Below are positions 1 through 64,000 of a DNA stretch of 64,000 bases, piece by piece (the first letter of the stretch is position 1; each line of letters opens with the position of its first letter). The notes beneath the pieces were generated by a model that made no database searches, was not told where the DNA came from, and was given only the letters and a program-made list of their open reading frames with translations. The position numbers and the translations under genes were made by a program. Origin of the DNA: Chroococcidiopsis thermalis PCC 7203 (lineage in GTDB: Bacteria > Cyanobacteriota > Cyanobacteriia > Cyanobacteriales > Chroococcidiopsidaceae); assembly GCF_000317125.1 (NCBI RefSeq), contig NC_019695.1:1228336-1292335 (forward strand), written 5' to 3'.

Positions 1-172
1 AAATAAGTTTGTCTACTGCTGCACGGCTAATTGCATATTGCCAAGATAGCTCTAAATCTGTTCCTAGACTATTTGGTATTGGTATAAAAATTAGAAAAAG
101 GTATAATGATACGAGTGTCAAGATTAAAAAAAATAGGGGGTATTGAATTTTCTTAAAAGTAGTTTTTTGCAT
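1..172 (-). CDS. Membrane protein, N-terminal fragment (runs off window)
   Basis: An open frame starts with ATG at 172 on the minus strand and continues past the window edge. The visible 57 residues have a short basic N terminus (MQKTTFKK) followed by one hydrophobic segment and then an acidic stretch with DLELSW. This resembles the start of polytopic membrane proteins found in cyanobacterial surface-polysaccharide clusters, but too little is visible to name a family. It lies 28 bp downstream of the next membrane protein gene and is probably co-transcribed with it. Confidence 0.6.
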   Translation of the reverse strand, partial: MQKTTFKKIQYPLFFLILTLVSLYLFLIFIPIPNSLGTDLELSWQYAISRAAVDKLI

Positions 173-200
173 TTTTTATGCTAGGGGATATATAGCCACT

Positions 201-1907
201 TTACTCCACTACATTTACTTTAATTTCACCATCTAATTTGATAAACTGCTTACCTACAGGCTCGTATACCCAAGCTTGTATTACGGTTTCTCCAGGTGGT
301 AACGACTCGAATGAAATATTAGCTGACCATTCTACTTTATTAAATTGAATCGAGTTAGGAGTTGTGTCAACGATCGGACTATTTGGGTTTACAAGCGCAT
401 CGGCAAAAAATGATTTACGATCGCCATAGGAAAACAATACTATATTTGGAATTTCCTGACTGTCTGGTAAGCTAGCCCAGCCTGCTACATCCAAAGTTCC
501 ATTTCTGCTAACAGTAATGAGGGTTCCTTCTGTAGGGGGAGAGTCTAAGTGACCATAGTTCTTGGCTGGCTCAGTAATAAAGGATACATCTTTCGGAAAC
601 TTTCTAAAACCTATTTCCTCCAGAATTCCTGATAGCTTTCTTAGCTGACTAGTAAGAGGTGGTGGAAGAATAGTTTTTTCTAAACAGCTATGTTCTAAAT
701 TATTTATGAATTTTATTAACTCTAAGCAAGTTTCACCAGCAAGTCTTTGTTGGTGAAGAGCTATTGTCGGGGGAATCCGGTTAATAGAATTCATGAAAAT
801 AAACCCTATGAAAATACTAGTAATAAAGACATTTCTTGAAAAAGATAGCCGCCAAAGATGAGCAACAGCAACAACTAATAATATTGAGCAAGTTGTATAT
901 CTTGACGACATAGATTCTCCATAACCTAAACGACCTAATGTGGTTATAAGAGCGAAAAGTATGGCAAATAAGCCTATTGATACCCAAGGTGCTATCTCTA
1001 AACTAAAATTAAATTTTGATTTATACTTTACAAAATAAAATATTAGTAAGAAAAAAGTTGAGAAAAGTATAGCCCCTAAAGTTTTTACAATAAGGGGAAT
1101 ATTAGCATGATATACAATAGGCGCTCCCAGAAGAGTAAAAAAGTAGTATAAAGTACCAAGTGGGTGTTTCAGAAAAAGAAGCGTATCGGGGTGGTAACTT
1201 GGTTTTTGATAACCTATAAAATAAATAGTAAAAGTTCCGATTAAAAGTAAAATCCAGACTGTGATTCTTATTGTTTTTTGCCTATAACTACCCTTAATAG
1301 AAGCTATTGATGGCATTACAGCTAGCCAAGTTAGCAATCCATGCGCTGCAGAGAAGCTAGCTATAAAACAAGGTATTGCTGCTAAATAAAGCCTTTTAGG
1401 AAAATTATTAGATGAAGCAATAATTAAAACAGCTACTGCCAAACAAGCATTAATTAAGAACCATAGTAATTGATAACCCCATAACCAGTTTTCGTACTGG
1501 ATTATGGAGAACAATAAAATACAGGTTAAGAAATTTGTTAAGTGTTTTGAATTGCTAAAATTATTTCTGCCTTCTAGTAGGGAAAGTTTATATAGCAGTA
1601 AAAATGTCATGCCTACTAAAAATACGCTAAAATATAATTCATATTTAATGTTCCAGTTTGATATTAAAGCCAAACCAACAAATATAAGCTTTGGAAAAAA
1701 TGTTCTATGTTCGTTGTGTTGAGCAAAAAAATCTTCAAAATCTGCTTTTCCTGTTAAAACTTTTTCAAACAGGCTAACTAAATCCCATTGATCTCCTAAG
1801 GGAGCATTGACACTAAAAAAAGCTATAAAACATAGAGTAACTGTAGGTGGAATGAGAAAAATTGTTGCTAATGGTGGCTTGAATTTAGAAATGGTAGTTT
1901 TATACAT
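201..1907 (-). CDS. Polytopic membrane protein, possibly a GT-C type glycosyltransferase
   Basis: A 568-residue protein with a basic N terminus and roughly ten hydrophobic segments through residue ~390, followed by a soluble ~180-residue C-terminal part. After the first membrane segment there is an acidic loop with GDQWD at residues 38-42 and a nearby QHNEHR motif. Acidic residues in the first external loop are typical of GT-C enzymes, which use lipid-linked sugars, but I see no diagnostic family motif, so the enzymatic role is inferred. It is downstream of four polysaccharide-type genes on the same strand, which supports a role in assembling or decorating a surface glycan. ATG start at 1907. 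Confidence 0.6.
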   Translation of the reverse strand: MYKTTISKFKPPLATIFLIPPTVTLCFIAFFSVNAPLGDQWDLVSLFEKVLTGKADFEDFFAQHNEHRTFFPKLIFVGLALISNWNIKYELYFSVFLVGMTFLLLYKLSLLEGRNNFSNSKHLTNFLTCILLFSIIQYENWLWGYQLLWFLINACLAVAVLIIASSNNFPKRLYLAAIPCFIASFSAAHGLLTWLAVMPSIASIKGSYRQKTIRITVWILLLIGTFTIYFIGYQKPSYHPDTLLFLKHPLGTLYYFFTLLGAPIVYHANIPLIVKTLGAILFSTFFLLIFYFVKYKSKFNFSLEIAPWVSIGLFAILFALITTLGRLGYGESMSSRYTTCSILLVVAVAHLWRLSFSRNVFITSIFIGFIFMNSINRIPPTIALHQQRLAGETCLELIKFINNLEHSCLEKTILPPPLTSQLRKLSGILEEIGFRKFPKDVSFITEPAKNYGHLDSPPTEGTLITVSRNGTLDVAGWASLPDSQEIPNIVLFSYGDRKSFFADALVNPNSPIVDTTPNSIQFNKVEWSANISFESLPPGETVIQAWVYEPVGKQFIKLDGEIKVNVVE

Positions 1908-1998
1908 TAAAGTTTATTTTTTGTGTAATAAACAAGGTATTTTAATAATAGAAATTTACTATCAATAGCCTTCTTATTGCTGGTGTTACAACTAATCC

Positions 1999-3066
1999 TT
2001 AAAGAAAAATCTCGCTAACTTGATGCTCGAATTTATGCAGCCACTCATAAATTTCAGTTAGAGTTGTTTTTGCATCTTTCTGAGGTTGCCATCCAGTGGC
2101 ATACATGACCTTGCTAGAGTCTGTAATAAAAATTGGTACATCTCCCATTCGAGAGGCTGGAAGGGGAGTAATTGGTATGCTATGCCCGCAGATTTCCTGG
2201 CAAAGCTGCGTCGTCTCGCAGAGTGAAAGTGTATTGTTTACCCCACCGCCTACATTAAATGTCTGTCCAGCTAATTTTGATAATTGATGAATTTGCAGGT
2301 CAATTAAGTTTAGGAGATCGCTTACATGTAAAAAATCTCTTACCTGCTTGCCCGTTCCACCGTAGCCAATGTATTTCAACGATCGCTTGAAGTAGTGAAA
2401 TGCCATCCACAGAGCAAATACGCCTTGATCGACCTTGCCCATTTGCCAGGGTCCAGTCAGCACGCCACAGCGGTTAATTATAGTTCTTAGTCCATAAGCC
2501 TCGGCATATTCAGCCACCAACAGCTCTGACGCTAACTTAGTAGCACCGTAAAGCGATCGCGACCCATTTAAAGGAAAATTCTCAGCAATACCTTGGCTCG
2601 ATGCTCCTGGTAAACTTTGTTGCTCTAAGAGTTGAAACCGTGTTTCTGCCTCTTTAAACTGCAAATTACTAAGGCTCTTAATTGGATAGATTCTACTAGT
2701 AGAAAGAAAAATAAAATCTGCTTGAGTTTGTCGAGCCAATTCCAGACAGTTTATCGTTCCCACCAAATTTGTTTGTAGTACGTACCCTGGAGACGCATAT
2801 CCCGCTAAAACTGATGGTTCTGCCGAACACTCTACAATTAAATCGGGTTTAAGTGCCACTGGATCGAGATCTTCTTGATTTCGTACATCTCCATGAATAA
2901 ACTGAATACCTGCTTGCTTCAATCGAGGTAAATTTAGCTCTGAACCCCGCCGCTTGAGGTTATCTAAAGCAGTAATCTGCCAGTCAGGATAGCGCTGAGC
3001 CAACCCCAACGCTAAAGTACTACCTACAAAACCTGCTCCTCCTGTAATCAAAACTTGTCGAGTCAT
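1999..3066 (-). CDS. NAD-dependent sugar epimerase/dehydratase (extended SDR)
   Basis: A 355-residue extended short-chain dehydrogenase. The Rossmann motif TGGAGFVGS is at residues 8-16, followed by an ALDNLKRRGS segment that resembles CDP-tyvelose/CDP-paratose 2-epimerases. The catalytic YxxxK is present as YGATK near residue 172. Such enzymes convert nucleotide sugars in the cytoplasm by NAD-dependent oxidation and reduction. The start at 3066 is 5 bp from the stop of the upstream methyltransferase gene, which indicates tight operon coupling. The exact substrate cannot be read from the sequence; UDP-glucose 4-epimerase-type activity is the alternative. Confidence 0.8.
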   Translation of the reverse strand: MTRQVLITGGAGFVGSTLALGLAQRYPDWQITALDNLKRRGSELNLPRLKQAGIQFIHGDVRNQEDLDPVALKPDLIVECSAEPSVLAGYASPGYVLQTNLVGTINCLELARQTQADFIFLSTSRIYPIKSLSNLQFKEAETRFQLLEQQSLPGASSQGIAENFPLNGSRSLYGATKLASELLVAEYAEAYGLRTIINRCGVLTGPWQMGKVDQGVFALWMAFHYFKRSLKYIGYGGTGKQVRDFLHVSDLLNLIDLQIHQLSKLAGQTFNVGGGVNNTLSLCETTQLCQEICGHSIPITPLPASRMGDVPIFITDSSKVMYATGWQPQKDAKTTLTEIYEWLHKFEHQVSEIFL

Positions 3067-3071
3067 CAGAT

Positions 3072-3788
3072 CTATCTCCCGATTGCTGGTAATTCATTAA
3101 CTTTGGAAGGTTTAACTACTTTCACAAACATTTGTCCTCCTAAAAACCTCCACAAAATTTTCAATTTAAGGTAGAGTCTTAAAAGCTGAGGTGAGGTCAA
3201 TCTACCTTTTGTTGAATAAGGTAGGAATCTAGGAATTAACACATCAATCTCAAACCCCACAGTCTCTAAGATTTCTTTCAAAGAAAGGTGCGTCAGTGGT
3301 AATTTATGATCGATAAAGTCATAGTATTCCTTAAATGAGTACTTAAAGTTGGGCTGAATAATTAACAGAGAGCCACCAGGTTTAAGGCGATCCCAGCAAA
3401 ATAATAAAATCTCAATTAACTCTTCTTTATTATTTAAATGTTCAAAAAAGTTAGAAATAAAGATACGATCGACACGCTTGACAAACAAATCTCGTTCTTT
3501 AAAGTTTAGAAGATTTAAATGGGCGATCCTAACGTCAGAATTAGCAAATACTTGAGAGTCAGGATTTAAATCAATTAAGTATTTTTCTTTCGCTTGAATC
3601 TGATTGATAAACTCGCAATATCCTCCCCCAATATCTAATACAACTGAGTCTTGTCCGACATGTTTTTGTAAAAAGTTTTCTATTAAAACTTTCCATAAAG
3701 CAATTTTAGCTCTCTTCTCTTTATAATTAAATCGATTGCTGTAAAGTCTTTTGAGATATTTCTCTTGGTTTAAATGTGAAATAGTCAT
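3072..3788 (-). CDS. Class I SAM-dependent methyltransferase
   Basis: A 238-residue protein with SAM-binding motif I (VVLDIGGGYCEF, residues 49-60), an acidic end of strand 2 (YLIDLNP), and a post-motif segment RLKPGGSLLIIQPN typical of class I methyltransferases of the methyltransf_11/23 type. It sits between two sugar-nucleotide epimerases and a GtrA-GT2 protein, so methylation of a sugar or lipid-linked glycan precursor is the likely role, although the substrate is not shown by sequence. ATG at 3788, 44 bp after the GtrA-GT2 stop. Confidence 0.75.
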   Translation of the reverse strand: MTISHLNQEKYLKRLYSNRFNYKEKRAKIALWKVLIENFLQKHVGQDSVVLDIGGGYCEFINQIQAKEKYLIDLNPDSQVFANSDVRIAHLNLLNFKERDLFVKRVDRIFISNFFEHLNNKEELIEILLFCWDRLKPGGSLLIIQPNFKYSFKEYYDFIDHKLPLTHLSLKEILETVGFEIDVLIPRFLPYSTKGRLTSPQLLRLYLKLKILWRFLGGQMFVKVVKPSKVNELPAIGR

Positions 3789-3832
3789 AAATTTATGAGC
3801 TTCCTCAAATTAAAAAGTATTCCTTTTCAGGC

Positions 3833-5098
3833 TCATCTACGAATTGCAGATTGTAAGTTCTTCCGAACATAATCTCCTCTAGAAAGTTTCTTTTCTAGAA
3901 AGATACAGAGGGCAATAAATAAATAACGGCTCCCCATCTCTTTTAGCTTTAACTTAGACACTCCTGTTGTACGATTGCGCCAGGAAATTGGTATAACTGC
4001 GTAAGAGTAGCCTCGCGCGATCGCTTTAAGCGGAATTTCAACCGTAAGATTAAAGTGATGAGATAAAAGTGGATAAACTCCCTTAATGACTTCTCGGCGA
4101 TAAGCCTTAAAAGCATTAGTCGTGTCATTGAAGTTTAAGCCAAATAAGATTTGAATAAATAAATTGGCTAAACGATTCACAATTAACTTATGAGCTGGAT
4201 AATCAATGACTTTACCACCTTTAATAAAGCGAGAACCAAACACGCATTCGTAACCTTGGCATAGCTTATAGTAGTAAGCAACTATGTCTTCTGGAGCATC
4301 AGAGCAATCTGCCATCACAATCGCTACAGCATCCCCTTGAAAATTCTCTAAACCGCAGCGTACTGCAAAACCAAAACCATTAGGATAATAGTTATTAATG
4401 TAGGTTACTTTAGGATTTTGTAAGCGAAGCTGTTGTAAAACTGCTTCTGTGCGATCGCGACTATTATCATTAACTACTAAAATGTCGTAAGGGATGTACT
4501 TCTCTTCTAAAACTTGGCTAATCGATTGGATTGTTCGGGCAATACAATCCTCTTCGTTATAAGCTGGAATGACTATTGAAAGAACCAGAGTAGGTTCAAT
4601 ACTTGTGGAGGTTACAGGTAGTTTGGCTGAATTTGACGGACTTGCTAAAGCTGGTGCTAATCCTTCTGGGTAATACAGCTCGGTCTTTTTCCTAGTTTGA
4701 AATACTAAGCGATCGCTAATTATATAGTTAAGAATAGCACCTAGTAGCACACCTATTAGGGTATTATTTTGAGGGCTAAGACTTAACCAATCGAGGATAG
4801 GAAAAAGTATTAAACGTATAATTATGCTCGAACTAGCAGATATATGATAGAGCGGTAACTGTCGCCACAAAACTTTTTCCAGCCTCCAATCACCGCCAGT
4901 CCATACCCAGATGCGGTAGATAAAAAAACTAAATAATAAGGAAACCTCCATTGATATTGCATTGGCTAGATTTCGCAATTCAGGTGTATGAAACCCTAAG
5001 CGATCGATTAATAGAGAAATGAGCCACACATTCAGTGCTGCTGCTACACCTCCACCAATGAAAAATTTAACTGTTCGTTGTTGAAATATTTTTTGCAT
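3833..5098 (-). CDS. GtrA-like membrane domain fused to a GT2 glycosyltransferase
   Basis: A 421-residue fusion. Residues ~8-135 form a GtrA-like domain with four hydrophobic helices; residues ~171-390 form a GT2 domain with VLSIVIPAYNEED (172-184), VVNDNSRDRT (208-217), a DCSDAPE metal/sugar-binding region (264-270) and GSRFIKGG. GT2 enzymes of this type (DPM1-like) put a sugar on polyprenyl phosphate, and GtrA proteins are linked to moving such lipid-linked sugars across the membrane. One polypeptide may therefore do both steps (inference). The domain order is GtrA first, the reverse of the arrangement I know best. It is 63 bp downstream of the epimerase at 5162. Confidence 0.8.
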   Translation of the reverse strand: MQKIFQQRTVKFFIGGGVAAALNVWLISLLIDRLGFHTPELRNLANAISMEVSLLFSFFIYRIWVWTGGDWRLEKVLWRQLPLYHISASSSIIIRLILFPILDWLSLSPQNNTLIGVLLGAILNYIISDRLVFQTRKKTELYYPEGLAPALASPSNSAKLPVTSTSIEPTLVLSIVIPAYNEEDCIARTIQSISQVLEEKYIPYDILVVNDNSRDRTEAVLQQLRLQNPKVTYINNYYPNGFGFAVRCGLENFQGDAVAIVMADCSDAPEDIVAYYYKLCQGYECVFGSRFIKGGKVIDYPAHKLIVNRLANLFIQILFGLNFNDTTNAFKAYRREVIKGVYPLLSHHFNLTVEIPLKAIARGYSYAVIPISWRNRTTGVSKLKLKEMGSRYLFIALCIFLEKKLSRGDYVRKNLQSAIRR

Positions 5099-5161
5099 CG
5101 CTACTACTCCAATATAAATGAAGCTAAGAGAGTAATTCGCACGACTTAAACTAGCTATTTT

Positions 5162-6226
5162 TTAATTCCAACGACTCGTATTTTGAATGTAAATCTCTTT
5201 GATAATGTTTTTGATGCCATAGGTTAAATTCCAGCCTGGATAATGCTGCTGGAACTTCCGAACATCGCTAATCCACCAAATATGATCTCCGCTTCTATTA
5301 ACTTCTTCATAACTCCAATTGAGTTTTTTCTCAGCGATCGCTTCACATTCTTGAATCGCTTCTAATATCGAGCAATTACTGAACCGACTTCCCCCAATGT
5401 TGTAAACTTCACCAATTCGAGGAGCTTGGTAAAAATGATAGAAAGCATTGACTAGATCGTAGCTATGAATATTGTCTCTGACTTGCTTACCCTTATAGCC
5501 ATAAACCCGATAGGGTTTTCCTAACATCGTGCATTTCATTAAATAAGATAAAAACCCATGTAATTCAGTACCTGAGTGACTAGGACCTGTTAAACATCCA
5601 CCTCGAAAACTAGCAGTTTTCATGTCAAAGTAACGTCCGTATTCTTGGACTAATACATCCGCTGCAACCTTGGAAGTTCCAAACAAAGAGTGTTTGCATT
5701 GGTCAATACACATTGTTTCATCAATGCCAACACTGTATGGGTGCGTTTCCTCAATTTCCCAACGCCACTCTTGCTCGATTAGTGGTAAGAAATTCGGTTT
5801 GTCTCCATAAACTTTATTAGTAGAACAAAAAATGAAAACTGCATTTGGACAAATTTGACGGGTATTTTCTAGTAAGATCAAAGTGCCGTTAGCATTGACT
5901 GTAAAATCAGTGTAGGGGTCGCGAGCTGCCCAGTCGTGTGAAGGCTGAGCTGCTGTATGAATAATTAAGCTAATGTCTGTGCCATAGTCTTGAAATAGTT
6001 TGGTAACTGCCTCGCGATCGCGAATATCAATATTATGATGAATGTAGCGTTCTTCATATTTTTCTAATAGCAAATCGCGGTTCCATTTAGTTGAGGCATT
6101 TTCCCCAAAGAATGTTTGCCGCATATTATTATCAATTCCTACAACGGTATAACCCCGGTCGCAGAAAAATCTCACTGATTCAGAACCAATTAATCCTGCC
6201 GAACCCGTGACTAGAATAATTGTCAT
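5162..6226 (-). CDS. NAD-dependent epimerase/dehydratase, CDP-paratose 2-epimerase-like
   Basis: A 354-residue extended SDR with TGSAGLIGS at residues 7-15 and a [10 protein letters not shown] segment typical of the subfamily usually annotated as CDP-paratose 2-epimerase-like. At the catalytic YxxxK position the sequence reads FGTSK, so the expected Tyr is Phe. From memory related proteins share this change, which would make it a subfamily feature rather than a defect, but I cannot check this. It is the first gene of the visible minus-strand polysaccharide cluster, with about 420 bp of non-coding DNA upstream that should contain the promoter. Confidence 0.75.
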
Positions 6227-6642
6227 AACTTTTTATAGTAGCTTTAGCATGTATCTGCTGTCAGATTGCAGCTTCACAACTACCTCTAGTAGCTCTTAAA
6301 GCTAAATTTAAAAAAACCTTAAAATAGTCCTCGAACAGTTTACTAGTAGGTAATAGTAAGTTGAAGTACTACTTTAGGAAGCAATCTAGTCTCTATATTC
6401 TGCTAGAAGCTATATTTTGTTAAGACAGAAAAGTTCAGGACTTGAAAAATAATGGAATTGACAGTAAGGTAAGTAGTTTGTTCGTGGCGATGGTTATACT
6501 TTATGTAATGCGTGCTTTGTTAGCAAAAGTTTTTGAATACAATACAAATTTTGCTAAGATAATACTGATATAATTAGTATTTAAGATTTTTAATATTAGA
6601 ATTGTTAAAAAGTGAATTAGGAAACTTATGAACAAATTTAGC
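6227..6642. other. Intergenic region upstream of polysaccharide cluster
   Basis: About 415 bp separate the first polysaccharide gene from the tnpB stop. The DNA is AT-rich and should contain the minus-strand promoter of the cluster, but I see no convincing -35/-10 pair. It holds two small inverted repeats: TTAGCAAAA (6520-6528) with TTTTGCTAA (6549-6557), and AATACT with AGTATT just after. No reading frame here looks real; one open on the minus strand at 6501-6734 only overlaps the tnpB end. Confidence 0.6.
6520..6557. repeat. Perfect 9-bp inverted repeat
   Basis: TTAGCAAAA at 6520-6528 pairs with TTTTGCTAA at 6549-6557 across a 20-base loop. It lies outside the IS605 element, between it and the polysaccharide operon. 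Function unknown; it could be a terminator-like hairpin or a protein-binding site. Confidence 0.5.
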
Positions 6643-7878
6643 TTAGAAAATTGACACTCCCCCGCTAATTGAATCGCGCAATGTAGCGGGAGATTCTTGT
6701 TTCTCAGAAACACGCTTTTTGGTACAAGTACCAACGAGTCTTACTGCTTCTCCACAAGCTTGAATTTCTGTGTGTCCCACAGTATTTGTTGACAGTATTC
6801 TTATCCCTTCTGCTCTCAAGTTTCGTGAGGCATTTTCATCTCTGTCGTGGGTTGTTTGACAACCTGGGCAAATCCACTCACGGATACTTAAATTCAGCAA
6901 ATCATTTTTATGACCACAACATGAACAAAGCTTTGTACTGGGAAAGAATCTGTCAACTTGGATGAAGTTACCTTCTTCTCTCTCTAGTTTGTAGCTGATG
7001 AAATTAAGCAGCATTCCAAAACCAGCATCATGTATTGACTTGGCTAACTTGGTACGCGCTAATCCTTTAACACAAAGGTTCTCAGTTACTATGACTTGGT
7101 TATCGTCAACTAACTTTCGTGAGAGTTTATGGAGAAAATCTTGTCTTGTGTTTGATATTTTTTCGTGAACTTTAGCGACTACTTTGATTGCCTTACGCCT
7201 ATTGTTAGATCCCTTGACTTTACGAGATAAAGATTTTTGTCTAACTCTTAGTCTTTTAGCGTATTTTCTAGTGGGTTTGATTGGATCAACTTTGTAACAG
7301 GTTTCACCATCAAAGACAGTTACTAGACTATTTAGCCCAAGGTCGATTCCTGATATCTTTCCCTGTTTTTTAGTAGCTAACTTATCAGTCTCGAATAGTA
7401 TCGCCGCAAAATATTTATCTGTACTTGTTTTGGAAACAGTTACGGATTTAATCTTGCTGTTGACAGTCTTAGAAAGACTAACTTTAACCAATCCAAGTTT
7501 AGGAAGTTTTAAGCTACCCTCCTTAATCGAACAGCTTTCAGGAAAGCGGATTGACTGCTTAGAATGTTTACTTTTGAACTTAGGAAATCCAGTACGTTTC
7601 AAAAAGAAATTCTTAAATGCAGTTTCTAGATTCTTAAGCGATTGTTGCAGGACAGCAGCAGTTGGTTCTTGCAACCATTCATAATCAGACAGTTTCTTCA
7701 ACTGAGTTAGGTCTTTTGCCATTTGGCAGTAAGTCATACCTTTCCCAGTTTCTTGATATTGAGTATTAGTTTTGTTGAGGTAAAAATTCCAAACAAAGCG
7801 AGAACACCCAAAGCTCTTAGCTAAAGATATCTCTTGCTCTTTATTTGGATAAATTCTGACCTTTAATACGTCTAACAT
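6643..7878 (-). CDS. tnpB: TnpB RNA-guided endonuclease (IS605 OrfB)
   Basis: A 411-residue TnpB. It has the N-terminal helix-turn-helix type start (MLDVLKVRIYPNKEQE), a RuvC-like nuclease with Asp in GIDLGLNSLV (~residue 178), Glu in VTENLCVKGL (~265) and Asp in THDRDENAS (~345), and a zinc finger with CSCCGHK and CPGCQ. All catalytic residues are present, so it is probably active. TnpB is an RNA-guided DNA endonuclease that cuts donor sites and favours element retention. The ATG at 7878 is chosen over an in-frame TTG one codon upstream. If TCAA at 6654-6651 is the element end, the last codons and stop lie in flanking DNA. Confidence 0.95.
   Translation of the reverse strand: MLDVLKVRIYPNKEQEISLAKSFGCSRFVWNFYLNKTNTQYQETGKGMTYCQMAKDLTQLKKLSDYEWLQEPTAAVLQQSLKNLETAFKNFFLKRTGFPKFKSKHSKQSIRFPESCSIKEGSLKLPKLGLVKVSLSKTVNSKIKSVTVSKTSTDKYFAAILFETDKLATKKQGKISGIDLGLNSLVTVFDGETCYKVDPIKPTRKYAKRLRVRQKSLSRKVKGSNNRRKAIKVVAKVHEKISNTRQDFLHKLSRKLVDDNQVIVTENLCVKGLARTKLAKSIHDAGFGMLLNFISYKLEREEGNFIQVDRFFPSTKLCSCCGHKNDLLNLSIREWICPGCQTTHDRDENASRNLRAEGIRILSTNTVGHTEIQACGEAVRLVGTCTKKRVSEKQESPATLRDSISGGVSIF
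6651..6800 (-). ncRNA. Candidate omega RNA (reRNA) of the TnpB system
   Basis: In IS605 elements the guide RNA of TnpB is transcribed from the tnpB 3' end through the right end, and its guide comes from the flanking DNA. Here the corresponding minus-strand segment ends with the right-end hairpin (6657-6692) and, if TCAA at 6654-6651 is the true end, the guide would begin at 6650 with UUUUCUAAGCUAAAUUUGUU. The scaffold limits are inferred from the family, not seen directly. Confidence 0.45.
6657..6692. repeat. IS605 right-end subterminal hairpin
   Basis: CCCGCTA (6661-6667) pairs with TAGCGGG (6684-6690); the outer CTC/GAG can extend the stem across two unpaired C residues. It overlaps the last codons of tnpB. 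It resembles the left-end hairpin (CTCCCGTTA/TAACGGGAG), as expected for the TnpA-recognised imperfect palindromes. Confidence 0.75.
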
Positions 7879-7938
7879 CAATATAAGTTATGCGAAACTA
7901 GTGGGAATATACTACTTACCGCTATACCTTGTCAATAT

Positions 7939-8346
7939 ATGTATAATCACGGTTTCAGGTCTGTTTACAAACTTAACGCTCATATTGTTCTAGTCGTCAA
8001 GTACCGCAGGAAAGCTATTAACGCAGAAATCTTAAACAGGCTAAAAGAAATAATCACGGACACCCTTAAAAAGTGGGATTGCGAGCTATTGGAATTTAAT
8101 GGCGAAGCAGACCATGTACACTTATTAATTGATTACAAGCCTGACAAACCCCTCTCAACACTCATTGGAAATATCAAAACAGTGAGCAGCAGATTAATTC
8201 GCAAAGAGTTTCCCTGTTTGGCTAAAAAATACTTCTACAACAAACCTTACTTTTGGACTGGTGCGTATTTTGTAGCTAGCTGCGGTGGTGTCACAGTTGA
8301 ACAATTAAAAAATTACGTTGAGAACCAAGAACAGTCAAAACAATGA
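7939..8346 (+). CDS. tnpA: TnpA Y1 single-strand transposase (IS200/IS605)
   Basis: A 135-residue Y1 HUH transposase. The HUH motif appears as HVH in GEADHVHLLIDY (about residues 56-67), and the catalytic Tyr is in LKNYVENQ near the C terminus. Length is normal for the family. TnpA excises and inserts the element as single-stranded DNA by recognising the two subterminal hairpins. It is transcribed away from tnpB with only about 60 bp between the starts, which must hold both promoters. No frameshift or missing catalytic residue is seen. Confidence 0.95.
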   Translation: MYNHGFRSVYKLNAHIVLVVKYRRKAINAEILNRLKEIITDTLKKWDCELLEFNGEADHVHLLIDYKPDKPLSTLIGNIKTVSSRLIRKEFPCLAKKYFYNKPYFWTGAYFVASCGGVTVEQLKNYVENQEQSKQ

Positions 8347-8674
8347 TTTGCTGCGCTCAGTTTTATGTTGGTCGCAATTCATCTCCCGTTAAGTCTGCGA
8401 CTGTAACGGGAGTCCTCTTGCTCCATTAAGATAGATGAATTGTAAAAAAAAAGAACTATTTCGGAGACAATACCTTGATATAATGTTTTATCCTCTGATA
8501 AAAAGCAAGCATAAAGAAAGGTTGATAGGAGATTGCTAACCATCAACCCTGTCTTATGTTTAAACTTCAAATTGAAGTAAGATGACGTTTACGTTAACAC
8601 AATAATGAAGCTGCTAAATGACAATTAGACTGCGACTAGTTACAAACTCAAAGTATTAATCCTTGGACAAAAAC
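8347..8674. other. IS605 end and non-coding spacer
   Basis: After tnpA the stretch holds the left-end hairpin and, beyond about 8425, roughly 245 bp of AT-rich DNA in which I see no gene, RNA or strong hairpin. A 63-codon minus-strand open frame at 8379-8570 has no recognisable features and crosses the IS boundary. Confidence 0.6.
8383..8412. repeat. IS605 left-end hairpin
   Basis: A perfect 9-bp stem, CTCCCGTTA (8383-8391) and TAACGGGAG (8404-8412), with a 12-base loop, 37 bp after the tnpA stop. Position and similarity to the hairpin at the tnpB end identify it as the TnpA-binding left end. Confidence 0.8.
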
Positions 8675-9277
8675 TTAACTTGCGGCGGTTGGCTTTGCCT
8701 GCTTCTCTGTGGTTGTTCGTCTTCCCCACGGCTTGAGTACCGAGATGCCGACAATGACGAATAGAAAGAAAACTTGAATCAGCGTTCCGAGTAACACTCC
8801 GAGCGCGTCAAAGGTATAGAGTGGATTTTGAAACGATTTTAGCCCTGATTCGAGAGAAATCTCAGTTGCCGCGTTTGCCCAAGGAAACAACCAAAAAGTT
8901 CCAAAAATAATCAATGCAGTCGAGAGAACCCATTTGGCGATTACCCAATAGAATTTGAAAAATCCGTAGTTTGTTTGCCAACAAAGCAATGTTGCGGTAA
9001 TGACTGAGCCAATTGCCGCAGGAATCACAACGAAATCATCGAGGAGGTTGATAACTGAGTTGAGCGCAAACAGAATATCGGGATTAGTTGAGTCCTTATT
9101 TCTCCATGCAATGAGAAACATACTCAACACAGTTCCTGTCCACAGTGTCGCAAACCCAATATGAAATGATAGTACCCAGTTCTTTTGCTGAATGCTCCAT
9201 CTTGGAGATTTCCCTTCTTTTGATTTCGTTTTTACTTTAGATCGTGTTTCTTCACTGTTGATGTCGATTGCAGACAT
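8675..9277 (-). CDS. DUF2269-like integral membrane protein
   Basis: A 200-residue protein with a charged N terminus and four hydrophobic segments, including LSFHIGFATLWTGTVLSMFL, an IPAAIGSVITATLLCW segment, KWVLSTALIIFGTFWLFPW and a last helix ending VLKPWGRR. The spacing and HxGF/KW-W pattern resemble DUF2269-type membrane proteins of unknown function. An upstream in-frame TTG at 9289 exists, but the ATG at 9277 has a clear GGAGG at 9282-9286 and is preferred. It lies downstream of a MarR gene, and two palindromes in its leader suggest control by that regulator. Confidence 0.7.
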   Translation of the reverse strand: MSAIDINSEETRSKVKTKSKEGKSPRWSIQQKNWVLSFHIGFATLWTGTVLSMFLIAWRNKDSTNPDILFALNSVINLLDDFVVIPAAIGSVITATLLCWQTNYGFFKFYWVIAKWVLSTALIIFGTFWLFPWANAATEISLESGLKSFQNPLYTFDALGVLLGTLIQVFFLFVIVGISVLKPWGRRTTTEKQAKPTAAS

Positions 9278-9340
9278 GAGTTCCTCCAATCATGTAAAAC
9301 TCGGTTGGTATCGAATGCACGAGTAGCAAAGGTCAAATTT

Positions 9341-9357
9341 GACTAAGTAGATTAGTC
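9341..9357. promoter_or_regulatory. Candidate MarR operator, proximal palindrome
   Basis: GACTAA, a 5-bp spacer, then TTAGTC: a perfect 17-bp inverted repeat 64 bp upstream of the membrane-protein start. Size and symmetry fit MarR-family operators. Binding by the adjacent regulator is inferred. Confidence 0.5.
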
Positions 9358-9393
9358 TTATGCGATACTGCATCAAGATTTTTGCTAGCTGCC

Positions 9394-9417
9394 ATATAAT
9401 TAGGCGGCTAACTATAT
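9394..9417. promoter_or_regulatory. Candidate MarR operator, distal palindrome
   Basis: ATATAATTAG (9394-9403) and CTAACTATAT (9408-9417) are inverted repeats with one mismatch in ten and a 4-bp centre. Both this and the palindrome at 9341 contain TTAG/CTAA half-sites. It lies between the MarR stop and the membrane-protein gene. Confidence 0.5.
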
Positions 9418-9451
9418 ACTACAGCACGATCGCGAATCGGTTCAGTTTCAG

Positions 9452-9961
9452 TTACGGTTCGCGCATCGCAGCACTACCAGAGCGCAGTTTACCGAGTAAC
9501 TCGATCAATGTCTTTTTTTCTGCTGTCGTCAACTGAGACATCATGCTTGTCGTGCGGCAAAAATGCTCTGGAAGCAGATTTGAAATGAGTTCTCGTCCCT
9601 TGTCAGTCAGATGGATCGTTAGCATTCGGCGATCGCCGGGATAGGGTTGGCGCTGCACTAATTTTTCCCGTTCTAATCCATCTAACAGTCCGGTAATAGT
9701 TGCACGAGTGACACCCGCACGTTCGGCAAAACCCGAAGGTGTAAGTCCCTGTTCCCCAGCCACAAACAATTGCATTAGTAGGGTAAACTTGCCCACAGAC
9801 AAGCCGTGGCGGGCAAAATGAGTTTCCAGGGCAGTATAAACTTCAGCAGTAGTATCGAGAAAAGCTAAACAGGTTTCGACTGAAGCAATATCAACTTCTG
9901 GAAATTGTTGAGCCAGCTGTTCTATAGTCTGGCGGTTGGGGATACTGCGGGAGGAAACCAT
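9452..9961 (-). CDS. MarR-family transcriptional regulator
   Basis: A 169-residue winged-helix regulator. The helix-turn-helix is in LTPSGFAERAGVTRATITG (about residues 92-110) and the wing carries the family DRRMLTIHLTDKGREL motif. MarR proteins bind palindromic operators as dimers and are commonly released by phenolic or oxidative ligands. It is followed on the same strand by the DUF2269-like gene, and two palindromes lie in the 174-bp gap. The ligand cannot be predicted. ATG at 9961; the upstream DNA contains AGTCAAA heptamer repeats. Confidence 0.9.
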   Translation of the reverse strand: MVSSRSIPNRQTIEQLAQQFPEVDIASVETCLAFLDTTAEVYTALETHFARHGLSVGKFTLLMQLFVAGEQGLTPSGFAERAGVTRATITGLLDGLEREKLVQRQPYPGDRRMLTIHLTDKGRELISNLLPEHFCRTTSMMSQLTTAEKKTLIELLGKLRSGSAAMREP

Positions 9962-9980
9962 AGGGAAGTCGGAAATTAGA

Positions 9981-10001
9981 AGTCAAAAGTCAAAAGTCAA
10001 A
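9981..10001. repeat. AGTCAAA heptamer tandem repeat
   Basis: Three exact copies of AGTCAAA. The same heptamer recurs at 14274-14300, 48363-48391, 50170-50228 and 50963-50998, matching the short tandemly repeated repetitive sequences known in cyanobacteria. Confidence 0.85.
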
Positions 10002-10047
10002 ACCAAGAACAACTAACCATCGATCGCTACAAATGACCAATGACCAA

Positions 10048-13000
10048 TTACAACTTAATTTGACAGGTTTTGCTGGCTATCTTGGCTGTTTCTGTGGCAT
10101 GTGTGGTAATAACGGAATGCGCTTGTAGTTTGTTGCAAGCTGTTTTCAACCAAGTTGAGAAACTACCACCTTGCCATAATTGTACTGTTTTGTCCCAACT
10201 GCCGCTGATAATATGTTGCCCATCGGAGCTAATTGCAATTGAGGTGACAGAACTTTCATGTTTTTGCATCGGTTGACCGATCGCATTGCCTTGCAAATCC
10301 CACAGTCTTACCGTGCGATCTCGACTACCACTAACGATATATTCTCCATCTGGGCTGAAAGCAACGGATGTAACGAGACTACCATGCCCTAAAAAAGGTT
10401 GACCGATCGCGTTGCCTTGGCGATCCCACAATCGTACCGTGCGATCGCGGCTACCGCTAACGACATATTTTCCATCTGGGCTAAAAGCTACTGAGTGGAC
10501 TTCATCTGGATGTCTACGCCAGGGTTGACCGATAGGATTGCCCTTTAGATCCCACACGCGAATTGTTTTGTCGTTCCCACCACTAATAATTTGTTGTCCA
10601 TCAGGACTGATAGCCACTGAGAATACGCCACCTTCATGTCCTTGGAAAGGACGCGCGATCGCATTACCCTGTTTATCCCATAATCGAATTGTACCGTCTG
10701 CACTACCACTGATTATATGTTGTCCATCAGTACTGATAGCCACTGAGTGTACAGCATCTTCATGTCCTTGAAAGGGACGAGCGATCGCATTACCTTGTTT
10801 ATTCCACAATCGTACCGTGCGATCGTCGCTACCACTAGCGATAAATTGTCCGTCTGGACTAATAGCAATTGAGTTGACAGCACCTTGATGACCTCGTAGC
10901 TGAGTCAGAGGATTTCCAGATTTATCCCACAACTGAATTGTCTTGTCAGCACTACTACTTGCAACGTACTGCCCATCGGGACTAATGGCTACAGCCAAAA
11001 CTGTATCTTGGTGTCCTGTCAGAGTGGAATCGGTTTCAAAATCGGCTCGATTCCAGAGGCGAACTGTACTATCTTCGCTACTACTAACAATTGTCTCTCC
11101 ATCAGGACTAAAGCCAACTGAGTAAAGATAATATTCATGTCCGATTAGAGGCTGACCGATTTGATGTCCTTTTAAATCCCACAACCGCAGCGTTTTATCA
11201 TCGCTGCCACTCAAAACATACTTTCCATCGGGGCTAAAAGTGACTGCACGGACAAAATCTTCGTGTCCGGTGAAGGGTTGAGCGATCGCATTGCCTCTGA
11301 GATCCCACAAGCGAATTGTATTATCGGCACTACCACTCGCGATCGCTTTTCCATCGGGACTGAAGGCAACTGCAAACACCTGGTCTTGATGACCCCGAAA
11401 AGGCTGACTGCGTGGGTTTCCTTGTTTGTCCCACAGCTTAATCGTGTTGTCAGCACCACCGCTAGCAATGTATTGTCCGTCTGGACTGAAGGCGACTGAC
11501 CAAACTTCTCCTTGATGTCCCTGGAAGGGTTGACCGATGAGGTTGCCCTGTAAATCCCATAACCCGATCGTGCTATCATCACCCCCAATAGCGATGTACT
11601 GTCCATTAGGGCTAAAAGCGACTGACAGCACCTTACCCCGATGACCTCGGAAGGGCTGACCGATAAGATTACCCTGTTTATCCCATAACCTCACTGTGTT
11701 GTCACCACCGCCACTGACTATATATTGCCCGTCTGGACTGAAAGCGACTGAATGAACAAAACCTTTATGACCCCGAAAGGGTTGACCGATGGGATTACCC
11801 TGTTTATCCCACAACCGCACCGTCCCGTCATCGCTAGCACTGACAATATACTGACCATCGGGGCTAAAAGCAGCTACCCAAACAGCACCCTGATGTCCTC
11901 TGAGGGCGTTGCGTTCTGTAGGTACGGCGATCGCATCCCGTAAACTAGAACGTACTTGGGGTAAAGTCTGTGCGAATCGATCGCCAAATCGGTCTATACT
12001 TTCACCAGTGAGGGCGATCGCCTGAGTTACCCCTACTACTGGGTTAACGTTTAGTAAGTTGGTAGCTTGATTTCCCCGTTCGCGCAAGCTTAAAATTGTT
12101 TTCTGTCGTTCGGCTTGTTGCCACTGTATCCCCGCTAAGAGGGATAGCCCAGCAAAAACTACAGATGCGCCTGAAACTGCTATTAGTAGACGTTTTCTAC
12201 GTGCTTCTGCTTCCCAAAGACGGCGATCGCGTTCTGCTATACTGGCATCGATAAATTGATTTTCTAACTCAGTTAACCCACCCAGGCGATCGAATTCTTG
12301 CTTCTGTCGCAGTTCTTCTACCCGTTGCAACTTAGAACCATTCCAGAGTTCGTCTGAGGGTGTACCTGCATCTTGCCAGCGTTGGGCATCTTCTGACAAT
12401 CGATTGCGAATGACGATCGCTTCTTTACTATCTTCGATCCATTCTTTCAGAGTTGACCAAGAGTTAATTAAAATTTCGTGAGCAATTTCTACAGTCGATT
12501 GTTCTTGACGATTGCTAACTAATAAGTTGCTATCAATTAATCGATCTAAAATATTTTGAACTAATTGATTGTCAAATTCGGTCAGATGGGCACGACGACT
12601 GACAGCTTTTCCTACTATATTGAATTCTTTTTCTGTTGCAGTTAAATCGATTAATCTGAGAAAAATTTGTTTTGCTGCCAGTTGTTCTTGTGGTTGTAAA
12701 TGCTGATAAATGCGATCGACATGAGTTTGTAATGCGCCGCGCACGCCGCCCAGTTCTCGATAAGTTTTAATATTTAAAGTGCGGTCTGAAATATCTTCAT
12801 TTTGCCAAAGTAAATCTAAAGTATATTGTAATAAAGGTAAAGAACCAGCTTGTCCTTGGATATCTCGAATAATTTCTTCTACTAATCCGGCTTCAAAAAT
12901 AACACCATGATGAGCAGCAGGTTGTTCGATCGCCAGTCTCAACTCATCTGGGTGCATATCGGTGACGAGATGAATATTCTGCTGTGCAATTTTACCTAAG

Positions 13001-13662
13001 TTTGGGTAGGGACTAAAACGATCTAAAAAATCTGCCCGCATTGCTAAGATAATTTTAACAGATTGGCGATTCGACTTTGCAATAGCAACTAAATTATCAA
13101 TAAATTTTTTGCGCTGTTCTAAATCTTGACATAATGTGAAAGTCTCTTCAAATTGGTCGATAAATATGAGCCATTGCGAATCTTTCTCTTTCAAGGCGTG
13201 AATACCTTGATTGAGAGGTAATTTAAAATTATCAAAAGCAGTTTCTACTTCGGATTGTCTATAGCCTTTGCTAATTAAACTAATCCGAAAAGACTCAAAA
13301 GGATTTCTGTCAGGAGTAAATGTGAAATCGCGAAATTTAGCACCTAATTTTTCAGCAAGTTGAGGGAGAATTCCAGCTCGAACTAAGGATGACTTGCCGC
13401 TACCAGATGCACCCAAGAGTAGGATCAAATTACTTTGACTGATGACTTCAATTAAATTGGCAATCAGGCGATCGCGACCAAAGAAAAGATCTTTATGATT
13501 AAATTCAAACTTTCTCAGTCCTCGATAAGGTGATGTTGGATTGAGGGGACGAGTTTGAATTGCAGAAGCAGTGACGTGGAGGATTTGGTTAATCGTAAAA
13601 ACATTTCCATCGCCTAATGCAATATCACCAAAACTTTGTACTTGTTGTTGACTATTTAGCAT
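10048..13662 (-). CDS. STAND-type NTPase with C-terminal WD40 double propeller
   Basis: A 1204-residue protein. Residues ~9-27 carry a tag, SFGDIALGDGNVFTINQI. A YRGLRKFEF..LFFGRD linker precedes the NTPase, which has Walker A GASGSGKSS (84-92) and Walker B FIDQFEETF (167-175), placing it among novel STAND (nSTAND) WD40 proteins. One hydrophobic segment lies near residue 495-515. From ~585 to ~1166 I count 14 WD40 repeats (GH...SPDG...WD), enough for two seven-bladed propellers; they are nearly identical, which suggests recent amplification. Such proteins are known from cyanobacterial conflict or signalling systems, with the propeller sensing an invader or signal. The upstream small gene shares the tag, which suggests a functional pair. 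Confidence 0.85.
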   Translation of the reverse strand: MLNSQQQVQSFGDIALGDGNVFTINQILHVTASAIQTRPLNPTSPYRGLRKFEFNHKDLFFGRDRLIANLIEVISQSNLILLLGASGSGKSSLVRAGILPQLAEKLGAKFRDFTFTPDRNPFESFRISLISKGYRQSEVETAFDNFKLPLNQGIHALKEKDSQWLIFIDQFEETFTLCQDLEQRKKFIDNLVAIAKSNRQSVKIILAMRADFLDRFSPYPNLGKIAQQNIHLVTDMHPDELRLAIEQPAAHHGVIFEAGLVEEIIRDIQGQAGSLPLLQYTLDLLWQNEDISDRTLNIKTYRELGGVRGALQTHVDRIYQHLQPQEQLAAKQIFLRLIDLTATEKEFNIVGKAVSRRAHLTEFDNQLVQNILDRLIDSNLLVSNRQEQSTVEIAHEILINSWSTLKEWIEDSKEAIVIRNRLSEDAQRWQDAGTPSDELWNGSKLQRVEELRQKQEFDRLGGLTELENQFIDASIAERDRRLWEAEARRKRLLIAVSGASVVFAGLSLLAGIQWQQAERQKTILSLRERGNQATNLLNVNPVVGVTQAIALTGESIDRFGDRFAQTLPQVRSSLRDAIAVPTERNALRGHQGAVWVAAFSPDGQYIVSASDDGTVRLWDKQGNPIGQPFRGHKGFVHSVAFSPDGQYIVSGGGDNTVRLWDKQGNLIGQPFRGHRGKVLSVAFSPNGQYIAIGGDDSTIGLWDLQGNLIGQPFQGHQGEVWSVAFSPDGQYIASGGADNTIKLWDKQGNPRSQPFRGHQDQVFAVAFSPDGKAIASGSADNTIRLWDLRGNAIAQPFTGHEDFVRAVTFSPDGKYVLSGSDDKTLRLWDLKGHQIGQPLIGHEYYLYSVGFSPDGETIVSSSEDSTVRLWNRADFETDSTLTGHQDTVLAVAISPDGQYVASSSADKTIQLWDKSGNPLTQLRGHQGAVNSIAISPDGQFIASGSDDRTVRLWNKQGNAIARPFQGHEDAVHSVAISTDGQHIISGSADGTIRLWDKQGNAIARPFQGHEGGVFSVAISPDGQQIISGGNDKTIRVWDLKGNPIGQPWRRHPDEVHSVAFSPDGKYVVSGSRDRTVRLWDRQGNAIGQPFLGHGSLVTSVAFSPDGEYIVSGSRDRTVRLWDLQGNAIGQPMQKHESSVTSIAISSDGQHIISGSWDKTVQLWQGGSFSTWLKTACNKLQAHSVITTHATETAKIASKTCQIKL

Positions 13663-13753
13663 TTTTTGTCATGTGAGTGGCTGGTGGTTAGTGGAACCAG
13701 TGGCTGGATTCTTTTCTAGTCACCAGTCACTAGTCACAAGTCACTGATAACCG

Positions 13754-14263
13754 TTAAACTATCATGGCGATGATATTCGCAATAGCCAAGGCAGGATCGG
13801 CAAATTCTGCTACTTTTTTACAACAATTTTCTAAAGCGCTTCCTGCTTGAGTCAGTAAATTTTTATCTGGTTTGGGCTTAGTAATTTCTTCTTCTACAAC
13901 TGAAATCGTTGCCTCAGCATTTTTCTTTTCTAATACATTCAGCTTCTCAGTTTGAGCAATTCCTTGTTTAAGCGTTTGCAATAAGTCTAAAGCTTCTTGA
14001 ATTTCTTGTTTAACAAATTCACCTTTGTTTGTACTACGGGCTAAGTTTACCGAACCTTCAGCAGAAATCTGATTGGCATCAAAAGTATTGCCACTACCAA
14101 GGGTAACGTTACCAAAAGATTGAGATTGTTGGTTTCTACTTGAAGGTGTTACACCTGCTGGAGAATTTAAAGCTGTAGCTAGTTGAGATTGCAGGGCAAT
14201 TTTTTCTTCTGGAGTAAAGGTTTTAATGATATCTAGAACATCTTCAACTGTGTATTTTGGCAT
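13754..14263 (-). CDS. Small partner protein of the STAND-WD40 system
   Basis: A 169-residue protein in three parts: an N-terminal helical module (PKYTVEDVLDIIKTFTPEEK), a central tag SFGNVTLGSGNTFDANQIS that closely matches the N terminus of the downstream STAND protein, and a C-terminal helical region ending in a hydrophobic tail (DPALAIANIIAMIV). I do not recognise an enzyme domain. The shared tag suggests that the two proteins interact or belong to one modular effector-associated system (inference). The ATG at 14263 is chosen; an in-frame TTG five codons upstream has no better support. It is 91 bp upstream of the STAND gene on the same strand. Confidence 0.7.
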   Translation of the reverse strand: MPKYTVEDVLDIIKTFTPEEKIALQSQLATALNSPAGVTPSSRNQQSQSFGNVTLGSGNTFDANQISAEGSVNLARSTNKGEFVKQEIQEALDLLQTLKQGIAQTEKLNVLEKKNAEATISVVEEEITKPKPDKNLLTQAGSALENCCKKVAEFADPALAIANIIAMIV

Positions 14264-14441
14264 GATAAAGTAAGTCAAAAGTCAAAAGTTAAAAGTTAAA
14301 AAATTAGACGTGGATAGCAGATGAATTTTGTGGTTCAACAAAAAGTTCTATGACTCTCCTATTTAAGAAGGGATGAAAAGATCTAAATCGATCCTAACGA
14401 AAAATCTTATTGCCCCCCTTTTGAAGGGGGGTTGGGGGGAT
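14264..14441. repeat. Repeat-rich intergenic spacer
   Basis: Contains AGTCAAA/AGTTAAA heptamers (about 14274-14300) and a CCCCCCTTTTGAAGGGGGG hairpin-like run near 14415-14438, just past the stop of the GH13 gene on the other side. No gene is seen. Confidence 0.6.
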
Positions 14442-16892
14442 CTAAATTCGCTGCAAAACAACAAATCCATTTGCCGGAATAACAACATGAATCCACCCAG
14501 TGCTAGAACCAATAGATCCGCCTAAATTACCGACACTATTTCCCCCATAAGGTTCGGCATCGCTATTAAAAACTTCGCGCCAAGAACCATTACCAAGACG
14601 AGAAGATTCGATCGCATATCCCGATCCAAAAGGATTATTATTCAGACTGGCAGCAATTAAAAATTCTTGGGAGTTGTCCCAGCGTCTAAATGCAATAACT
14701 CGGTTAGCATTGTGGACGTGGATGATGTCAATGTTGTGCGATCGCAATCCTGAATTGTTGAGTCGCAATCGAATGATATCCTGATAAAATCGAAACAATC
14801 GCTGTCCGTTGGTTTGCCGTTCGCCGAGTAAATCTTCGCGGTTGTTCATGAAATCGCGGTATCTGTAGGCTTTTTGCGCCCCAATTTCTTCACCCATGAG
14901 AAACATCGGCGTACCTGCACTCAACATTGTCACGCCACAAGCAAAGTGACAGCGTGCCTCAGCAAAGCGCCGCGTGTCGCCAATTAAGGGTGCAGAGTTC
15001 ACCGCTGCTACAATCGTGCGCCGAGATTCAACGCGATGACCACCTTCGTCGTAATATGAGTTACCCGCTTCGTCGTGGGATTCGTGGTAGACAACTTTGT
15101 GACTGCCAGATGCTGCTAACGCGCCTGCAAAATAATCCATTGCTAGCGGATCGTTGTCACCATAGCCAGCTGTGGGAATTAATTTGGCATATTCTCTTCC
15201 AGCGCTGGCATCGCCAACTAAATTATGGTAGAAACTGGAATACCAAGCCGCATCAAACCCCAAACCACCATTTTCAGTTGACTCGGTGACTCGATCCCAA
15301 TCAGAATGATCCTCCGCCATCAACATCACATCTGGGCGGATCAGCTTCAACGTCCGACACCATTCTCGTAGGAATTTAGCCCCAAAAACATTAACGTTAC
15401 CTAACGGTCTACCATCGGCATGTAGTACGTTATATGAGTGCATCGAAGTTGTTTGATCGACGCGGAAACCGTCAACGTGAAACTCTTCTAATAGAGTCGC
15501 GGCACTGCTGATAAACATCTTCCGTACCATCTCTTCATGAAAGCGGGGAGAGAAACCAGTAGACATGTTGTCTACATATCCGCCTTCTGGGAAATGCCTG
15601 CCGTCCGAGTAGAAATAGTTGCTGGAGTTGCCCTCGTACCAGTAATAGATGTTTTGTTCGGGAACGTCCGAATCGTAAGCCCATTGGGCGCGTCCGGCAT
15701 CTGGAGAGTAGTGGTTATAGACCACATCCATAATTACAGCAATACCGTTACGATGGCACTCGCGAACGAAATGCTTCAATTGGTCGCGACCACCCGCGCT
15801 GTATTCTAAAGCAAAGTAGTGGGATGTTTCGTAACCCCAATTTTGCTCGTCTCTAAATTCAGACATGGGCAGTAATTCAACCGCATTGACACCCAAATCG
15901 ACTAAGTAGGGCAGCAGTTGTATAGCATCGGCAAAATTACCAGGTCGATTCGTACCGTATCCCAACGCACCAACATGCAGTTCGTAGATAACGAGATCTT
16001 CAACGCGACGGGGAAGGGGACGATTAGGATTAAATTCGTTTTGCCAAAACTCTGCTTCAGAGGTAAATTCTTGTGAAGATGACGTAATGCTATCTCCAGG
16101 TTGCATCAAAACGCGATCGGGATCGACAACCACCGAACAACTCACCGAACCATCGAGTTCGCGGTAATCGCCAGTATAAGCTGCGCCGTTGGGATTGATA
16201 TTTCCTTGCCCTATCTGACAGCGGGAATATAAATCTGTTTTGTATTCTACTCTGCCACTCTGTTTCGTAATCCGATACATATAGGGCAGATGGTCGAAAT
16301 TAGAAAAATTAGCCAGGGCGGAATTAGCAATATTTGTTAGCCAAATGCCGTTATTTTGTCGAGACAAAGCCAGAGTACTGCGAGAGGAGTCGATACCAGA
16401 ACCGTCATCACCTATGTAACCGCTAGTGCCACCAAAAACTACTTCCACATTCTGAGCGTTAGGCGACCAAACGGCAAATTGAATCGCTGGTTGGGGAGCA
16501 TCGTTATAGTATTTTTGCGCTCCCAGAAGACGGGAATGGGTGAGGTAATAGCTTTCTGGTTGCGGTTTACCGCTGTCAGGTTGTAGTGTAAAACTGCGGT
16601 AGCGATCGCTCGAATTACTATCGTTAATCTCAGTGGCAATGCCCCACCGATCTGCGCCTGCTGAACTATCTAAAATTACACCCCAACGAAATAACCAACC
16701 AACTTGCGAATCATCTAACTCAACTGTTGTTGTAAAGCAGGGACAACCATCTTCACCAATAGCCTGTTGCATGGGGATAGTCGTCCACTGCTCCGAATAG
16801 CGTCCGTTGCCGTCCCAGTTACCAGTTAAGCGGACGTTGGCAAAAATCTCTCTTCTTAATCCCGTGCAATATGTAAATTGAATGGTAGGCAT
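14442..16892 (-). CDS. GH13 alpha-amylase family enzyme, branching-enzyme-like
   Basis: An 816-residue glycoside hydrolase family 13 protein. An N-terminal carbohydrate/CBM48-like region (FAVWSPNAQNVEVVF) precedes the catalytic barrel with region I DVVYNHYSPD, the nucleophile Asp in GFRVDQTTS (~475), acid/base Glu in LMAEDHS (~525) and the transition-state Asp in HESHDEA (~604). It should act on alpha-1,4 glucans, such as glycogen. It differs strongly from the canonical GlgB at 46066. The ATG at 16892 is chosen; an upstream in-frame ATG at 16958 would overlap the aldo/keto reductase gene by 44 bp. It lies 22 bp after that gene, so they may be co-transcribed. Confidence 0.8.
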   Translation of the reverse strand: MPTIQFTYCTGLRREIFANVRLTGNWDGNGRYSEQWTTIPMQQAIGEDGCPCFTTTVELDDSQVGWLFRWGVILDSSAGADRWGIATEINDSNSSDRYRSFTLQPDSGKPQPESYYLTHSRLLGAQKYYNDAPQPAIQFAVWSPNAQNVEVVFGGTSGYIGDDGSGIDSSRSTLALSRQNNGIWLTNIANSALANFSNFDHLPYMYRITKQSGRVEYKTDLYSRCQIGQGNINPNGAAYTGDYRELDGSVSCSVVVDPDRVLMQPGDSITSSSQEFTSEAEFWQNEFNPNRPLPRRVEDLVIYELHVGALGYGTNRPGNFADAIQLLPYLVDLGVNAVELLPMSEFRDEQNWGYETSHYFALEYSAGGRDQLKHFVRECHRNGIAVIMDVVYNHYSPDAGRAQWAYDSDVPEQNIYYWYEGNSSNYFYSDGRHFPEGGYVDNMSTGFSPRFHEEMVRKMFISSAATLLEEFHVDGFRVDQTTSMHSYNVLHADGRPLGNVNVFGAKFLREWCRTLKLIRPDVMLMAEDHSDWDRVTESTENGGLGFDAAWYSSFYHNLVGDASAGREYAKLIPTAGYGDNDPLAMDYFAGALAASGSHKVVYHESHDEAGNSYYDEGGHRVESRRTIVAAVNSAPLIGDTRRFAEARCHFACGVTMLSAGTPMFLMGEEIGAQKAYRYRDFMNNREDLLGERQTNGQRLFRFYQDIIRLRLNNSGLRSHNIDIIHVHNANRVIAFRRWDNSQEFLIAASLNNNPFGSGYAIESSRLGNGSWREVFNSDAEPYGGNSVGNLGGSIGSSTGWIHVVIPANGFVVLQRI

Positions 16893-16914
16893 AGCAAAAC
16901 TCTTGTTAACGTCT

Positions 16915-17916
16915 TTATGTTTTTCTTTCGCTGTCGAGCATAGCCATCTGTCCGGCATCGTAGCGATCGCCCGCCACCGCAGTTGTTGGGACTGCCTTTT
17001 CGATTCGAGCGAGATCTGCCACAGACAGCTCTATTTCCAACGCACCCAGCGCCTCAGCAAGGCGATCGCGCCGACGTGCGCCAACCAGCGGAATAATATC
17101 GGCTCCCTGCGCTAAAACCCAGGAGATCGCGACTTGAGCCACTGTCGCCCCTTTCTCGTGGGCGATCGCCCGTAACGCCTCGACGAGGGCGAGGTTGCAA
17201 TCTAGATTTGCGCCCGTAAAGCGGGGCAGGTGGGCGCGAAAATCGCGGGCTGTTGCCGATCGCTCTTTCGACCAGTGACCGCTCAAAAGACCGCGCGACA
17301 GGACTCCATAGGCAGTAATTGCGATGCCGAGTTCGCGAGCTGTCGGCAGAATCTCAGTTTCAATGCCGCGACTGAGGAGCGAATATTCAATTTGCAGCCA
17401 GCTAATCGGGTGAACGGCTTGGGCGCGGCGCAGGGTTTCGGCTCCTGCTTCTGAAAGCCCGATATGGCGCACGTAGCCCGCTTTAAGCATTTCGGCGATC
17501 GCGCCGACTGTCTCTTCAATCGGTACTGTATGGTCTATCCGCGCTGGTTGGTAAAGATCGATGTAGTCAGTTCCCAGCCGTTTGAGCGTGTAGGCGAGGA
17601 AGTTTTTCACGGCGGCGGGACGGCAATCAACACCAATAAAACCACCGTTAGGCGATCGCATCGCCCCGAATTTGACAGCGATAAAGACATCTTCACGCCT
17701 GCGACCTTTCAGGGCTTCGCGCAAAAGCATCTCATTATGACCCGATCCGTAGAAGTCTCCTGTATCCAATAACGTAATTCCAGCTGCGATCGCATCGTGT
17801 ATGGTTGCGATACTTTCAGCTTGGTCAGCGGGACCGTAGAAGTCTGACATCCCCATCAGCCCTAGACCGAGAGCAGAGACATTGGAACCGTTGTTGCCGA
17901 GAGTGCGTGTCTGCAT
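16915..17916 (-). CDS. Aldo/keto reductase
   Basis: A 333-residue AKR with the barrel signature LLDTGDFYGSGHNE, containing catalytic Asp and Tyr, and a Lys in VFIAVKFGAM. At the position of the usual catalytic His the protein has YQPARID, a variant seen in some AKR13-type bacterial enzymes. C-terminal residues around GARRRDRLAEALGAL fit NADPH binding. It should reduce aldehydes or ketones in the cytoplasm with NADPH; the substrate is not evident. It follows the alpha/beta hydrolase gene by about 50 bp on the same strand. Confidence 0.85.
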   Translation of the reverse strand: MQTRTLGNNGSNVSALGLGLMGMSDFYGPADQAESIATIHDAIAAGITLLDTGDFYGSGHNEMLLREALKGRRREDVFIAVKFGAMRSPNGGFIGVDCRPAAVKNFLAYTLKRLGTDYIDLYQPARIDHTVPIEETVGAIAEMLKAGYVRHIGLSEAGAETLRRAQAVHPISWLQIEYSLLSRGIETEILPTARELGIAITAYGVLSRGLLSGHWSKERSATARDFRAHLPRFTGANLDCNLALVEALRAIAHEKGATVAQVAISWVLAQGADIIPLVGARRRDRLAEALGALEIELSVADLARIEKAVPTTAVAGDRYDAGQMAMLDSERKT

Positions 17917-17969
17917 AATTTTGTGTCAAAAAGCAATAATAGAAGGACACAATATCACAAGCATTTCGT

Positions 17970-18848
17970 TCAATCCATTGGATGCTTCTGGAGAAAAGCC
18001 AGGGCAGCTTGTCCGACTTCTACAGGATTCATACTTTGCATCCCGTGAGTTGCATTCATGATGCCGCACCGTTCGGCTTGCGGCAGCCAGTCCATCAGAA
18101 ACTGCTGCGTTTCCCGAAAACCAGGCATTGCCGCTTCGCTATCCAGTCCCATCGCCGCTAAGATTGGCATAGTTGGTTTTTTCTCGACTAGCCGATCTGC
18201 CTCTGACATTCTGAATCCCCAATTGGAAATTGCCGGGAAATCAATTGTGAAAGCGATATTGGCATCAACAGCAACTCTGTCCCATACATCAATTGGATTT
18301 GTCAGATCGACAGCACTCAAAAAACTGTGTCCGCAGACATCTACCATGTAGCGCTGAGCCGCACCCAGGCGATCGCCAGCTTTAAACAGATCCATCGCTC
18401 GGTTAAAGGCATTCACGTTTGCTTCAACTGCCTCTGGAGCTTCTCTCGGCAAGTATGGTTCGAGCAGGATGGCAGAATGTACCATCTCAGGATAGGAAAG
18501 CATGAATTGAAAGCCAATCACACCACCAAAGGAAAAAGCTAGAATATGTGTTTTTTCAATCCCTAAATGCTCCAGCAATTGTTTAGCGTGTTCTGCGCCT
18601 TCTTCAATACTCAAACTATCTTTTTCTAGCGTGCTGCCGTTATAGCCAGCTCTGTAGTAGCTAATAAACTGGTATTTTTCAAACAACTGGGGATAAAATT
18701 GCAGTGGCGTAATCAGGCTGTCAGCAATATTCGTGCCGTGAATGCAAAGTACGGGTTCGCCACTTCCCACCAGCGCATATCTGAGTTCGGCGTTTTTGAC
18801 TTTTGCCCGCTGGTTATGCTCGATTGACCAATCGCGACCGATATACAT
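17970..18848 (-). CDS. Alpha/beta hydrolase
   Basis: A 292-residue alpha/beta-fold hydrolase. It has an oxyanion-hole motif CIHGTNIADS (~34-43), a nucleophile elbow AFSFGG in which the usual first Gly is Ala, a candidate acid in MGLDSEA and the catalytic His in NATHGMQS near the C terminus. Predicted to be a soluble esterase or related hydrolase. The ATG at 18848 has an AGGAGA about 6 bases upstream. It starts the short group hydrolase, aldo/keto reductase, GH13 on the minus strand; a joint function is not evident. Confidence 0.8.
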   Translation of the reverse strand: MYIGRDWSIEHNQRAKVKNAELRYALVGSGEPVLCIHGTNIADSLITPLQFYPQLFEKYQFISYYRAGYNGSTLEKDSLSIEEGAEHAKQLLEHLGIEKTHILAFSFGGVIGFQFMLSYPEMVHSAILLEPYLPREAPEAVEANVNAFNRAMDLFKAGDRLGAAQRYMVDVCGHSFLSAVDLTNPIDVWDRVAVDANIAFTIDFPAISNWGFRMSEADRLVEKKPTMPILAAMGLDSEAAMPGFRETQQFLMDWLPQAERCGIMNATHGMQSMNPVEVGQAALAFLQKHPMD

Positions 18849-19296
18849 TTATTGTCTCCTACGAAGATACTAAATTGCTTGTAAAAGGAATGCAGATGGT
18901 AATTGGTAGTTGGTAGTTGGTAATTACGCAACGTGTAACTGTCTCTTGCTCTTGTTCCCCCCTTTCTCAAGGGGAGCCACTTGCGTGGGCGGGTTTCCCG
19001 ACTTGAGCAAAGTGGCGTGGGTTAGGGGGGATCTCTTCGTGAGTGGTGTAGTTTGTCGATCCCCAACCCCCTTAAAAAGGGGGCTAAGAAAAAAGTCGCA
19101 CGCGAGGTTAATTGGTAATGGGTAGTTGGTAGTTGGTAGTTGTCCCCCTGCTCCCTTGTCCCCCTTCGCCCCTAATCCCCACTCCCTTCGGTCGCGGGGA
19201 AGAGCGAGTTCCCCCTTGTCCCCCTTGTCCCCCTTGTCCCCCTTGTCCCCCTCAGCTCCCTCAGCTCCCTCAGCTCTCTTCTCCCTGCTCCCATTT
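18849..19296. repeat. 448-bp repeat-filled intergenic region
   Basis: No gene is seen. It contains GTTGGTA/ATTGGTA heptamers (18897-18925 and 19111-19141), two arms of a GC-rich element with CCCCC..GGGG ends (about 18956-19090), and a CCCTTGTCC nonamer tandem array at 19202-19258 followed by CAGCTCCCT repeats. Short open frames across these repeats are artefacts of low complexity. Confidence 0.75.
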
Positions 19297-20319
19297 CTAA
19301 GCTGTTAGCACTTGCCGCAGCACATCATCCATTGCCTGTCTGTCTTGCTCGGTTAGGGAGAATGTGGTCAAGTGTCCGCCGATGCTGTTAACTTCCCAGT
19401 ATTTAGCGTTGGGAATCCTTTCAGCGTCACGCTGGCATTCTTCCGGCGGAAACATGCGATCGCCAGTGAAAGCAACTACAAACATTTGTGCTTTAATGCG
19501 GCTGAGTGCGGCAGATAGATCGCCACCAGCACTGGGATCGGCGGCGCGGGTCTTGCGCGATTGATTCACCAAATTGTTAGGGTCTTGGGGCAGCATAAAG
19601 GCTTCCCAGAAACGAGAAACGAAGTCATCCATAGAAGCAAAGCCGATCGTCCGCCAGACTTCTTCGCCTTCACGGTAGAATCCGAGTGGAGGCAGTGTCA
19701 GCGCCATGACGTGTGCTTGACGGCGCAATCCAGCTTGTACGGCTTGAGGATCGGTGTAGAAGCCGTTGTTCCAAGCTGGATCGGCTAAGATCGGTTCCTC
19801 AATTGCCGTGCGCAACCACAAAAGAGTCCACGGAGAAGGCTTGGGAGCGCCTGCGATCGAAGCCGCACGCTTGACCATGTGGGGAAAGCGAACCGCCCAC
19901 TCATAAGTTTGCAGCGCACCGACAGACCAGCCGAGGACTAAATACAGTTCGTCGATGCCGAATTTTTCAGTGACGAGCCGATGTTGAGCGATAACATCAT
20001 CAGCAATATGAGTTTGCGGGAAGGCTCCGCGATCGAATGGTGGAGCTGTGTTGCTGGGCGAGGAAGAGACACCGTTGCCTAACAACCCAGGTAAGATGAT
20101 AAAGTATTTGCGCGGGTCGAGCGGACGATCTTCGCCAATATAGATTTCTAGAGCTTCTGGCGCTCCGCCCAAAAAATGTGGAAACAAAATCGCATTGTCT
20201 TTGGCTGCGTTCAATTTACCGTGGGTTTTATACGCTAGTTTGGCGTTAGAAAGGATGAATCCAGTTGATAGTTGGAAGTCACCTAAATCGAAAATTTCTG
20301 TTTGTGATTGTTCTGGCAT
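19297..20319 (-). CDS. MetX-like alpha/beta hydrolase (homoserine acetyltransferase family)
   Basis: A 340-residue protein of the MetX-type alpha/beta fold: LAYKTHGKLNAAKDN near the N terminus, nucleophile Ser in LGWSVGALQ, acid Asp in FTGDRMFPP and His in SIGGHLTTF. True homoserine O-acetyltransferases make O-acetylhomoserine, but many paralogues are hydrolases, and the operon context here is not methionine synthesis. It is the last gene of the ten-gene operon; its ATG is 2 bp after the GMC stop, with an AGAGG overlapping that stop, so translational coupling is likely. Confidence 0.8.
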   Translation of the reverse strand: MPEQSQTEIFDLGDFQLSTGFILSNAKLAYKTHGKLNAAKDNAILFPHFLGGAPEALEIYIGEDRPLDPRKYFIILPGLLGNGVSSSPSNTAPPFDRGAFPQTHIADDVIAQHRLVTEKFGIDELYLVLGWSVGALQTYEWAVRFPHMVKRAASIAGAPKPSPWTLLWLRTAIEEPILADPAWNNGFYTDPQAVQAGLRRQAHVMALTLPPLGFYREGEEVWRTIGFASMDDFVSRFWEAFMLPQDPNNLVNQSRKTRAADPSAGGDLSAALSRIKAQMFVVAFTGDRMFPPEECQRDAERIPNAKYWEVNSIGGHLTTFSLTEQDRQAMDDVLRQVLTA

Positions 20320-20321
20320 AT

Positions 20322-21899
20322 TTACCTCTGTTGTTTAATAAAATCTGCGACTCTTTCGCCGATCGCGACGATTGTTGTATGAGGGTTGGATGAGGGGATG
20401 GCAGGCATGACGGAAGCATCTGCGACGCGCAATCCTTCCACGCCGTAAACTTTGAGTTGCGTGTCTACAACTGCCATGCGATCGACACCCATTTTGCAAG
20501 ATCCTACGTAGTGGTAGTAGGAACCGACATTGTTAATTACCCAATCTCTAAGTGCTGCTTCAGTGTTGACTTCTGGACCTGGATTGATTTCTGTCAAACC
20601 TAACTTAGTAAAGGCTTGAGTTTGATAAATCTGACGGGCTATTTTTACCATCTCGACCATGCGATCGATGTCCGATGTTTCTGCGCCATAATTGGCGTTA
20701 ATTAACGGATTAGCCATCGGATCGCTACTTGCCAAACGCACCCAGCCACGGGATAGCGGACGCACTAAACCAGGTAGCGCCAAAATGATTCTCGGATCGA
20801 CTAACTGGCTGACTGGCGCAATTGGTTGATTTGTTTGCAGACGTTGGATGACGTTACCGAAAAATGATTCGCCAAATGGGGCGCGATGCACCAAACAAAT
20901 TTCTAAGTCGGGAACCAGCATCGACGGTTCAGATTTCCAAAATAAGGCAACTTCGGTCATATTACCTTTAGGATCGGCTCCTGGTTCAGTCATCATGCCC
21001 ATCGGACCGATAATCAGTGGATGGTCGTGAAAATTTTCTCCTACACCCGGTAAATCGACTACTGTAGGTATGTTGAATTGTTGCAGTTGTTCGGGATTAC
21101 CAATACCTGAAAGCAGCAATAATTTTGGCGATTGAATTGCCCCTGCACAAACAATCACTTCGCGCTCGGCTCTGACAGTCTTTAAAGCTCCGTCTTGCTG
21201 ATATTCAACCCCTACACAGCGATGATTTTCAATTAACAGTTTCGTTGCTTGGGAATTGCTGCTTAAAGTAACGTTAGGACGAGCTAAAGCTGGTTCTAAA
21301 TATGCCGTTCTAACTCCCGCTCTTCTGCCATTCTTAATATCAACGTGATGCCAACCAACCCCAAAATCCTCGGCATTAAAATCTTTGACGTAAGGATAGC
21401 CCAGTTCTACACAGGCATCGATGAAAGTTTGTGAAGCTGGATTGCCTTCGTATTTGGCATCAATGATATTAATTGGACCACCTTTACCCGCAGTAGGGTT
21501 GGTGTCGTCTTCCTGATTTTCGAGTTTTTGAAAATAAGGCAGCACGTCTTTGAAAGACCAGCCAGCACAACCATTGTAAGCCCAATCATCAAAATCGGCG
21601 GCTTTACCTCTGGTATGAATCATGTGATAAATATTGGAAGTTCCGCCGATCAGTTTGCCAGCCGCAGAATAGATTTGTCTGTTAGCTAATCCTGGTTGGG
21701 GAACGCTCATGTAAGCCCAATCGATTTCGGTCAATAACAATTCATTCCAGCGGTAGGGAACGTCAATAGCTTCCCAATTTTGAGTTCCGCCAGCTTCTAA
21801 AATTAAGACTTTGGCATCAGCAAGTTCACTCAAACGATAGGCAACGGTTGCACCTGCTGCGCCCGAACCGACAACAATATAATCAAAAGTTTCTGTCAC
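20322..21899 (-). CDS. GMC-family FAD oxidoreductase, copy 2
   Basis: A 525-residue glucose-methanol-choline oxidoreductase. It has the FAD motif DYIVVGSGAAGATVAYR at the N terminus, GMC signature 1 (GKLIGGTSNIYHMIHTRG), signature 2 (GAIQSPKLLLLSGIG) and the catalytic pair His in YHYVGSCKMG and His in SNPHTTIVAIG. It should oxidise an alcohol to an aldehyde. The frame is open to a TTG at 21956, but the GTG at 21899 directly before the FAD motif, preceded by a G-run, avoids overlap with the upstream GMC gene. It is adjacent to a paralogue and probably arose by tandem duplication. Confidence 0.85.
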   Translation of the reverse strand: MTETFDYIVVGSGAAGATVAYRLSELADAKVLILEAGGTQNWEAIDVPYRWNELLLTEIDWAYMSVPQPGLANRQIYSAAGKLIGGTSNIYHMIHTRGKAADFDDWAYNGCAGWSFKDVLPYFQKLENQEDDTNPTAGKGGPINIIDAKYEGNPASQTFIDACVELGYPYVKDFNAEDFGVGWHHVDIKNGRRAGVRTAYLEPALARPNVTLSSNSQATKLLIENHRCVGVEYQQDGALKTVRAEREVIVCAGAIQSPKLLLLSGIGNPEQLQQFNIPTVVDLPGVGENFHDHPLIIGPMGMMTEPGADPKGNMTEVALFWKSEPSMLVPDLEICLVHRAPFGESFFGNVIQRLQTNQPIAPVSQLVDPRIILALPGLVRPLSRGWVRLASSDPMANPLINANYGAETSDIDRMVEMVKIARQIYQTQAFTKLGLTEINPGPEVNTEAALRDWVINNVGSYYHYVGSCKMGVDRMAVVDTQLKVYGVEGLRVADASVMPAIPSSNPHTTIVAIGERVADFIKQQR

Positions 21900-21942
21900 G
21901 ATCGCCCCCCATTCATTAATTTTTGTTTTTAGTTTTGCTAAA

Positions 21943-23490
21943 CTACCGAGTGGCAATAATTAAATCGGCTGCTTTTTCACCAATAGCGATGGTAGGAGCA
22001 TTCGTATTCCCGCTCGTAATTGTGGGCATAATCGAAGCATCTGCAACCCGCAATCCTTCTACTCCATAGACTTGCAGTCGAGAATTAACAACGGCATCGC
22101 GATCGCTTCCCATTTTGCAAGTCCCAACTGGATGCCAGACAGTAGAAGCAACTTGTCGAATATAGGTGCTTAATTCTGCTTTGCTGGTGACAGAAATTCC
22201 TGGGGCTAATTCTTCACCGCGAAATTCATCAAAAGCACGAGTATTCACTAATTCTCTCGATAATTCAATTCCTCGAATTAACACATCGAGATCGGCTTCA
22301 GATTGCAAGTAATTAGGACGCAAAACAGCTAAATCTTGAGGATTGTTAGATCTTAAAGAAACAGTACCTCGACTTTGCGGCTGCACTAAAATTGGTGCGA
22401 AAGTAAAGCCAGGACCATCAACTCGATACTGAGGTTCTAAAAATTGTACGGGTCCAAAAAAGAATTGCAAATCGGGTGAGTTCGTACTGCGATCGATGTC
22501 GCTGCTGGTATAAGTAAATAAACCTGCTTCGGAAAGCAGATTAGGTACGGGTTGTTCTTGCTTGCAGCTATAGCCAACTCCAAATAGCAAATGATCTTGC
22601 AGATTTTTGCCAACTCCAGGTAAGTCAACTACAAGGGGAATACTATGAGCTTGCAAATGTTCGGCGGCTCCAATACCGGAAAGCATTAATAATTTCGGAG
22701 ATTCAAATGCACCACAACTAAGAATTACTTCCGCTTCGGCTTTAACTTGGTGAATTTTGCCGTCTTGCAGATATTCCAAGCCAATAACTCGCTGTTTAGC
22801 AAATAAAAGTCGGGTGACTTGCGCGTCAACTTCTACTGCAAAATTGGGATGTCCGAGAATTGGTCTGAGAAAAGCAACAGCCGTACTGCAACGCCGATCA
22901 TCTTGCGTGCGAGTCGATTGATAGAAAAATGCGCCATTTTCCTGTTGTGCGCCGTTGCAGTCCCAGTCATTACCCCCATAACCCAATTCCATCGCTGCTG
23001 ACACGAAAGCCTGGGATACAGGTGCGGGATTGCGATAGTTAATGACGTGTAAAGGTCCGCCTACACCTCGATATTCCGAGGCTCCACCTTCATAATCTTC
23101 CGATTTTTTGAAATAGGGTAAGATTTCTTGGTAACTCCAACCTTCGTTACCTAAATATTTCCAGCGATCGTAATCGCGACGATTGCCTCGAATGTACATC
23201 ATGGCATTGATTGAAGTTCCGCCGCCCAAAACTTTGCCTTGGGCGATCGAGATTTGGCGATCGCCTAAACCTGGTTCTGGTTCGGTTGAGTAACCCCAAT
23301 CTGCATTAGAACCCCACAGAGAAGTCATCGACTGCATATCTGTGTTGTGGATAGCGGGGTTGCTATCTGGACTGCCTGCTTCTAGTAACAGAACGCTACA
23401 ACCCAGATTTTTCATCAGTCGGTAGGCAATGACACAACCAGCCGCGCCAGCACCTACAATAATGTAATCAAATGTACGTTCAAAATTCAT
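21943..23490 (-). CDS. GMC-family FAD oxidoreductase, copy 1
   Basis: A 515-residue GMC oxidoreductase with DYIIVGAGAAGCVIAYRL at residues ~7-24, signature GGGTSINAMMYIRG, second signature GAFESPKLLMLSGIG and catalytic His in WHPVGTCKMG. At the second active-site position it has Asn (SGNTNAPTIAIG), like choline dehydrogenase, whereas the neighbour has His. The two copies may therefore act on different substrates or successive steps (inference). The ATG at 23490 follows the second Nif11 gene by 17 bp. Confidence 0.88.
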   Translation of the reverse strand: MNFERTFDYIIVGAGAAGCVIAYRLMKNLGCSVLLLEAGSPDSNPAIHNTDMQSMTSLWGSNADWGYSTEPEPGLGDRQISIAQGKVLGGGTSINAMMYIRGNRRDYDRWKYLGNEGWSYQEILPYFKKSEDYEGGASEYRGVGGPLHVINYRNPAPVSQAFVSAAMELGYGGNDWDCNGAQQENGAFFYQSTRTQDDRRCSTAVAFLRPILGHPNFAVEVDAQVTRLLFAKQRVIGLEYLQDGKIHQVKAEAEVILSCGAFESPKLLMLSGIGAAEHLQAHSIPLVVDLPGVGKNLQDHLLFGVGYSCKQEQPVPNLLSEAGLFTYTSSDIDRSTNSPDLQFFFGPVQFLEPQYRVDGPGFTFAPILVQPQSRGTVSLRSNNPQDLAVLRPNYLQSEADLDVLIRGIELSRELVNTRAFDEFRGEELAPGISVTSKAELSTYIRQVASTVWHPVGTCKMGSDRDAVVNSRLQVYGVEGLRVADASIMPTITSGNTNAPTIAIGEKAADLIIATR

Positions 23491-23507
23491 TGACTAGTCC
23501 ACCTTTT

Positions 23508-23822
23508 TTACCGGTTTAGAAACTCATCAATCTCTTTTTGGGATAAACTATCAATGACATTGGCAGCGAGATATTCCAGATAGTATTTGCCCCACATTGT
23601 TTCCCACAAACTAAATGTCAAATCGAAATTTTCCCCTAATTTATTCGCTAAATAAATCTCAAGTTCCCAAACAGTGTCGTCGAATTCTTGCTCGGTGAAC
23701 TTATAACCTGCTTGCGCTGCATATGTCAAAACTTCTAGTTTAGGAAGAGTTTTTAATTTGGTTTGCAATTCGGACTGGTGGACGAGTTTTTGTAAAAAAT
23801 TAACGACTTCTATTCTTGCCAT
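23508..23822 (-). CDS. Nif11-domain protein, copy B
   Basis: A 104-residue protein whose first ~55 residues match the Nif11 pattern (VVNFLQKLVHQSELQTKL, then AAQAGYKFTEQEF). The second half contains SLWETMWGKYYLEYL and ends in FLNR. Nif11 domains occur in nitrogen-fixation-linked proteins and as leader peptides of RiPP precursors. This protein lacks a double-Gly cleavage site and a Cys-rich core, and no modification enzymes are nearby, so a RiPP role is unlikely. It lies 23 bp after its paralogue and 17 bp before GMC copy 1, in the centre of the operon. Confidence 0.75.
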   Translation of the reverse strand: MARIEVVNFLQKLVHQSELQTKLKTLPKLEVLTYAAQAGYKFTEQEFDDTVWELEIYLANKLGENFDLTFSLWETMWGKYYLEYLAANVIDSLSQKEIDEFLNR

Positions 23823-23845
23823 AGGATTTTGACGAGTTTAAAAAC

Positions 23846-24160
23846 TTAGTTAAGAAACTGTTTTAGTTCTGCCTCAGAAAAAGCCTGAAATAATTCTTCA
23901 ACTACATAGTGCAGGCGAGACTTGCCCCACATTTTCCGCCATAAACTACTATTAGCGCCGATCGCTTCACCCATTCTCTCGATAATAATCTGAGCTTCCA
24001 TACCTCCAATAACCTCAGCTAATTCCTCACCATTAAAGCTGTAACCCAAACTTTTAGCGTGAAAAATAACTTCGGGTAAGTTTTTCTGCTCGAATTTTTC
24101 TAGCAATTTTGTATCGCTATGACAAACTCTAAAAAAATCAATTACACTTGCTTTCGACAT
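23846..24160 (-). CDS. Nif11-domain protein, copy A
   Basis: Also 104 residues when started at the ATG at 24160, which has GAGGAG nine bases upstream; an ATG two codons earlier (24166) has poor spacing. The N-terminal half is Nif11-like (VIDFFRVCHSDTKLLEKF, AKSLGYSFNGEEL). It has one IGG at residues 51-53, in the place of a RiPP leader cleavage site, but the rest, with SLWRKMWGKSRLHY, does not look like a modified core peptide. The SLW..MWGK..L.Y motif is shared with copy B. It follows the EthD gene by about 14 bp. Probably a small binding or regulatory protein of the pathway (inference). Confidence 0.75.
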   Translation of the reverse strand: MSKASVIDFFRVCHSDTKLLEKFEQKNLPEVIFHAKSLGYSFNGEELAEVIGGMEAQIIIERMGEAIGANSSLWRKMWGKSRLHYVVEELFQAFSEAELKQFLN

Positions 24161-24174
24161 AAACATAATCTCCT

Positions 24175-24873
24175 CTAACGAAAATCTGGACCAATAATCC
24201 AGTTTTCACTTGTCACCATACTATGAACGTAATTAGTTTCAAAAAGATGCCCAAATTCCGGTAGAATTAGATTTTCATATTCTGGCGAATTCAAAGCTTT
24301 CTCAAGAGAAGATAAATCATCAAACCAAAGTTGCGATACACAGTCGAGAATAGACTCACCGATCGCGTAAAAACTATCGCGAACGTGGCATTGAAGATAG
24401 CGTTGCAAACCTGGAATTTTCATAACTTTAGCAGCATGACCGTGCAACATAGTTTGGCGAAACTCTGCTAATGGCATTCCAGCTTTTCGCTTCACCATAA
24501 TCAAAAGCTTGATGCGCTTAGAATCTCTTTGTAGCGGTTCGCCTTCCATTAAAACGTGAGCTGTAGTATCTAGCCCAACCGTCCGCCAAAATGCTGCCCA
24601 GTTTGGTTCATCTCGTCGCGCTCCTTCGATAAACTCTTTAGACTGAAGCGAAGCAATTTGTTCTGCTTCATTTTCTAACCAAATTTCAGCAACACCACTA
24701 AAAAGCGGATCTACTGGCTCGGCTCCAAAAGGAATTCTGAGATCGATTAAATACCTTCTAATTTGAGGAATTTTGCTGGCATAATTTACCGCATGAATGT
24801 TAATCCAATAGTCTTGAAAATCTTTCTCACTCATCCCTGGTCTGGGATGGGCAAATATTAATTGGTGAATCAT
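24175..24873 (-). CDS. Tandem EthD-domain protein
   Basis: A 232-residue protein with two EthD-type ferredoxin-like (dimeric alpha/beta barrel) domains. Domain 1, about residues 1-115, has DFQDYWINIHAVNYASKIP; domain 2, about 118-225, has EFRQTMLHGHAAKVMKIPG. The conserved His and the following 'P..RYL' pattern are present in both. EthD-like proteins occur in degradation and natural-product pathways, often with no known catalytic role. Here it is between the ThDP enzyme and the Nif11 genes in the same operon. Confidence 0.8.
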   Translation of the reverse strand: MIHQLIFAHPRPGMSEKDFQDYWINIHAVNYASKIPQIRRYLIDLRIPFGAEPVDPLFSGVAEIWLENEAEQIASLQSKEFIEGARRDEPNWAAFWRTVGLDTTAHVLMEGEPLQRDSKRIKLLIMVKRKAGMPLAEFRQTMLHGHAAKVMKIPGLQRYLQCHVRDSFYAIGESILDCVSQLWFDDLSSLEKALNSPEYENLILPEFGHLFETNYVHSMVTSENWIIGPDFR

Positions 24874-24883
24874 GGTGAAGAAA

Positions 24884-24969
24884 GGGTGTGGGGTGTAGGG
24901 TGTGGGGTGTGATGGGGAGAATTCAGAATTAATTTTGAATTTTGAATTTTGAATTTTGAATTTTGAATT
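24884..24969. repeat. Two heptamer arrays between EthD and ThDP genes
   Basis: Four GGGTGTG-type units (24884-24911) and then at least five ATTTTGA units (about 24931-24969). Both have period 7. They lie inside the operon, in the gap between the ThDP enzyme stop and the EthD start. Confidence 0.8.
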
Positions 24970-24990
24970 GCTCCCCCAGCTCTCTTCTCC

Positions 24991-26682
24991 CTAGCCGATC
25001 GCTCCTGGGACTTCATTACTGATGACGAGATCGATCAGGAAAGGACCGTTGTGGAACAGAGCTTGAGCGATCGCGGGTTTGATCTGCTCTGGTGTTTCCA
25101 CGCGCACGGCTTGTACTCCCATCGCCCGTGCTAGCTCGTCAAACCGCAGATCGGGATGACATAAATCGAAAGATGCAGGAAATTCGGCTTGCGGAAGCTG
25201 CTGTTCTTGCCAATACTGCAAAATATTCAACTTTAGAATGCGATAGCTGCGATTGTTGCAGATGACAAATTTAGCGTCGATATTGTGGTGAGCAGCCGTC
25301 CACAATGCTTGGATCGTGTACATTGCGCCACCATCACCCGAAAAACCGATCGCCGTTTTATCGGGATGGGCGAGCTTAATCCCAATTGCACCAGGAATAC
25401 CCACACCGAGGGAACCACCCCGTGTCTGAAAATAATGTCCCAGCGTCGTTGGTGGAATGTAGCGACACAGCTCTTCAGAATGAGTAATAGCCTCATCGAA
25501 GACGATCGCGTTTGGTGGTAAATGTCTGGCGAGTTCCTCAGCAAACTGTGATAAATGCAGAGGTACTATGTCATGCACAGCTTTGTCAGCTTCAAACTGT
25601 TCCGTCATGTGCTGCTTTTTCGTTTCAGCAATTTGGGCAATTCTTTGACCGACTAGCCGCTTTTGCTCGGCAGTCATTATTTTTTCTAATTCAGCACCCA
25701 ATTTAGCAAGGGTCATTTTCGGATCGCTGACTATACCGAGATCTACAGGGAAATTTTTAGCAATTTCGTAAGCATTCAGATCGATATGAATGATTTTTGT
25801 ATTAGGTGCAAACGCACCGGATAATGCAGGAAAGACTTCGGGGAAAACATATGTACCGCAGATCAGCACGACATCAGCTTGAGATGTAATGCGACTGCTG
25901 ACTTCGCCAAACATATGACCTAGCAAGCCACCAAACAACGGATGGGTTGCACTCATATTTGGTTCCGATGAATCCGAACCCCAGACTTGAGCGCCAGTTA
26001 ATTCGGCGACGCGGGTTAATTCTACCTGAGCGTCGGAATAAGCTATACCATCGCCCACAATAATCAGTGGTTTGGATGCTGTAGCTAACATTGTTGCTGC
26101 TTTCGCGATCGCCTCCGGTTCGGGAGCAACTCGCGTAATGGGGATCGAGGTGGGAACGACTTCTTCCTCATTTGGCGCATCCAACACATCCATTGGCAGA
26201 GAGACAAAAACCGGACCCATCGGTGGCGTAGCGGCAATTTTGATCGCTCGACGCAATACCCGCAGCAGCGAACTCGGATGAACGACCCTAGTTGCCCATT
26301 TAGTGACGGGCTTTGCCATACTTACTAAGTCTGCTGCCATCTGCGCATCCATCGCATCGTATTGGATGCCAGATTCACCCGCCAGTACCACTAGCGGCGC
26401 ATGACCGCGCATTGCTTGATACAACATTCCGATCCCATTACCCAGACCAACGCCACTATGCAGTTGCACGACAGTAGGCTTTTTAGTAGAGCGAGCGTAG
26501 CCATCAGCAGCCGCTACCGCGATCGTTTCTTGTAAGGCAAGAATGTATTCAAATTCTGGATAATAATCGCTGAGTGCATCGAGAAACCCCTCTTCAGATG
26601 TACCGGGGTTGCCGAACATGTAGCGGATACCATCAGCAAGTAATTGCTCGATAATTGCAAATCTACCGTTTCTTTTTTCCAT
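24991..26682 (-). CDS. ThDP-dependent decarboxylase/acetolactate-synthase-like enzyme
   Basis: A 563-residue thiamine-diphosphate enzyme. The N-terminal pyrimidine-binding domain has FGNPGTSEEGF and the cofactor Glu in LQETIAVAAADGYAR; the C-terminal pyrophosphate domain has GDGGAMYTIQALWTAA followed by VICNN (the GDG..NN Mg-ThDP motif, about residues 443-470). It most resembles benzoylformate decarboxylase and other non-anabolic acetolactate-synthase-like enzymes, so it should cleave or join 2-oxo acids and aldehydes. Its neighbours (GMC oxidoreductases, PfpI proteins) fit aldehyde chemistry. Substrate unknown. Confidence 0.85.
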   Translation of the reverse strand: MEKRNGRFAIIEQLLADGIRYMFGNPGTSEEGFLDALSDYYPEFEYILALQETIAVAAADGYARSTKKPTVVQLHSGVGLGNGIGMLYQAMRGHAPLVVLAGESGIQYDAMDAQMAADLVSMAKPVTKWATRVVHPSSLLRVLRRAIKIAATPPMGPVFVSLPMDVLDAPNEEEVVPTSIPITRVAPEPEAIAKAATMLATASKPLIIVGDGIAYSDAQVELTRVAELTGAQVWGSDSSEPNMSATHPLFGGLLGHMFGEVSSRITSQADVVLICGTYVFPEVFPALSGAFAPNTKIIHIDLNAYEIAKNFPVDLGIVSDPKMTLAKLGAELEKIMTAEQKRLVGQRIAQIAETKKQHMTEQFEADKAVHDIVPLHLSQFAEELARHLPPNAIVFDEAITHSEELCRYIPPTTLGHYFQTRGGSLGVGIPGAIGIKLAHPDKTAIGFSGDGGAMYTIQALWTAAHHNIDAKFVICNNRSYRILKLNILQYWQEQQLPQAEFPASFDLCHPDLRFDELARAMGVQAVRVETPEQIKPAIAQALFHNGPFLIDLVISNEVPGAIG

Positions 26683-26689
26683 GATTTTT

Positions 26690-26775
26690 TCCTTTTAGAG
26701 AGGGAGCAGGGAGCAGTGACCAGTAACCTGTAATTTCTCCCTTGTCTCCCTTGTCTCCCTTGTCTCCCTTGTCCT
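26690..26775. repeat. TTGTCTCCC nonamer repeat
   Basis: About four copies of TTGTCTCCC at 26737-26772, between the PfpI and ThDP genes. The same 9-base period occurs at 19202-19258 and 45884-45921. Confidence 0.75.
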
Positions 26776-26781
26776 CTTCCA

Positions 26782-27636
26782 CTACCAGCCGTACCGTCTC
26801 AATCCCTTTTCCAAAACCTCTACCAACCGCTGACCAGTTGCATAGGAGTCTGGGGTGGAACGACCTGTGACGAAGGGGTAATCGACAATGACTGAAACTT
26901 CATGCCCGACGTTACCGTGGAATTGCCCTTCTGGTCCCGTAGCATCGCGCAGAATGTACTCTAGTGGATAGAACGGAGGACCGAAGTTAATATCACCTAA
27001 GTTAGGATTGACGTTCGCTCCCATAAATCCCGTACCGTCTTTGTAGTCATATTCCAAACAATGACCTGTAACGTGCTTGCCCCAGATAATGCTTTTGCGA
27101 TCGTTGATGTCGCGGGCAAAGGCAAGGCAGGGAACGCCATAACATTCGGCAGCAATGGGTTTATCCATTTGATAGAAGTTGAGGATCAAATCGTGGACTC
27201 TTTGGTTGTTGACCAAATCCACCAGAGGACCGCTACCACCAACGATTAACATCGAATCGTATTGACTTAAATCTTTGGCGCGGATTTCCTCAAGTCTGCG
27301 GTAGTAGGCTTCCATTTCCCGCAGAAATTTAGGAGAACTCCAATAAGGTCTTTCAGGTAGCCAATCTCTCAAGCTGATTGGATTATTTAAGCGGGGGTTA
27401 TTGGGGTCGTCTATAGCGCGGACTTTCTCTGCCATTTCTTGAGAAACGACAGGGCGACCTAAAGGCGGATCGACGAATGTAGCATCCATGCTAGGGGTGA
27501 GGGCTACAGGTCTTTTGCCTGTTGGCGTTGCAAAGTCCACTTGATACCCAGCAGCATCGAAGGTTTCTAGGGGACCGATCAATTCTTCGCCCCAGTAACC
27601 CCATTCCGATAGAATAATCAAAATCTTTCTAGTCAT
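26782..27636 (-). CDS. DJ-1/PfpI-family protein, copy 1
   Basis: A 284-residue DJ-1/PfpI (class I glutamine amidotransferase-like) protein starting MTRKILIILSEWGYWGEEL. The nucleophile elbow is AAECYGVPC, with Cys in the usual place, preceded by VGGSGPLVDL. Members act as glyoxalase III, chaperones, proteases or hydratases. The frame extends upstream to 27732, but that part is translated heptamer repeat (ITNYQLPITNYQLP), and the ATG at 27636 has AGAGG six bases upstream, so the shorter form is real. It forms a pair with the other PfpI gene. Confidence 0.82.
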   Translation of the reverse strand: MTRKILIILSEWGYWGEELIGPLETFDAAGYQVDFATPTGKRPVALTPSMDATFVDPPLGRPVVSQEMAEKVRAIDDPNNPRLNNPISLRDWLPERPYWSSPKFLREMEAYYRRLEEIRAKDLSQYDSMLIVGGSGPLVDLVNNQRVHDLILNFYQMDKPIAAECYGVPCLAFARDINDRKSIIWGKHVTGHCLEYDYKDGTGFMGANVNPNLGDINFGPPFYPLEYILRDATGPEGQFHGNVGHEVSVIVDYPFVTGRSTPDSYATGQRLVEVLEKGLRRYGW

Positions 27637-27648
27637 TGGAACCTCTTT

Positions 27649-27695
27649 TGGTAATTGGTAATTGGTAATTGGTAATTGGTAGTTGGTAATTGGTT
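27649..27695. repeat. ATTGGTA heptamer array
   Basis: Six or so copies of ATTGGTA/GTTGGTA between the two PfpI genes. On the minus strand it creates a false upstream extension of PfpI copy 1. Confidence 0.85.
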
Positions 27696-27763
27696 GTAGG
27701 GGCGAGTTTGTTCCTAGATTTCTGTACCACACAAGTTATTTGTTAGGTAAAACCGCCCGCACA

Positions 27764-28492
27764 TTAGTGCGTAGTTAATTCCGAATTCCGAATTCCGTAG
27801 CTTGCTTCCCCGCAGGGGTATTCCGAATTCTGCTTGATTTGAGTCGCGATCGCATCGATAAATGCGTGAACATCATGTCCTGCTCGTCCCGTTACCATGT
27901 CGCCGTCGATCGCAATATTTTTGGGGTCGTTTGGCTCGGAATTAGCAGGGGGTGGTACGTAAATTGCACCTGCATTCGTGATGTCTGCTAAGACAACTTC
28001 GTGACAAATCACTCGTCGTCCTTTCAGTAGCTCTGGCATTGGTGTAAGCAACCATAACCCGTGGCACAGCAGCCCTTTGATGATTTTGGGATTCGCCATT
28101 GCTTTAGCGAAGAATTGGACTGCTGGAGCGGTGCGAGTCTGTTCTGGACTGATTTGTTGTCCTTGTGGGGGTTGAAAGTAGCGCAGGCGGACGCTGGTGT
28201 AATTTGCAGCCATGATGACAGCTGCATATTCATTGAGATCTACGTTTTGAAAGTCTATGTTGACTTCTAATGTTGCAAGGGGCGCTTCCTGTCTATTGAT
28301 CCGATCTGCTACTTCTACGCTATCGACATCAGCGGCAAAGCGAACGCTGGGCTGTTCCCATAGCCGAGACATCAAATCTACGGTTGCACCTAGTTCGGCA
28401 AAGCGTGTTTGATATGCTTCAATCTCGTAGGGAATGTATTCAGTTTCAACCAGTACGGCGATTTTCTTGCCTTCAAGCATTCTCGCGGTCAT
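27764..28492 (-). CDS. DJ-1/PfpI-family protein, copy 2
   Basis: A 242-residue DJ-1/PfpI protein: GKKIAVLVETEYIPYEIEAY at the start, the nucleophile in IKGLLCHGLWLL (canonical CHG, unlike CYG in copy 1), and VTGRAGHDVHAFIDAI near the end. ATG at 28492 with AGGAG seven bases upstream. It begins 10 bp after the AGE-like gene stop. Its last ~20 residues (NSEYPCGEASYGIRNSEL) are encoded by a CGGAATT heptamer repeat and so are probably acquired and dispensable. Confidence 0.82.
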   Translation of the reverse strand: MTARMLEGKKIAVLVETEYIPYEIEAYQTRFAELGATVDLMSRLWEQPSVRFAADVDSVEVADRINRQEAPLATLEVNIDFQNVDLNEYAAVIMAANYTSVRLRYFQPPQGQQISPEQTRTAPAVQFFAKAMANPKIIKGLLCHGLWLLTPMPELLKGRRVICHEVVLADITNAGAIYVPPPANSEPNDPKNIAIDGDMVTGRAGHDVHAFIDAIATQIKQNSEYPCGEASYGIRNSELTTH

Positions 28493-28502
28493 GTGTTTGC
28501 TC

Positions 28503-30512
28503 CTACGCGCTTAAAGGCTTCAGTTGTACGACGATTTCTGCTTCCGAACCGAGTTGAAATTCTTTTTCGCTCAGATTAATTCGGAAGTTATCGGGATCGA
28601 TATCATCGCGATCGCTACCATCAATGCTGATGCGGCTAACCTGCAAGCTATGAGGTCTGACAAAATCAGGTAAGACATTGATCGAGCGCTGCCGACAATT
28701 TTTATTCGGTTTGAAGTAAAGGCAGAAAGGTTGTTTCGTGACGTAAGAACTCACGTATATATGAGCTAAATAATTTAGCTCGAAGGCATGGTAGCCGGAG
28801 ATCGCGTGTCCGCCTTTATTCCCATAACCACCTTGAATTATGGGCATTCCGCTTTCGGTGACTCGGAAAAAGATCCCTTTGCTGTCTTGATCGAGGAAGA
28901 ATAAATTCCAGAAAGCGGCTGTCTCTTGCGCGAGTTCTAAATACTTTTGCTTTTGCGTCTCATCTTCATTACTGCAACCATGCAGAATTAAGTAGGCTAG
29001 GAGAGCCTGTTCTTGTTGCCAAAAGTCTTTTGTGTTGCTCCAAGGGAATTCTAATGGAAATCCGTTGCTGGGATGGCGCTCTACAGTATCAAAAATTCCG
29101 CCTCGGAATAGATCGACACCAATCTCAGCCATTGTCGAACCTAATTTATCTGCAAGCTTCATCAACTTATCGGCAAACTGTTTTGTTGGCTCTGCCGCTT
29201 CTGGGTTTTCAGCTACGGATTTATCAGCTGTAAAGTAGTAGTAATTAGCAACGCGAGTCAGGTTCCAAGCAATCTTTAAGTTGTGTCCGATCACGGCACG
29301 ATTTTGCTGCCAGCGCCAAGATTGATCTGGTTGCCAGTTGCGGAAAAACCTCTCGTTCACAAATGGTATGCTCGAATCTGGATCGGGAAACTGCTCGATG
29401 ATAATCGTGCTGGTCGTGTGGAGAATCTTTTTGCAGATATTTAAAAACTTCTGAAGTTCTTCAAAGTTGCCACAAGTTCTTGGCAATGGCTCAAGAGCTA
29501 AGATCAGATTGACCAAATAAGCTGGAATATGGTCTCCAATGGAATTCCAATTTTTCCTCGCTTGATTGTCACCTAACGCCTCATTATCCCAACTTAGGGT
29601 TGCATAATCGAGGTGTGAGAAGTAATCTCCAAAAGCATTCTCGCCATACTTCGATTCAAAATCTAGATAGTAATCGTTAAAGGTACGAATTGTTCGTTGA
29701 ATATCATCTAGTACTTCCCAGTCGAGAGTAATTCGATAGTATTGGGCTAATCCAGCTAAGGCATATATTTGTTCGTAGAGCGGAATTGTGTTGAGATCGT
29801 CACTATTTTGCGATGTCATGTACAGTTGATAGCTGTAATCTGTCTTGCGCTTACCAGATGCCCAAAAACAATGTTTGCCATCGCTAGTTAAGCCGCGAAA
29901 AGTTTCTCTTTGATACTGAACTCCCGCACGCGCCGCTGATAAATAGCTTTCGCATCCAGTGAGTAAGTAAGCAGAAGAGAGACCGTAGATCAATCGCGAT
30001 AGCGTCGAACTTTCTTGCAGGTTATCATCGGTACGCAAACCGATAATGTTTAAGTTAGTCTGATACAGTTTGAAATCATCAATTTCATAAGTCATCTTAT
30101 TTGGAAATAAGAAACCTAACCAAGTATCAGCTAAACGAGCAATTTGAACCAACCACCAATGCGTTTGCTCGAATAGGAATTTGCCGTCAGGAGCATGTAA
30201 GATATTAATAATTCGCGCATCGAGGCGGCGATTGGGATCGTCTTCAAGATAAACTCCTTGGACGGCAACTAAGCGATCGCGTTGAATATATTTTTTGACT
30301 AACTGTGACGGACTCCAAGCAAAGCCTTCTGGAGTTGGATAGCGATCGCGGTTAATTCCATCTAAATTTTGTACAAACTGAAATTGGGTTTCTCTACCTA
30401 CATTAACGACGAGTTCGTCACCACTTCTACATTTAATATGAAAGGCAGCTTCTTGCTCTCTGATTTCAGTCACGTTACCCATTAGGGTCGTACTAATTGT
30501 AAACTGTCTCAT
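28503..30512 (-). CDS. AGE-type (alpha/alpha)6-barrel isomerase-like protein
   Basis: A 669-residue protein. Residues ~120-590 resemble the N-acylglucosamine 2-epimerase/mannose isomerase barrel: repeated Trp/His-rich helices such as RNWQPDQSWRWQQNRAVIGHN, LFRGGIFDTVERHP and NKGGHAISGYHAFELNYLAH. An extra ~110-residue N-terminal domain (MRQFTISTTLMGNVTEI) and a C-terminal beta region are added, making it longer than the usual ~400. AGE enzymes epimerise or isomerise free sugars. It is the first gene of the operon, with GAGG upstream of the ATG at 30512 and the AraC-type promoter about 240 bp upstream. Substrate unknown. Confidence 0.7.
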   Translation of the reverse strand: MRQFTISTTLMGNVTEIREQEAAFHIKCRSGDELVVNVGRETQFQFVQNLDGINRDRYPTPEGFAWSPSQLVKKYIQRDRLVAVQGVYLEDDPNRRLDARIINILHAPDGKFLFEQTHWWLVQIARLADTWLGFLFPNKMTYEIDDFKLYQTNLNIIGLRTDDNLQESSTLSRLIYGLSSAYLLTGCESYLSAARAGVQYQRETFRGLTSDGKHCFWASGKRKTDYSYQLYMTSQNSDDLNTIPLYEQIYALAGLAQYYRITLDWEVLDDIQRTIRTFNDYYLDFESKYGENAFGDYFSHLDYATLSWDNEALGDNQARKNWNSIGDHIPAYLVNLILALEPLPRTCGNFEELQKFLNICKKILHTTSTIIIEQFPDPDSSIPFVNERFFRNWQPDQSWRWQQNRAVIGHNLKIAWNLTRVANYYYFTADKSVAENPEAAEPTKQFADKLMKLADKLGSTMAEIGVDLFRGGIFDTVERHPSNGFPLEFPWSNTKDFWQQEQALLAYLILHGCSNEDETQKQKYLELAQETAAFWNLFFLDQDSKGIFFRVTESGMPIIQGGYGNKGGHAISGYHAFELNYLAHIYVSSYVTKQPFCLYFKPNKNCRQRSINVLPDFVRPHSLQVSRISIDGSDRDDIDPDNFRINLSEKEFQLGSEAEIVVQLKPLSA

Positions 30513-30753
30513 TGTTTTTTTCCTCGAATTAGGGCTGATTGCATCATCTCAACCTTCAAAAATGTATCGATATTTCAACTTTGCGATCGATATAATGCAG
30601 AAATCACAAACTACTATTCGCAAAATCATCAATTTTTTTCAAATCAGAGCATTAACTGAAGAAATTGTTAAGTAGAACTATGTTTTAAAGTTCCGCTCGT
30701 TTGACTACATTACATTGGTCGATCGCCCTTGCTCTATTTGTTCTATGTTTACT

Positions 30754-30782
30754 AGTTTATGCAAGATAAACTCGAACATCAA
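30754..30782 (-). promoter_or_regulatory. Candidate promoter of the ten-gene operon
   Basis: On the minus strand, -35 TTGATG (30782-30777), a 17-bp spacer, and -10 TAAACT (30759-30754). Transcription would start near 30747, about 235 bp before the first ATG. The -35 directly follows the proximal direct repeat, as in AraC class II activation. Not tested. Confidence 0.5.
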
Positions 30783-30811
30783 TGGACATTTTTTTTGTAC
30801 AATTGGACATT
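30783..30811. promoter_or_regulatory. Candidate AraC operator: two direct repeats 21 bp apart
   Basis: TGGACATT occurs at 30783-30790 and 30804-30811, each followed by a T-run and preceded by AA or AAT. Direct repeats with 21-bp (two-turn) spacing are characteristic of AraC-family sites, and the proximal one abuts the -35. The divergently located AraC gene is the likely binder (inference). Confidence 0.55.
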
Positions 30812-30877
30812 TTTTATGAAAAAGATTAGCAGATCGATTCGATATTTTATACTTGTAGTTTCTCTTCACTCAATCTC

Positions 30878-31070
30878 GCTAAAATTATGCAATTGAAAGA
30901 TTAATTTACATTCAAATCTTTGAGTGCAAATAATCAGTAGGGTGGGCATTGCCCACTCTACTTGTGACTTCAATTAGCTAAAATTATGTAAGTGAAAGAT
31001 TAATTTACATTCAAATCTTTGAGTGCAAATAATCAGTAGGGTGAGCGTTGCCCACCCTACTTTTGACTGT
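30878..31070. repeat. 99-bp direct tandem duplication with hairpins
   Basis: Starting at GCTAAAATTATG, the unit at 30878-30976 is repeated from 30977 with a few changes. Each copy carries a GGGTGGGC/GCCCAC-type hairpin (30940-30958 and 31039-31057). In both, one arm has a single mismatch. It lies downstream of the AraC gene on its strand and may act as a double terminator. Confidence 0.85.
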
Positions 31071-31095
31071 TAACTTTTGATTGTTAACTTTTATG

Positions 31096-32004
31096 CTAGC
31101 CGCGATACATAACTCGCCATGCCTGGGGGGTTGTGCCGTTCAGTCGTCGAAATAGGCGACTGAAATAACCCGCATCACAATAGCCAACTGCTTCAGCAAT
31201 TTGAATGACAGCCAGATCGGTTTCTAAAAGCAAGCGACGAGCTTCTGTCATCCGACGTTCGACAATCCAACTTAGTACAGTTTTACCAGTCTCTCGACGA
31301 ATCATATCAGTGAGATAAGCAGGAGAAAGGTTAACCTCTTTAGCCACTTCTTGCAGTCCGATGGAGTTGCGATAATTAGCATCAATGAAGCACAAAACTT
31401 GTTTTACTATGGGGCGAGCTTGCGGCGAAGATTTTTTTGATTCAGGTAGTTCAGATGCAGCGAGTCTAGCAGTTTCTATCAGTAATAGAATTAACAGAGC
31501 GCGGGTTGCTTCAGTAGAACCAAATCCCCGATCGCAGAGTTCGCTTTTGAGCTGTTCCAACAGAATTAACCAACGCGATCGAATCTCAGTTGGAACGTAA
31601 TAGTGTTTGGTTCGGGCATTTTCAGTTTGAACAAATGAGTTTAGCAGGCGATCGGGTAACATTAAGAGCATATCGGCTTCAGCACGGGTAGGGTTAAGAG
31701 CTTCGGCACTAAAACCAACAACCCACTTAGTTGCATCATCGAGTCCACTCGGATCGTGAACCTCACCAGGAGCGAGTAAAAATAGATCTCCAGGTTTAGC
31801 CCAAATAGGGCGATCGCCTATTGAATACCAACCTTCACCCTCTTCAACAAAAAAAAGTTCAAAAAATGTATGAGAGTGAGGGCGTGATAATTGTGAATTT
31901 GAAGAGCCTGTAGAGTGAAATACTATTATGCTTTGTTGCTCGGGGGTTTGTTCAGGTAAAGTCAGAGTCCGCAGTGGAATTGCAACGCGATTAGCTAACT
32001 GCAT
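31096..32004 (-). CDS. AraC-family regulator with cupin sensor
   Basis: A 302-residue regulator. Residues ~38-95 form a cupin-like ligand domain (SHTFFELFFVEEGEGWYSIG, KPGDLFLLAPGEVHDP). Residues ~205-300 form the double helix-turn-helix with LQEVAKEVNLSPAYLTDMI and the conserved IAEAVGYCDAGYFSRLFRR. AraC regulators of this type sense small molecules, often sugars, and activate adjacent operons. It points at the ten-gene operon on the same strand, and the predicted operator lies between them. Ligand unknown; a sugar is plausible given the AGE-like first gene. Confidence 0.9.
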   Translation of the reverse strand: MQLANRVAIPLRTLTLPEQTPEQQSIIVFHSTGSSNSQLSRPHSHTFFELFFVEEGEGWYSIGDRPIWAKPGDLFLLAPGEVHDPSGLDDATKWVVGFSAEALNPTRAEADMLLMLPDRLLNSFVQTENARTKHYYVPTEIRSRWLILLEQLKSELCDRGFGSTEATRALLILLLIETARLAASELPESKKSSPQARPIVKQVLCFIDANYRNSIGLQEVAKEVNLSPAYLTDMIRRETGKTVLSWIVERRMTEARRLLLETDLAVIQIAEAVGYCDAGYFSRLFRRLNGTTPQAWRVMYRG

Positions 32005-32646
32005 GACAAAATATGATATAAAGGCTACTCTACTTAATCACTACAGGCAGAGTTTGCTACTTTCCAGAATCATGCTTAGATATTTGCCAAGCTTTTCTAA
32101 TGATTTGTAATAGAATTCTCACGAAAAAGAAGCTTTTAAAAAAAGTGTGTGCGTAGTTAAAGAAAAGTTATGTAGCAAATTTTACTACTTAAAAATCTCA
32201 ATTCTTTATTAATAATTAAAATTAACTTTTTTGCGCATAATCGTTTTTTCTTGTCCATATACGTGTTGTTTGCGCTGTAAAACAACTATGTTAGCGTCAA
32301 GAATTGAGTGATACTTGCGTAAATATAGCCTTTGCCATAAGCGATCGTCGCTCTATTCCACTCTATTTCATGAGTTGAAATCGCTCGGGATCGGCAAATA
32401 GCCTTATCTTTTCGTGCATCAGTCTTACGATCTCATTACACGAGTGTTGTCCGATCGCTAAGAGCAAGCGATTTTACTTAGCTACTTTCGTTTTCAAAGC
32501 TTTGCACAACAACGGGTTTCAGTCTTTAAAGTAGTTTGACTTGTCAGTATAAAATATTGCATTTAATTTTAAAAATATAGTAGCAGAGGACAAAAAATCA
32601 CCTTTGCTTGCATCAGATTCAGTATTCGTGACATGATGACTAATCG
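32005..32646. other. Intergenic region upstream of the AraC gene
   Basis: About 640 bp, AT-rich, with no convincing gene. It should contain the minus-strand AraC promoter. A single TTGTCCAT near 32254 resembles the operator half-site described at 30783 and could allow autoregulation, but one weak copy is poor evidence. Confidence 0.5.
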
Positions 32647-33765
32647 TTAAGAGTTTCCTGAAGGATCGGCAGCGTGAATTAGTTCTGGCTGATGAATCTG
32701 TGGACGCTCGATAATTTGAGCGGCTGAGGGGTGTTGTTGCTTTTCTAGCTTGCCTAACTTGACAGGGTTACCAGTTTCAATAGCGCGATCGAGGGCGCGG
32801 ATAATGCGAATATCGTTTAAACCCTCAATCCCTGATGGCTCAGGATCTTTGTTTTGTAGTATGCAGTCAGCAAAATAAATTAATTCTGCGGCAAACTGAT
32901 CGGTGGGTGGAAAAGTCCGTTCCTGAGTTTTGCCATTGATTGTCAAGTAGTGCGTCAGCGCTCCTTGAAAGTCATAACCAGGATCTAGCCTCAAATCTCC
33001 TTTTGTGCCAACAATCTGATAGTTCGCCACGGGAGCAGCACCGAAGCTACAAGTAAACGTCGCTAACCGATCTTCGGGAAACCGCAAAATAACGCTGTGC
33101 ATTTCTGCTACTTCCTGAAAGCGCGATTCTGGCTTGCTAGCACTGATAGCGAATACTTCAACTGGCTCATCTTGAAATAGATAACGAGCGGCATTGATGC
33201 AGTAAATACCCATATCGTCTAGAACGCCGCCACCCAAAGCTTTCTTGACGCGGACGTTCGCCGCTTCTACCTGCTGGGTAAAAACCGAACTAAAAAATCG
33301 CGGTTCGCCAATTTGTCCTGATTTCACAATTTCTACTGCTTGCATATTTGCAGGCTCGAAATGCAAGCGATAGGCAATCATCAGTTTGACGTTACGATCT
33401 TGGCAAGCTGCAATCATTGCCTCGCAGTCTTGCTCCGTAACTGCCATTGGTTTTTCGCAGAGTACGTGTACCCCAGCTTTTGCCGCTCGCACGGTGTATT
33501 CTCGGTGCAGGTGGTTGGGTAAGCCAATATAGACAGCATCAACCTCACCACTCTCAAGGCAGCGATCGTACTCTGCATAAGAATAAGTTTTTTGCACCTG
33601 GTATTTTTTGCCCAATTCCTCCCGCTTAGTAGGATCGTCTGAAATCAGAGCCACTAATTCAGAATTTTCAGCATTAGCAAAGGCTGGTAGTACTGCAACT
33701 TGGGAAATCCACCCCAATCCAACTACGGCATAGCGAATTTTGCGCTGTTCGTTTGAGGCTGTCAT
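32647..33765 (-). CDS. Gfo/Idh/MocA-family oxidoreductase
   Basis: A 372-residue NAD(P)-dependent sugar dehydrogenase-like protein. It has the Rossmann motif VVGLGWISQVAVLP near the N terminus and the family EKP motif in HVLCEKPMAV with the catalytic Lys, then GGGVLDDMGIYCINAARYL. It resembles glucose-fructose oxidoreductase and NADP-dependent xylose dehydrogenase-like enzymes. The C-terminal ~25 residues (HPSAAQIIERPQIHQPELIH) are unusual. SD AGGAG before the ATG at 33765. It lies upstream of the AraC gene, on the same strand, and may belong to the same sugar-linked system. Confidence 0.85.
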   Translation of the reverse strand: MTASNEQRKIRYAVVGLGWISQVAVLPAFANAENSELVALISDDPTKREELGKKYQVQKTYSYAEYDRCLESGEVDAVYIGLPNHLHREYTVRAAKAGVHVLCEKPMAVTEQDCEAMIAACQDRNVKLMIAYRLHFEPANMQAVEIVKSGQIGEPRFFSSVFTQQVEAANVRVKKALGGGVLDDMGIYCINAARYLFQDEPVEVFAISASKPESRFQEVAEMHSVILRFPEDRLATFTCSFGAAPVANYQIVGTKGDLRLDPGYDFQGALTHYLTINGKTQERTFPPTDQFAAELIYFADCILQNKDPEPSGIEGLNDIRIIRALDRAIETGNPVKLGKLEKQQHPSAAQIIERPQIHQPELIHAADPSGNS

Positions 33766-34210
33766 GTGTTGCTCCTGGCTTGTGTCTATGTAATACAGTT
33801 GAGCGATCGCTACTTGAAGTAGATATTACTGCTGTGCGCTCTCTACTGTCTATTTGTCAAACTATTCACAATTTTTCTCAACCACCCAACTATAGTAAAA
33901 AGCCAAACAGCTCCTTTCCTCTAGCCAATGGTGCGAATTGTTTGCCCCGCAACTCTATCTAGCGGATGAGTCTGATGTGCCTAACCACACCCCACACCCC
34001 TCTCGCCACACACCACTTTCTTAAGCGGCGATCGCCCGTTCAGGTAAGAACGGTCTGCGGAAGCGGTCTTCTAATAACAAGAACAAGATTTAATAATTAG
34101 CGATCGAGGTGTTAATTGCTACTCAAATAATATTATTTTTTAAATTCATCTATCCGATGATAGATAAGATGTTTTAGTAAGGTGGACGTTGCCCACCTTA
34201 CTTTTGAATT
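33766..34210. other. Intergenic region upstream of the Gfo/Idh gene
   Basis: About 445 bp with no gene seen. It contains a C-rich CACACCCC stretch near 33983, a HIP1-type site, and a perfect hairpin at 34178-34200. The minus-strand promoter for the Gfo/Idh/MocA gene should lie at its left end. Confidence 0.55.
34178..34200. repeat. Terminator-like hairpin of the GGTGG..CCACC family
   Basis: TAAGGTGG (34178-34185) pairs with CCACCTTA (34193-34200). It is 11 bp beyond the stop of the deoxyhypusine-synthase-like gene on the minus strand. Same family as the hairpins at 30940, 31039 and 56603, which all lie just after minus-strand stop codons. Confidence 0.7.
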
Positions 34211-35392
34211 TCACGAAGAATGTTGTGGAATCACTCTTCCACAGGGATAAGTCGCGATCGGTTGTTCTGTAGCAGCATCAGCCACCGCAGCCGGAATCTT
34301 ATCTGTGGGCTGAGTTTTAGCAGCTAAGTAATCGGTGCGGAGTTGTTCTAGGATCTGTTCGCGGCGATCGTATAGGCGTTTCAGGGGACGCTGGGGACAC
34401 TGGTTGAGAACGTATGCGGTAACGAGGGGAAGGGCGATCGTGCTGTCGGTGTAGCAAACTACCGTACTGGGAAGTTCTTCAGGATCGATTTTTCCCCAAC
34501 TGACAGCTTCGCTGGGGGTGGCTCCAGATAAACCGCCAGTATCGGGACGCGCATCGGTAAACTGGATAAAGTAATCGTGTCCCCGTTCTTCCAACCCTAG
34601 TACTTCGTGAAGTTGGGGTTGAGTTTGTAATAAGAAATTTTTGGGACTACCACCACCGAGAATCAACGCTGCGCTTTTCCCTTCCGATTCTCTAGCAGAA
34701 TAGGCGATCGCGGCTGTCTCATTGACATCTAGCGACGGATCGAGAATTAATTTCGAGCCTTCCAAAGCCAAAGCCGCAACATTCATCCCAATCGAACTAT
34801 CTCCAGGCGAAGAAGTATAGATCGGTACGCCGCATTCATAAGCCGTCGCCAGCAAACAAGAATGCTTCACTCCAATTTGCTTTTCGACTTCACGGATGTA
34901 TTTACCCAGCAAGTAGTGGAATTCTGCCGTTCCCATGCATTTTTGGAAAGGTTCCGCTTGAAGAATCTTACGAATGAAAGCATCCGTTTCCAGCAGCACG
35001 TCATAACCGAACATAATGTCATAAATGCGAATCGTGCCTTCCTGACGCAACTTCACATCGTCTACAAACGGATTACCTTTATACAGTTCAAAACCTAACC
35101 CATAGTGCATATCGTGATAGAGATTAGCACCAGTACTGATCGCCCAATCGATAAAACCATGCCGAATCAGGGGCGCTAAGGCAGAAACTCCATATCCAGC
35201 AGGGGTCATGGCTCCCGATAGGCTCAAGCCTACAGTGACATCCTCGCGAAACACTTCTCGACTCAACAACTGGCAGATTTCCCGTAATCTTGCAGAGTTA
35301 TATGCCGTGAAGTAATTATCGATCAAATCCACAACGCTAACATCCGCCGTCATGGGTGCGGGATCGATCTTGTTGCTGGGCAGTTTTGACAT
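34211..35392 (-). CDS. Deoxyhypusine synthase-family protein
   Basis: A 393-residue protein of the deoxyhypusine synthase fold. It has the NAD-binding [11 protein letters not shown] region, [34 protein letters not shown] with the active-site Lys (~residue 298), and [12 protein letters not shown]. True deoxyhypusine synthase modifies eIF5A, which bacteria do not have, so in cyanobacteria the likely substrate is another amine; homospermidine-synthase-type chemistry is the closest known analogue. The ATG at 35392 with GGAG seven bases upstream is chosen; the longer frame to 35494 is repeat-derived. Confidence 0.82.
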
Positions 35393-35440
35393 TATTTCAC
35401 TCCAAGTTAGAAGGGATAAGGAGGACAAGGGGACAAACCA

Positions 35441-35476
35441 CATTGTAGAGACGTTACATGTAACGTCTCTACAATG
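35441..35476. repeat. Perfect 36-bp palindrome
   Basis: From CATTGTAGAGACGTTACA (35441-35458) to its exact inverse, with no loop. It lies 34 bp after the macrodomain stop and 49 bp before the next gene's start, both on the minus strand. It could work as a terminator or cruciform; I recall GTAGAGACG-type palindromes as dispersed in cyanobacteria. Confidence 0.85.
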
Positions 35477-35510
35477 ATTACCGACTCCCGACAAAAACAG
35501 ATACGCCGAT

Positions 35511-36041
35511 CTAATTTAGCGATGTTTCACCCACTTGTTGCAATGCTTTAAGAAAGCGATCGCATGTCGATTGACTAAAACAGACAAGAATGACTTGCGA
35601 GATCGAATCATTGGTAGACAAAAAAGCCTGAACTTCTCTCACAGCAATTTGTGCGGCGCGATCGATCGGAAAGCGATACACGCCCGTACTAATAGCAGGA
35701 AAGGCAATGGTTTTAATTCCATGTTGCACTGCTAAAGTCAAGCTACTGCGATAACAACTTGCTAAAAGTTCATCCTCACCGCGATCGCCACCTTCCCACA
35801 CTGGACCAACAGTATGAATCACCCACTTGGCGGGTAAGTTATACCCTTGAGTAATTTTAGCCGCACCTGTGGCACACCCCCTTAACTGACGACATTCTGC
35901 TAACAACTGGGAGCCAGCCGCGCGATGAATTGCCCCATCTACGCCGCCACCACCCAACAGTGAATTATTGGCAGCATTAACGATCGCATCCACCTGCAAC
36001 TGAGTAATATCGCCTTGAATCACCGTAATTTTGTCTGTCAT
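35511..36041 (-). CDS. Macrodomain protein (ADP-ribose-binding, YmdB-type)
   Basis: A 176-residue stand-alone macrodomain. The N-terminal [20 protein letters not shown] binds ADP-ribose and the C-terminal [13 protein letters not shown] is the second phosphate-binding loop. Proteins of this class hydrolyse O-acetyl-ADP-ribose or remove ADP-ribose from proteins. Length and motifs are typical. It is transcribed divergently from proA and convergent with nothing; a DHS-like gene follows on the same strand after a palindrome. Upstream are ATTACCC heptamers. Confidence 0.9.
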
Positions 36042-36142
36042 TACTCATTACCCATTACCCATTACCAACCCATGCAAACTCAATATTAGTAGTAAATGTC
36101 AACTGATAACTGACAACTGATAACTGACAACTGATAACTGAT
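36042..36142. repeat. ATTACCC and AACTGAT/AACTGAC heptamer arrays
   Basis: ATTACCC units at about 36041-36066 and six AACTGAY units at 36101-36142, both of period 7, in the divergent gap between the macrodomain gene and proA. They leave only about 40 bp for the proA promoter and leader beyond the second array. Confidence 0.85.
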
Positions 36143-36181
36143 ATTTGTTACACTTTGGCTGGATATCTTTGAGATCGATTC

Positions 36182-37486
36182 ATGACTGCCACCCAGATCG
36201 AATCCCATTCCCTCAGTGCGATCGCTCTTTCTACTCGCGATGCAGCGCGTCAACTCGCAGTCTTATCTACCGAAGCAAAAGATCGAGCAATTGAAGCGAT
36301 CGCCCAATCGTTAGCAGCCGCCAGTGAGGAAATCTTGGCAGCAAATGCAGCTGATTGCAAAGCAGCTGAAGCGGAAGGAATTGCCAAACCACTCTACAAC
36401 CGCCTCAAATTAGATGCAACTAAACTCAAAAGTGCGATCGCGGGGGTGCGAGATGTGGGCAAATTACCCGATCCCGTGGGTGCGGTGCAGATTCATCGCG
36501 AACTCGATACAGGGTTAGTTCTTCAGCGCGTTACTTGCCCTCTGGGAGTATTAGGTGTCATTTTTGAAGCTAGACCCGATGCAGCAATTCAAATCTCTTT
36601 ATTAGCGATTAAATCGGGAAATGGTGTCATCCTCAAAGGTGGTAAGGAAGCCGTGCGATCTTGCGAGGCGATCGTCAAAGCGATCCACCACGGACTTTCT
36701 CAAACAGAAATTAACCCAGCCGTAGTCCAATTGCTGACAACGCGAGAAGAGACAATGGCGCTGTTGCAATTAGATGAATATGTCGATCTGATTATTCCAA
36801 GGGGTTCTAACTCTTTCGTGCGCTTCGTACAAGAAAATACCCGCATTCCTGTTTTAGGTCATGCAGATGGTATCTGTCACGCTTACATAGATAAAGCAGC
36901 TGATATTGCCAAGGCAGTAGAGATTACTGTTGATGCCAAAACCCATTATCCCGCTGCTTGCAATGCGATAGAAACTCTATTAGTACATCAATATATTGCC
37001 CCTGAATTTCTACCGCTAGTTGCCCGTGCGTTACAAGAACGCCAGGTAGAATTGCGCGGTGACGATCGCACTCGCAAAATTATTGATGTAGCCGCAGCAA
37101 CCGAGGCAGATTGGACGACGGAATACAGCGATTTGATTTTAGCAATTAAGGTAGTAGATTCTCTAGAAGAAGCGATCGCCCACATTAATACTTATGGATC
37201 GCGACACACAGAGGCGATCGTCACTGAAGATCCGACAACGGCAAAAACATTTTTAGCCCAAGTCGATGCAGCGGGGGTTTATCATAACTGTTCGACTCGC
37301 TTTGCTGATGGCTTCCGTTACGGCTTTGGTGCAGAAGTTGGCATCAGCACACACAAATTGCCACCCCGTGGTCCTGTTGGTTTAGAAGGATTAGTTACAT
37401 ATAAATACCAGCTTACAGGCGACGGACACATCGCTGCTACCTACACGGGGACAAATGCTAAATCTTTCACTCACAAGGATTTATAG
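36182..37486 (+). CDS. proA: Gamma-glutamyl phosphate reductase
   Basis: A 434-residue ProA. It shows [31 protein letters not shown], the catalytic Cys region [13 protein letters not shown] (~residue 260), and [23 protein letters not shown] near the C terminus. It reduces gamma-glutamyl phosphate to glutamate semialdehyde with NADPH in proline synthesis. Length and all motifs are normal. The proB partner is not in this window. ATG at 36182; a GC-rich palindrome follows 21 bp after the stop. Confidence 0.95.
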
Positions 37487-37506
37487 TAAGGACGCAGATT
37501 TATAGT

Positions 37507-37530
37507 AGGGGCGCACAGCCGTGCGCCCCT
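37507..37530. repeat. GC-rich palindrome AGGGGCGCAC..GTGCGCCCCT
   Basis: A 24-bp near-perfect palindrome with a 4-base centre, 21 bp after the proA stop. Related copies are found at 49010-49033 and 50911-50930, where they lie inside coding sequence. Here it can serve as a terminator-like hairpin. Confidence 0.75.
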
Positions 37531-37560
37531 ACAGTAACATTCATCACATAGAAAACTAGC

Positions 37561-38058
37561 ATGGCGCATCCTCAACGCATTCAACCTGCTCCCGGTCAAG
37601 AATCAGTCTGGGATTACCCCAGACCTCCTCGCCTGGAGGATGTTAACAAGCAGATTCAAATTATTTTCAATGGTGTAGAAATTGCCAATACTCGCCATGC
37701 CAAGCGTGTACTCGAAACCAGCCATCCCCCGGTTTACTATATCCCTCCTAGCGATATTAAAATGGAGTACCTCGTCAGAACACCCAATGCGAGTTTTTGC
37801 GAATGGAAAGGTCGAGCAGGATATTACACTATTGTTGTCGGCGACAAACAGGCTGAGAATGCAGCCTGGTTTTATCCTGACCCAACGCCAAGCTTTGCCA
37901 CAGTTAAGGATTATGTAGCTTTTTATGCCCATGTCATGGATGCTTGCTATGTCGATGGGGAAAAAGTACAGCCTCAGCCAGGGAACTTTTATGGTGGCTG
38001 GATTACGAGCGATATTGTTGGACCATTTAAAGGTGTTCTTGGTAGTTGGGGTTGGTAG
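37561..38058 (+). CDS. DUF427-domain protein
   Basis: A 165-residue protein matching the DUF427 pattern: WDYPRPPRLEDV, VEIANTRHAKRVLETSHPPVYYIPPSDI, and FCEWKGRAGYYTIVV, then AWFYPDPTP. The domain is common in cyanobacteria and actinobacteria, with no settled function. It is downstream of proA on the same strand with about 75 bp between, containing a palindrome, so it probably has its own promoter. ATG at 37561. Confidence 0.88.
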   Translation: MAHPQRIQPAPGQESVWDYPRPPRLEDVNKQIQIIFNGVEIANTRHAKRVLETSHPPVYYIPPSDIKMEYLVRTPNASFCEWKGRAGYYTIVVGDKQAENAAWFYPDPTPSFATVKDYVAFYAHVMDACYVDGEKVQPQPGNFYGGWITSDIVGPFKGVLGSWGW

Positions 38059-38145
38059 GTTGCCAACAATTTGCCGGAGTTTGTGGTTCAGTTCTGGCAA
38101 ATATTTCTAATTCGATCGCCCTCTTAGAAATGAGTTGCAAAACTG

Positions 38146-38173
38146 TTGACGCGATCGCAACTTAAGGTAAAGT
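38146..38173 (+). promoter_or_regulatory. Candidate promoter of the CcbP-like gene
   Basis: TTGACG (38146-38151), 16 bp, then TAAAGT (38168-38173), about 140 bp upstream of the ATG at 38311. A HIP1-type GCGATCGC lies in the spacer. Weak by itself. Confidence 0.4.
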
Positions 38174-38310
38174 TAAATTCATCTTTCTGCAATGATTTCT
38201 ACACTTGGCGCTTTAAAATTTTTAACCTCATTGTCTAGCTAGTATTGCTAGCATCTAGAATGTTTGTGCTTGGTAATGTTCACGCTCAGCCCATTGTGGT
38301 GAGGTTTCCC

Positions 38311-38706
38311 ATGTCCGAGTTGGAAATCGACGCAAGCAGAGAAGAAAGAATCGAAATGGAAGTCGTCGTTGATGCTTATGACGAAGAAGAACGGCGACTA
38401 GGTTGGTATTACTATCTCGATAACAAGATTAAATTTCCTTTCAACGCCATCTGGATTTCAGAAGAGCGTCCGATTGACTCGGAAGATGAAGTAGAAATCG
38501 AAGGTGAAGAAGTCGAAGTTATCGGAATGGCATCGGAAGAAGAATGCCAAGACGATATGTATGTAGAAATCGTTTATCAAGAAGAGGGTACGGAAGATAC
38601 TTTTGCCGTACCTTTATATGATGTCGTACCGATGGAAGTTGATGACGACACGTTAGAAGCGATCGAAGATTGGTATTATTGGGTCGAGCGCGGCTATGAG
38701 TGGTAA
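38311..38706 (+). CDS. ccbP: Acidic cyanobacterial calcium-binding protein, CcbP-like
   Basis: A 131-residue, very acidic protein (many Glu/Asp in RPIDSEDEVEIEGEEVEV and VPMEVDDDTLEAIEDWYYWVE). The start MSELEIDASREER and the segment VVDAYDEEERRLGWYYYLD with NKIKFPFNA resemble CcbP of Anabaena, a calcium-binding protein linked to heterocyst calcium control. The ATG at 38311, with GAGG about 6 bases upstream, is chosen over the frame open to 38245. The role in this organism is inferred from the family; buffering of cytosolic calcium is the natural suggestion. Confidence 0.8.
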   Translation: MSELEIDASREERIEMEVVVDAYDEEERRLGWYYYLDNKIKFPFNAIWISEERPIDSEDEVEIEGEEVEVIGMASEEECQDDMYVEIVYQEEGTEDTFAVPLYDVVPMEVDDDTLEAIEDWYYWVERGYEW

Positions 38707-38715
38707 TTGAGGGAG

Positions 38716-38753
38716 CAGTTATCAGTTATCAGTTATCAGTTATCAGTTATCAG
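38716..38753. repeat. CAGTTAT heptamer array
   Basis: Five consecutive CAGTTAT units (period 7) just after the CcbP-like stop. The same unit appears at 39718-39732 and 39873-39890, and as its complement at 36101-36142. Confidence 0.85.
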
Positions 38754-38824
38754 TGTTGCTCCCTCAGCTTCCTTAGCAACCTTGCGTCCCCCAGCTGCCT
38801 CTGCTTCCTTGTCCCCTTTGTCTT

Positions 38825-39124
38825 CTATTTATTCCCGTAATAAAAAGCGACTTCCTTATCCTTAAGTGGTGCAAAACCAGCATCGAGTAGCATTTGGTTG
38901 AGTTCCGCTTGGGAAATGTGCTTCGCACCGATGCGCACGATCCGCGATCGCATTGTATTTGACACGCCACTGCGCTGTCTTCCTGCTTCTAGCGCCATGA
39001 CTTGATGGTAAAGTTCCAACTTGACAGGAGGAATTGGGGAGCCGTCCAAATCGATCCCATCCGCAATTGCGCGATCGACGGCATCTGCTCCCAAAGTGTT
39101 ATCTAGTGACGTTTCCGCAGACAT
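38825..39124 (-). CDS. Conserved hypothetical protein, 99 residues
   Basis: Not recognised. Starting at MSAETSLDNTLGADAV, it has an acidic N-terminal third, a central SPIPPVKLELYHQVMALEAG helix, and a basic segment MRSRIVRIGAKHISQAELNQ followed by LLDAGFAPLKDKEVAFYYG. No membrane segment or signal peptide. An upstream in-frame start at 39160 exists but is less likely. Its composition is like a real gene and not like a repeat. It is divergent from the gene at 39330, with a ~200-bp gap that should hold both promoters. Confidence 0.6.
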   Translation of the reverse strand: MSAETSLDNTLGADAVDRAIADGIDLDGSPIPPVKLELYHQVMALEAGRQRSGVSNTMRSRIVRIGAKHISQAELNQMLLDAGFAPLKDKEVAFYYGNK

Positions 39125-39329
39125 AGCTATATGAGAAGATCTACGGATGCATTCTACCAAGAGAGATTGGCAAAATCAAAACAAAAAGCATCCACAGGAA
39201 TTTTTCTGTTACAAATAGAAAAAATCTGCTTGGTTGCGCGTGAAGCGAAGCTACCCCGAAGGGAATTGCCTACTTGTCACTCTCAACATTTTCGATCTAA
39301 CCTCAAGCCAGCCACTCACAAGCGTCACT

Positions 39330-39716
39330 ATGTCAGACTCTCTCAAACCCAACTCCAACGACCGTTCGTTGCAAAGAGCATTTACTAACAGGATTGTAGA
39401 CGAGTATTTTGACCATACGGAAAGTTGGTTGCGGGCAATTTTGCGCATGTCTGTCTTTTCTCTCACCTACATTGACGGACACTCAGCCATGTTAATTGAA
39501 TGCCCCAACCAGGCTGTTGCTAGGCGGCTCAGTCGCAAAACAGCCCCTCTACAACAAGTAGTGTCTTACATCAGTAGCAGCTACCCATATAGCCACCGCG
39601 TGTTGATTTGCTACCAAGAAGCAGAACGGTCGAGCTGGCGCTGTTTTGACACAAATACCAATACCTGGAAGAGTTGGGAGAGCTTGCAAACACCTACTGC
39701 AACCAGCGACCAGTGA
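39330..39716 (+). CDS. Hypothetical protein, 128 residues
   Basis: Not recognised. A soluble alpha/beta-looking protein with DEYFDHTESWLRAILRMSV, GHSAMLIECPNQAVARRLS, and a C-terminal RSSWRCFDTNTNTWKSWES. The ATG at 39330 is chosen; the longer frame to 39234 would begin within a dispersed repeat (GAAGCTACCCCGAAGGG at 39246-39262). No operon partner. Codon use and HIP1 content are as in neighbouring genes. Confidence 0.55.
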   Translation: MSDSLKPNSNDRSLQRAFTNRIVDEYFDHTESWLRAILRMSVFSLTYIDGHSAMLIECPNQAVARRLSRKTAPLQQVVSYISSSYPYSHRVLICYQEAERSSWRCFDTNTNTWKSWESLQTPTATSDQ

Positions 39717-39732
39717 ACAGTTATCAGTTATC

Positions 39733-39800
39733 GTAGGGGCGGGTTTAGCAACAGATTCAGCGTTTGTGTCAATCCAGCTTTGCCCAAAACCCGCCCGTAC
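39733..39800. repeat. MITE-like element with GGGCGGGTTT inverted ends
   Basis: GGGCGGGTTT (39737-39746) and AAACCCGCCC (39787-39796) are inverted repeats flanking about 40 bp, with GTA/TAC outside. A solo right arm AAAACCCGCCCGTAC lies again at about 39857-39871. Similar GTAGGGGCG ends occur at 27704. It may be a small non-autonomous element. Confidence 0.6.
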
Positions 39801-39883
39801 AGGACATAGGAGCGGGTGCGCGCAAGATCCACTATCCAATCTGTAAATCTAAGGTCAAAACCCGCCCGTACAGTTATCAGTTA

Positions 39884-40147
39884 TCAGTTGTCAGTAGCCC
39901 CTCGTTGCGTTGCTAAACCAGCCAGTAACGCACCCACCACTTCACCAACCCAAAATCCAGTCGTACTACCTTGCCAGAGCGCTCCTGGGATCGCCCAAGC
40001 TTGACAAATTTCCTTGCCTCCCCACTGGAATTGTTGACAGTTTTGCTGGTGTACCCATGCACTAATTTGCCCACCTGCGATCGCACCAAAACATCCCGCT
40101 GCCAACGCGACAAAGGTACAAACCAACATTCTTTTTTTGTTTGTCAT
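39884..40147 (-). CDS. Small glycine-rich membrane or secreted protein
   Basis: An 87-residue protein with a basic start MTNKKRMLV, a hydrophobic segment CTFVALAAGCFGAIAGGQIS, two Cys around NCQQFQWGGKEICQ, and a second hydrophobic Gly/Ala-rich helix GFWVGEVVGALLAGLA. Two membrane helices with a short disulfide-capable loop are likely. I recognise no family. It is surrounded by heptamer repeats. ATG at 40147; the ATG context overlaps an ATGACCA repeat, so the start is uncertain. Confidence 0.5.
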   Translation of the reverse strand: MTNKKRMLVCTFVALAAGCFGAIAGGQISAWVHQQNCQQFQWGGKEICQAWAIPGALWQGSTTGFWVGEVVGALLAGLATQRGATDN

Positions 40148-40215
40148 TGGTCATTAGTCATTTGTAAACGCGATCGCCAACTACCAACTACCAACTACCA
40201 ATTACCAACTACCAA

Positions 40216-43200
40216 TCAACCAGTATTCCTCATCCCAGCCGCGATTCCATTGATAGTTAACAATGCACCGCGCAACAATTCACCTTTGCTATGGCGAGAA
40301 TCGATGATGCCTGTCGTACTCGGGTTGCTGTATTGCCGCAGTCGCTTCAGCAATGAAACCTGCAAAAATCCTAACGGTACAATCGTCGCACTCCGCAACT
40401 GCACGGACTGCTGTAAAACTGGATCGCCGTCGAGCAGGCGTTTATGACCTGTAATACTCAGTACTAAGTCAGTTGTGAGGTGAAACTCTTGCAAAATTTG
40501 CTCGAATAACCGCTCAAATCGTTCTAAGTCTTGGGGTTTCGATAACTCCTTGACGTAGTGATGAGCGATTTGCATGTCTACTTTTGCCAGCGTCATCTCT
40601 ACTTTAGAAATTGCCATTTTGAAGAAGGGCCACTTCATGTAGAAATAACGTAACAATTTGAGGTGTTGCTCTGGTTCCTCGTTTAAAAATTCCTGCAAAG
40701 CTGCGCCGACACCATACCAAGCAGGTAGGAGAAAACGGCTTTGCGTCCAACTAAACACCCAAGGAATTGCCCGCAAACCACTTAAATCTTTTTTTCCACC
40801 TTGTCGTCGTGCGGGGCGAGAGCTGATTTGGAGTTGGCTGATCTCGTCAATCGGAGTCACTTGGTGGAAAAAGTCAATGAAATCTGGTTGCTCGTAGATC
40901 AGGGCGCGATAATGTTGCCGCGATCGCGCTGCTAACTCTTCTAATATTTCATTCCATGGTTGAATATTATCAAAGCCCGTGCGTAACAAGCTAGCCTGAA
41001 TCACGGCAGTCGAAATTGTTTCCAAATTGTAAAGCGCCAACTCTGGCAGCGAGTATTTAGAAGCTAAAACTTCACCTTGTTCGGTAATTTTAATTCTGCC
41101 ATTAATACTATGTCCGGGTTGAGCCAAAATTGCCTCGTATGCAGGACCACCACCACGTCCTACCGAGCCGCCGCGTCCGTGAAAAATTCTCAAATCGACT
41201 CCATGCTGTTCGGCAACTTGTTGGAGTGCTTTTTGCGCTTTGTGAATTTCCCAATTGCTGCTGAGAAACCCAGAATCCTTGTTGCTATCTGAGTAACCCA
41301 ACATCACCTCTTGTAAGTGAGCAGTAAGTGGAGAGTGGCTAGTGGCTAGTGGCTGGTGACTAGAATTGTTTCCTTGTCTTCTTGTCTCCTTGTCCCCTTG
41401 TCCCACCGACTCCCGACTCCCGACTCCCGACTCCCGTTTTATCGCTTCATACCCTCCCGCCAACAAAGCGCGATAAAACGTCAGATCGAATAGCTGTTGC
41501 ATGATGCTGGGGGCGCGTTGCAAGTCCTCTACCGTCTCAAATAGAGGTACGACTTGGATCGTCCCGATTCCTGTTGCTGGATCGTAGAGTCCAGCTTCTT
41601 TAGCTAGTAACAGCACCTCTAGCAAATCGCTCAGATCGCGGCTCATGCTGATAATGTAACTCTGGCAAACCTGCACGCCAAACTCTTGCTGTAACAAACG
41701 CACGACGCGCAAAGTTTCGATCGCTTCGTTGGTTTTTTCACTAAAAGGTAGTTCGGCGGGAATCAACGGACGACGAGTCTGCAATTCTTCCGACAACCAC
41801 TTGACTCTTTCTGCTTCTGACAATTCGTTATATGACTGAGGCAGAATTTGTAGATATTCCAACACTTCATTGAAAGCATGGGCGTGGCGAGAAGATTCTT
41901 GGCGAATATCGAGGTGAGCTAGGTTAAAGTCATAAATTTCTACTTGACAAATCAGGCTATCAAGTTCTCGGCAGTTTAAGCCTGTTTCTGACAAGTTGCG
42001 TTGAATTAGTCGTAATTCCGCGAGAAAGTCAAGCCCAGATTTATAGACTGCCGTGGTGACGTTCTCTTCTTGAATTTCTTGCTTGCGCAGATTCTTGTTG
42101 TACAGGCGCGCGTTACGCTCGAATGTATTTTCTAGTCGCTTCAAAATGTAGGCAAGCTTGAGCCGATAGGGTTCTTGACGATACCGCAGGGCAAGTGCTT
42201 CATACACTTCGTTCATCTGCAACCGATCCTGCTCCAGAGATTCTAATAAATCTGGCAGGACATCGCTCCAGTGCAGCGATATGCTCAATAAATTTGTCAG
42301 TCGCTTGACTGAATGAATGTATTTTTCCAACACCAACTGGCGTTGATAGCAAGCCGTTTGCCACGTAACTTGGGGTGTCACTGAGGGGTTGCCATCCCGA
42401 TCCGATCCTACCCAGGAACCAAATTTACAAAAGTTATTACTAGGCGGACGCAAGCGGGGAAAGGCAGATGCCAGAGCGTGTTTAAATCTGTGATTCAGCA
42501 AGGGAATTTGCTCGAACAGAACTTCTTTGAAGTAGTGCAGGGCGTACTCTACCTCATCTAACACTGCTGGCTTAAATTGGTGTAACTCGTCAGTGCGCCA
42601 CCAGAGGCGAATTTCTTCTGTGAGCTGTTCCCGCAGGGCTTCTGCTTCCCAAGGATTAGCACCTTCAATACTGCCCGTACTTTCCTCAATCCGATCGAGC
42701 TGTTGCAGTAGCTTGGCTAAGCGTCTTTGCTTGTCCCGAATTGTAGAGCGCACGATCTCAGTGGGGTGCGCCGTAAAGACTAATCTGACATCTAATTGGT
42801 CGATCAACCGTTGAATGTGTTGCGGCGGTACGTTCATCTGCCGTAGATGGGGAAACAAGGTGTGGAAAGTCCCTTGTTTTTGCTGCTGCTGGGTAGCGTG
42901 CCAGTTTTTTTCTAACAGCTCTACGCCAGGATCTCGATTTACATCTGCTGTTTGATGTCCGTTAATTGTAGAGGTGGGTTGTGGCGTTTGATGTAGCTGC
43001 TTAGCTGCTTTTTGATGCAAAGCGCGACTGATACTCAGTTGTTGGCGTTGCTCGTAGTGCTGCTCGACAATGTTAATCAACTGGAAATAGAGTGCAAAGG
43101 CACGCGCAGCGCGAATTGCTTCGTTCAACTCTAACTGAGAGATTAATTGTACGACTTCCGCTATTTGCTCGTCGATCGCTTGTCCTTCTGACGAGCATAA

Positions 43201-43365
43201 ATCGCGTAATTGCGCCAAGAGATTTACTAATTCTTGACCGCATTCTTGTTTCAGAACAGACTCCCACAACTCCTCTACTGTTTGCAGGCGTTGCCTCAAA
43301 AACAAATCAAAGGGAGAGGTGCTGATAGTCAAAGCTTCATCATGGGAGTGGAGGAGCGAAGTCAT
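40216..43365 (-). CDS. ppc: Phosphoenolpyruvate carboxylase
   Basis: A 1049-residue PEP carboxylase, which fixes bicarbonate onto PEP to give oxaloacetate. Catalytic motifs are intact: FTAHPTE (~198), [12 protein letters not shown] (~317), [29 protein letters not shown] (~725), and the C-terminal [19 protein letters not shown] ending in GMRNTG. An in-frame insertion of about 40 residues (643-683) lies directly before the [11 protein letters not shown] motif; its DNA consists of intergenic repeat sequence (see separate entry). The upstream DNA is short and shows no clear promoter. Confidence 0.95.
41316..41437. repeat. Intergenic-type repeat inserted in frame in ppc
   Basis: Four GACTCCC heptamers (41408-41435), a TTGTCTCCTTGTCC nonamer run, and AGTGGCTAGTGGCTGGTGAC (about 41344-41363), which also occurs outside genes at about 45832. 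It encodes [20 protein letters not shown] and more, a stretch that does not look like PEP carboxylase. The reading frame is maintained. Confidence 0.85.
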
Positions 43366-43489
43366 AGGGTCTGTTCGAGTAGAGCCAGGAACAATTAATA
43401 ATTGTAGAGTTGAATGCTGTCCTAATTCGTTGTCGAAGCGACAATCTTTATCTTTAATCGAAATCCTGACGAATTAGGCACGATGCAAA

Positions 43490-43735
43490 TTATGCGTCAC
43501 TAGGTTCTGATGTCGTCTCTGTTTCGGGAAATGGCAAAACTGGCAAGCGATCGCCACGAAATACTTCTTCACTGGCTTGCCCAATAGCTGTTACTGCCTG
43601 AGCTACAGCTTTACCTCCAACTAGCCCAAGTAGTAGAGAGCCAGTACCGAGCTGCAATAGGAAATTGTTGGGAATTGAAAAAAATAATACTTTTACGCCT
43701 GCGGTTTCTTTGAGGTTGGAATTGGAAGTAGGCAT
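43490..43735 (-). CDS. Small predicted membrane protein
   Basis: An 81-residue protein. A central hydrophobic segment LLQLGTGSLLLGLVGGKAVAQAV is followed by a polar acidic C terminus (PFPETETTSEPSDA). It has GAGG before the ATG at 43735. Not recognised as a named family. It lies between ppc and psbA on the minus strand and is probably transcribed alone. Confidence 0.55.
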   Translation of the reverse strand: MPTSNSNLKETAGVKVLFFSIPNNFLLQLGTGSLLLGLVGGKAVAQAVTAIGQASEEVFRGDRLPVLPFPETETTSEPSDA

Positions 43736-44208
43736 CTAAACCTCGCTTGGAGTGAGTCTTTACCTCTATTTTAGGAGGCGCGATCGCGAAAATTACGACT
43801 GTTTAAGTCCCTTGCTAGGGCTGCTGAGATCTAATTTTTGTCATCCCCCTTTAGAAATATACCTCATCACATTTAAATATTTCTCCACTGAGGATTTTTC
43901 AAATTTATCCTACTTTGAACCAACTATTTACCTACCAATTCTGCTTGACAAAGCAGTGACTGCGCTCATTTCAGTTGCTGCGATCGCTATAGATTTATTG
44001 CGAATATTGCCTACAGACAGACATTTTTCTCTTCAAATATAACTTTTTTTTATATATATCCTGTTTTAACATTACTTAATAGAATTGGCAGTATGTGAAA
44101 TTTTTGCTGAAGTTGTGTAAAGATATATTTACAGGCAACCAAGTACGGAGCCTGATTCATACCAAAGCAAGCAACATTCCAGTTGTTTAATTAGCAATAC
44201 ATAGAACC
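43736..44208. other. Upstream region of psbA
   Basis: 470 bp of AT-rich DNA. A 96-codon plus-strand open frame here (43752-44042) has poor coding character and I do not call it. It should hold the psbA promoter, the light-response region, and the promoter of the small gene at 43735. Confidence 0.6.
44104..44131 (+). promoter_or_regulatory. Candidate psbA promoter
   Basis: TTGCTG (44104-44109), 16 bp, then TATTTA (44126-44131). The start of transcription would be near 44138, giving a leader of about 70 bases, in the range usual for psbA. The match is imperfect. Confidence 0.35.
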
Positions 44209-45270
44209 ATGACAACCACATTACAAAGACGCGAAAGCGCTTCCTTGTGGGAACAGTTTTGTAACTGGGTAGCAAGCACAGAAAACCGCCTATACATTGG
44301 CTGGTTTGGCGTGTTGATGATCCCCACGTTGCTCGCTGCCACCACCTGCTTCATCGTCGCATTCATCGCCGCACCACCGGTAGATATCGACGGGATCCGC
44401 GAACCAGTAGCAGGTTCGTTAATCTATGGCAACAACATCATCTCAGGTGCAGTTGTGCCATCCTCCAACGCCATCGGCTTGCACTTCTACCCAATCTGGG
44501 AAGCAGCATCATTAGACGAATGGCTGTACAACGGTGGACCTTACCAATTGGTAATTTTCCACTTCTTAATCGGTGTATTCTGCTACATGGGACGTGAGTG
44601 GGAACTATCCTACCGCTTAGGAATGCGTCCTTGGATCTGCGTCGCATACTCGGCACCAGTAGCAGCAGCAACCGCAGTCTTCTTGATTTATCCAATCGGA
44701 CAAGGCTCTTTCTCAGACGGGATGCCCTTGGGGATCTCGGGAACATTCAACTTCATGTTAGTGTTCCAAGCCGAGCACAACATCCTGATGCACCCGTTCC
44801 ACCAATTAGGTGTAGCCGGTGTATTCGGTGGTGCCCTGTTCAGCGCGATGCACGGTTCTTTGGTTACCTCTTCCTTGGTACGTGAAACAACCGAAACCGA
44901 ATCTCAGAACTACGGTTACAAATTCGGACAAGAAGAAGAAACCTACAACATCGTTGCAGCTCACGGCTACTTCGGTCGCTTGATCTTCCAATACGCATCC
45001 TTCAACAACAGCCGCGCGCTGCACTTCTTCCTCGCAGCATGGCCCGTCATCGGGATTTGGTTCACCTCCTTGGGCATCAGCACCATGGCGTTCAACCTCA
45101 ACGGCTTCAACTTCAACCAGTCGGTGGTTGACTCTCAAGGACATGCGATTGGTACATGGGCAGACATCCTCAACCGCGCTAACCTGGGTATGGAAGTGAT
45201 GCACGAGCGCAATGCTCACAACTTCCCCCTCGACTTAGCTGCTGTCGAAGCTCCTTCCCTCAATGGCTAA
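44209..45270 (+). CDS. psbA: Photosystem II D1 protein
   Basis: A 353-residue D1 reaction-centre protein, with five membrane helices in the thylakoid. All key residues are present at standard numbering: Glu130, Tyr161, Asp170, Glu189, His190, His198, His215, Ser264, His272, His332, Glu333, Asp342 and Ala344. Glu130 is the form typical of high-light D1. The C terminus ends [12 protein letters not shown], so cleavage after Ala344 by CtpA would remove only 9 residues, against about 16 in the usual 360-residue D1. No strong SD before ATG. A strong terminator follows. Confidence 0.98.
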
Positions 45271-45291
45271 TTCGCGTTAGTTTGATTTAGG

Positions 45292-45323
45292 AAAGCGCCT
45301 CCCCAAAAAGGGGGGCGCTTTTT
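45292..45323 (+). terminator. Rho-independent terminator of psbA
   Basis: AAAGCGCC (45292-45299) pairs with GGCGCTTT, extended by CCCC/GGGG across one bulged T, around an AAAAA loop, and ends with TTTTT at 45319-45323. It begins 22 bp after the psbA stop. Confidence 0.9.
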
Positions 45324-45451
45324 GCATTACATATGCTCTCTTACCACATAAGTAATAAGTACCTACATATGTAGTGCTTAGGTGTAGTGCTTAGGAGGGC
45401 AGACAAAATGCTATAAATACTCTGGTAGCAGTTTAGGGAGAAAGAGAGAGT

Positions 45452-45796
45452 ATGGGGTTTTTGCCAGTTGGCAAACGTCAGGAGATAACCCACTTTCAAA
45501 CTCAATTTTTAGGTGTTGGCATCGTGTTTTTTACAATCTCTGCGATCGCCCAATCTGTATTAGCTTTACCACCACCAGAAGATACACCAGAAGAAGTCTT
45601 GCGGACGGAAATCTTTCTCACAGCGCGATCGCCTGTGGATGGCAAATCACTAACTGCTGCCCAATACGCTCAATTACAAGCTAAATTACAAACCCGTCCT
45701 GCACCACCCACTTTGAACTCTCAAGTCCGAGAAATCGTTTTTCTACTCCAACTGCGAAAGGCAATTCGGACTTTTTTACCTTTTTTGCCTATTTGA
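45452..45796 (+). CDS. Conserved secreted protein with signal peptide
   Basis: A 114-residue protein. A basic N terminus and hydrophobic segment FLGVGIVFFTISAIAQSVLA look like a signal peptide with cleavage near Ala-Leu. The mature part carries PPPEDTPEEVLRTEIFLTAR and GKSLTAAQYAQLQAKLQ, a pattern I associate with a small conserved cyanobacterial family of unknown function. A GGGAG lies 11-15 bases before the ATG at 45452. It is probably exported to the periplasm or thylakoid lumen. Confidence 0.65.
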   Translation: MGFLPVGKRQEITHFQTQFLGVGIVFFTISAIAQSVLALPPPEDTPEEVLRTEIFLTARSPVDGKSLTAAQYAQLQAKLQTRPAPPTLNSQVREIVFLLQLRKAIRTFLPFLPI

Positions 45797-46065
45797 GGGA
45801 GCAGGGAGCAGCGAACATTTATCAGTAGAGAGTGGCTAGTGGCTGGTGACTAGAATTGCTCCCTTTACCGCTCTGCTTCCTTGTCTCCCTTGTCTTCCTT
45901 GTCTCCCTTGTCTCCTTTTCCCTGACTCCCCAAAGTCTTACCTATGGTTGAGACAAAATCAAACTAAATACCGTTGCTTTGCTTGCTCATTTGCAAATAA
46001 ATGTAAAGAGTGTGTATAAGTATGACGAGAGGAGTTTAGTAAATTTATTCTAAGTAGGTAGCTGC
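45797..46065. repeat. Repeat-rich intergenic region before glgB
   Basis: Contains AGTGGCTAGTGGCTGGTGAC (near 45832) matching the insert in ppc, and a TTGTCTCCC nonamer array at about 45884-45921. The last 120 bp before glgB are unique and should hold the glgB promoter; none is clear. No gene seen. Confidence 0.7.
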
Positions 46066-48360
46066 ATGTCTATGACCACCATTGCACCAGAACAGGTAGA
46101 TCGAATTATTTGGAACCAGCATCAAGATCCTTTTGAAGTGCTAGGCGCTCATTCCGTGGAACAGGAAGGCAAAACCGTCTGGGCAGTGCGAGCATACTTA
46201 CCAAATGCGAGTGCGGCGTGGGTGGTACTGCCAGAGGAAAGAAAAGAATTTCCGATGGAGACCGTGCATCATCCTCACTTTTTTGAATGCACGCTCGATC
46301 TTCCCGAACTGGCAAACTATCAGTTGCGGATTTTGGAGGGAGAACGCGAGCGTGTGATTTACGACCCCTACGCCTTTCGCTCTCCCCGCTTGACAGATTT
46401 TGACCTGCATCTATTTGCGGAAGGCAATCACCACCGCATTTATGAAAAACTAGGAGCGCACGCAACAGAAATTAACGGTGTCCAAGGCGTTTATTTCGCT
46501 GTTTGGGCTCCGAACGCGCGCAACGTGTCAGTTATTGGAGATTTTAATCATTGGGACGGACGCAAGCACCAGATGCGCAAAGGTGCTACAGGAGTATGGG
46601 AAATATTTATTCCCGAACTCAAAGTCGGCGATCGCTATAAATATGAAATAAAAAATAACAATGGTCACATCTACGAAAAGTCTGACCCTTATGGCTATCA
46701 GCAAGAACCCCGACCCAAAACCGCATCCATTGTCACAGACTTAGACGCTTATGAATGGAGCGATTTGGCATGGATGGAAAAACGCCGCCATACCGACCCC
46801 CTAACACAGCCAATTTCTGTTTATGAAGTCCATCTCGGTTCGTGGCTGCACGCCTCCTCTGCCGAACCTCCCAAGTTGCCTAATGGGGAGACAGAACCCG
46901 TCGTCATTGTCTCGGAACTCAAACCGGGGGCGCGTTTTCTCACCTATCGAGAACTTGGCGATCGCCTGATTCCCTACGTAAAAGATTTAGGATACACCCA
47001 TATTGAATTATTACCAATTGCAGAGCATCCCTTTGACGGCTCTTGGGGATATCAAGTCACTGGCTATTATGCTTGTACGTCCCGCTATGGCACGCCAGAA
47101 GACTTCATGTATTTTGTTGACCAATGCCACCAAAACGGTATTGGGGTAATCGTTGATTGGGTTCCAGGTCATTTTCCTAAAGATGGACACGGGTTAGCAT
47201 TCTTTGATGGGACTCACCTCTACGAACATGCCGATCCGCGCAAGGGAGAACACAAAGAATGGGGAACTTTAGTATTCAACTACAGCCGCAACGAAGTGAG
47301 AAACTTCTTGGTTGCCAACGCCTTGTTCTGGTTTGATAAGTATCATATCGACGGAATTCGGGTAGATGCCGTTGCCTCAATGCTTTACCTGAACTATTGC
47401 CGCAAAGAAGGGGAATGGTTGCCAAATCAATATGGTGGCACGGAAAATTTAGAGGCAGCAGAGTTCCTGCGGCAAACAAATCACGTTATTTTTAGTTATT
47501 TTCCTGGTATCGTCTCCATCGCGGAAGAATCTACCGCTTGGCCTATGGTATCTTGGCCTACGTATATGGGCGGATTAGGCTTTAATCTCAAGTGGAACAT
47601 GGGCTGGATGCACGATATGCTGGATTACTTCAGCATGGACCCTTGGTTTCGCCAGTTCCACCAAAATAACGTCACTTTCAGCATGTGGTATCACCACAGC
47701 GAAAATTACATGTTGGCTCTATCCCACGATGAAGTCGTACATGGCAAAAGTAACATCATCGGTAAAATGCCAGGGGATAGGTGGCAGAAATTCGCCAACG
47801 TCCGCTGCTTGTTTACCTTCATGTTCGTTCACCCCGGCAAAAAAACCATGTTTATGAGCATGGAGTTTGGACAGTGGAGCGAGTGGAACGTCTGGGGTGA
47901 CTTAGAGTGGCAGTTGTTGCAATATGAATCACACCAACAGCTCAAGCAGTTTTTCAAAGATCTAAACCACACATATCGCTCTGAACCAGCTTTGTACAGC
48001 CAAGATTTTGCTGAAGCGGGGTTTGAGTGGATCGATTGCAGCGACAATCGCCATAGCGTAGTTGCGTTAATTCGTCGCGCCAAAGATTCAGAGGATTTTG
48101 CGATCGCAGTTTGTAACTTTACTCCCCAACCGCACTCTCACTACAGAATTGGCGTACCCGAACCAGGGTTTTACCAAGAGTTATTTAATAGCGATTCCCG
48201 CGAGTACGGCGGTAGCAACATGGGTAACTTAGGGGGCAAATGGACGGATGAATGGCAATACCACAATCATCCCTATTCCATCGATCTGTGTTTGCCTCCC
48301 TTAGGCGTGCTGATTTTGAAGCTAAATCGGGAAAAAACAGCAGAGGCGATGAGTAAGTAA
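46066..48360 (+). CDS. glgB: 1,4-alpha-glucan branching enzyme
   Basis: A 764-residue GlgB. Two N-terminal CBM48-like domains ([15 protein letters not shown] and [20 protein letters not shown]) precede the GH13 barrel: region [12 protein letters not shown], nucleophile Asp in [10 protein letters not shown] (~433), acid/base Glu in SIAEEST (~486) and Asp in [10 protein letters not shown] (~554). It makes alpha-1,6 branches in glycogen. Length and order are as usual for the family. The C-terminal domain ends [16 protein letters not shown]. It is an additional, canonical enzyme beside the divergent GH13 protein at 14442. Confidence 0.97.
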
Positions 48361-48362
48361 AA

Positions 48363-48391
48363 AGTCAAAAGTCAAAAGTCAAAAGTCAAAA
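48363..48391. repeat. AGTCAAA heptamer array
   Basis: Four AGTCAAA units right after the glgB stop. Same unit as at 9981 and 50170. Confidence 0.9.
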
Positions 48392-48442
48392 CTAATAACA
48401 ACTAACCATCGGCGATCGCAAATGACCAATTACCAATGACGT

Positions 48443-49078
48443 TTAATCCAGACAATTCTCATCACTAGCAGATCGGATTGCGCCTAAGAGAGTAGCAATC
48501 TTAACACAACTCCAGCGCTGTCCGCCGCTACGAGTGGCGATCGCAATTTTTCCTAACGGACTATTTGCTTCTCCGCGATAGTTAAATTGCATTCGCCATA
48601 AATTATGAGTTGGATCGAATTCTAAAGTTGTGCCATCGGGATCGTTGACATTCACAATTGGATCGACGATGCGAACCGCTGCATCTAAGTTTTGCCAAGT
48701 TACAGCAGTCGGGTTTGTACTTGCTGGCAGAACGATCCACTGTGCTACGCCGTTATGTTCGCGAAAGCTGACTTGCCATATTACTTTATCTCGCCTAGCA
48801 TTACTTTGTGCTGCCTGTAAAGAGCGCAAAATTTGGTCTTGAGCAACACTCAAACGGCGACCGTCAACAAAAGCCACCCAACTAGGAGCCGCGATCGCAC
48901 TTAAAACTCCGATAATAATGACTACAACGATGAGTTCGATCAGGGTAAATCCTCGATTCCCCCTCTCTCCCCTATCCCCAATGGAGATTCCAAGAGGAAC
49001 GCGATCTGTAGGGGCGCACAGCTGTGCGCCCCTGCGAAAAATCGATGGGTGTAAAATTGTCTTGGTAATTTTATTCAT
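48443..49078 (-). CDS. hpsD: HpsD-like GspH/FimT pseudopilin, module 2
   Basis: A 211-residue type IV pilin-like protein. The prepilin motif is RGFTLIELIVVVIIIGVL (PilD cleavage after Gly42, Glu+5 present), followed by a GspH/FimT-like globular part close to the copy at 56671 (AAPSWVAF, WQVSFRE, Cys-rich end). The 42-residue leader is unusually long; residues ~16-24 (RGAQLCAPT) are encoded by a dispersed palindrome. No alternative start exists between this ATG and the motif, and the ATG is 12 bp from the hpsC stop, so the leader is real. Assignment as hpsD rests on order in the cluster. Confidence 0.78.
   Translation of the reverse strand: MNKITKTILHPSIFRRGAQLCAPTDRVPLGISIGDRGERGNRGFTLIELIVVVIIIGVLSAIAAPSWVAFVDGRRLSVAQDQILRSLQAAQSNARRDKVIWQVSFREHNGVAQWIVLPASTNPTAVTWQNLDAAVRIVDPIVNVNDPDGTTLEFDPTHNLWRMQFNYRGEANSPLGKIAIATRSGGQRWSCVKIATLLGAIRSASDENCLD
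49010..49033. repeat. GC-rich perfect palindrome in the hpsD leader
   Basis: AGGGGCGCACAG and its exact inverse, 24 bp, inside the coding sequence of the prepilin leader (minus-strand codons for R-G-A-Q-L-C-A-P). Same family as the palindromes at 37507 and 50911. Confidence 0.85.
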
Positions 49079-49090
49079 AACAAATTGCCG

Positions 49091-50110
49091 CTAAAATTTA
49101 GAGCTGGTCGTACCGCGACTTTTCACTTGTATATTTAAACTAGGAAAATAGCTAGCCTGACTGTCACTATAAACAGCATTTTGTTCCAAACGCATCAACG
49201 CACTTCCTCTTAAATAAACTTGAGCTAAATTGCGCGATGCATCTACACAGGCATAAAAACTATTTATTTGTAAAGGATTAGCAAGTTGAGTATTAGCAGG
49301 AACGAGTTGAGCATCAGAAGAAATATTTTGACAATCTAACGGTTTTGGCGTGCGATCGCTCGGACTCGGATCGACATAATCTACTAATACTTCAATCGGA
49401 TTTTTTTGCAGATCGTAAGCTGTATCTGCCTTTTCCCAAGCATTCATTTTATCTTCAATACTCCCCGCCTGAGAAAGATTGAATAATTGAAAACCCGGAG
49501 CGGGATTTGTCAGATAATTACGCGAATTATGAGAATCTCTAATTCCATCTTGTATTTCGAGTCTTCCAATTCTTGCCGCTCCAGACCAAGCAGGATTATT
49601 ATCTTTAATTAAGTAATAAATAACTAAAGAATAAACAAAATAATCTCTTTGACTACAGGCATCAGTTCTAGGTAACTTAGTCAAGCATCCAACAGTAGTT
49701 GTAGTTCCATCTATCGTAATAACAGGACGATCTTGAGCTAAAAAAGTAGGCTTCCAAAACACAAGTACGGGAACTTTATCTGCTTCTCTAGCATGAGGCA
49801 ATTGGTCGGCGATCGCCTGCACGCCATCAGCATCATAAATATAAATAGCTTCTTGTAAATCCCTAGAAATATAATCGAGTGCCAACTGTATTTCTTGTTC
49901 GCTACTAGACTTCGCCTGTTCTCTTCGCTCAGAAGTCAACATATTCGTCATAAAAGACAACAGCGAACTCAAAACAATCGAAGAAATAACAATCGACACC
50001 AACAACTCAATCAAAGTAAAACCATTACAACCCAATCTTCTTCTCTTTTCTTTTCTTTCTTTGCGCCTCTGCGTCTTTGCGCGACAAAAATCAAAAAAAT
50101 CATGACTCAT
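49091..50110 (-). CDS. hpsC: HpsC-like PilW-type pseudopilin, module 2
   Basis: A 339-residue pilin-like protein with prepilin motif NGFTLIELLVSIVISSIVL (Glu+5) and a PilW-like globular part with ALDYISRDLQEAIYIYDADG, matching the copy at 57259. In cyanobacterial hps loci, such pseudopilins are required for exopolysaccharide secretion together with a type IV pilus-like machine. The ATG at 50110 is chosen over an in-frame TTG at 50134. Its 34-residue leader includes FCRAKTQRRKERKEKRRR, encoded by a GCGCAAAGACGCAGAGGC-type repeat. Confidence 0.8.
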   Translation of the reverse strand: MSHDFFDFCRAKTQRRKERKEKRRRLGCNGFTLIELLVSIVISSIVLSSLLSFMTNMLTSERREQAKSSSEQEIQLALDYISRDLQEAIYIYDADGVQAIADQLPHAREADKVPVLVFWKPTFLAQDRPVITIDGTTTTVGCLTKLPRTDACSQRDYFVYSLVIYYLIKDNNPAWSGAARIGRLEIQDGIRDSHNSRNYLTNPAPGFQLFNLSQAGSIEDKMNAWEKADTAYDLQKNPIEVLVDYVDPSPSDRTPKPLDCQNISSDAQLVPANTQLANPLQINSFYACVDASRNLAQVYLRGSALMRLEQNAVYSDSQASYFPSLNIQVKSRGTTSSKF

Positions 50111-50169
50111 AAAAATTTTTAACCTTATTATCAATAAAAATATAGCAAATCAAAAAACAGATATTTAAA

Positions 50170-50228
50170 CTTTTGACTTTTGACTTTTGACTTTTGACTT
50201 TTGACTTTTGACTTTTGACTTTTGACCT
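50170..50228. repeat. Heptamer array TTTTGAC x8
   Basis: About eight consecutive TTTTGAC units (period 7), complementary to AGTCAAA, in the gap between hpsB and hpsC of module 2. Confidence 0.9.
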
Positions 50229-50233
50229 TTGGC

Positions 50234-51022
50234 TCACTCACACCCAAGGCGATCGCAAAAATCATTAATACTTGATTCATTTGCAGCAATTTCTGTAGCT
50301 GTTTCAACCAATGGTGTTTTGAAATTACCCAACCCCCCCGAAAAAGTCAACTGCGTCCTTTGAGTATTAGCATCACTCGCAACCAGCGGTGACAGATCGC
50401 TAAAACCAGCAGCACGATAAACCCGAATCCCCAATATATAAGCTTTATCCATAGATCGATCCTCAGAACTGGCGCTGCGAAAAGCCTGAATCACCAAATC
50501 TTGTCCGCTATCGCTACTACAACCGCCACCATCTAAATCGAAACAATATAAACTTGATGTCGTATTATTCCAGCAATAAGAATTACCAACTGTAACATTC
50601 GTACAACGCAAACCACCAGAAGTAGAAGGAGGAGCTGTAGCAACAAATTGTTCGCGTTGAGAATTAAAATTTTTGTTACTATCGACTTCATTTAAGACAA
50701 CTATATGCTGTGGTGGTGCAATCGTTCCCGCCTTAACTCCAGCAATATAGGTTTTTGTTGCTTGAGTTGCTAATTCTATTCGCCTTGCTTGCAGCCGATT
50801 ACCAACAGCAAGGACAAACACAGGCGCGATCGCGGTCATCAATATTGATAGAATTGCGATCGCGATTAAAGCCTCTAGGATAGTGAAGCCTGATGAGGCG
50901 GGAGTCGTAGGGGCGCACAGGTGTGCGCCCGTACTAGAGTCGGGAGTCGGGAATTGCAAACGACTTTTGACTTTTAACTTTTGACTTTTGACTTTTGCAC
51001 TAACTCGTCTTTTCTTATTCAT
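50234..51022 (-). CDS. hpsB: HpsB-like PilV-type pseudopilin, module 2
   Basis: A 262-residue pilin-like protein with the prepilin motif SSGFTILEALIAIAILSIL (Glu+5) and a PilV-like start AIAPVFVLAVGNRLQARRIE, as in the paralogue at 58330. The ATG at 51022 (MNKKRRVS) is preferred; the frame continues to a GTG at 51064 inside repeats. The leader, about 45 residues, is made of three repeat types: AGTCAAA heptamers (KVKSQKLKVKSR), GACTCCC, and the GC-rich palindrome (TGAHLCAPTT). The Shine-Dalgarno-like GGGAG is itself part of a nonamer repeat. Confidence 0.78.
   Translation of the reverse strand: MNKKRRVSAKVKSQKLKVKSRLQFPTPDSSTGAHLCAPTTPASSGFTILEALIAIAILSILMTAIAPVFVLAVGNRLQARRIELATQATKTYIAGVKAGTIAPPQHIVVLNEVDSNKNFNSQREQFVATAPPSTSGGLRCTNVTVGNSYCWNNTTSSLYCFDLDGGGCSSDSGQDLVIQAFRSASSEDRSMDKAYILGIRVYRAAGFSDLSPLVASDANTQRTQLTFSGGLGNFKTPLVETATEIAANESSINDFCDRLGCE
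50911..50930. repeat. GC-rich palindrome in the hpsB leader
   Basis: GGGCGCACA (50911-50919) and TGTGCGCCC (50922-50930). Translated in the same frame as the hpsD copy (G-A-H-L-C-A-P-T here against G-A-Q-L-C-A-P-T). Confidence 0.85.
50963..51000. repeat. TTTTGAC heptamers in the hpsB leader
   Basis: Five TTTTGAC/TTTTAAC units lie within the coding sequence of the hpsB leader and encode a Lys/Ser-rich stretch on the minus strand. Confidence 0.85.
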
Positions 51023-51112
51023 CTCCCTTATCTCCCTTGTCCCCCTTCGCCCCCTAATCCCCACTCCCTTCGGTCGTGGGGTCCCCGAGTTCCCCCTTGT
51101 CCCCCTTGTCCC

Positions 51113-54100
51113 CTAATTCAAGTTTGCCGGATAATCGGGTGTATCGTTTTGACAAGTTGCCGGACGCTGAGTTTTATCTGAAATCGCATATTGAGTGTAG
51201 GTAGCTGTAACTTTACCAGTGCGATCGCTGGCTATGGCTGCACACAACAAAGTTTGTACCCAAGGATCGTCTCGACTGACTTCTCTGAGGAGTTCGCTAG
51301 GCTGGCTTGTCGATGGAGTTGTAAACTCTTGGGCAAATAAGTCTGAAGATTGGGATAGTAAGGCAACATCAAACTGCCAGTGTCGTTCTGGTTCGCTGTA
51401 ATATGGTGGCGTTCCTGTCGGTAAATCGTTATTAGCGCCACCAGTGGGATATTTATTAATAGCGTAGTCAAACCAACTAAGGTTATCGGTTGCTGTAGCC
51501 AACTCAGTAGCCGTGTCGCGACGGATCGGCATAAATGGTGCTGTAGCGTAGGTACTCCGCCGCATTTGAATAAAATTACCGTCGATTTTGACGATTCTGT
51601 TTTCCCAGTTTTCTAGAAAACGGACGAAGTTAGGCAATCCTGCCGACTCTTCTTGAGGACGACTGGGACTATTACCAGCCATAAATACAGCATTAAAAGT
51701 TGTATCTTCTTCAGCTGCTTGCAACCAGTTGGTAGCGTAACGATTTGGGTTTCCTCGATCCAGGTTTTCACTGGGAGAACCATCGGGACTGTGAATTTGT
51801 AAAACTGGTACTAATAGCGGCTTACCATTAGAGATTTCTTTAATAAACAGCAGATTATTTGGACTATACGATTCGCCTTGAGTTGGATCGACAGAATTAG
51901 ATGTTGTTTTAAACCATAATGCATTAGATACTTGCCGAGGCAATCCATCTGGTTTACCGTTATTATTTTCATCAACATAGCGAAACTGTTTTACATTTCC
52001 TTGAGAATCTATTCCTAAAGGAGTTAGTTGATTAGCATTGATTTGGTTATTTTGTTGTTGTTGATTATTTTGTTGTTGGTTGTTTTGTCGATCGCTCTGT
52101 TGGTTGTTCTGTTGGTTACCTGGATTACTCTGTTGATTATTTGAATTAATTTGTTGATTATTCTGTCGATCGCCTAGATTACTTTGTTGGTTGTTTGAAT
52201 TAATTTGTTGATTATTCTGTCGATCGTCTAGATTACTTTGTTGGTTGTTTGAATTATTTTGTTGATTATTTTGTCGATCGTTTAAACTATTCTGCTGGTT
52301 GTTTTGTTGGTTATTTAAATTATTTTGGCGATTATTCTGGTTCCTGTTTTGATTTTGGTTTTGATTACTTAAGTTATCGTTTCGCTGAAAAGCCACTCGC
52401 CGAGGATAGCGTCTATCTTCTGGTTGTAATGCAGGTGAAGCAGTAGTACCAGCCCCAAGTCGATCGGGTTTGTATCCTCCATTTGGTGGACTACTTAGAT
52501 TTATAGCACTATTGATTTCGTTATTATTCAATTTTCTGTCACCATCTTGGTCATACCCAATCTTCCAATCACCATCTGCACAGGTTTCAACAGGTATTTT
52601 TCGACAAATTTCCATGACGTATTCAGGAAAGTTTGTGCGTCGCTGTATGGGTGTGACTCCGTTCGTTAAATAGGAACCTACATAACTCTCGTCGGAATTT
52701 TTCTGATTAGGATATGGATTACCGCTACTATTTGTATCCCACCAGTCAGAACTAGTGACAAAGCTGTTGTCCCAAAAGCCATTATTCTTCCGGTTTTGAG
52801 ACACCTTTTCGCGTTCTGTCGTAGCCTGCTGAGGATTATCTGGCGTAGTTTGTTGAGAGATGGGGAGTGCTGTATTATTGTTGAGATCGTAGTCTCCCTC
52901 ACTGCGGAAACCATCTCTGAAAGAATTGGATAGCAGTGTTACAGTATCAGCAATAATAGTAGAAGATCGCCACGTATCGCCATCGCGATCGGGACATCCT
53001 GCTTTTCCAGGGCGACAGGCAAAATTTGGATTGAGATTTCCTAATCTCCGAGTATAAAAATTGCTCCAATTCGCTCGATCGAGTGTTTCTTGAAACTCTT
53101 CTAATTTGTTACCTAACGGTGTTTGATGAAGGTTAAAATCGCCTTTGATATATACAGGTAGATCGGAGACTAAAATCAATCCTTTTTCTTCCGGTCGATA
53201 TCTATTATCAATATCGCGCGATAAGTCACTTCCATTAATTAAACGAATCCCATTAGGACGACGGGTAGGATCGAGTTTAAAATCTGTGGGACTGAGCAGC
53301 CTACTTTCAAGACGTACGATCGCAGATGTATCTGTTGAACTTTGTACTACAACTGCGTTGCGATTGATAGAATCGATCGCCGACGAATCATCGCGTAAGG
53401 CATCGTCACGGCTAGCATAAACTATACCACTATTTGGTAATAAGTAGTCGCTGTCAATCTGACTTGGATCGATTTTCTTTCGAGTAAGCCCTACGACTTT
53501 TTCTTTCTTTGGATCGCTATATGTTTCTTGAATTTCTCCCGTACTCAGATTGATGTCTGTCACCCTAATTTCTAATGGTTGACGCTGTTCTAGATCTAAG
53601 TCGTAGCGTGGATTGCGATCGCCATTGAGTCCTGAGTTTGAGATATTACCATTATCTTGAGGGTTGCGATCGCGGCTAATTGCCTTAATTTCTCTACTAT
53701 CTAAAAAAGAGGCTTCTTGAATTGCGCCGTGAGGAATAATCGGATTATTATTGACTGGTATAATTGTACCGTCTAAGATTTTTAAGGCACAAATTGCTGT
53801 GTCAAGCACGGCATTATCTGATATACTCAGCGATTTGTCAGGGTCTTCCAGCGTAACGTTAGCAGTTAATTTTTTGAGTGCATTTTGTAGCGGTTGATTG
53901 ACAATGCGCCCGTTAGGAAACATTAACTTTGCTTGCGATCTTAGTTCTGTTAAGTAGATACCAATTTCTCTAATTCTCTCGGTATTGCTAGTATAAGGAG
54001 CTTCGTAAACTACGCCATTATTTGACCTACCACGCTCGTCATAATTATAGGGTAAGTTGTTACCACCTCCGCCCCAGGGATAACCTTTATTAGTACCAAA

Positions 54101-56341
54101 CTTGCCATTTTTGGCTGTGATTTCATCTGTAGGATCGTAATAACTGCTAACACAAGCAATTGGTATTTGATCGACACCCGTACTCTGGGTATAGTGATAA
54201 ACTGCTGTCGCACGCATCCGCAGATTGGGGGGTGGTGCTTCTCCCTGCTTTTTAATCTCCTCATCGCCGCCTGTCATTGGCATCATGTCAGACCAAACCA
54301 GGGTATATTTATCTATAGGTTGACCTGCTATCCTTAACCGATTGTCAGGAGTGGGAAGATCTGCTCCAGAGTCTAGTTTACGGTTTGATAGATCGGGTAA
54401 AAAAGAATCGACTTGTAAAGCTGGTATGCGAGAGTTATTATCTTTGCGATCGCGATAAATTCCTGCCCCTGTAATAATCCGTAAACCTCCAGTATTAGTG
54501 GCGGTTTGTCGTTCCCAAAATCCACCGCGTTCTGCAATTTCACTAGGATCGAATGGCTGTACTTGGGTGCTACGATAGCGCAGTCGATCGCTAGAATTCG
54601 TCCAATTTATGCCTGCAATTAATTGTCGATCGCGGGGTGCTGTAACATAGTTATTGCCGTCTTTCCAATATGCAGGTAAGTTATTTCCTACACGAATGCG
54701 ATCGCCTAAATATCTCTCAGTTCCATCTAGCTGTTGTTCGGGAGATGTTGCTTCTAATTGGCGCGTTCTGAGTAACAATCTAGTATTATTACCTGTTGGT
54801 TCTCGCCATTCGGCAGGCGGTTCGATTATATTTAAATTGGCAAAAATATTGTCTTGGGTGTAATCGTCTAAAATATCGTTATTTGATTCTAAAACTTCTG
54901 CATAAGGGACGCGCCGAGTGCGATGACGCAGATATCTTTCTAATTCTTCTGAGAGGACAATATATGTATTTAAACTAGGATTTTCCTGCAAGCGTTGGCT
55001 GAAGCGATTTTTCACCTCGTCAGGATATCTGTTAATTGCTAAAACTGTCTTAATTTCCGGTGGTTCTAATTCAGAACAATCTCGTCCAGCTTCGATACAA
55101 AATTCTAATGCTGCTTGTTTCATCAAGGCAATACGTTGGTTAAACGCATCATCAGAATAGGCGATTTCTTCTCCGCCCGTTTCCTCTGTAGATTTATTAT
55201 TACTGCCAATTTGAGCGGTGTTATTGCTTGGATTGTTACTATATAAATCGACAGTCACGACATTGCGATCGCTCGTATCGGTAACGCTACCATTACCAAC
55301 ATTACCCCCAACAGTAATTTTGCCGTTTTCTGGTTGATAGAAACAGGATTCTTGACTATCGACTTGATAAAATCTAACTGTGGCGTTGTTGCGTCCACCT
55401 ACTAGTAAGTTTCCATTAGTATGAATTCTGCCATTAATGCGAAAATCATTACTGGGTGACAATTCTAAATCGTCGTTGAACCATACTGCATATTGATTCA
55501 GCGGAATCAAGCTGCGGTCTTGTTGATACTCTAGAGCATAAAAGCTGGTATTACCCCCTAAAGTTTCAAAGCGATCGCCTAAATCGGTACTATCTGTAAT
55601 GGGTATGCTGGCAGTGTAGACAAAAAAACTTTTATTTAATTTATTACTAGATTGATACCAACCATTGTCTAATATTTCTGTATCTGCATTTAAAATATCA
55701 GCACAACGACTGTTAGCAATTGGGATATTTACAGGTGGGGTTCTGGCTTCGAGAGGATTGCGTTCGCGGTTAAAATCACCTGCTTCAATGCTAGGACTGC
55801 GGAAGTAAATTCCATAAAGTGTATATGTATCAAATTTACCATTATTATTGGTATCGATGGGGAAACGCCAAGCAGTTGTTAAAGTTTCGTCATTTTTGAT
55901 ATCGGCGTTGTCTGCGGTTATGGCATTATCTTGATTAATATCAAAGCCTAGTTTCAGGCGCGTCTCATCGCCAAAAGTAAATTTAGAGTTGTATTTAATT
56001 GCGTTGTAGAGAGATTGAGTGGAAGGCGTGCGGCTGGGTAGGGCAGGATCTCTCAGTAAAGCCTCAATTTTAACTTTAGCACGGGCGATCGCGGGTGCGG
56101 CTGCTTCTGCTGCTGCCTGACTGACTCTAACATTACTCGCATTACGGGCGCGATCGAAAGACCGAATCGTCATCGCTGCGGTCATTAGTACCACCACCAT
56201 CGATACCACGGCGACAGTTGGTAAAATAAAGCCAGCCTCGACCGGACGGCGGCGTTTTTTGAGATATAGAGGTTTTAACCGTCGTCGCCTTTGTTTGCGA
56301 CTCAGCGATCGCGCGATATTTTTTAGTATACGATTTAACAT
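51113..56341 (-). CDS. hpsA: HpsA-family protein, module 2
   Basis: A 1742-residue protein of the HpsA family, linked to hormogonium polysaccharide production. A basic leader of ~38 residues ends in AGFILPTVAVVSMVVVLM, a pilin-like membrane helix, followed by the family segment AAAEAAAPAIARAKVKIEALL. Later conserved parts include GRIHTNGNLLVGG (~312) and VSDLPVYIKGDFNLH. Residues ~1319-1437 are an Asn/Gln-rich tract built on an 18-residue repeat, absent from the paralogue at 59058. ATG at 56341. It is the first gene of module 2. Cellular site is probably the outer membrane-cytoplasmic membrane secretion machine (inferred). Confidence 0.85.
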   Translation of the reverse strand: MLNRILKNIARSLSRKQRRRRLKPLYLKKRRRPVEAGFILPTVAVVSMVVVLMTAAMTIRSFDRARNASNVRVSQAAAEAAAPAIARAKVKIEALLRDPALPSRTPSTQSLYNAIKYNSKFTFGDETRLKLGFDINQDNAITADNADIKNDETLTTAWRFPIDTNNNGKFDTYTLYGIYFRSPSIEAGDFNRERNPLEARTPPVNIPIANSRCADILNADTEILDNGWYQSSNKLNKSFFVYTASIPITDSTDLGDRFETLGGNTSFYALEYQQDRSLIPLNQYAVWFNDDLELSPSNDFRINGRIHTNGNLLVGGRNNATVRFYQVDSQESCFYQPENGKITVGGNVGNGSVTDTSDRNVVTVDLYSNNPSNNTAQIGSNNKSTEETGGEEIAYSDDAFNQRIALMKQAALEFCIEAGRDCSELEPPEIKTVLAINRYPDEVKNRFSQRLQENPSLNTYIVLSEELERYLRHRTRRVPYAEVLESNNDILDDYTQDNIFANLNIIEPPAEWREPTGNNTRLLLRTRQLEATSPEQQLDGTERYLGDRIRVGNNLPAYWKDGNNYVTAPRDRQLIAGINWTNSSDRLRYRSTQVQPFDPSEIAERGGFWERQTATNTGGLRIITGAGIYRDRKDNNSRIPALQVDSFLPDLSNRKLDSGADLPTPDNRLRIAGQPIDKYTLVWSDMMPMTGGDEEIKKQGEAPPPNLRMRATAVYHYTQSTGVDQIPIACVSSYYDPTDEITAKNGKFGTNKGYPWGGGGNNLPYNYDERGRSNNGVVYEAPYTSNTERIREIGIYLTELRSQAKLMFPNGRIVNQPLQNALKKLTANVTLEDPDKSLSISDNAVLDTAICALKILDGTIIPVNNNPIIPHGAIQEASFLDSREIKAISRDRNPQDNGNISNSGLNGDRNPRYDLDLEQRQPLEIRVTDINLSTGEIQETYSDPKKEKVVGLTRKKIDPSQIDSDYLLPNSGIVYASRDDALRDDSSAIDSINRNAVVVQSSTDTSAIVRLESRLLSPTDFKLDPTRRPNGIRLINGSDLSRDIDNRYRPEEKGLILVSDLPVYIKGDFNLHQTPLGNKLEEFQETLDRANWSNFYTRRLGNLNPNFACRPGKAGCPDRDGDTWRSSTIIADTVTLLSNSFRDGFRSEGDYDLNNNTALPISQQTTPDNPQQATTEREKVSQNRKNNGFWDNSFVTSSDWWDTNSSGNPYPNQKNSDESYVGSYLTNGVTPIQRRTNFPEYVMEICRKIPVETCADGDWKIGYDQDGDRKLNNNEINSAINLSSPPNGGYKPDRLGAGTTASPALQPEDRRYPRRVAFQRNDNLSNQNQNQNRNQNNRQNNLNNQQNNQQNSLNDRQNNQQNNSNNQQSNLDDRQNNQQINSNNQQSNLGDRQNNQQINSNNQQSNPGNQQNNQQSDRQNNQQQNNQQQQNNQINANQLTPLGIDSQGNVKQFRYVDENNNGKPDGLPRQVSNALWFKTTSNSVDPTQGESYSPNNLLFIKEISNGKPLLVPVLQIHSPDGSPSENLDRGNPNRYATNWLQAAEEDTTFNAVFMAGNSPSRPQEESAGLPNFVRFLENWENRIVKIDGNFIQMRRSTYATAPFMPIRRDTATELATATDNLSWFDYAINKYPTGGANNDLPTGTPPYYSEPERHWQFDVALLSQSSDLFAQEFTTPSTSQPSELLREVSRDDPWVQTLLCAAIASDRTGKVTATYTQYAISDKTQRPATCQNDTPDYPANLN
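52141..52302. repeat. 54-bp tandem repeat encoding an Asn/Gln-rich tract
   Basis: Three units of 54 bp, marked by TGTCGATCG at 52164, 52218 and 52272, each encoding a variant of DRQNNQQ(I/N)NSNNQQSN. The surrounding 52030-52385 is similarly Asn/Gln-rich but more degenerate. Confidence 0.85.
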
Positions 56342-56670
56342 TGCTGCTTTCCTACTCTAGGGGCATCTACTTAGGATTAAGTAGACCGAACGCCTAACAG
56401 CGTTCTCCCCTGCTAGCCTGCAAAGTTATTCTATCGCGCTACATGTTGTTTGGGGCGAGTGTTACGCACGGGTTAACTTTGTTTTAAGTTGTAGGGAAAG
56501 CGGTTGAGTATAAATAAATGCTGAGGAAGAGGCGATCGCGTTGACCTGCTAAAAGTAGGATTGCTACGATAGATGAGTTTCATTAAACTAATTAGAAATA
56601 AAGGGTAGGCAATGCCTACCCCTAAGGTAAATGTATTCTTTATCTAAGTACTTGGCAGTATAAGCTTAGA
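56342..56670. other. Spacer between the two hps modules
   Basis: 329 bp without a gene. It holds the hairpin GGGTAGGC/GCCTACCC (56603-56621) about 50 bp after the module 1 hpsD stop, and should contain the module 2 promoter; no clear -35/-10 is seen. Confidence 0.6.
56603..56621. repeat. Terminator-like hairpin GGGTAGGC/GCCTACCC
   Basis: A perfect 8-bp stem with AAT loop, after the hpsD stop on the minus strand. It belongs to the same family as the hairpins at 30940, 31039 and 34178. Confidence 0.8.
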
Positions 56671-57219
56671 TTAATTCACGCAGTCTCCATCTTGAGCAAT
56701 CCTCATAGCTCCTAGAAGGGTAGAAACAAAGACACAACGCTTTGCTTGACCTCCGTTACGAGTTGCTAGTGTGATCCGTCCTATCTGACCATGAGTATTA
56801 CCTTTATAACCAAATTGCATCTTCCATAAATTGTTAGTACTGTCATAATCAAATCTTGTTCCATTAGGATCGCTAGCGTTAATATCTGTATCGACTATGC
56901 GAATTACTGGCTCTAATTTTTGCCAACTTAGTGAAGCAACAGTAGCACTTGCTGGGTGAACAGCCCACTGTACAGTACTATTATTCTCGCGAAAGCTAAC
57001 TTGCCAAGTCACTTTATCCCGTTTAGCATTGTTTTGAGCTTCGCGCAAAGCGAGATACAATTTTTCTTGGGCAGCATTGAGTTGACGAGTATTAATAAAT
57101 GCCACCCAACTTGGAACCATAATTGCTGCTAAAATTCCAATTATGACGGTAACTAGAAGCGTTTCTATTAGTGTAAAACCTACTATTGATTGGCTGACAC
57201 AAGATATTTTTCTGTTCAT
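56671..57219 (-). CDS. hpsD: HpsD-like GspH/FimT pseudopilin, module 1
   Basis: A 182-residue pseudopilin with a short, normal leader (MNRKISCVSQSIVG) and motif GFTLIETLLVTVIIGILAAI (Glu+5). The globular part is close to the module 2 copy: PSWVAF, WQVSFRENN, WKMQFGYKG and a Cys-containing KRCVFVSTLLGAMRIA end. It starts about 40 bp after the hpsC stop. Role: minor pseudopilin of the polysaccharide secretion machine. The name hpsD is inferred from position. Confidence 0.8.
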   Translation of the reverse strand: MNRKISCVSQSIVGFTLIETLLVTVIIGILAAIMVPSWVAFINTRQLNAAQEKLYLALREAQNNAKRDKVTWQVSFRENNSTVQWAVHPASATVASLSWQKLEPVIRIVDTDINASDPNGTRFDYDSTNNLWKMQFGYKGNTHGQIGRITLATRNGGQAKRCVFVSTLLGAMRIAQDGDCVN

Positions 57220-57258
57220 TCTTATTGTTTAATACTATTATTTAATAGAGTTTAAAAG

Positions 57259-58242
57259 TTATTGATTAGGCACTTTATCAATCACTCCATTAACTAAAAC
57301 TTGGGTTTGTAGAGTAGGTAAAAATTGATTATTACTAAAAATTCCCGGTCTGCCTACAGGATTTCCTCTTAAGAAAATAAATGTATCTTGATTAAATCCA
57401 AATTGATTCTCCTCCTTTCTCACATAAGTAAAAAAGCTTTTACTTGGAGGATTCGGTGTAGTCCCATAACAGTTGTACTTAGTATTATCTGGACAGTCAG
57501 GAATATTTCCATTATCAGGATCGTCAACAAAGTCAACTAAAACATCATTTGTATCTACGGCAGGTCGAGTAGTACTCTGAAGATTATTGTCTGCTGAATC
57601 TTTGGGCCAAATCTTGAAATTAGTTTTATCTTGCACAGGATCTATATACCCTGTGGTTTTGGTTAAATTAGCCATATCACTATATTTACGTAACTGATAA
57701 CGTATAATTCTAGATTTACCTTTCCACTTATCATCGTTAGCTGGATTTTTTGCTTGTAGATAAACGACTAGAGTATATGTATTACGTCTAAGCAAAAGAA
57801 TATCGCACTCAGTTTTTTTGAAAACCTTGGTTGTAGTATTATCTGTAAACCCCGTACAATCAGCAGGAGGCTTTAAACTTGCACTACCGTCTGGATCGAT
57901 AGCTTCTGGTTTCCAAAAAGCTAGAATTGGCTTTATAGATGTATCAAAGTTAGGTATGTAATCTTTAATTTTTGCAGCATCATCATACACATAGACTGCT
58001 TCTTTTAAATCTGAGGCAATGTAATTCAATGCCATTTGCATTTCTGATTGAGTGGCATTACTAGCAGATTCTTGCCTATCTGTATCTAAAAGATTAATGA
58101 CTAGAGATAGAGTACTTGAGATAATAATTCCAGCCATGATAAGAGATACCAAAAGTTCTGTCAGGGTGAAACCTGAAGTTTTAGACTTTTTAAGATTGAG
58201 TTGAAAAGAATTGATTAAGAACTCAAAAGAATGTAAACTCAT
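57259..58242 (-). CDS. hpsC: HpsC-like PilW-type pseudopilin, module 1
   Basis: A 327-residue protein. The 25-residue leader ends TSGFTLTELLVSLIMAGIII (Glu+5), and the body has MQMALNYIASDLKEAVYVYDD, as in the module 2 paralogue. It starts about 90 bp after the hpsB stop. Predicted minor pseudopilin. No repeats in the leader, unlike its paralogue. Confidence 0.82.
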   Translation of the reverse strand: MSLHSFEFLINSFQLNLKKSKTSGFTLTELLVSLIMAGIIISSTLSLVINLLDTDRQESASNATQSEMQMALNYIASDLKEAVYVYDDAAKIKDYIPNFDTSIKPILAFWKPEAIDPDGSASLKPPADCTGFTDNTTTKVFKKTECDILLLRRNTYTLVVYLQAKNPANDDKWKGKSRIIRYQLRKYSDMANLTKTTGYIDPVQDKTNFKIWPKDSADNNLQSTTRPAVDTNDVLVDFVDDPDNGNIPDCPDNTKYNCYGTTPNPPSKSFFTYVRKEENQFGFNQDTFIFLRGNPVGRPGIFSNNQFLPTLQTQVLVNGVIDKVPNQ

Positions 58243-58329
58243 TGATTGTTCTGCAACACTAGTTAAGCAAAATACAGTACTAGTTTAAGTAATAATACTC
58301 AAAAAAACAAATTGGCAAAATACTATTAA

Positions 58330-59031
58330 CTAAGGAGATAAAGTTAGTGCCTCTTTATACTTTTCAAAAGACTCTTTTAAGTCGCCTCTAGCAATCTGGA
58401 CATTAAGGACAGAAAGAGGACTAATACTCTGCTCTCCTGTTGTTAAAGTTAAGGAGGCAGGAGTATTATTTAAAGCTGGTGTTGGCGCAGTCGAGCAGTT
58501 TTCAAAGGCTCGAAAGCTATACACCCTAACACTCATTTGGAAATTAATAAGCTTACTGTTGGCAGTTTTCCCTTCATCTCGGAAGGATTGAACTACAAAG
58601 TCGTTCGTACCATCTTTATTTACATCTATAGCTAATCCTTTAGTTATTTGATCTATATCAGATCTATTAGTGACACAGCTAGTTGGAACAGAGGTTGCAG
58701 TAATACCACTTGTACTGTCACTTTGCAAAGGTAAATCTGGATTTGTGTAATTCCCTCGTTCTACTATTAACCGAGTTCTGTCAATCTCAGCTTGGGCTAA
58801 CTGCATAGCTTGTTCTACCCGTTGATTTCGTAAACGAGTAGCCGCCGCCAAAAGAATCGGTGGAGCCATCGCTGCGAGAACTATACTAACTACTAAGATT
58901 GCTACTAAGCACTCCAATATGGTTAATCCATTTTGAGGCGATCGCTTGCTTTGGCAAAAAATTGCTAGCATCAATGTATTGCGATCGCTATTTATCCGCT
59001 TTGTATATTTGCGCCTTTCAGCAGATATCAC
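58330..59031 (-). CDS. hpsB: HpsB-like PilV-type pseudopilin, module 1
   Basis: A 233-residue pseudopilin with motif NGLTILECLVAILVVSIVL (cleavage after Gly, Glu+5) and the PilV-like AMAPPILLAAATRLRNQRVEQ. The start is GTG at 59031 because GGGAGGG lies about 9 bases upstream, whereas the internal ATG at 58971 has none. It starts 26 bp after the hpsA stop. Predicted minor pseudopilin of polysaccharide secretion. Confidence 0.8.
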   Translation of the reverse strand: MISAERRKYTKRINSDRNTLMLAIFCQSKRSPQNGLTILECLVAILVVSIVLAAMAPPILLAAATRLRNQRVEQAMQLAQAEIDRTRLIVERGNYTNPDLPLQSDSTSGITATSVPTSCVTNRSDIDQITKGLAIDVNKDGTNDFVVQSFRDEGKTANSKLINFQMSVRVYSFRAFENCSTAPTPALNNTPASLTLTTGEQSISPLSVLNVQIARGDLKESFEKYKEALTLSP

Positions 59032-59057
59032 TTTATCTTCCCTCCCTTAAATAAGTA

Positions 59058-62000
59058 TTACGAGCAGCTAGCACTGGAGTCGATTTGCTGTGTCCCTAGC
59101 TTGGTACAGCGCAAGTTCTTAATGTAGGGGTCGTCTACAGGTAACTCTCGGTAGAACTCGCTACGGGTATTGTTAAGAGTCACAAATCGTCGCGCCGCAG
59201 CTCCTGCTGGTGCGTATTGCAGTCCTACATCATATCCCCAGCGACGAGCAGGCGGTTCGTAGTATCGCATATGTTCATCACTACTAGGTGTTGAATTTGG
59301 TTCCCAAGCGTCTTGGTCAAAAGGTCCAGTAGCTGAGGTACTAAAATTCAACTGAAGAAAAGAGCCAGAAATATGTAAAGGAATAAAAGTTCCTGCATCA
59401 ATCTCGGTTCTCCAATACTCAAGGAATCTTGGGAAGTTGTGGAGTCCTCCGTAAGACTGTTTTGCTTGTGAAGGAACAAGACCGCTAATCAAAATAGAAT
59501 TGACTCTAGTTTCTGCTGCCTTTACCAATTCTTTTTTTCTTTCTGTTCTTGAGAATGCACGAAAAGTTTCCGTGGTTGGAGTTCCATCGTAAGCTTCCAC
59601 ATTGCTTGTTGGACAAGGAATGGTATTAACTTTGCAATAGAGCGGGTAGCCATCTCTATTTAGTTTGACCGGAGATTCTCCTAAGGTAGAAACTGTTGTT
59701 GGTTTATAAGGCTCCTCTCGAATCCAATAATTTAAATTAGTAAGCTTAGTAGAGTTGTAATTAGGACGATTTTGGTTTTGGTAAGATGTATTTGTCGTGT
59801 TAAGTCCTGGTTCTATCGCTTTAGTAAAAGCATCCTCTATGCTGCCATCAATGAAATTATTGGAAAGAATGGTGATTGCGTCAGCAAGAATTTCTGTAGC
59901 TCGCCAAGTATCTTGTGTGGCATCGGCAAATTTTGAATCAACGGTTGAGCGCCCAGTATAAAAGTTAGGATTCGTCGTCCAATCGCTTCCAAGTTTTTCA
60001 GTAAATTCTTCAAGTAAATTGCTAATTGTACCATCAGTACTGTGCAGATTGAAATCTCCCTGAACGTAGACAGGATTATCTGAAACGAAGGTCAAACCGT
60101 TAATGTTGTCACTAGCTGAAATACCCGTAGCATTACGTTTCAAATTGCGTCCATTTCTCAAGCGGAAACCATAAGGGCGGCGGTCTGGGTCAGGATAGTA
60201 GTCAACGGGTTTGGAGCTAATACCATTGTCAGCATTAACAGGAGGATCTTGGGGAGTGTTGGCTTTCATGCGGTAGTCAGCATTAGTGGGATCGTCTTTA
60301 TAGGTAGACCAATCTTTAGATGCTGGTCTAGCAATACTGTCCTCTCTTACTGCATCTTCACGAAAAGCGTAGACAATCCCATCCTTAACAGGTAGCCAAG
60401 TATCGTTTACAACTTTATTGCTACGCAGCAGATCCAAATCAACGTTAAGAACCCGTACGCTCATCATTTCCCGACCATTGGAGAGAGCAGTGTCGAGGAA
60501 AGGAACATATACCGTGTTACCATCTGGATCAGTTACCTGATTTCCTACATTAGGTGCTGTAGGTGCTGTAGTAGTTTTTGGTAACACCCAAGTTGTAGTT
60601 TTAGGTGCGATCGCCATATTTGCAATATCTGTGTTATTAAGTGCTTTGTAGGTATAGCTACCGTTAACACTAGTACCTTTGATATAAGCGTCATCTATAT
60701 ATTTTTCAGAGGTAGGCTGCCTGTGATCTACACCACCAGTAGCCGTGTCGTTGTTACCATCGTGATCGTGATCGACTGTTGGGAATAGATAGTAAAGAGA
60801 GGGGTATTTAGTTACAACCTCGCAAACCATTGACATTCCTGCTTTTTTTGGATCTAATCCTCCACCTCCACCTGAAAAAGCTGCTTTAAAAATGTAACTT
60901 GTATCGGTAGGATTGCACTCAGGAGAAAAGTCAAATATATAATCTTTACTACCATCTTTAAAGCTGAACGTACTACTAGAAGTTGCGGGTGATAGAAAAC
61001 CATATTTTCGATCTCTAGCAATTTGTCGTGAAGTATTAAAACTCATTAATTGCTGCTTTTCATCATCTTTTAGTCCTGCAAGCAAAAGTTCTGGATTTGG
61101 AAGTTTGCATTTTTTAGTGCTAGCGTCACAAAATGACTGACTTAAATCTATAGTTCCACTTCCTTTACCTACAAAACCTTGCCAGATATGTTCGCCTAAC
61201 GAAACAACGTTTTTGCCATCCGCTATCAACTTGGTAGTAATATCTTCGGCATCTTTAATATTATGAGCTAGCATCCCCATAGAGCAACTAGCAGTTTGTA
61301 GATAAGTTTTATCTGCAATACTTAAATCTGCATATTTAATACTATCTACATCTAGCTTTTTGATAACTCGCCGGAGATTAGAAAAATCTCCCCACATCGC
61401 TAAGTAGGAATAGGGATGTACGATAGAACCTGATGTTTCTTGTTTAGGTGGAAAAGCACCATCTGGATCTCCTGCAAAATAAGCAAGATTTCTTAGTGCT
61501 TTACCTAAAGGTTTGCTACTAGCAATATTGTCGGCAAAAGTTGTTTCATTTGTAGTAGGTGGAGCGTACTCCCATCCATTAGTACCTCTACCGATGAAAA
61601 AGTTGCGAAGCGTAAAATTAGTACTATTGTCTATGGTCTGATTAGTTCCTGGATGAGCGGTAGTTGCCAAACAAGCAACAGGAAAATACCCACTATTACC
61701 GTTTTCATAGTGATAGACAGCCGTAGCTTGAACTGCTGCTAAGTTGTCTCGTAATGTTCTCCGCTGACGAGTTTCATGAGTAATCGCTGTACTAGAGGGA
61801 GGATAAAGAGGATCGTTTGTCCCTTCCCAGCCATAAGTATTACCCAAATCTAGCCTCTCTCCTACTATGAGGCGCAAACCATTTGCACGCGCTCTGCGCT
61901 CCCAGTAACCGTCAAATCCAAATTTATCTGAACCGCTGGGGGGAGCGTTTTCCGTAAGTTCTGTTACACTAGTGATTTCGTCTCCGACTTTTTTTCCACT

Positions 62001-63434
62001 TGGTATTTCTAATAACTCACTATATTTGGGTTTTGGTCCATAGCGGTTATCAGCTCGATAAGTATCATCAACATAGGGTTGAGGCGATATGTCATTGAAA
62101 ATACGCCGTCTCTTGACTAATTCCCTATTTTCCCAATCGCCATCTCTTGACCATCCGCTACTGTCTCGATGTTTAGATTCATTTCTAGTGAAAAGAGCTA
62201 CTGGATCGAGGGCGATTTTTGAAACTAGATTATCATCATTAGGTGTTATGGAGTCTGTATCTTTGTTTAGCTTATTAATGTTTTCATTGCGGGTTGGTGC
62301 ATTACCCAAGCCATTAAATAAATGAAAATACGATTCGTTCTTAAACTGGTCATCTCTTACATTCCCAGAGATAATTTCTCCCTGAAAGTTTGCTTGTTTA
62401 GCAACAGTAATTTTAGAAGCATCCTGATTATATAAGCAAGAGTTGTGGGAACTGATCATGTAACCAATAACTTTGTTGTCATCTCCGCCAACAATGAGGT
62501 TGCCCTCTGTATGCATAGCTCCATTAAAATTAAAGGTGGGATAAGGAAAAATTTCTAAATCGTTACGGAACCAAACTCCCCATTTGTTACCCTTGTCAAC
62601 TTGTCTATCTTGTTGTAGCTCAAGAGTAGTAACAGTTTTAGCTGATGTCTTGTTATTAATGACAAAGGCATCAACCTGAAAATTTTTACGCAAAGTAGCA
62701 CTGTTGAGTTGATACCAACCATTTTCGGGCGTTCTACTATCTGTCTTACAGCCAGATAAGCTATTTTGAAAGCTGCTAAGTGGAGCATTGCGGACAACAA
62801 GTGTAGCAGCTTTTTGTGCATCTGTACTTTTGTCAATAGTTACAGCACTAGTTCCCGTGCCACTTTCAGTTGCTGACAGAATAGAGTAAACAGTTGTGGT
62901 GTCTCCGATTTTGCTTCCACTGCTATCAACCGGAAAAGCCCAAATATTGTCCAGCTTGCCATCATGATCTATGTCAAGGCGTTTCTCATCAGGAAATGTA
63001 TATGGGTGTTTAGTAGAATTCGCAGCCACACCATTAAGACCATCATTAAGCATCATGCTGGACAGCACAGCACTTGAGGGTACTCCACCAGGCAAGCGAT
63101 CGTCCTGCTTGAAGAGGTACTCCAATTTTGCTTTAGCTCGGTCAATAGCAGGCGTAGCAGCGTTGTAAATTACTTTTTGTTCGCGTGCAGCTAGAACTTG
63201 ATTTGTCCGGCTAAAACTGCGAAATATTAAACTGCCAACTACTAAAGCAAGAATTATTAATAATAATGCTGTAGTAGGTAATACAAAGCCAGATTTAGCA
63301 AAGCGAGGTTTTCTACCAATTACTAATAAAGTACGTAGAAACCAACTAATTAACCATTTGGGAATGGCACTAGTTAGCTTCCAGATTTGTCTAAATATAT
63401 TCTGTTTAGCTCTGTGGCGCTTGCGAGTTGACAT
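59058..63434 (-). CDS. hpsA: HpsA-family protein, module 1
   Basis: A 1458-residue HpsA-type protein. A long basic leader (~47 residues) precedes KSGFVLPTTALLLIILALVV, a pilin-like helix, and then NAATPAIDRAKAKLEYLFKQ. Shared features with the module 2 copy include GAMHTEGNLIVGG and VSDNPVYVQGDFNLHSTD. It lacks the Asn/Gln-rich tract. HpsA proteins have no defined activity but are needed for surface polysaccharide in Nostoc hormogonia. It heads the hpsABCD module; no glycosyltransferase genes (hpsE-G) are next to it. Confidence 0.85.
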   Translation of the reverse strand: MSTRKRHRAKQNIFRQIWKLTSAIPKWLISWFLRTLLVIGRKPRFAKSGFVLPTTALLLIILALVVGSLIFRSFSRTNQVLAAREQKVIYNAATPAIDRAKAKLEYLFKQDDRLPGGVPSSAVLSSMMLNDGLNGVAANSTKHPYTFPDEKRLDIDHDGKLDNIWAFPVDSSGSKIGDTTTVYSILSATESGTGTSAVTIDKSTDAQKAATLVVRNAPLSSFQNSLSGCKTDSRTPENGWYQLNSATLRKNFQVDAFVINNKTSAKTVTTLELQQDRQVDKGNKWGVWFRNDLEIFPYPTFNFNGAMHTEGNLIVGGDDNKVIGYMISSHNSCLYNQDASKITVAKQANFQGEIISGNVRDDQFKNESYFHLFNGLGNAPTRNENINKLNKDTDSITPNDDNLVSKIALDPVALFTRNESKHRDSSGWSRDGDWENRELVKRRRIFNDISPQPYVDDTYRADNRYGPKPKYSELLEIPSGKKVGDEITSVTELTENAPPSGSDKFGFDGYWERRARANGLRLIVGERLDLGNTYGWEGTNDPLYPPSSTAITHETRQRRTLRDNLAAVQATAVYHYENGNSGYFPVACLATTAHPGTNQTIDNSTNFTLRNFFIGRGTNGWEYAPPTTNETTFADNIASSKPLGKALRNLAYFAGDPDGAFPPKQETSGSIVHPYSYLAMWGDFSNLRRVIKKLDVDSIKYADLSIADKTYLQTASCSMGMLAHNIKDAEDITTKLIADGKNVVSLGEHIWQGFVGKGSGTIDLSQSFCDASTKKCKLPNPELLLAGLKDDEKQQLMSFNTSRQIARDRKYGFLSPATSSSTFSFKDGSKDYIFDFSPECNPTDTSYIFKAAFSGGGGGLDPKKAGMSMVCEVVTKYPSLYYLFPTVDHDHDGNNDTATGGVDHRQPTSEKYIDDAYIKGTSVNGSYTYKALNNTDIANMAIAPKTTTWVLPKTTTAPTAPNVGNQVTDPDGNTVYVPFLDTALSNGREMMSVRVLNVDLDLLRSNKVVNDTWLPVKDGIVYAFREDAVREDSIARPASKDWSTYKDDPTNADYRMKANTPQDPPVNADNGISSKPVDYYPDPDRRPYGFRLRNGRNLKRNATGISASDNINGLTFVSDNPVYVQGDFNLHSTDGTISNLLEEFTEKLGSDWTTNPNFYTGRSTVDSKFADATQDTWRATEILADAITILSNNFIDGSIEDAFTKAIEPGLNTTNTSYQNQNRPNYNSTKLTNLNYWIREEPYKPTTVSTLGESPVKLNRDGYPLYCKVNTIPCPTSNVEAYDGTPTTETFRAFSRTERKKELVKAAETRVNSILISGLVPSQAKQSYGGLHNFPRFLEYWRTEIDAGTFIPLHISGSFLQLNFSTSATGPFDQDAWEPNSTPSSDEHMRYYEPPARRWGYDVGLQYAPAGAAARRFVTLNNTRSEFYRELPVDDPYIKNLRCTKLGTQQIDSSASCS

Positions 63435-63678
63435 TCTTGCTTCCCTACTAGTTCTTTGAAAATGCTGCTATGAGAGATAAAATTTAGGAATAAAACTCAA
63501 TTATCGTTCTCAATTAAAAGTGAAATTTACATAAATCGCATATTTTTACCATAAAAATAGAAACAATCAATTTATAACAAGTGGCAATAAACGCCATTGT
63601 TATAGTTAGATTATTCCCTTACAGTTTTATCAGGTTAAATTGTTAGCAACCACAGCAGTACTACGAGGATATTAGTTT
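63435..63678. other. Upstream region of hps module 1
   Basis: About 240 bp, very AT-rich, that should hold the module 1 promoter. No convincing -35/-10 pair, hairpin or gene seen. Confidence 0.5.
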
Positions 63679-63912
63679 TTATAAATTTAAAAATTTAAGT
63701 AAAACTACGGTGACTTGAATTTGATTGAAGGTAGGGCGATCGCGAATTGCCAAAATTAAATTTACAACTCTAAAAGTTAAATTTGCTAATTCTTCTAACT
63801 GGGTGCTAGCAAGCTGCTGAAGGCGCGATCGCACCTTTGCTTCAACTGCACCCAATCGCCATGTGAGTCTTTTCAAAACGGCTGCTAACTCTCCTTCTTG
63901 CCTTCCTGGCAA
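63679..63912 (-). pseudogene. DUF4351 remnant of an Rpn-type nuclease/transposase gene
   Basis: A 77-codon open frame (PGRQEGELAAVLKRLTWRLG, then RLQQLASTQLEELANL) matching the C-terminal DUF4351 domain that follows the PD-(D/E)XK nuclease part in Rpn-family proteins. A stop codon lies only a few codons upstream and no ATG or nuclease domain is present, so it is a decayed fragment. Typical products promote recombination or transposition. It appears that an old mobile element was lost here. Confidence 0.65.
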
Positions 63913-63984
63913 CCGGAATACTCCACTCTAACACTTAGGTATAGTGGGGGTATAACTCGTTGTTAATATCTGGAACAGCTCGCG

Positions 63985-64000
63985 ATGAAAGTTAAAGGTA
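63985..64000 (+). CDS. Possible start of a plus-strand gene (cut by window end)
   Basis: ATGAAAGTTAAAGGTA opens a frame (MKVKG) that continues past the window. Only five codons are visible, so neither reality nor identity can be judged. Confidence 0.2.

Follow-up and report, generated by a model that had tools for sequence, protein, structure and literature searches.

The question raised by this locus of Chroococcidiopsis thermalis PCC 7203 is what an AGE-like protein, two PfpI proteins, a ThDP enzyme, an EthD protein, two Nif11 proteins, two GMC oxidoreductases, and a MetX-like protein could be doing together. The sequence-only reading of the window (the whole analyzed stretch of 64,000 nucleotides) had described their genes, at 19297-30512, as a ten-gene operon. 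An ORF check found all ten on the minus strand across this interval, and a Pfam/NCBIfam scan upheld the family names: DJ-1_PfpI, ThiJ_like/DJ-1_PfpI, TPP_enzyme N/M/C, two EthD stretches within a single protein, Nif11 twice, GMC twice, and MetX-like. The ten genes stand, yet they are part of a larger unit, which runs past 19297 on the same strand through a hydrolase gene, an aldo-keto reductase (AKR) gene, and a GH13 gene, and thus extends from 30512 down to 14442. It comprises a backbone (AGE-like, PfpI, ThiJ-like PfpI, ThDP enzyme, and GH13) and a cassette (EthD, two Nif11, two GMC, MetX-like, and hydrolase), and its features are as follows.

31096..32004, minus strand: AraC-type regulator, upstream; a possible regulator only
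30878..31068, minus strand: direct duplication between the AraC and AGE genes, in two 92-nt copies (93% alike), each with a palindrome
28503..30512, minus strand: AGE-superfamily protein (backbone), with an N-terminal domain and an (alpha/alpha)6 barrel in the predicted fold
27764..28492, minus strand: DJ-1/PfpI protein 1 (backbone), with a Cys-His nucleophile motif
26782..27636, minus strand: ThiJ-like/PfpI protein 2 (backbone), with a Cys-Tyr motif
24991..26682, minus strand: ThDP enzyme (backbone), benzoylformate-decarboxylase-like
24175..24873, minus strand: double EthD-domain protein (first cassette gene)
23846..24166, minus strand: Nif11-domain protein a (cassette), compact helical fold
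23508..23822, minus strand: Nif11-domain protein b (cassette), paralogue of Nif11 a
21943..23490, minus strand: GMC oxidoreductase 1 (cassette)
20322..21899, minus strand: GMC oxidoreductase 2 (cassette), start corrected
19297..20319, minus strand: MetX-like alpha/beta hydrolase (cassette), putative acyltransferase or esterase
17970..18848, minus strand: alpha/beta hydrolase (last cassette gene)
16915..17916, minus strand: aldo-keto reductase, not core
14442..16892, minus strand: GH13 alpha-glucan enzyme (backbone) of the TreZ/GlgB-like subfamily, with a possible alternative ATG start at 16958

Two gene starts were revised. The second GMC gene most likely begins at GTG 21899, not TTG 21956, because the shorter product matches the length of its 525-aa Nostoc homologue, and PfpI-2 most likely begins at 27636, not 27732. 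The suggested translational couplings therefore stood only in part: the apparent GMC1/GMC2 overlap became a 43-nt gap and the PfpI-1/PfpI-2 spacing 127 nt, whereas tight spacings remain for AGE/PfpI-1 (10 nt), EthD/Nif11a (8 nt), and GMC2/MetX (2 nt). A repeat-filled gap of 448 nt lies downstream of the MetX-like gene, before the next hydrolase.

The 669-aa product of the first gene had no Pfam or NCBIfam match; the Pfam GlcNAc_2-epim threshold was passed by relatives in loci L005, L127, and L128 but not by this protein. Its predicted fold (mean pLDDT 87.7) nevertheless matches the AGE superfamily, and the best PDB match of the (alpha/alpha)6 barrel in Foldseek was the glucose 2-epimerase 8h1n (E 2.8e-15). 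Together with the fold, the protein shares an Arg and three His residues (Arg173, His328, His410, and His575) with N-acylglucosamine 2-epimerase, cellobiose/glucose 2-epimerase, and YihS. Among 27 homologues, R173 and H410 were conserved in 27 and H575 in 26, one row being truncated; the superfamily positions other than that of H410 were assigned by motif reading. The protein differs from the superfamily by an additional N-terminal region and by Lys413, which occurs in 27 of 27 homologues where the Glu of the H-x-x-E motif is expected, three residues past the H247-type His; 8h1k and 8bry have Glu at the equivalent position. Because an invariant Lys replaces an active-site Glu of the superfamily, the sequences suggest that the AGE-like enzyme has probably changed its chemistry.

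The PfpI-1 Cys was retained in 27/27 homologues and the Cys-Tyr pair of PfpI-2 in 37/37. The ThDP enzyme shares the fold family, the ThDP-site Glu, and the His70 equivalent with the benzoylformate decarboxylase (BFD)/acetolactate synthase family, but it scores below the equivalog cut-offs and differs at two positions read from the alignment (BFD numbering): Thr at Ser26 (44 of 45 homologues) and Val at His281 (45 of 45). Only the EthD protein (TIGR02118) and the MetX-like protein (PRK07581) exceeded an NCBIfam cut-off among the window proteins, both for broad subfamily models that specify no particular reaction here. The MetX-like protein failed the MetX equivalog cut-off (143.2 versus 500), and both GMC proteins failed that of the choline dehydrogenase BetA (442.5 and 407.8 versus 732.1). 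The GH13 protein is not GlgX (93.4 against a cut-off of 640.9), which occupies the GH13 slot in the other backbone type; beyond the nucleophile the two GH13 subfamilies do not line up in the residue alignment, and no conclusion is drawn from those columns.

The closest parallel to the unit was found on the conjugative plasmid pNsp_a of Nostoc sp. ATCC 53789 (locus L074), where twelve genes are ordered as in the window: AGE-PfpI-PfpI-ThDP-EthD-Nif11-Nif11-GMC-GMC-MetX-hydrolase-(NTF2)-GH13. The plasmid locus differs in having the NTF2-like gene, a ThDP enzyme of another clade, and, at the corresponding place, a match to the AKR over 43 aa only, and the AKR was therefore not counted as core. The L074 record gives family names only. 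A description of this gene set was not found in the open-licence literature, including the available portions of PMC7105596 and PMC2887384.

Relatives of the unit occur in many phyla. A non-exhaustive EthD scan confirmed 69 of 92 pattern matches, and around these anchors we found family matches for PfpI-2 in 56 loci, ThDP in 54, PfpI-1 in 51, GH13 in 48 (four of them weak), and AGE in 45; matches under fixed identity thresholds (45% for ThDP, GMC1, GMC2, MetX-like, hydrolase, and GFO; 50% for PfpI-2; 40% for AraC and AKR) had been removed before the count. Three or more of the five backbone families were present in 55/69 loci and all five in 38/69, with L070 counted on a weak GH13 match. The weak GH13 matches (~25-26% in L035, L041, L053, and L070) are probably cross-hits to GlgE. 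Fewer than three families were found in 14 loci, some on short contigs, and none in nine of these. Glycogen enzymes adjoining the relatives include GlgX, GlgE, a maltokinase-like protein, GlgB, and MalQ; the Clostridia loci L063-L065 and L067 gave no AGE, GH13, or GMC match, so that glycogen is not in every case a visible source. Elsewhere the backbone stands with other cassettes containing SnoaL, VOC, MIase, other GMC, or Mo-oxidase genes, and the genome studied here carries three such clusters (that of the window, cluster B, and cluster C).

A co-occurrence test independent of the EthD anchor was made on 244 cyanobacterial genomes. PfpI-2 matches at E 0.001 occurred in 91 genomes, and 7 of these had a close PfpI-2 (at least 61% identity). 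Six genomes, all among these 7, carry the ThDP clade (E 1e-100). The AGE clade was found in 19 genomes, including 6 of the 7, while 13 of the 19 have AGE without a close PfpI-2.

The backbone and the cassette have different histories, as their divergence is unequal and their gene trees conflict. Compared with L074, the cassette differs at 297 of 830 four-fold sites (36%) and the backbone at 492 of 779 (63%). In trees built on chosen loci (26, 26, 22, and 10 rows), the ThDP enzyme of the window joins cluster B of its own genome, whereas PfpI-2, EthD, and GMC1 join L074. On these comparisons, a cassette inherited separately has been joined to a backbone, so that the whole does not form a single evolutionary unit. 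Nor does the backbone form a single block, as the ThDP gene has a history of its own.

The kinship of the backbone leads to the icfG operon, whose ties to the metabolism of carbon and glucose go back to the 1990s (Beuf 1994; Shi 1999; both via the available text of PMC12329169). As far as given in the accessible parts of PMC8670252 and PMC12329169, the slr1852-slr1862 locus of Synechocystis PCC 6803 holds an epimerase (Slr1855), two anti-sigma antagonists (Slr1856 and Slr1859), GlgX1/isoamylase (Slr1857), the IcfG phosphatase (Slr1860), and a kinase (Slr1861). In all four contexts from other genomes that were examined for this (L128-L131), we found the set PfpI-AGE-STAS-GlgX-STAS with SpoIIE and HATPase; L128, with the order PfpI-AGE-STAS-GlgX-STAS-SpoIIE-HATPase, was compared with the Synechocystis locus by the printed contents of the latter. 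A PfpI gene presumably belongs to the Synechocystis locus as well. The GlgX equivalog cut-off was passed in 7/7 loci (L010, L005, and L127-L131, the latter including L128-L131, 4/4). AGE, PfpI, and a GH13 enzyme are common to the window and the Synechocystis locus, the latter again taken by its printed contents, but the window gave no STAS, SpoIIE, or kinase gene, its GH13 is not GlgX, and it adds the ThDP enzyme, a second PfpI, and the EthD/Nif11/GMC/MetX cassette. A search of the whole window with two STAS queries and one each for SpoIIE and HATPase gave no match at E 1e-3. Its AGE-type and GH13 genes are 11 genes apart, compared to a single intervening STAS gene in L128-L131. AGE-STAS fusions occur in L005 and in cluster B of this genome, and the AGE of cluster C (L090), although without a Pfam match, is alignable with AGE-STAS proteins. 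By family membership, then, the AGE/PfpI/GH13 part of the unit is common to icfG-type clusters. The co-occurrence of GMC, EthD, and Nif11 stands, but the ten-gene set is neither isolated nor a single evolutionary unit.

The upstream AraC-type protein is a candidate regulator of the unit, the observed features being its position and the 92-nt direct duplication between AraC and AGE. At 40% identity or above, the loci searched gave a single AraC match, close to PfpI-2 in L124 (50% over 114 aa), and the Nostoc plasmid locus gave none. The palindrome that had been put forward as an operator is a weak candidate for a dedicated site, since it is at least one base off a palindrome dispersed in the genome (found exactly at 8 other places, 15 strand hits); the two copies in the window do not fit the exact dispersed pattern. 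Neither the promoter scan (23 versus a mean of 27.7, sd 5.4) nor the terminator scan (25 versus 19.0, sd 5.5) gave a clear excess over shuffles.

The two Nif11 proteins invite the reading that the locus is a RiPP cluster, in which they would be precursor peptides with C-terminal parts modified by GMC and other enzymes. They share the Nif11 domain with Nif11-derived peptide (N11P) precursors, the Nostoc plasmid record names Nif11-like leader peptide precursors, weak TIGR03798 matches exist, and a Gly-Gly was read from the alignment at one place in 5/11 a-type sequences, including that of the window. Both proteins, however, fall below the TIGR03798 cut-off (23.1 and 27.5 versus 32.3), Gly-Gly is absent from that place in 9/9 b-type sequences, and, set against the N11P features given in the available part of PMC2887384, they have a conserved, folded C-terminal part without a hypervariable core. 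Trp76, Met79, and Trp80, for example, are invariant in 20/20 sequences, and the predicted fold of Nif11a spans the whole 106 aa (mean pLDDT 92.8), with no match at E 0.001 in a fold search. The scanned unit genes include no known RiPP-modifying enzyme. As far as alignment and predicted fold tell, the Nif11 proteins differ from RiPP precursors in being compact and conserved, and cut-offs, fold, and conservation make a RiPP cluster very improbable. The suggested co-occurrence of tandem Nif11, GMC, and EthD was borne out, with Nif11 present in 12 of 12 EthD-anchored loci with GMC1/GMC2; against strict pairing, GMC1-like genes without a Nif11 match occur outside this set in L078 (48%) and L123 (52%).

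The unit might instead defend against reactive carbonyls, with DJ-1/PfpI, VOC, AKR, and GMC proteins removing glyoxal-type aldehydes from glycogen breakdown or stress and no dedicated product. Two DJ-1/PfpI proteins with a conserved Cys speak for it, as do the methylglyoxal reductase that was the best, though below-cut-off, NCBIfam match of the AKR, the VOC matches in 9/69 loci, and the partner-switch genes in about 20/69. We consider it unlikely, given that the AKR is hardly represented in the syntenic Nostoc locus and that neither the togetherness of ThDP, AGE, MetX-like, EthD, and Nif11 nor the swappable cassettes and three clusters in one genome would be explained. The small folds (EthD, SnoaL, VOC, MIase, Nif11, and SnoaL-ankyrin) could also be mainly structural, building or targeting a glycogen-associated complex under STAS partner switching. 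This fits the variety of small, exchangeable folds, a Runella cluster with seven ester-cyclase or NTF2-like genes, a SnoaL-ankyrin protein, and the AGE-STAS fusions, but EthD, VOC, and SnoaL folds are usually enzymes and the GMC, MetX-like, and hydrolase genes of the cassette are enzymatic by family, which leaves a mainly structural role decidedly improbable. That the genes are unrelated neighbors sharing a strand would agree with the repeat-filled gap and the mosaic history; the fact that these sets recur in different phyla and on plasmids, and co-occur across genomes, makes this barely credible. Anti-phage defense was considered and rejected: with PADLOC run on 10 of the 13 proteins of the unit, 9 had no match and GH13 matched a GlgB model.

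Families and conservation support the earlier idea of a pathway in which several enzymes act on compounds resembling sugars or aldehydes. Our own, tentative reading, with chances a little short of even, is a glycogen-fed pathway to a carbonyl intermediate that is oxidized or acylated by interchangeable cassettes. As suggested by family assignments, the GH13 enzyme (GlgX in sister clusters) would free a sugar or maltodextrin from glycogen, and the AGE-superfamily enzyme would isomerize or epimerize its reducing end. The two Cys-bearing DJ-1/PfpI proteins may then join the ThDP enzyme in handling an alpha-oxo-aldehyde or 2-oxo acid derived from the sugar, before the exchangeable cassette tailors the product. 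In the window cassette, the two GMC flavoproteins, each probably paired with a helical protein of the Nif11 type, would oxidize an alcohol; the EthD protein may be a small isomerase or cyclase; and an acyl group could be transferred or removed by the MetX-like protein and the second hydrolase. No transporter was found among the genes between 14442 and 30512, which makes intracellular use of the product probable.

A wider proposal, which we regard as doubtful, is that icfG-type loci are one end of a broad family of plug-in pathways. In these, a regulated glycogen-to-carbonyl backbone with a Lys-using AGE-fold enzyme would deliver a common intermediate to redox cassettes swapped between lineages (GMC with a Nif11 partner, EthD, and MetX; SnoaL/VOC/GMC3; or Mo-oxidase), yielding different intracellular compounds. 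Plasmids would account for part of their spread among cyanobacteria, actinobacteria, and proteobacteria. For the families concerned, the window protein and its relatives point to an AGE clade in which the active site has changed, and the clusters suggest a role as GMC flavoenzyme partners for two proteins whose annotation is Nif11 RiPP precursor. For icfG biology, the same enzymes appear here wired to a conserved ThDP/PfpI pair and exchangeable oxidation cassettes, which would offer a concrete enzyme set for finding the metabolite.

The ten minus-strand genes at 19297-30512 listed by the sequence-only reading were confirmed at their positions, with the families as named, by ORF and profile scans, and the overlap of GMC1 with GMC2 vanishes once two gene starts are corrected. 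The first gene (669 aa), without a match in the Pfam scan, yielded an AlphaFold model (mean pLDDT 87.7) with a structural match to glucose and cellobiose 2-epimerases. Three further genes continue the unit downstream on the same strand:

17970-18848, minus strand: alpha/beta hydrolase, following the ten genes
16915-17916, minus strand: aldo-keto reductase, after the hydrolase
14442-16892 (or 16958), minus strand: GH13 alpha-glucan enzyme, after the aldo-keto reductase

By profile scan, this GH13 enzyme is closer to GlgB/TreZ than to GlgX. Several intergenic gaps of the unit are filled by short tandem repeats (19138-19297, 26736-26771, 24883-24962). Elsewhere in the window, 6643-8346 holds a 412-aa ORF that we take to be TnpB-like beside a divergent, presumably IS200-type-transposase-like ORF of 135 aa, and a 1204-aa ORF (10048-13662) looks, judging from the ORF listing, like an NTPase rich in WD40 repeats. 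On the minus strand at 48443-63434 lie two gene sets in succession; in each, the ORF listing shows short proteins whose N-termini are pilin-like (GFTL) alongside a single very large one, as if a pseudopilin-type cluster had been duplicated.

The clusters have a modular architecture, with a backbone (AGE, PfpI-1, PfpI-2, ThDP, GH13) and a cassette (EthD, Nif11a, Nif11b, GMC1, GMC2, MetX-like, second hydrolase). In Nostoc sp. ATCC 53789, plasmid pNsp_a carries, in this order, AGE, two PfpI, ThDP, EthD, two Nif11, two GMC, two hydrolase, NTF2-like, and GH13 genes. Scanning GTDB contigs by pattern with the EthD protein left 69 loci after confirmation, spread over cyanobacteria, actinobacteria, proteobacteria, Acidobacteria, Clostridia, Omnitrophota, and Nitrospirae, among other groups. 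In these, tblastn detected the backbone families PfpI-2 (56 loci), ThDP (54), PfpI-1 (51), GH13 (48), and AGE (45), and the cassette families Nif11a (12), Nif11b (13), GMC1 and GMC2 (12 each), the second hydrolase (8), and MetX-like (6). Of the 69 loci, 55 contain three or more of the five backbone families; nine of the remaining 14 lack all five. The proposed co-occurrence of Nif11, GMC, and EthD was borne out, Nif11 being present in 12/12 EthD-anchored loci with GMC1/GMC2; the thirteenth Nif11 locus has another GMC type. Because the 69 loci had been picked by EthD, we added an EthD-free test on 244 cyanobacterial genomes: PfpI-2 had any match in 91 and a close one (at least 61% identity) in seven, the ThDP clade occurred in six, all among those seven, and the AGE clade in 19, covering six of the seven. 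Eight plasmid relatives, drawn from 125 records with a PfpI-2 match (14 at 54% or more among the matches listed), belong to Streptomyces, Deinococcus, Gemmobacter, Runella, and Nostoc. Co-mention searches of the open-licence literature found no description of the gene set.

Compared with pNsp_a, the cassette is 79-88% identical in nucleotides and differs at 297/830 four-fold sites (12/24 in Nif11b alone), whereas the backbone is 64-73% identical and differs at 492/779. Gene trees, built from a selection of rows, make the window ThDP the sister of its counterpart in another of this genome's clusters (96/90) and place the pNsp_a copy apart, in a clade shared with Calothrix, Mastigocoleus, and Paraprochloron (97/94). 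The window and pNsp_a are paired by PfpI-2 (98/95), EthD (98/95), and, more weakly, GMC1 (92/92). The EthD-Nif11-Nif11-GMC-GMC block also sits in another backbone type in Calothrix (L005) and Mastigocoleus (L006), with EthD and GMCs 72-79% and Nif11s 49-57% identical to the window, and an AGE only ~36% identical. The identity split, the conflicting trees, and the presence of this block in the other backbone type therefore indicate a separate history for the cassette and likewise for ThDP.

The window genome contains two further clusters, B near 2.43 Mb and C near 5.10 Mb:

near 2.43 Mb: cluster B, with a MalQ-like gene, two PfpI, ThDP, and small SnoaL/NTF2/VOC-like genes
near 2.44 Mb: GlgX and an AGE-STAS fusion, counted with cluster B
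near 5.10 Mb: cluster C, with PfpI-2, ThDP, SnoaL, EthD, VOC, another GMC type, SnoaL-ankyrin, PfpI-1, a GlgX-like GH13, and AGE

In another cyanobacterium (L125), PfpI-2 and ThDP precede three SnoaL-like genes (one scoring slightly too low for Pfam) and a set resembling a molybdenum aldehyde oxidase. From these contents, the variable genes are mostly oxidoreductases and small folds. A gene with the domain by which neurotransmitter-gated ion channels bind their ligand (PF02931 in locus L010, 19760-20692) follows AGE in Gloeocapsopsis, Cyanosarcina, and cluster C (G000:C1:5115981-5116925). Four Clostridia clusters (L063, L064, L065, L067) combine PfpI, EthD, MIase, and ThDP with a 502-aa protein (family F38); in L063, neither Pfam nor NCBIfam gave a match to this protein.

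Four non-own AGE contexts (L128-L131), fetched for this question from 18 other genomes with AGE, place it within PfpI-AGE-STAS-GlgX-STAS, plus SpoIIE and HATPase genes, with GlgX above the equivalog cut-off in 4/4. In the icfG-type cluster L128, genes for a DUF4432 protein and a short-chain dehydrogenase come before PfpI-AGE-STAS-GlgX (5168-7021), and the SpoIIE protein has two GAF domains. Plasmid clusters of Deinococcus and Streptomyces NBC_01267 combine ThDP, PfpI, AGE, STAS, GlgX, STAS, and SpoIIE, the latter also with an anti-sigma factor; L005 and L127 (a further locus) have a STAS domain at the AGE C-terminus. For Synechocystis slr1852-slr1862, PMC8670252 and PMC12329169 name an epimerase, a pair of anti-sigma antagonists, and GlgX1/isoamylase, together with the phosphatase IcfG and the kinase Slr1861. 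Family and gene order suggest kinship with this icfG locus. STAS, SpoIIE, and HATPase had no match in the window, whose unit lost this switch or never had it.

The AGE clade retains Arg173, His328, His410, and His575, the equivalents, by alignment or motif, of the catalytic residues of the superfamily (one Arg, three His). Its Lys413 is invariant (27/27), with Glu there in 8h1k and 8bry; in YihS, PMC6333288 puts Glu251, three residues past His248, 4.4 A from sugar C2. Cys is kept in PfpI-1 (27/27) and PfpI-2 (37/37). In the ThDP enzyme, the cofactor Glu and the His70 position are conserved (45/45), with Thr at the Ser26 position in 44/45 and Val at the His281 position in 45/45 (benzoylformate decarboxylase numbering).

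Nif11a and Nif11b are paralogues with a Trp-x-x-Met-Trp motif close to the C-terminus, invariant in 20/20; Nif11a has a confidently predicted compact fold without a significant match in the PDB. That they mark a RiPP cluster is very improbable: both fall below the RiPP-precursor cut-off, although a Gly-Gly in Nif11a (5/11 a-type sequences) leaves a small doubt. A structural glycogen-associated complex seems improbable, and a role in carbonyl defence is unlikely, if a serious contender. Our tentative preference, put at somewhat under even chances, is a pathway fed by glycogen, in which GH13, AGE, ThDP, and PfpI would make an alpha-oxo intermediate and the exchangeable cassette may tailor it by oxidation and acylation.
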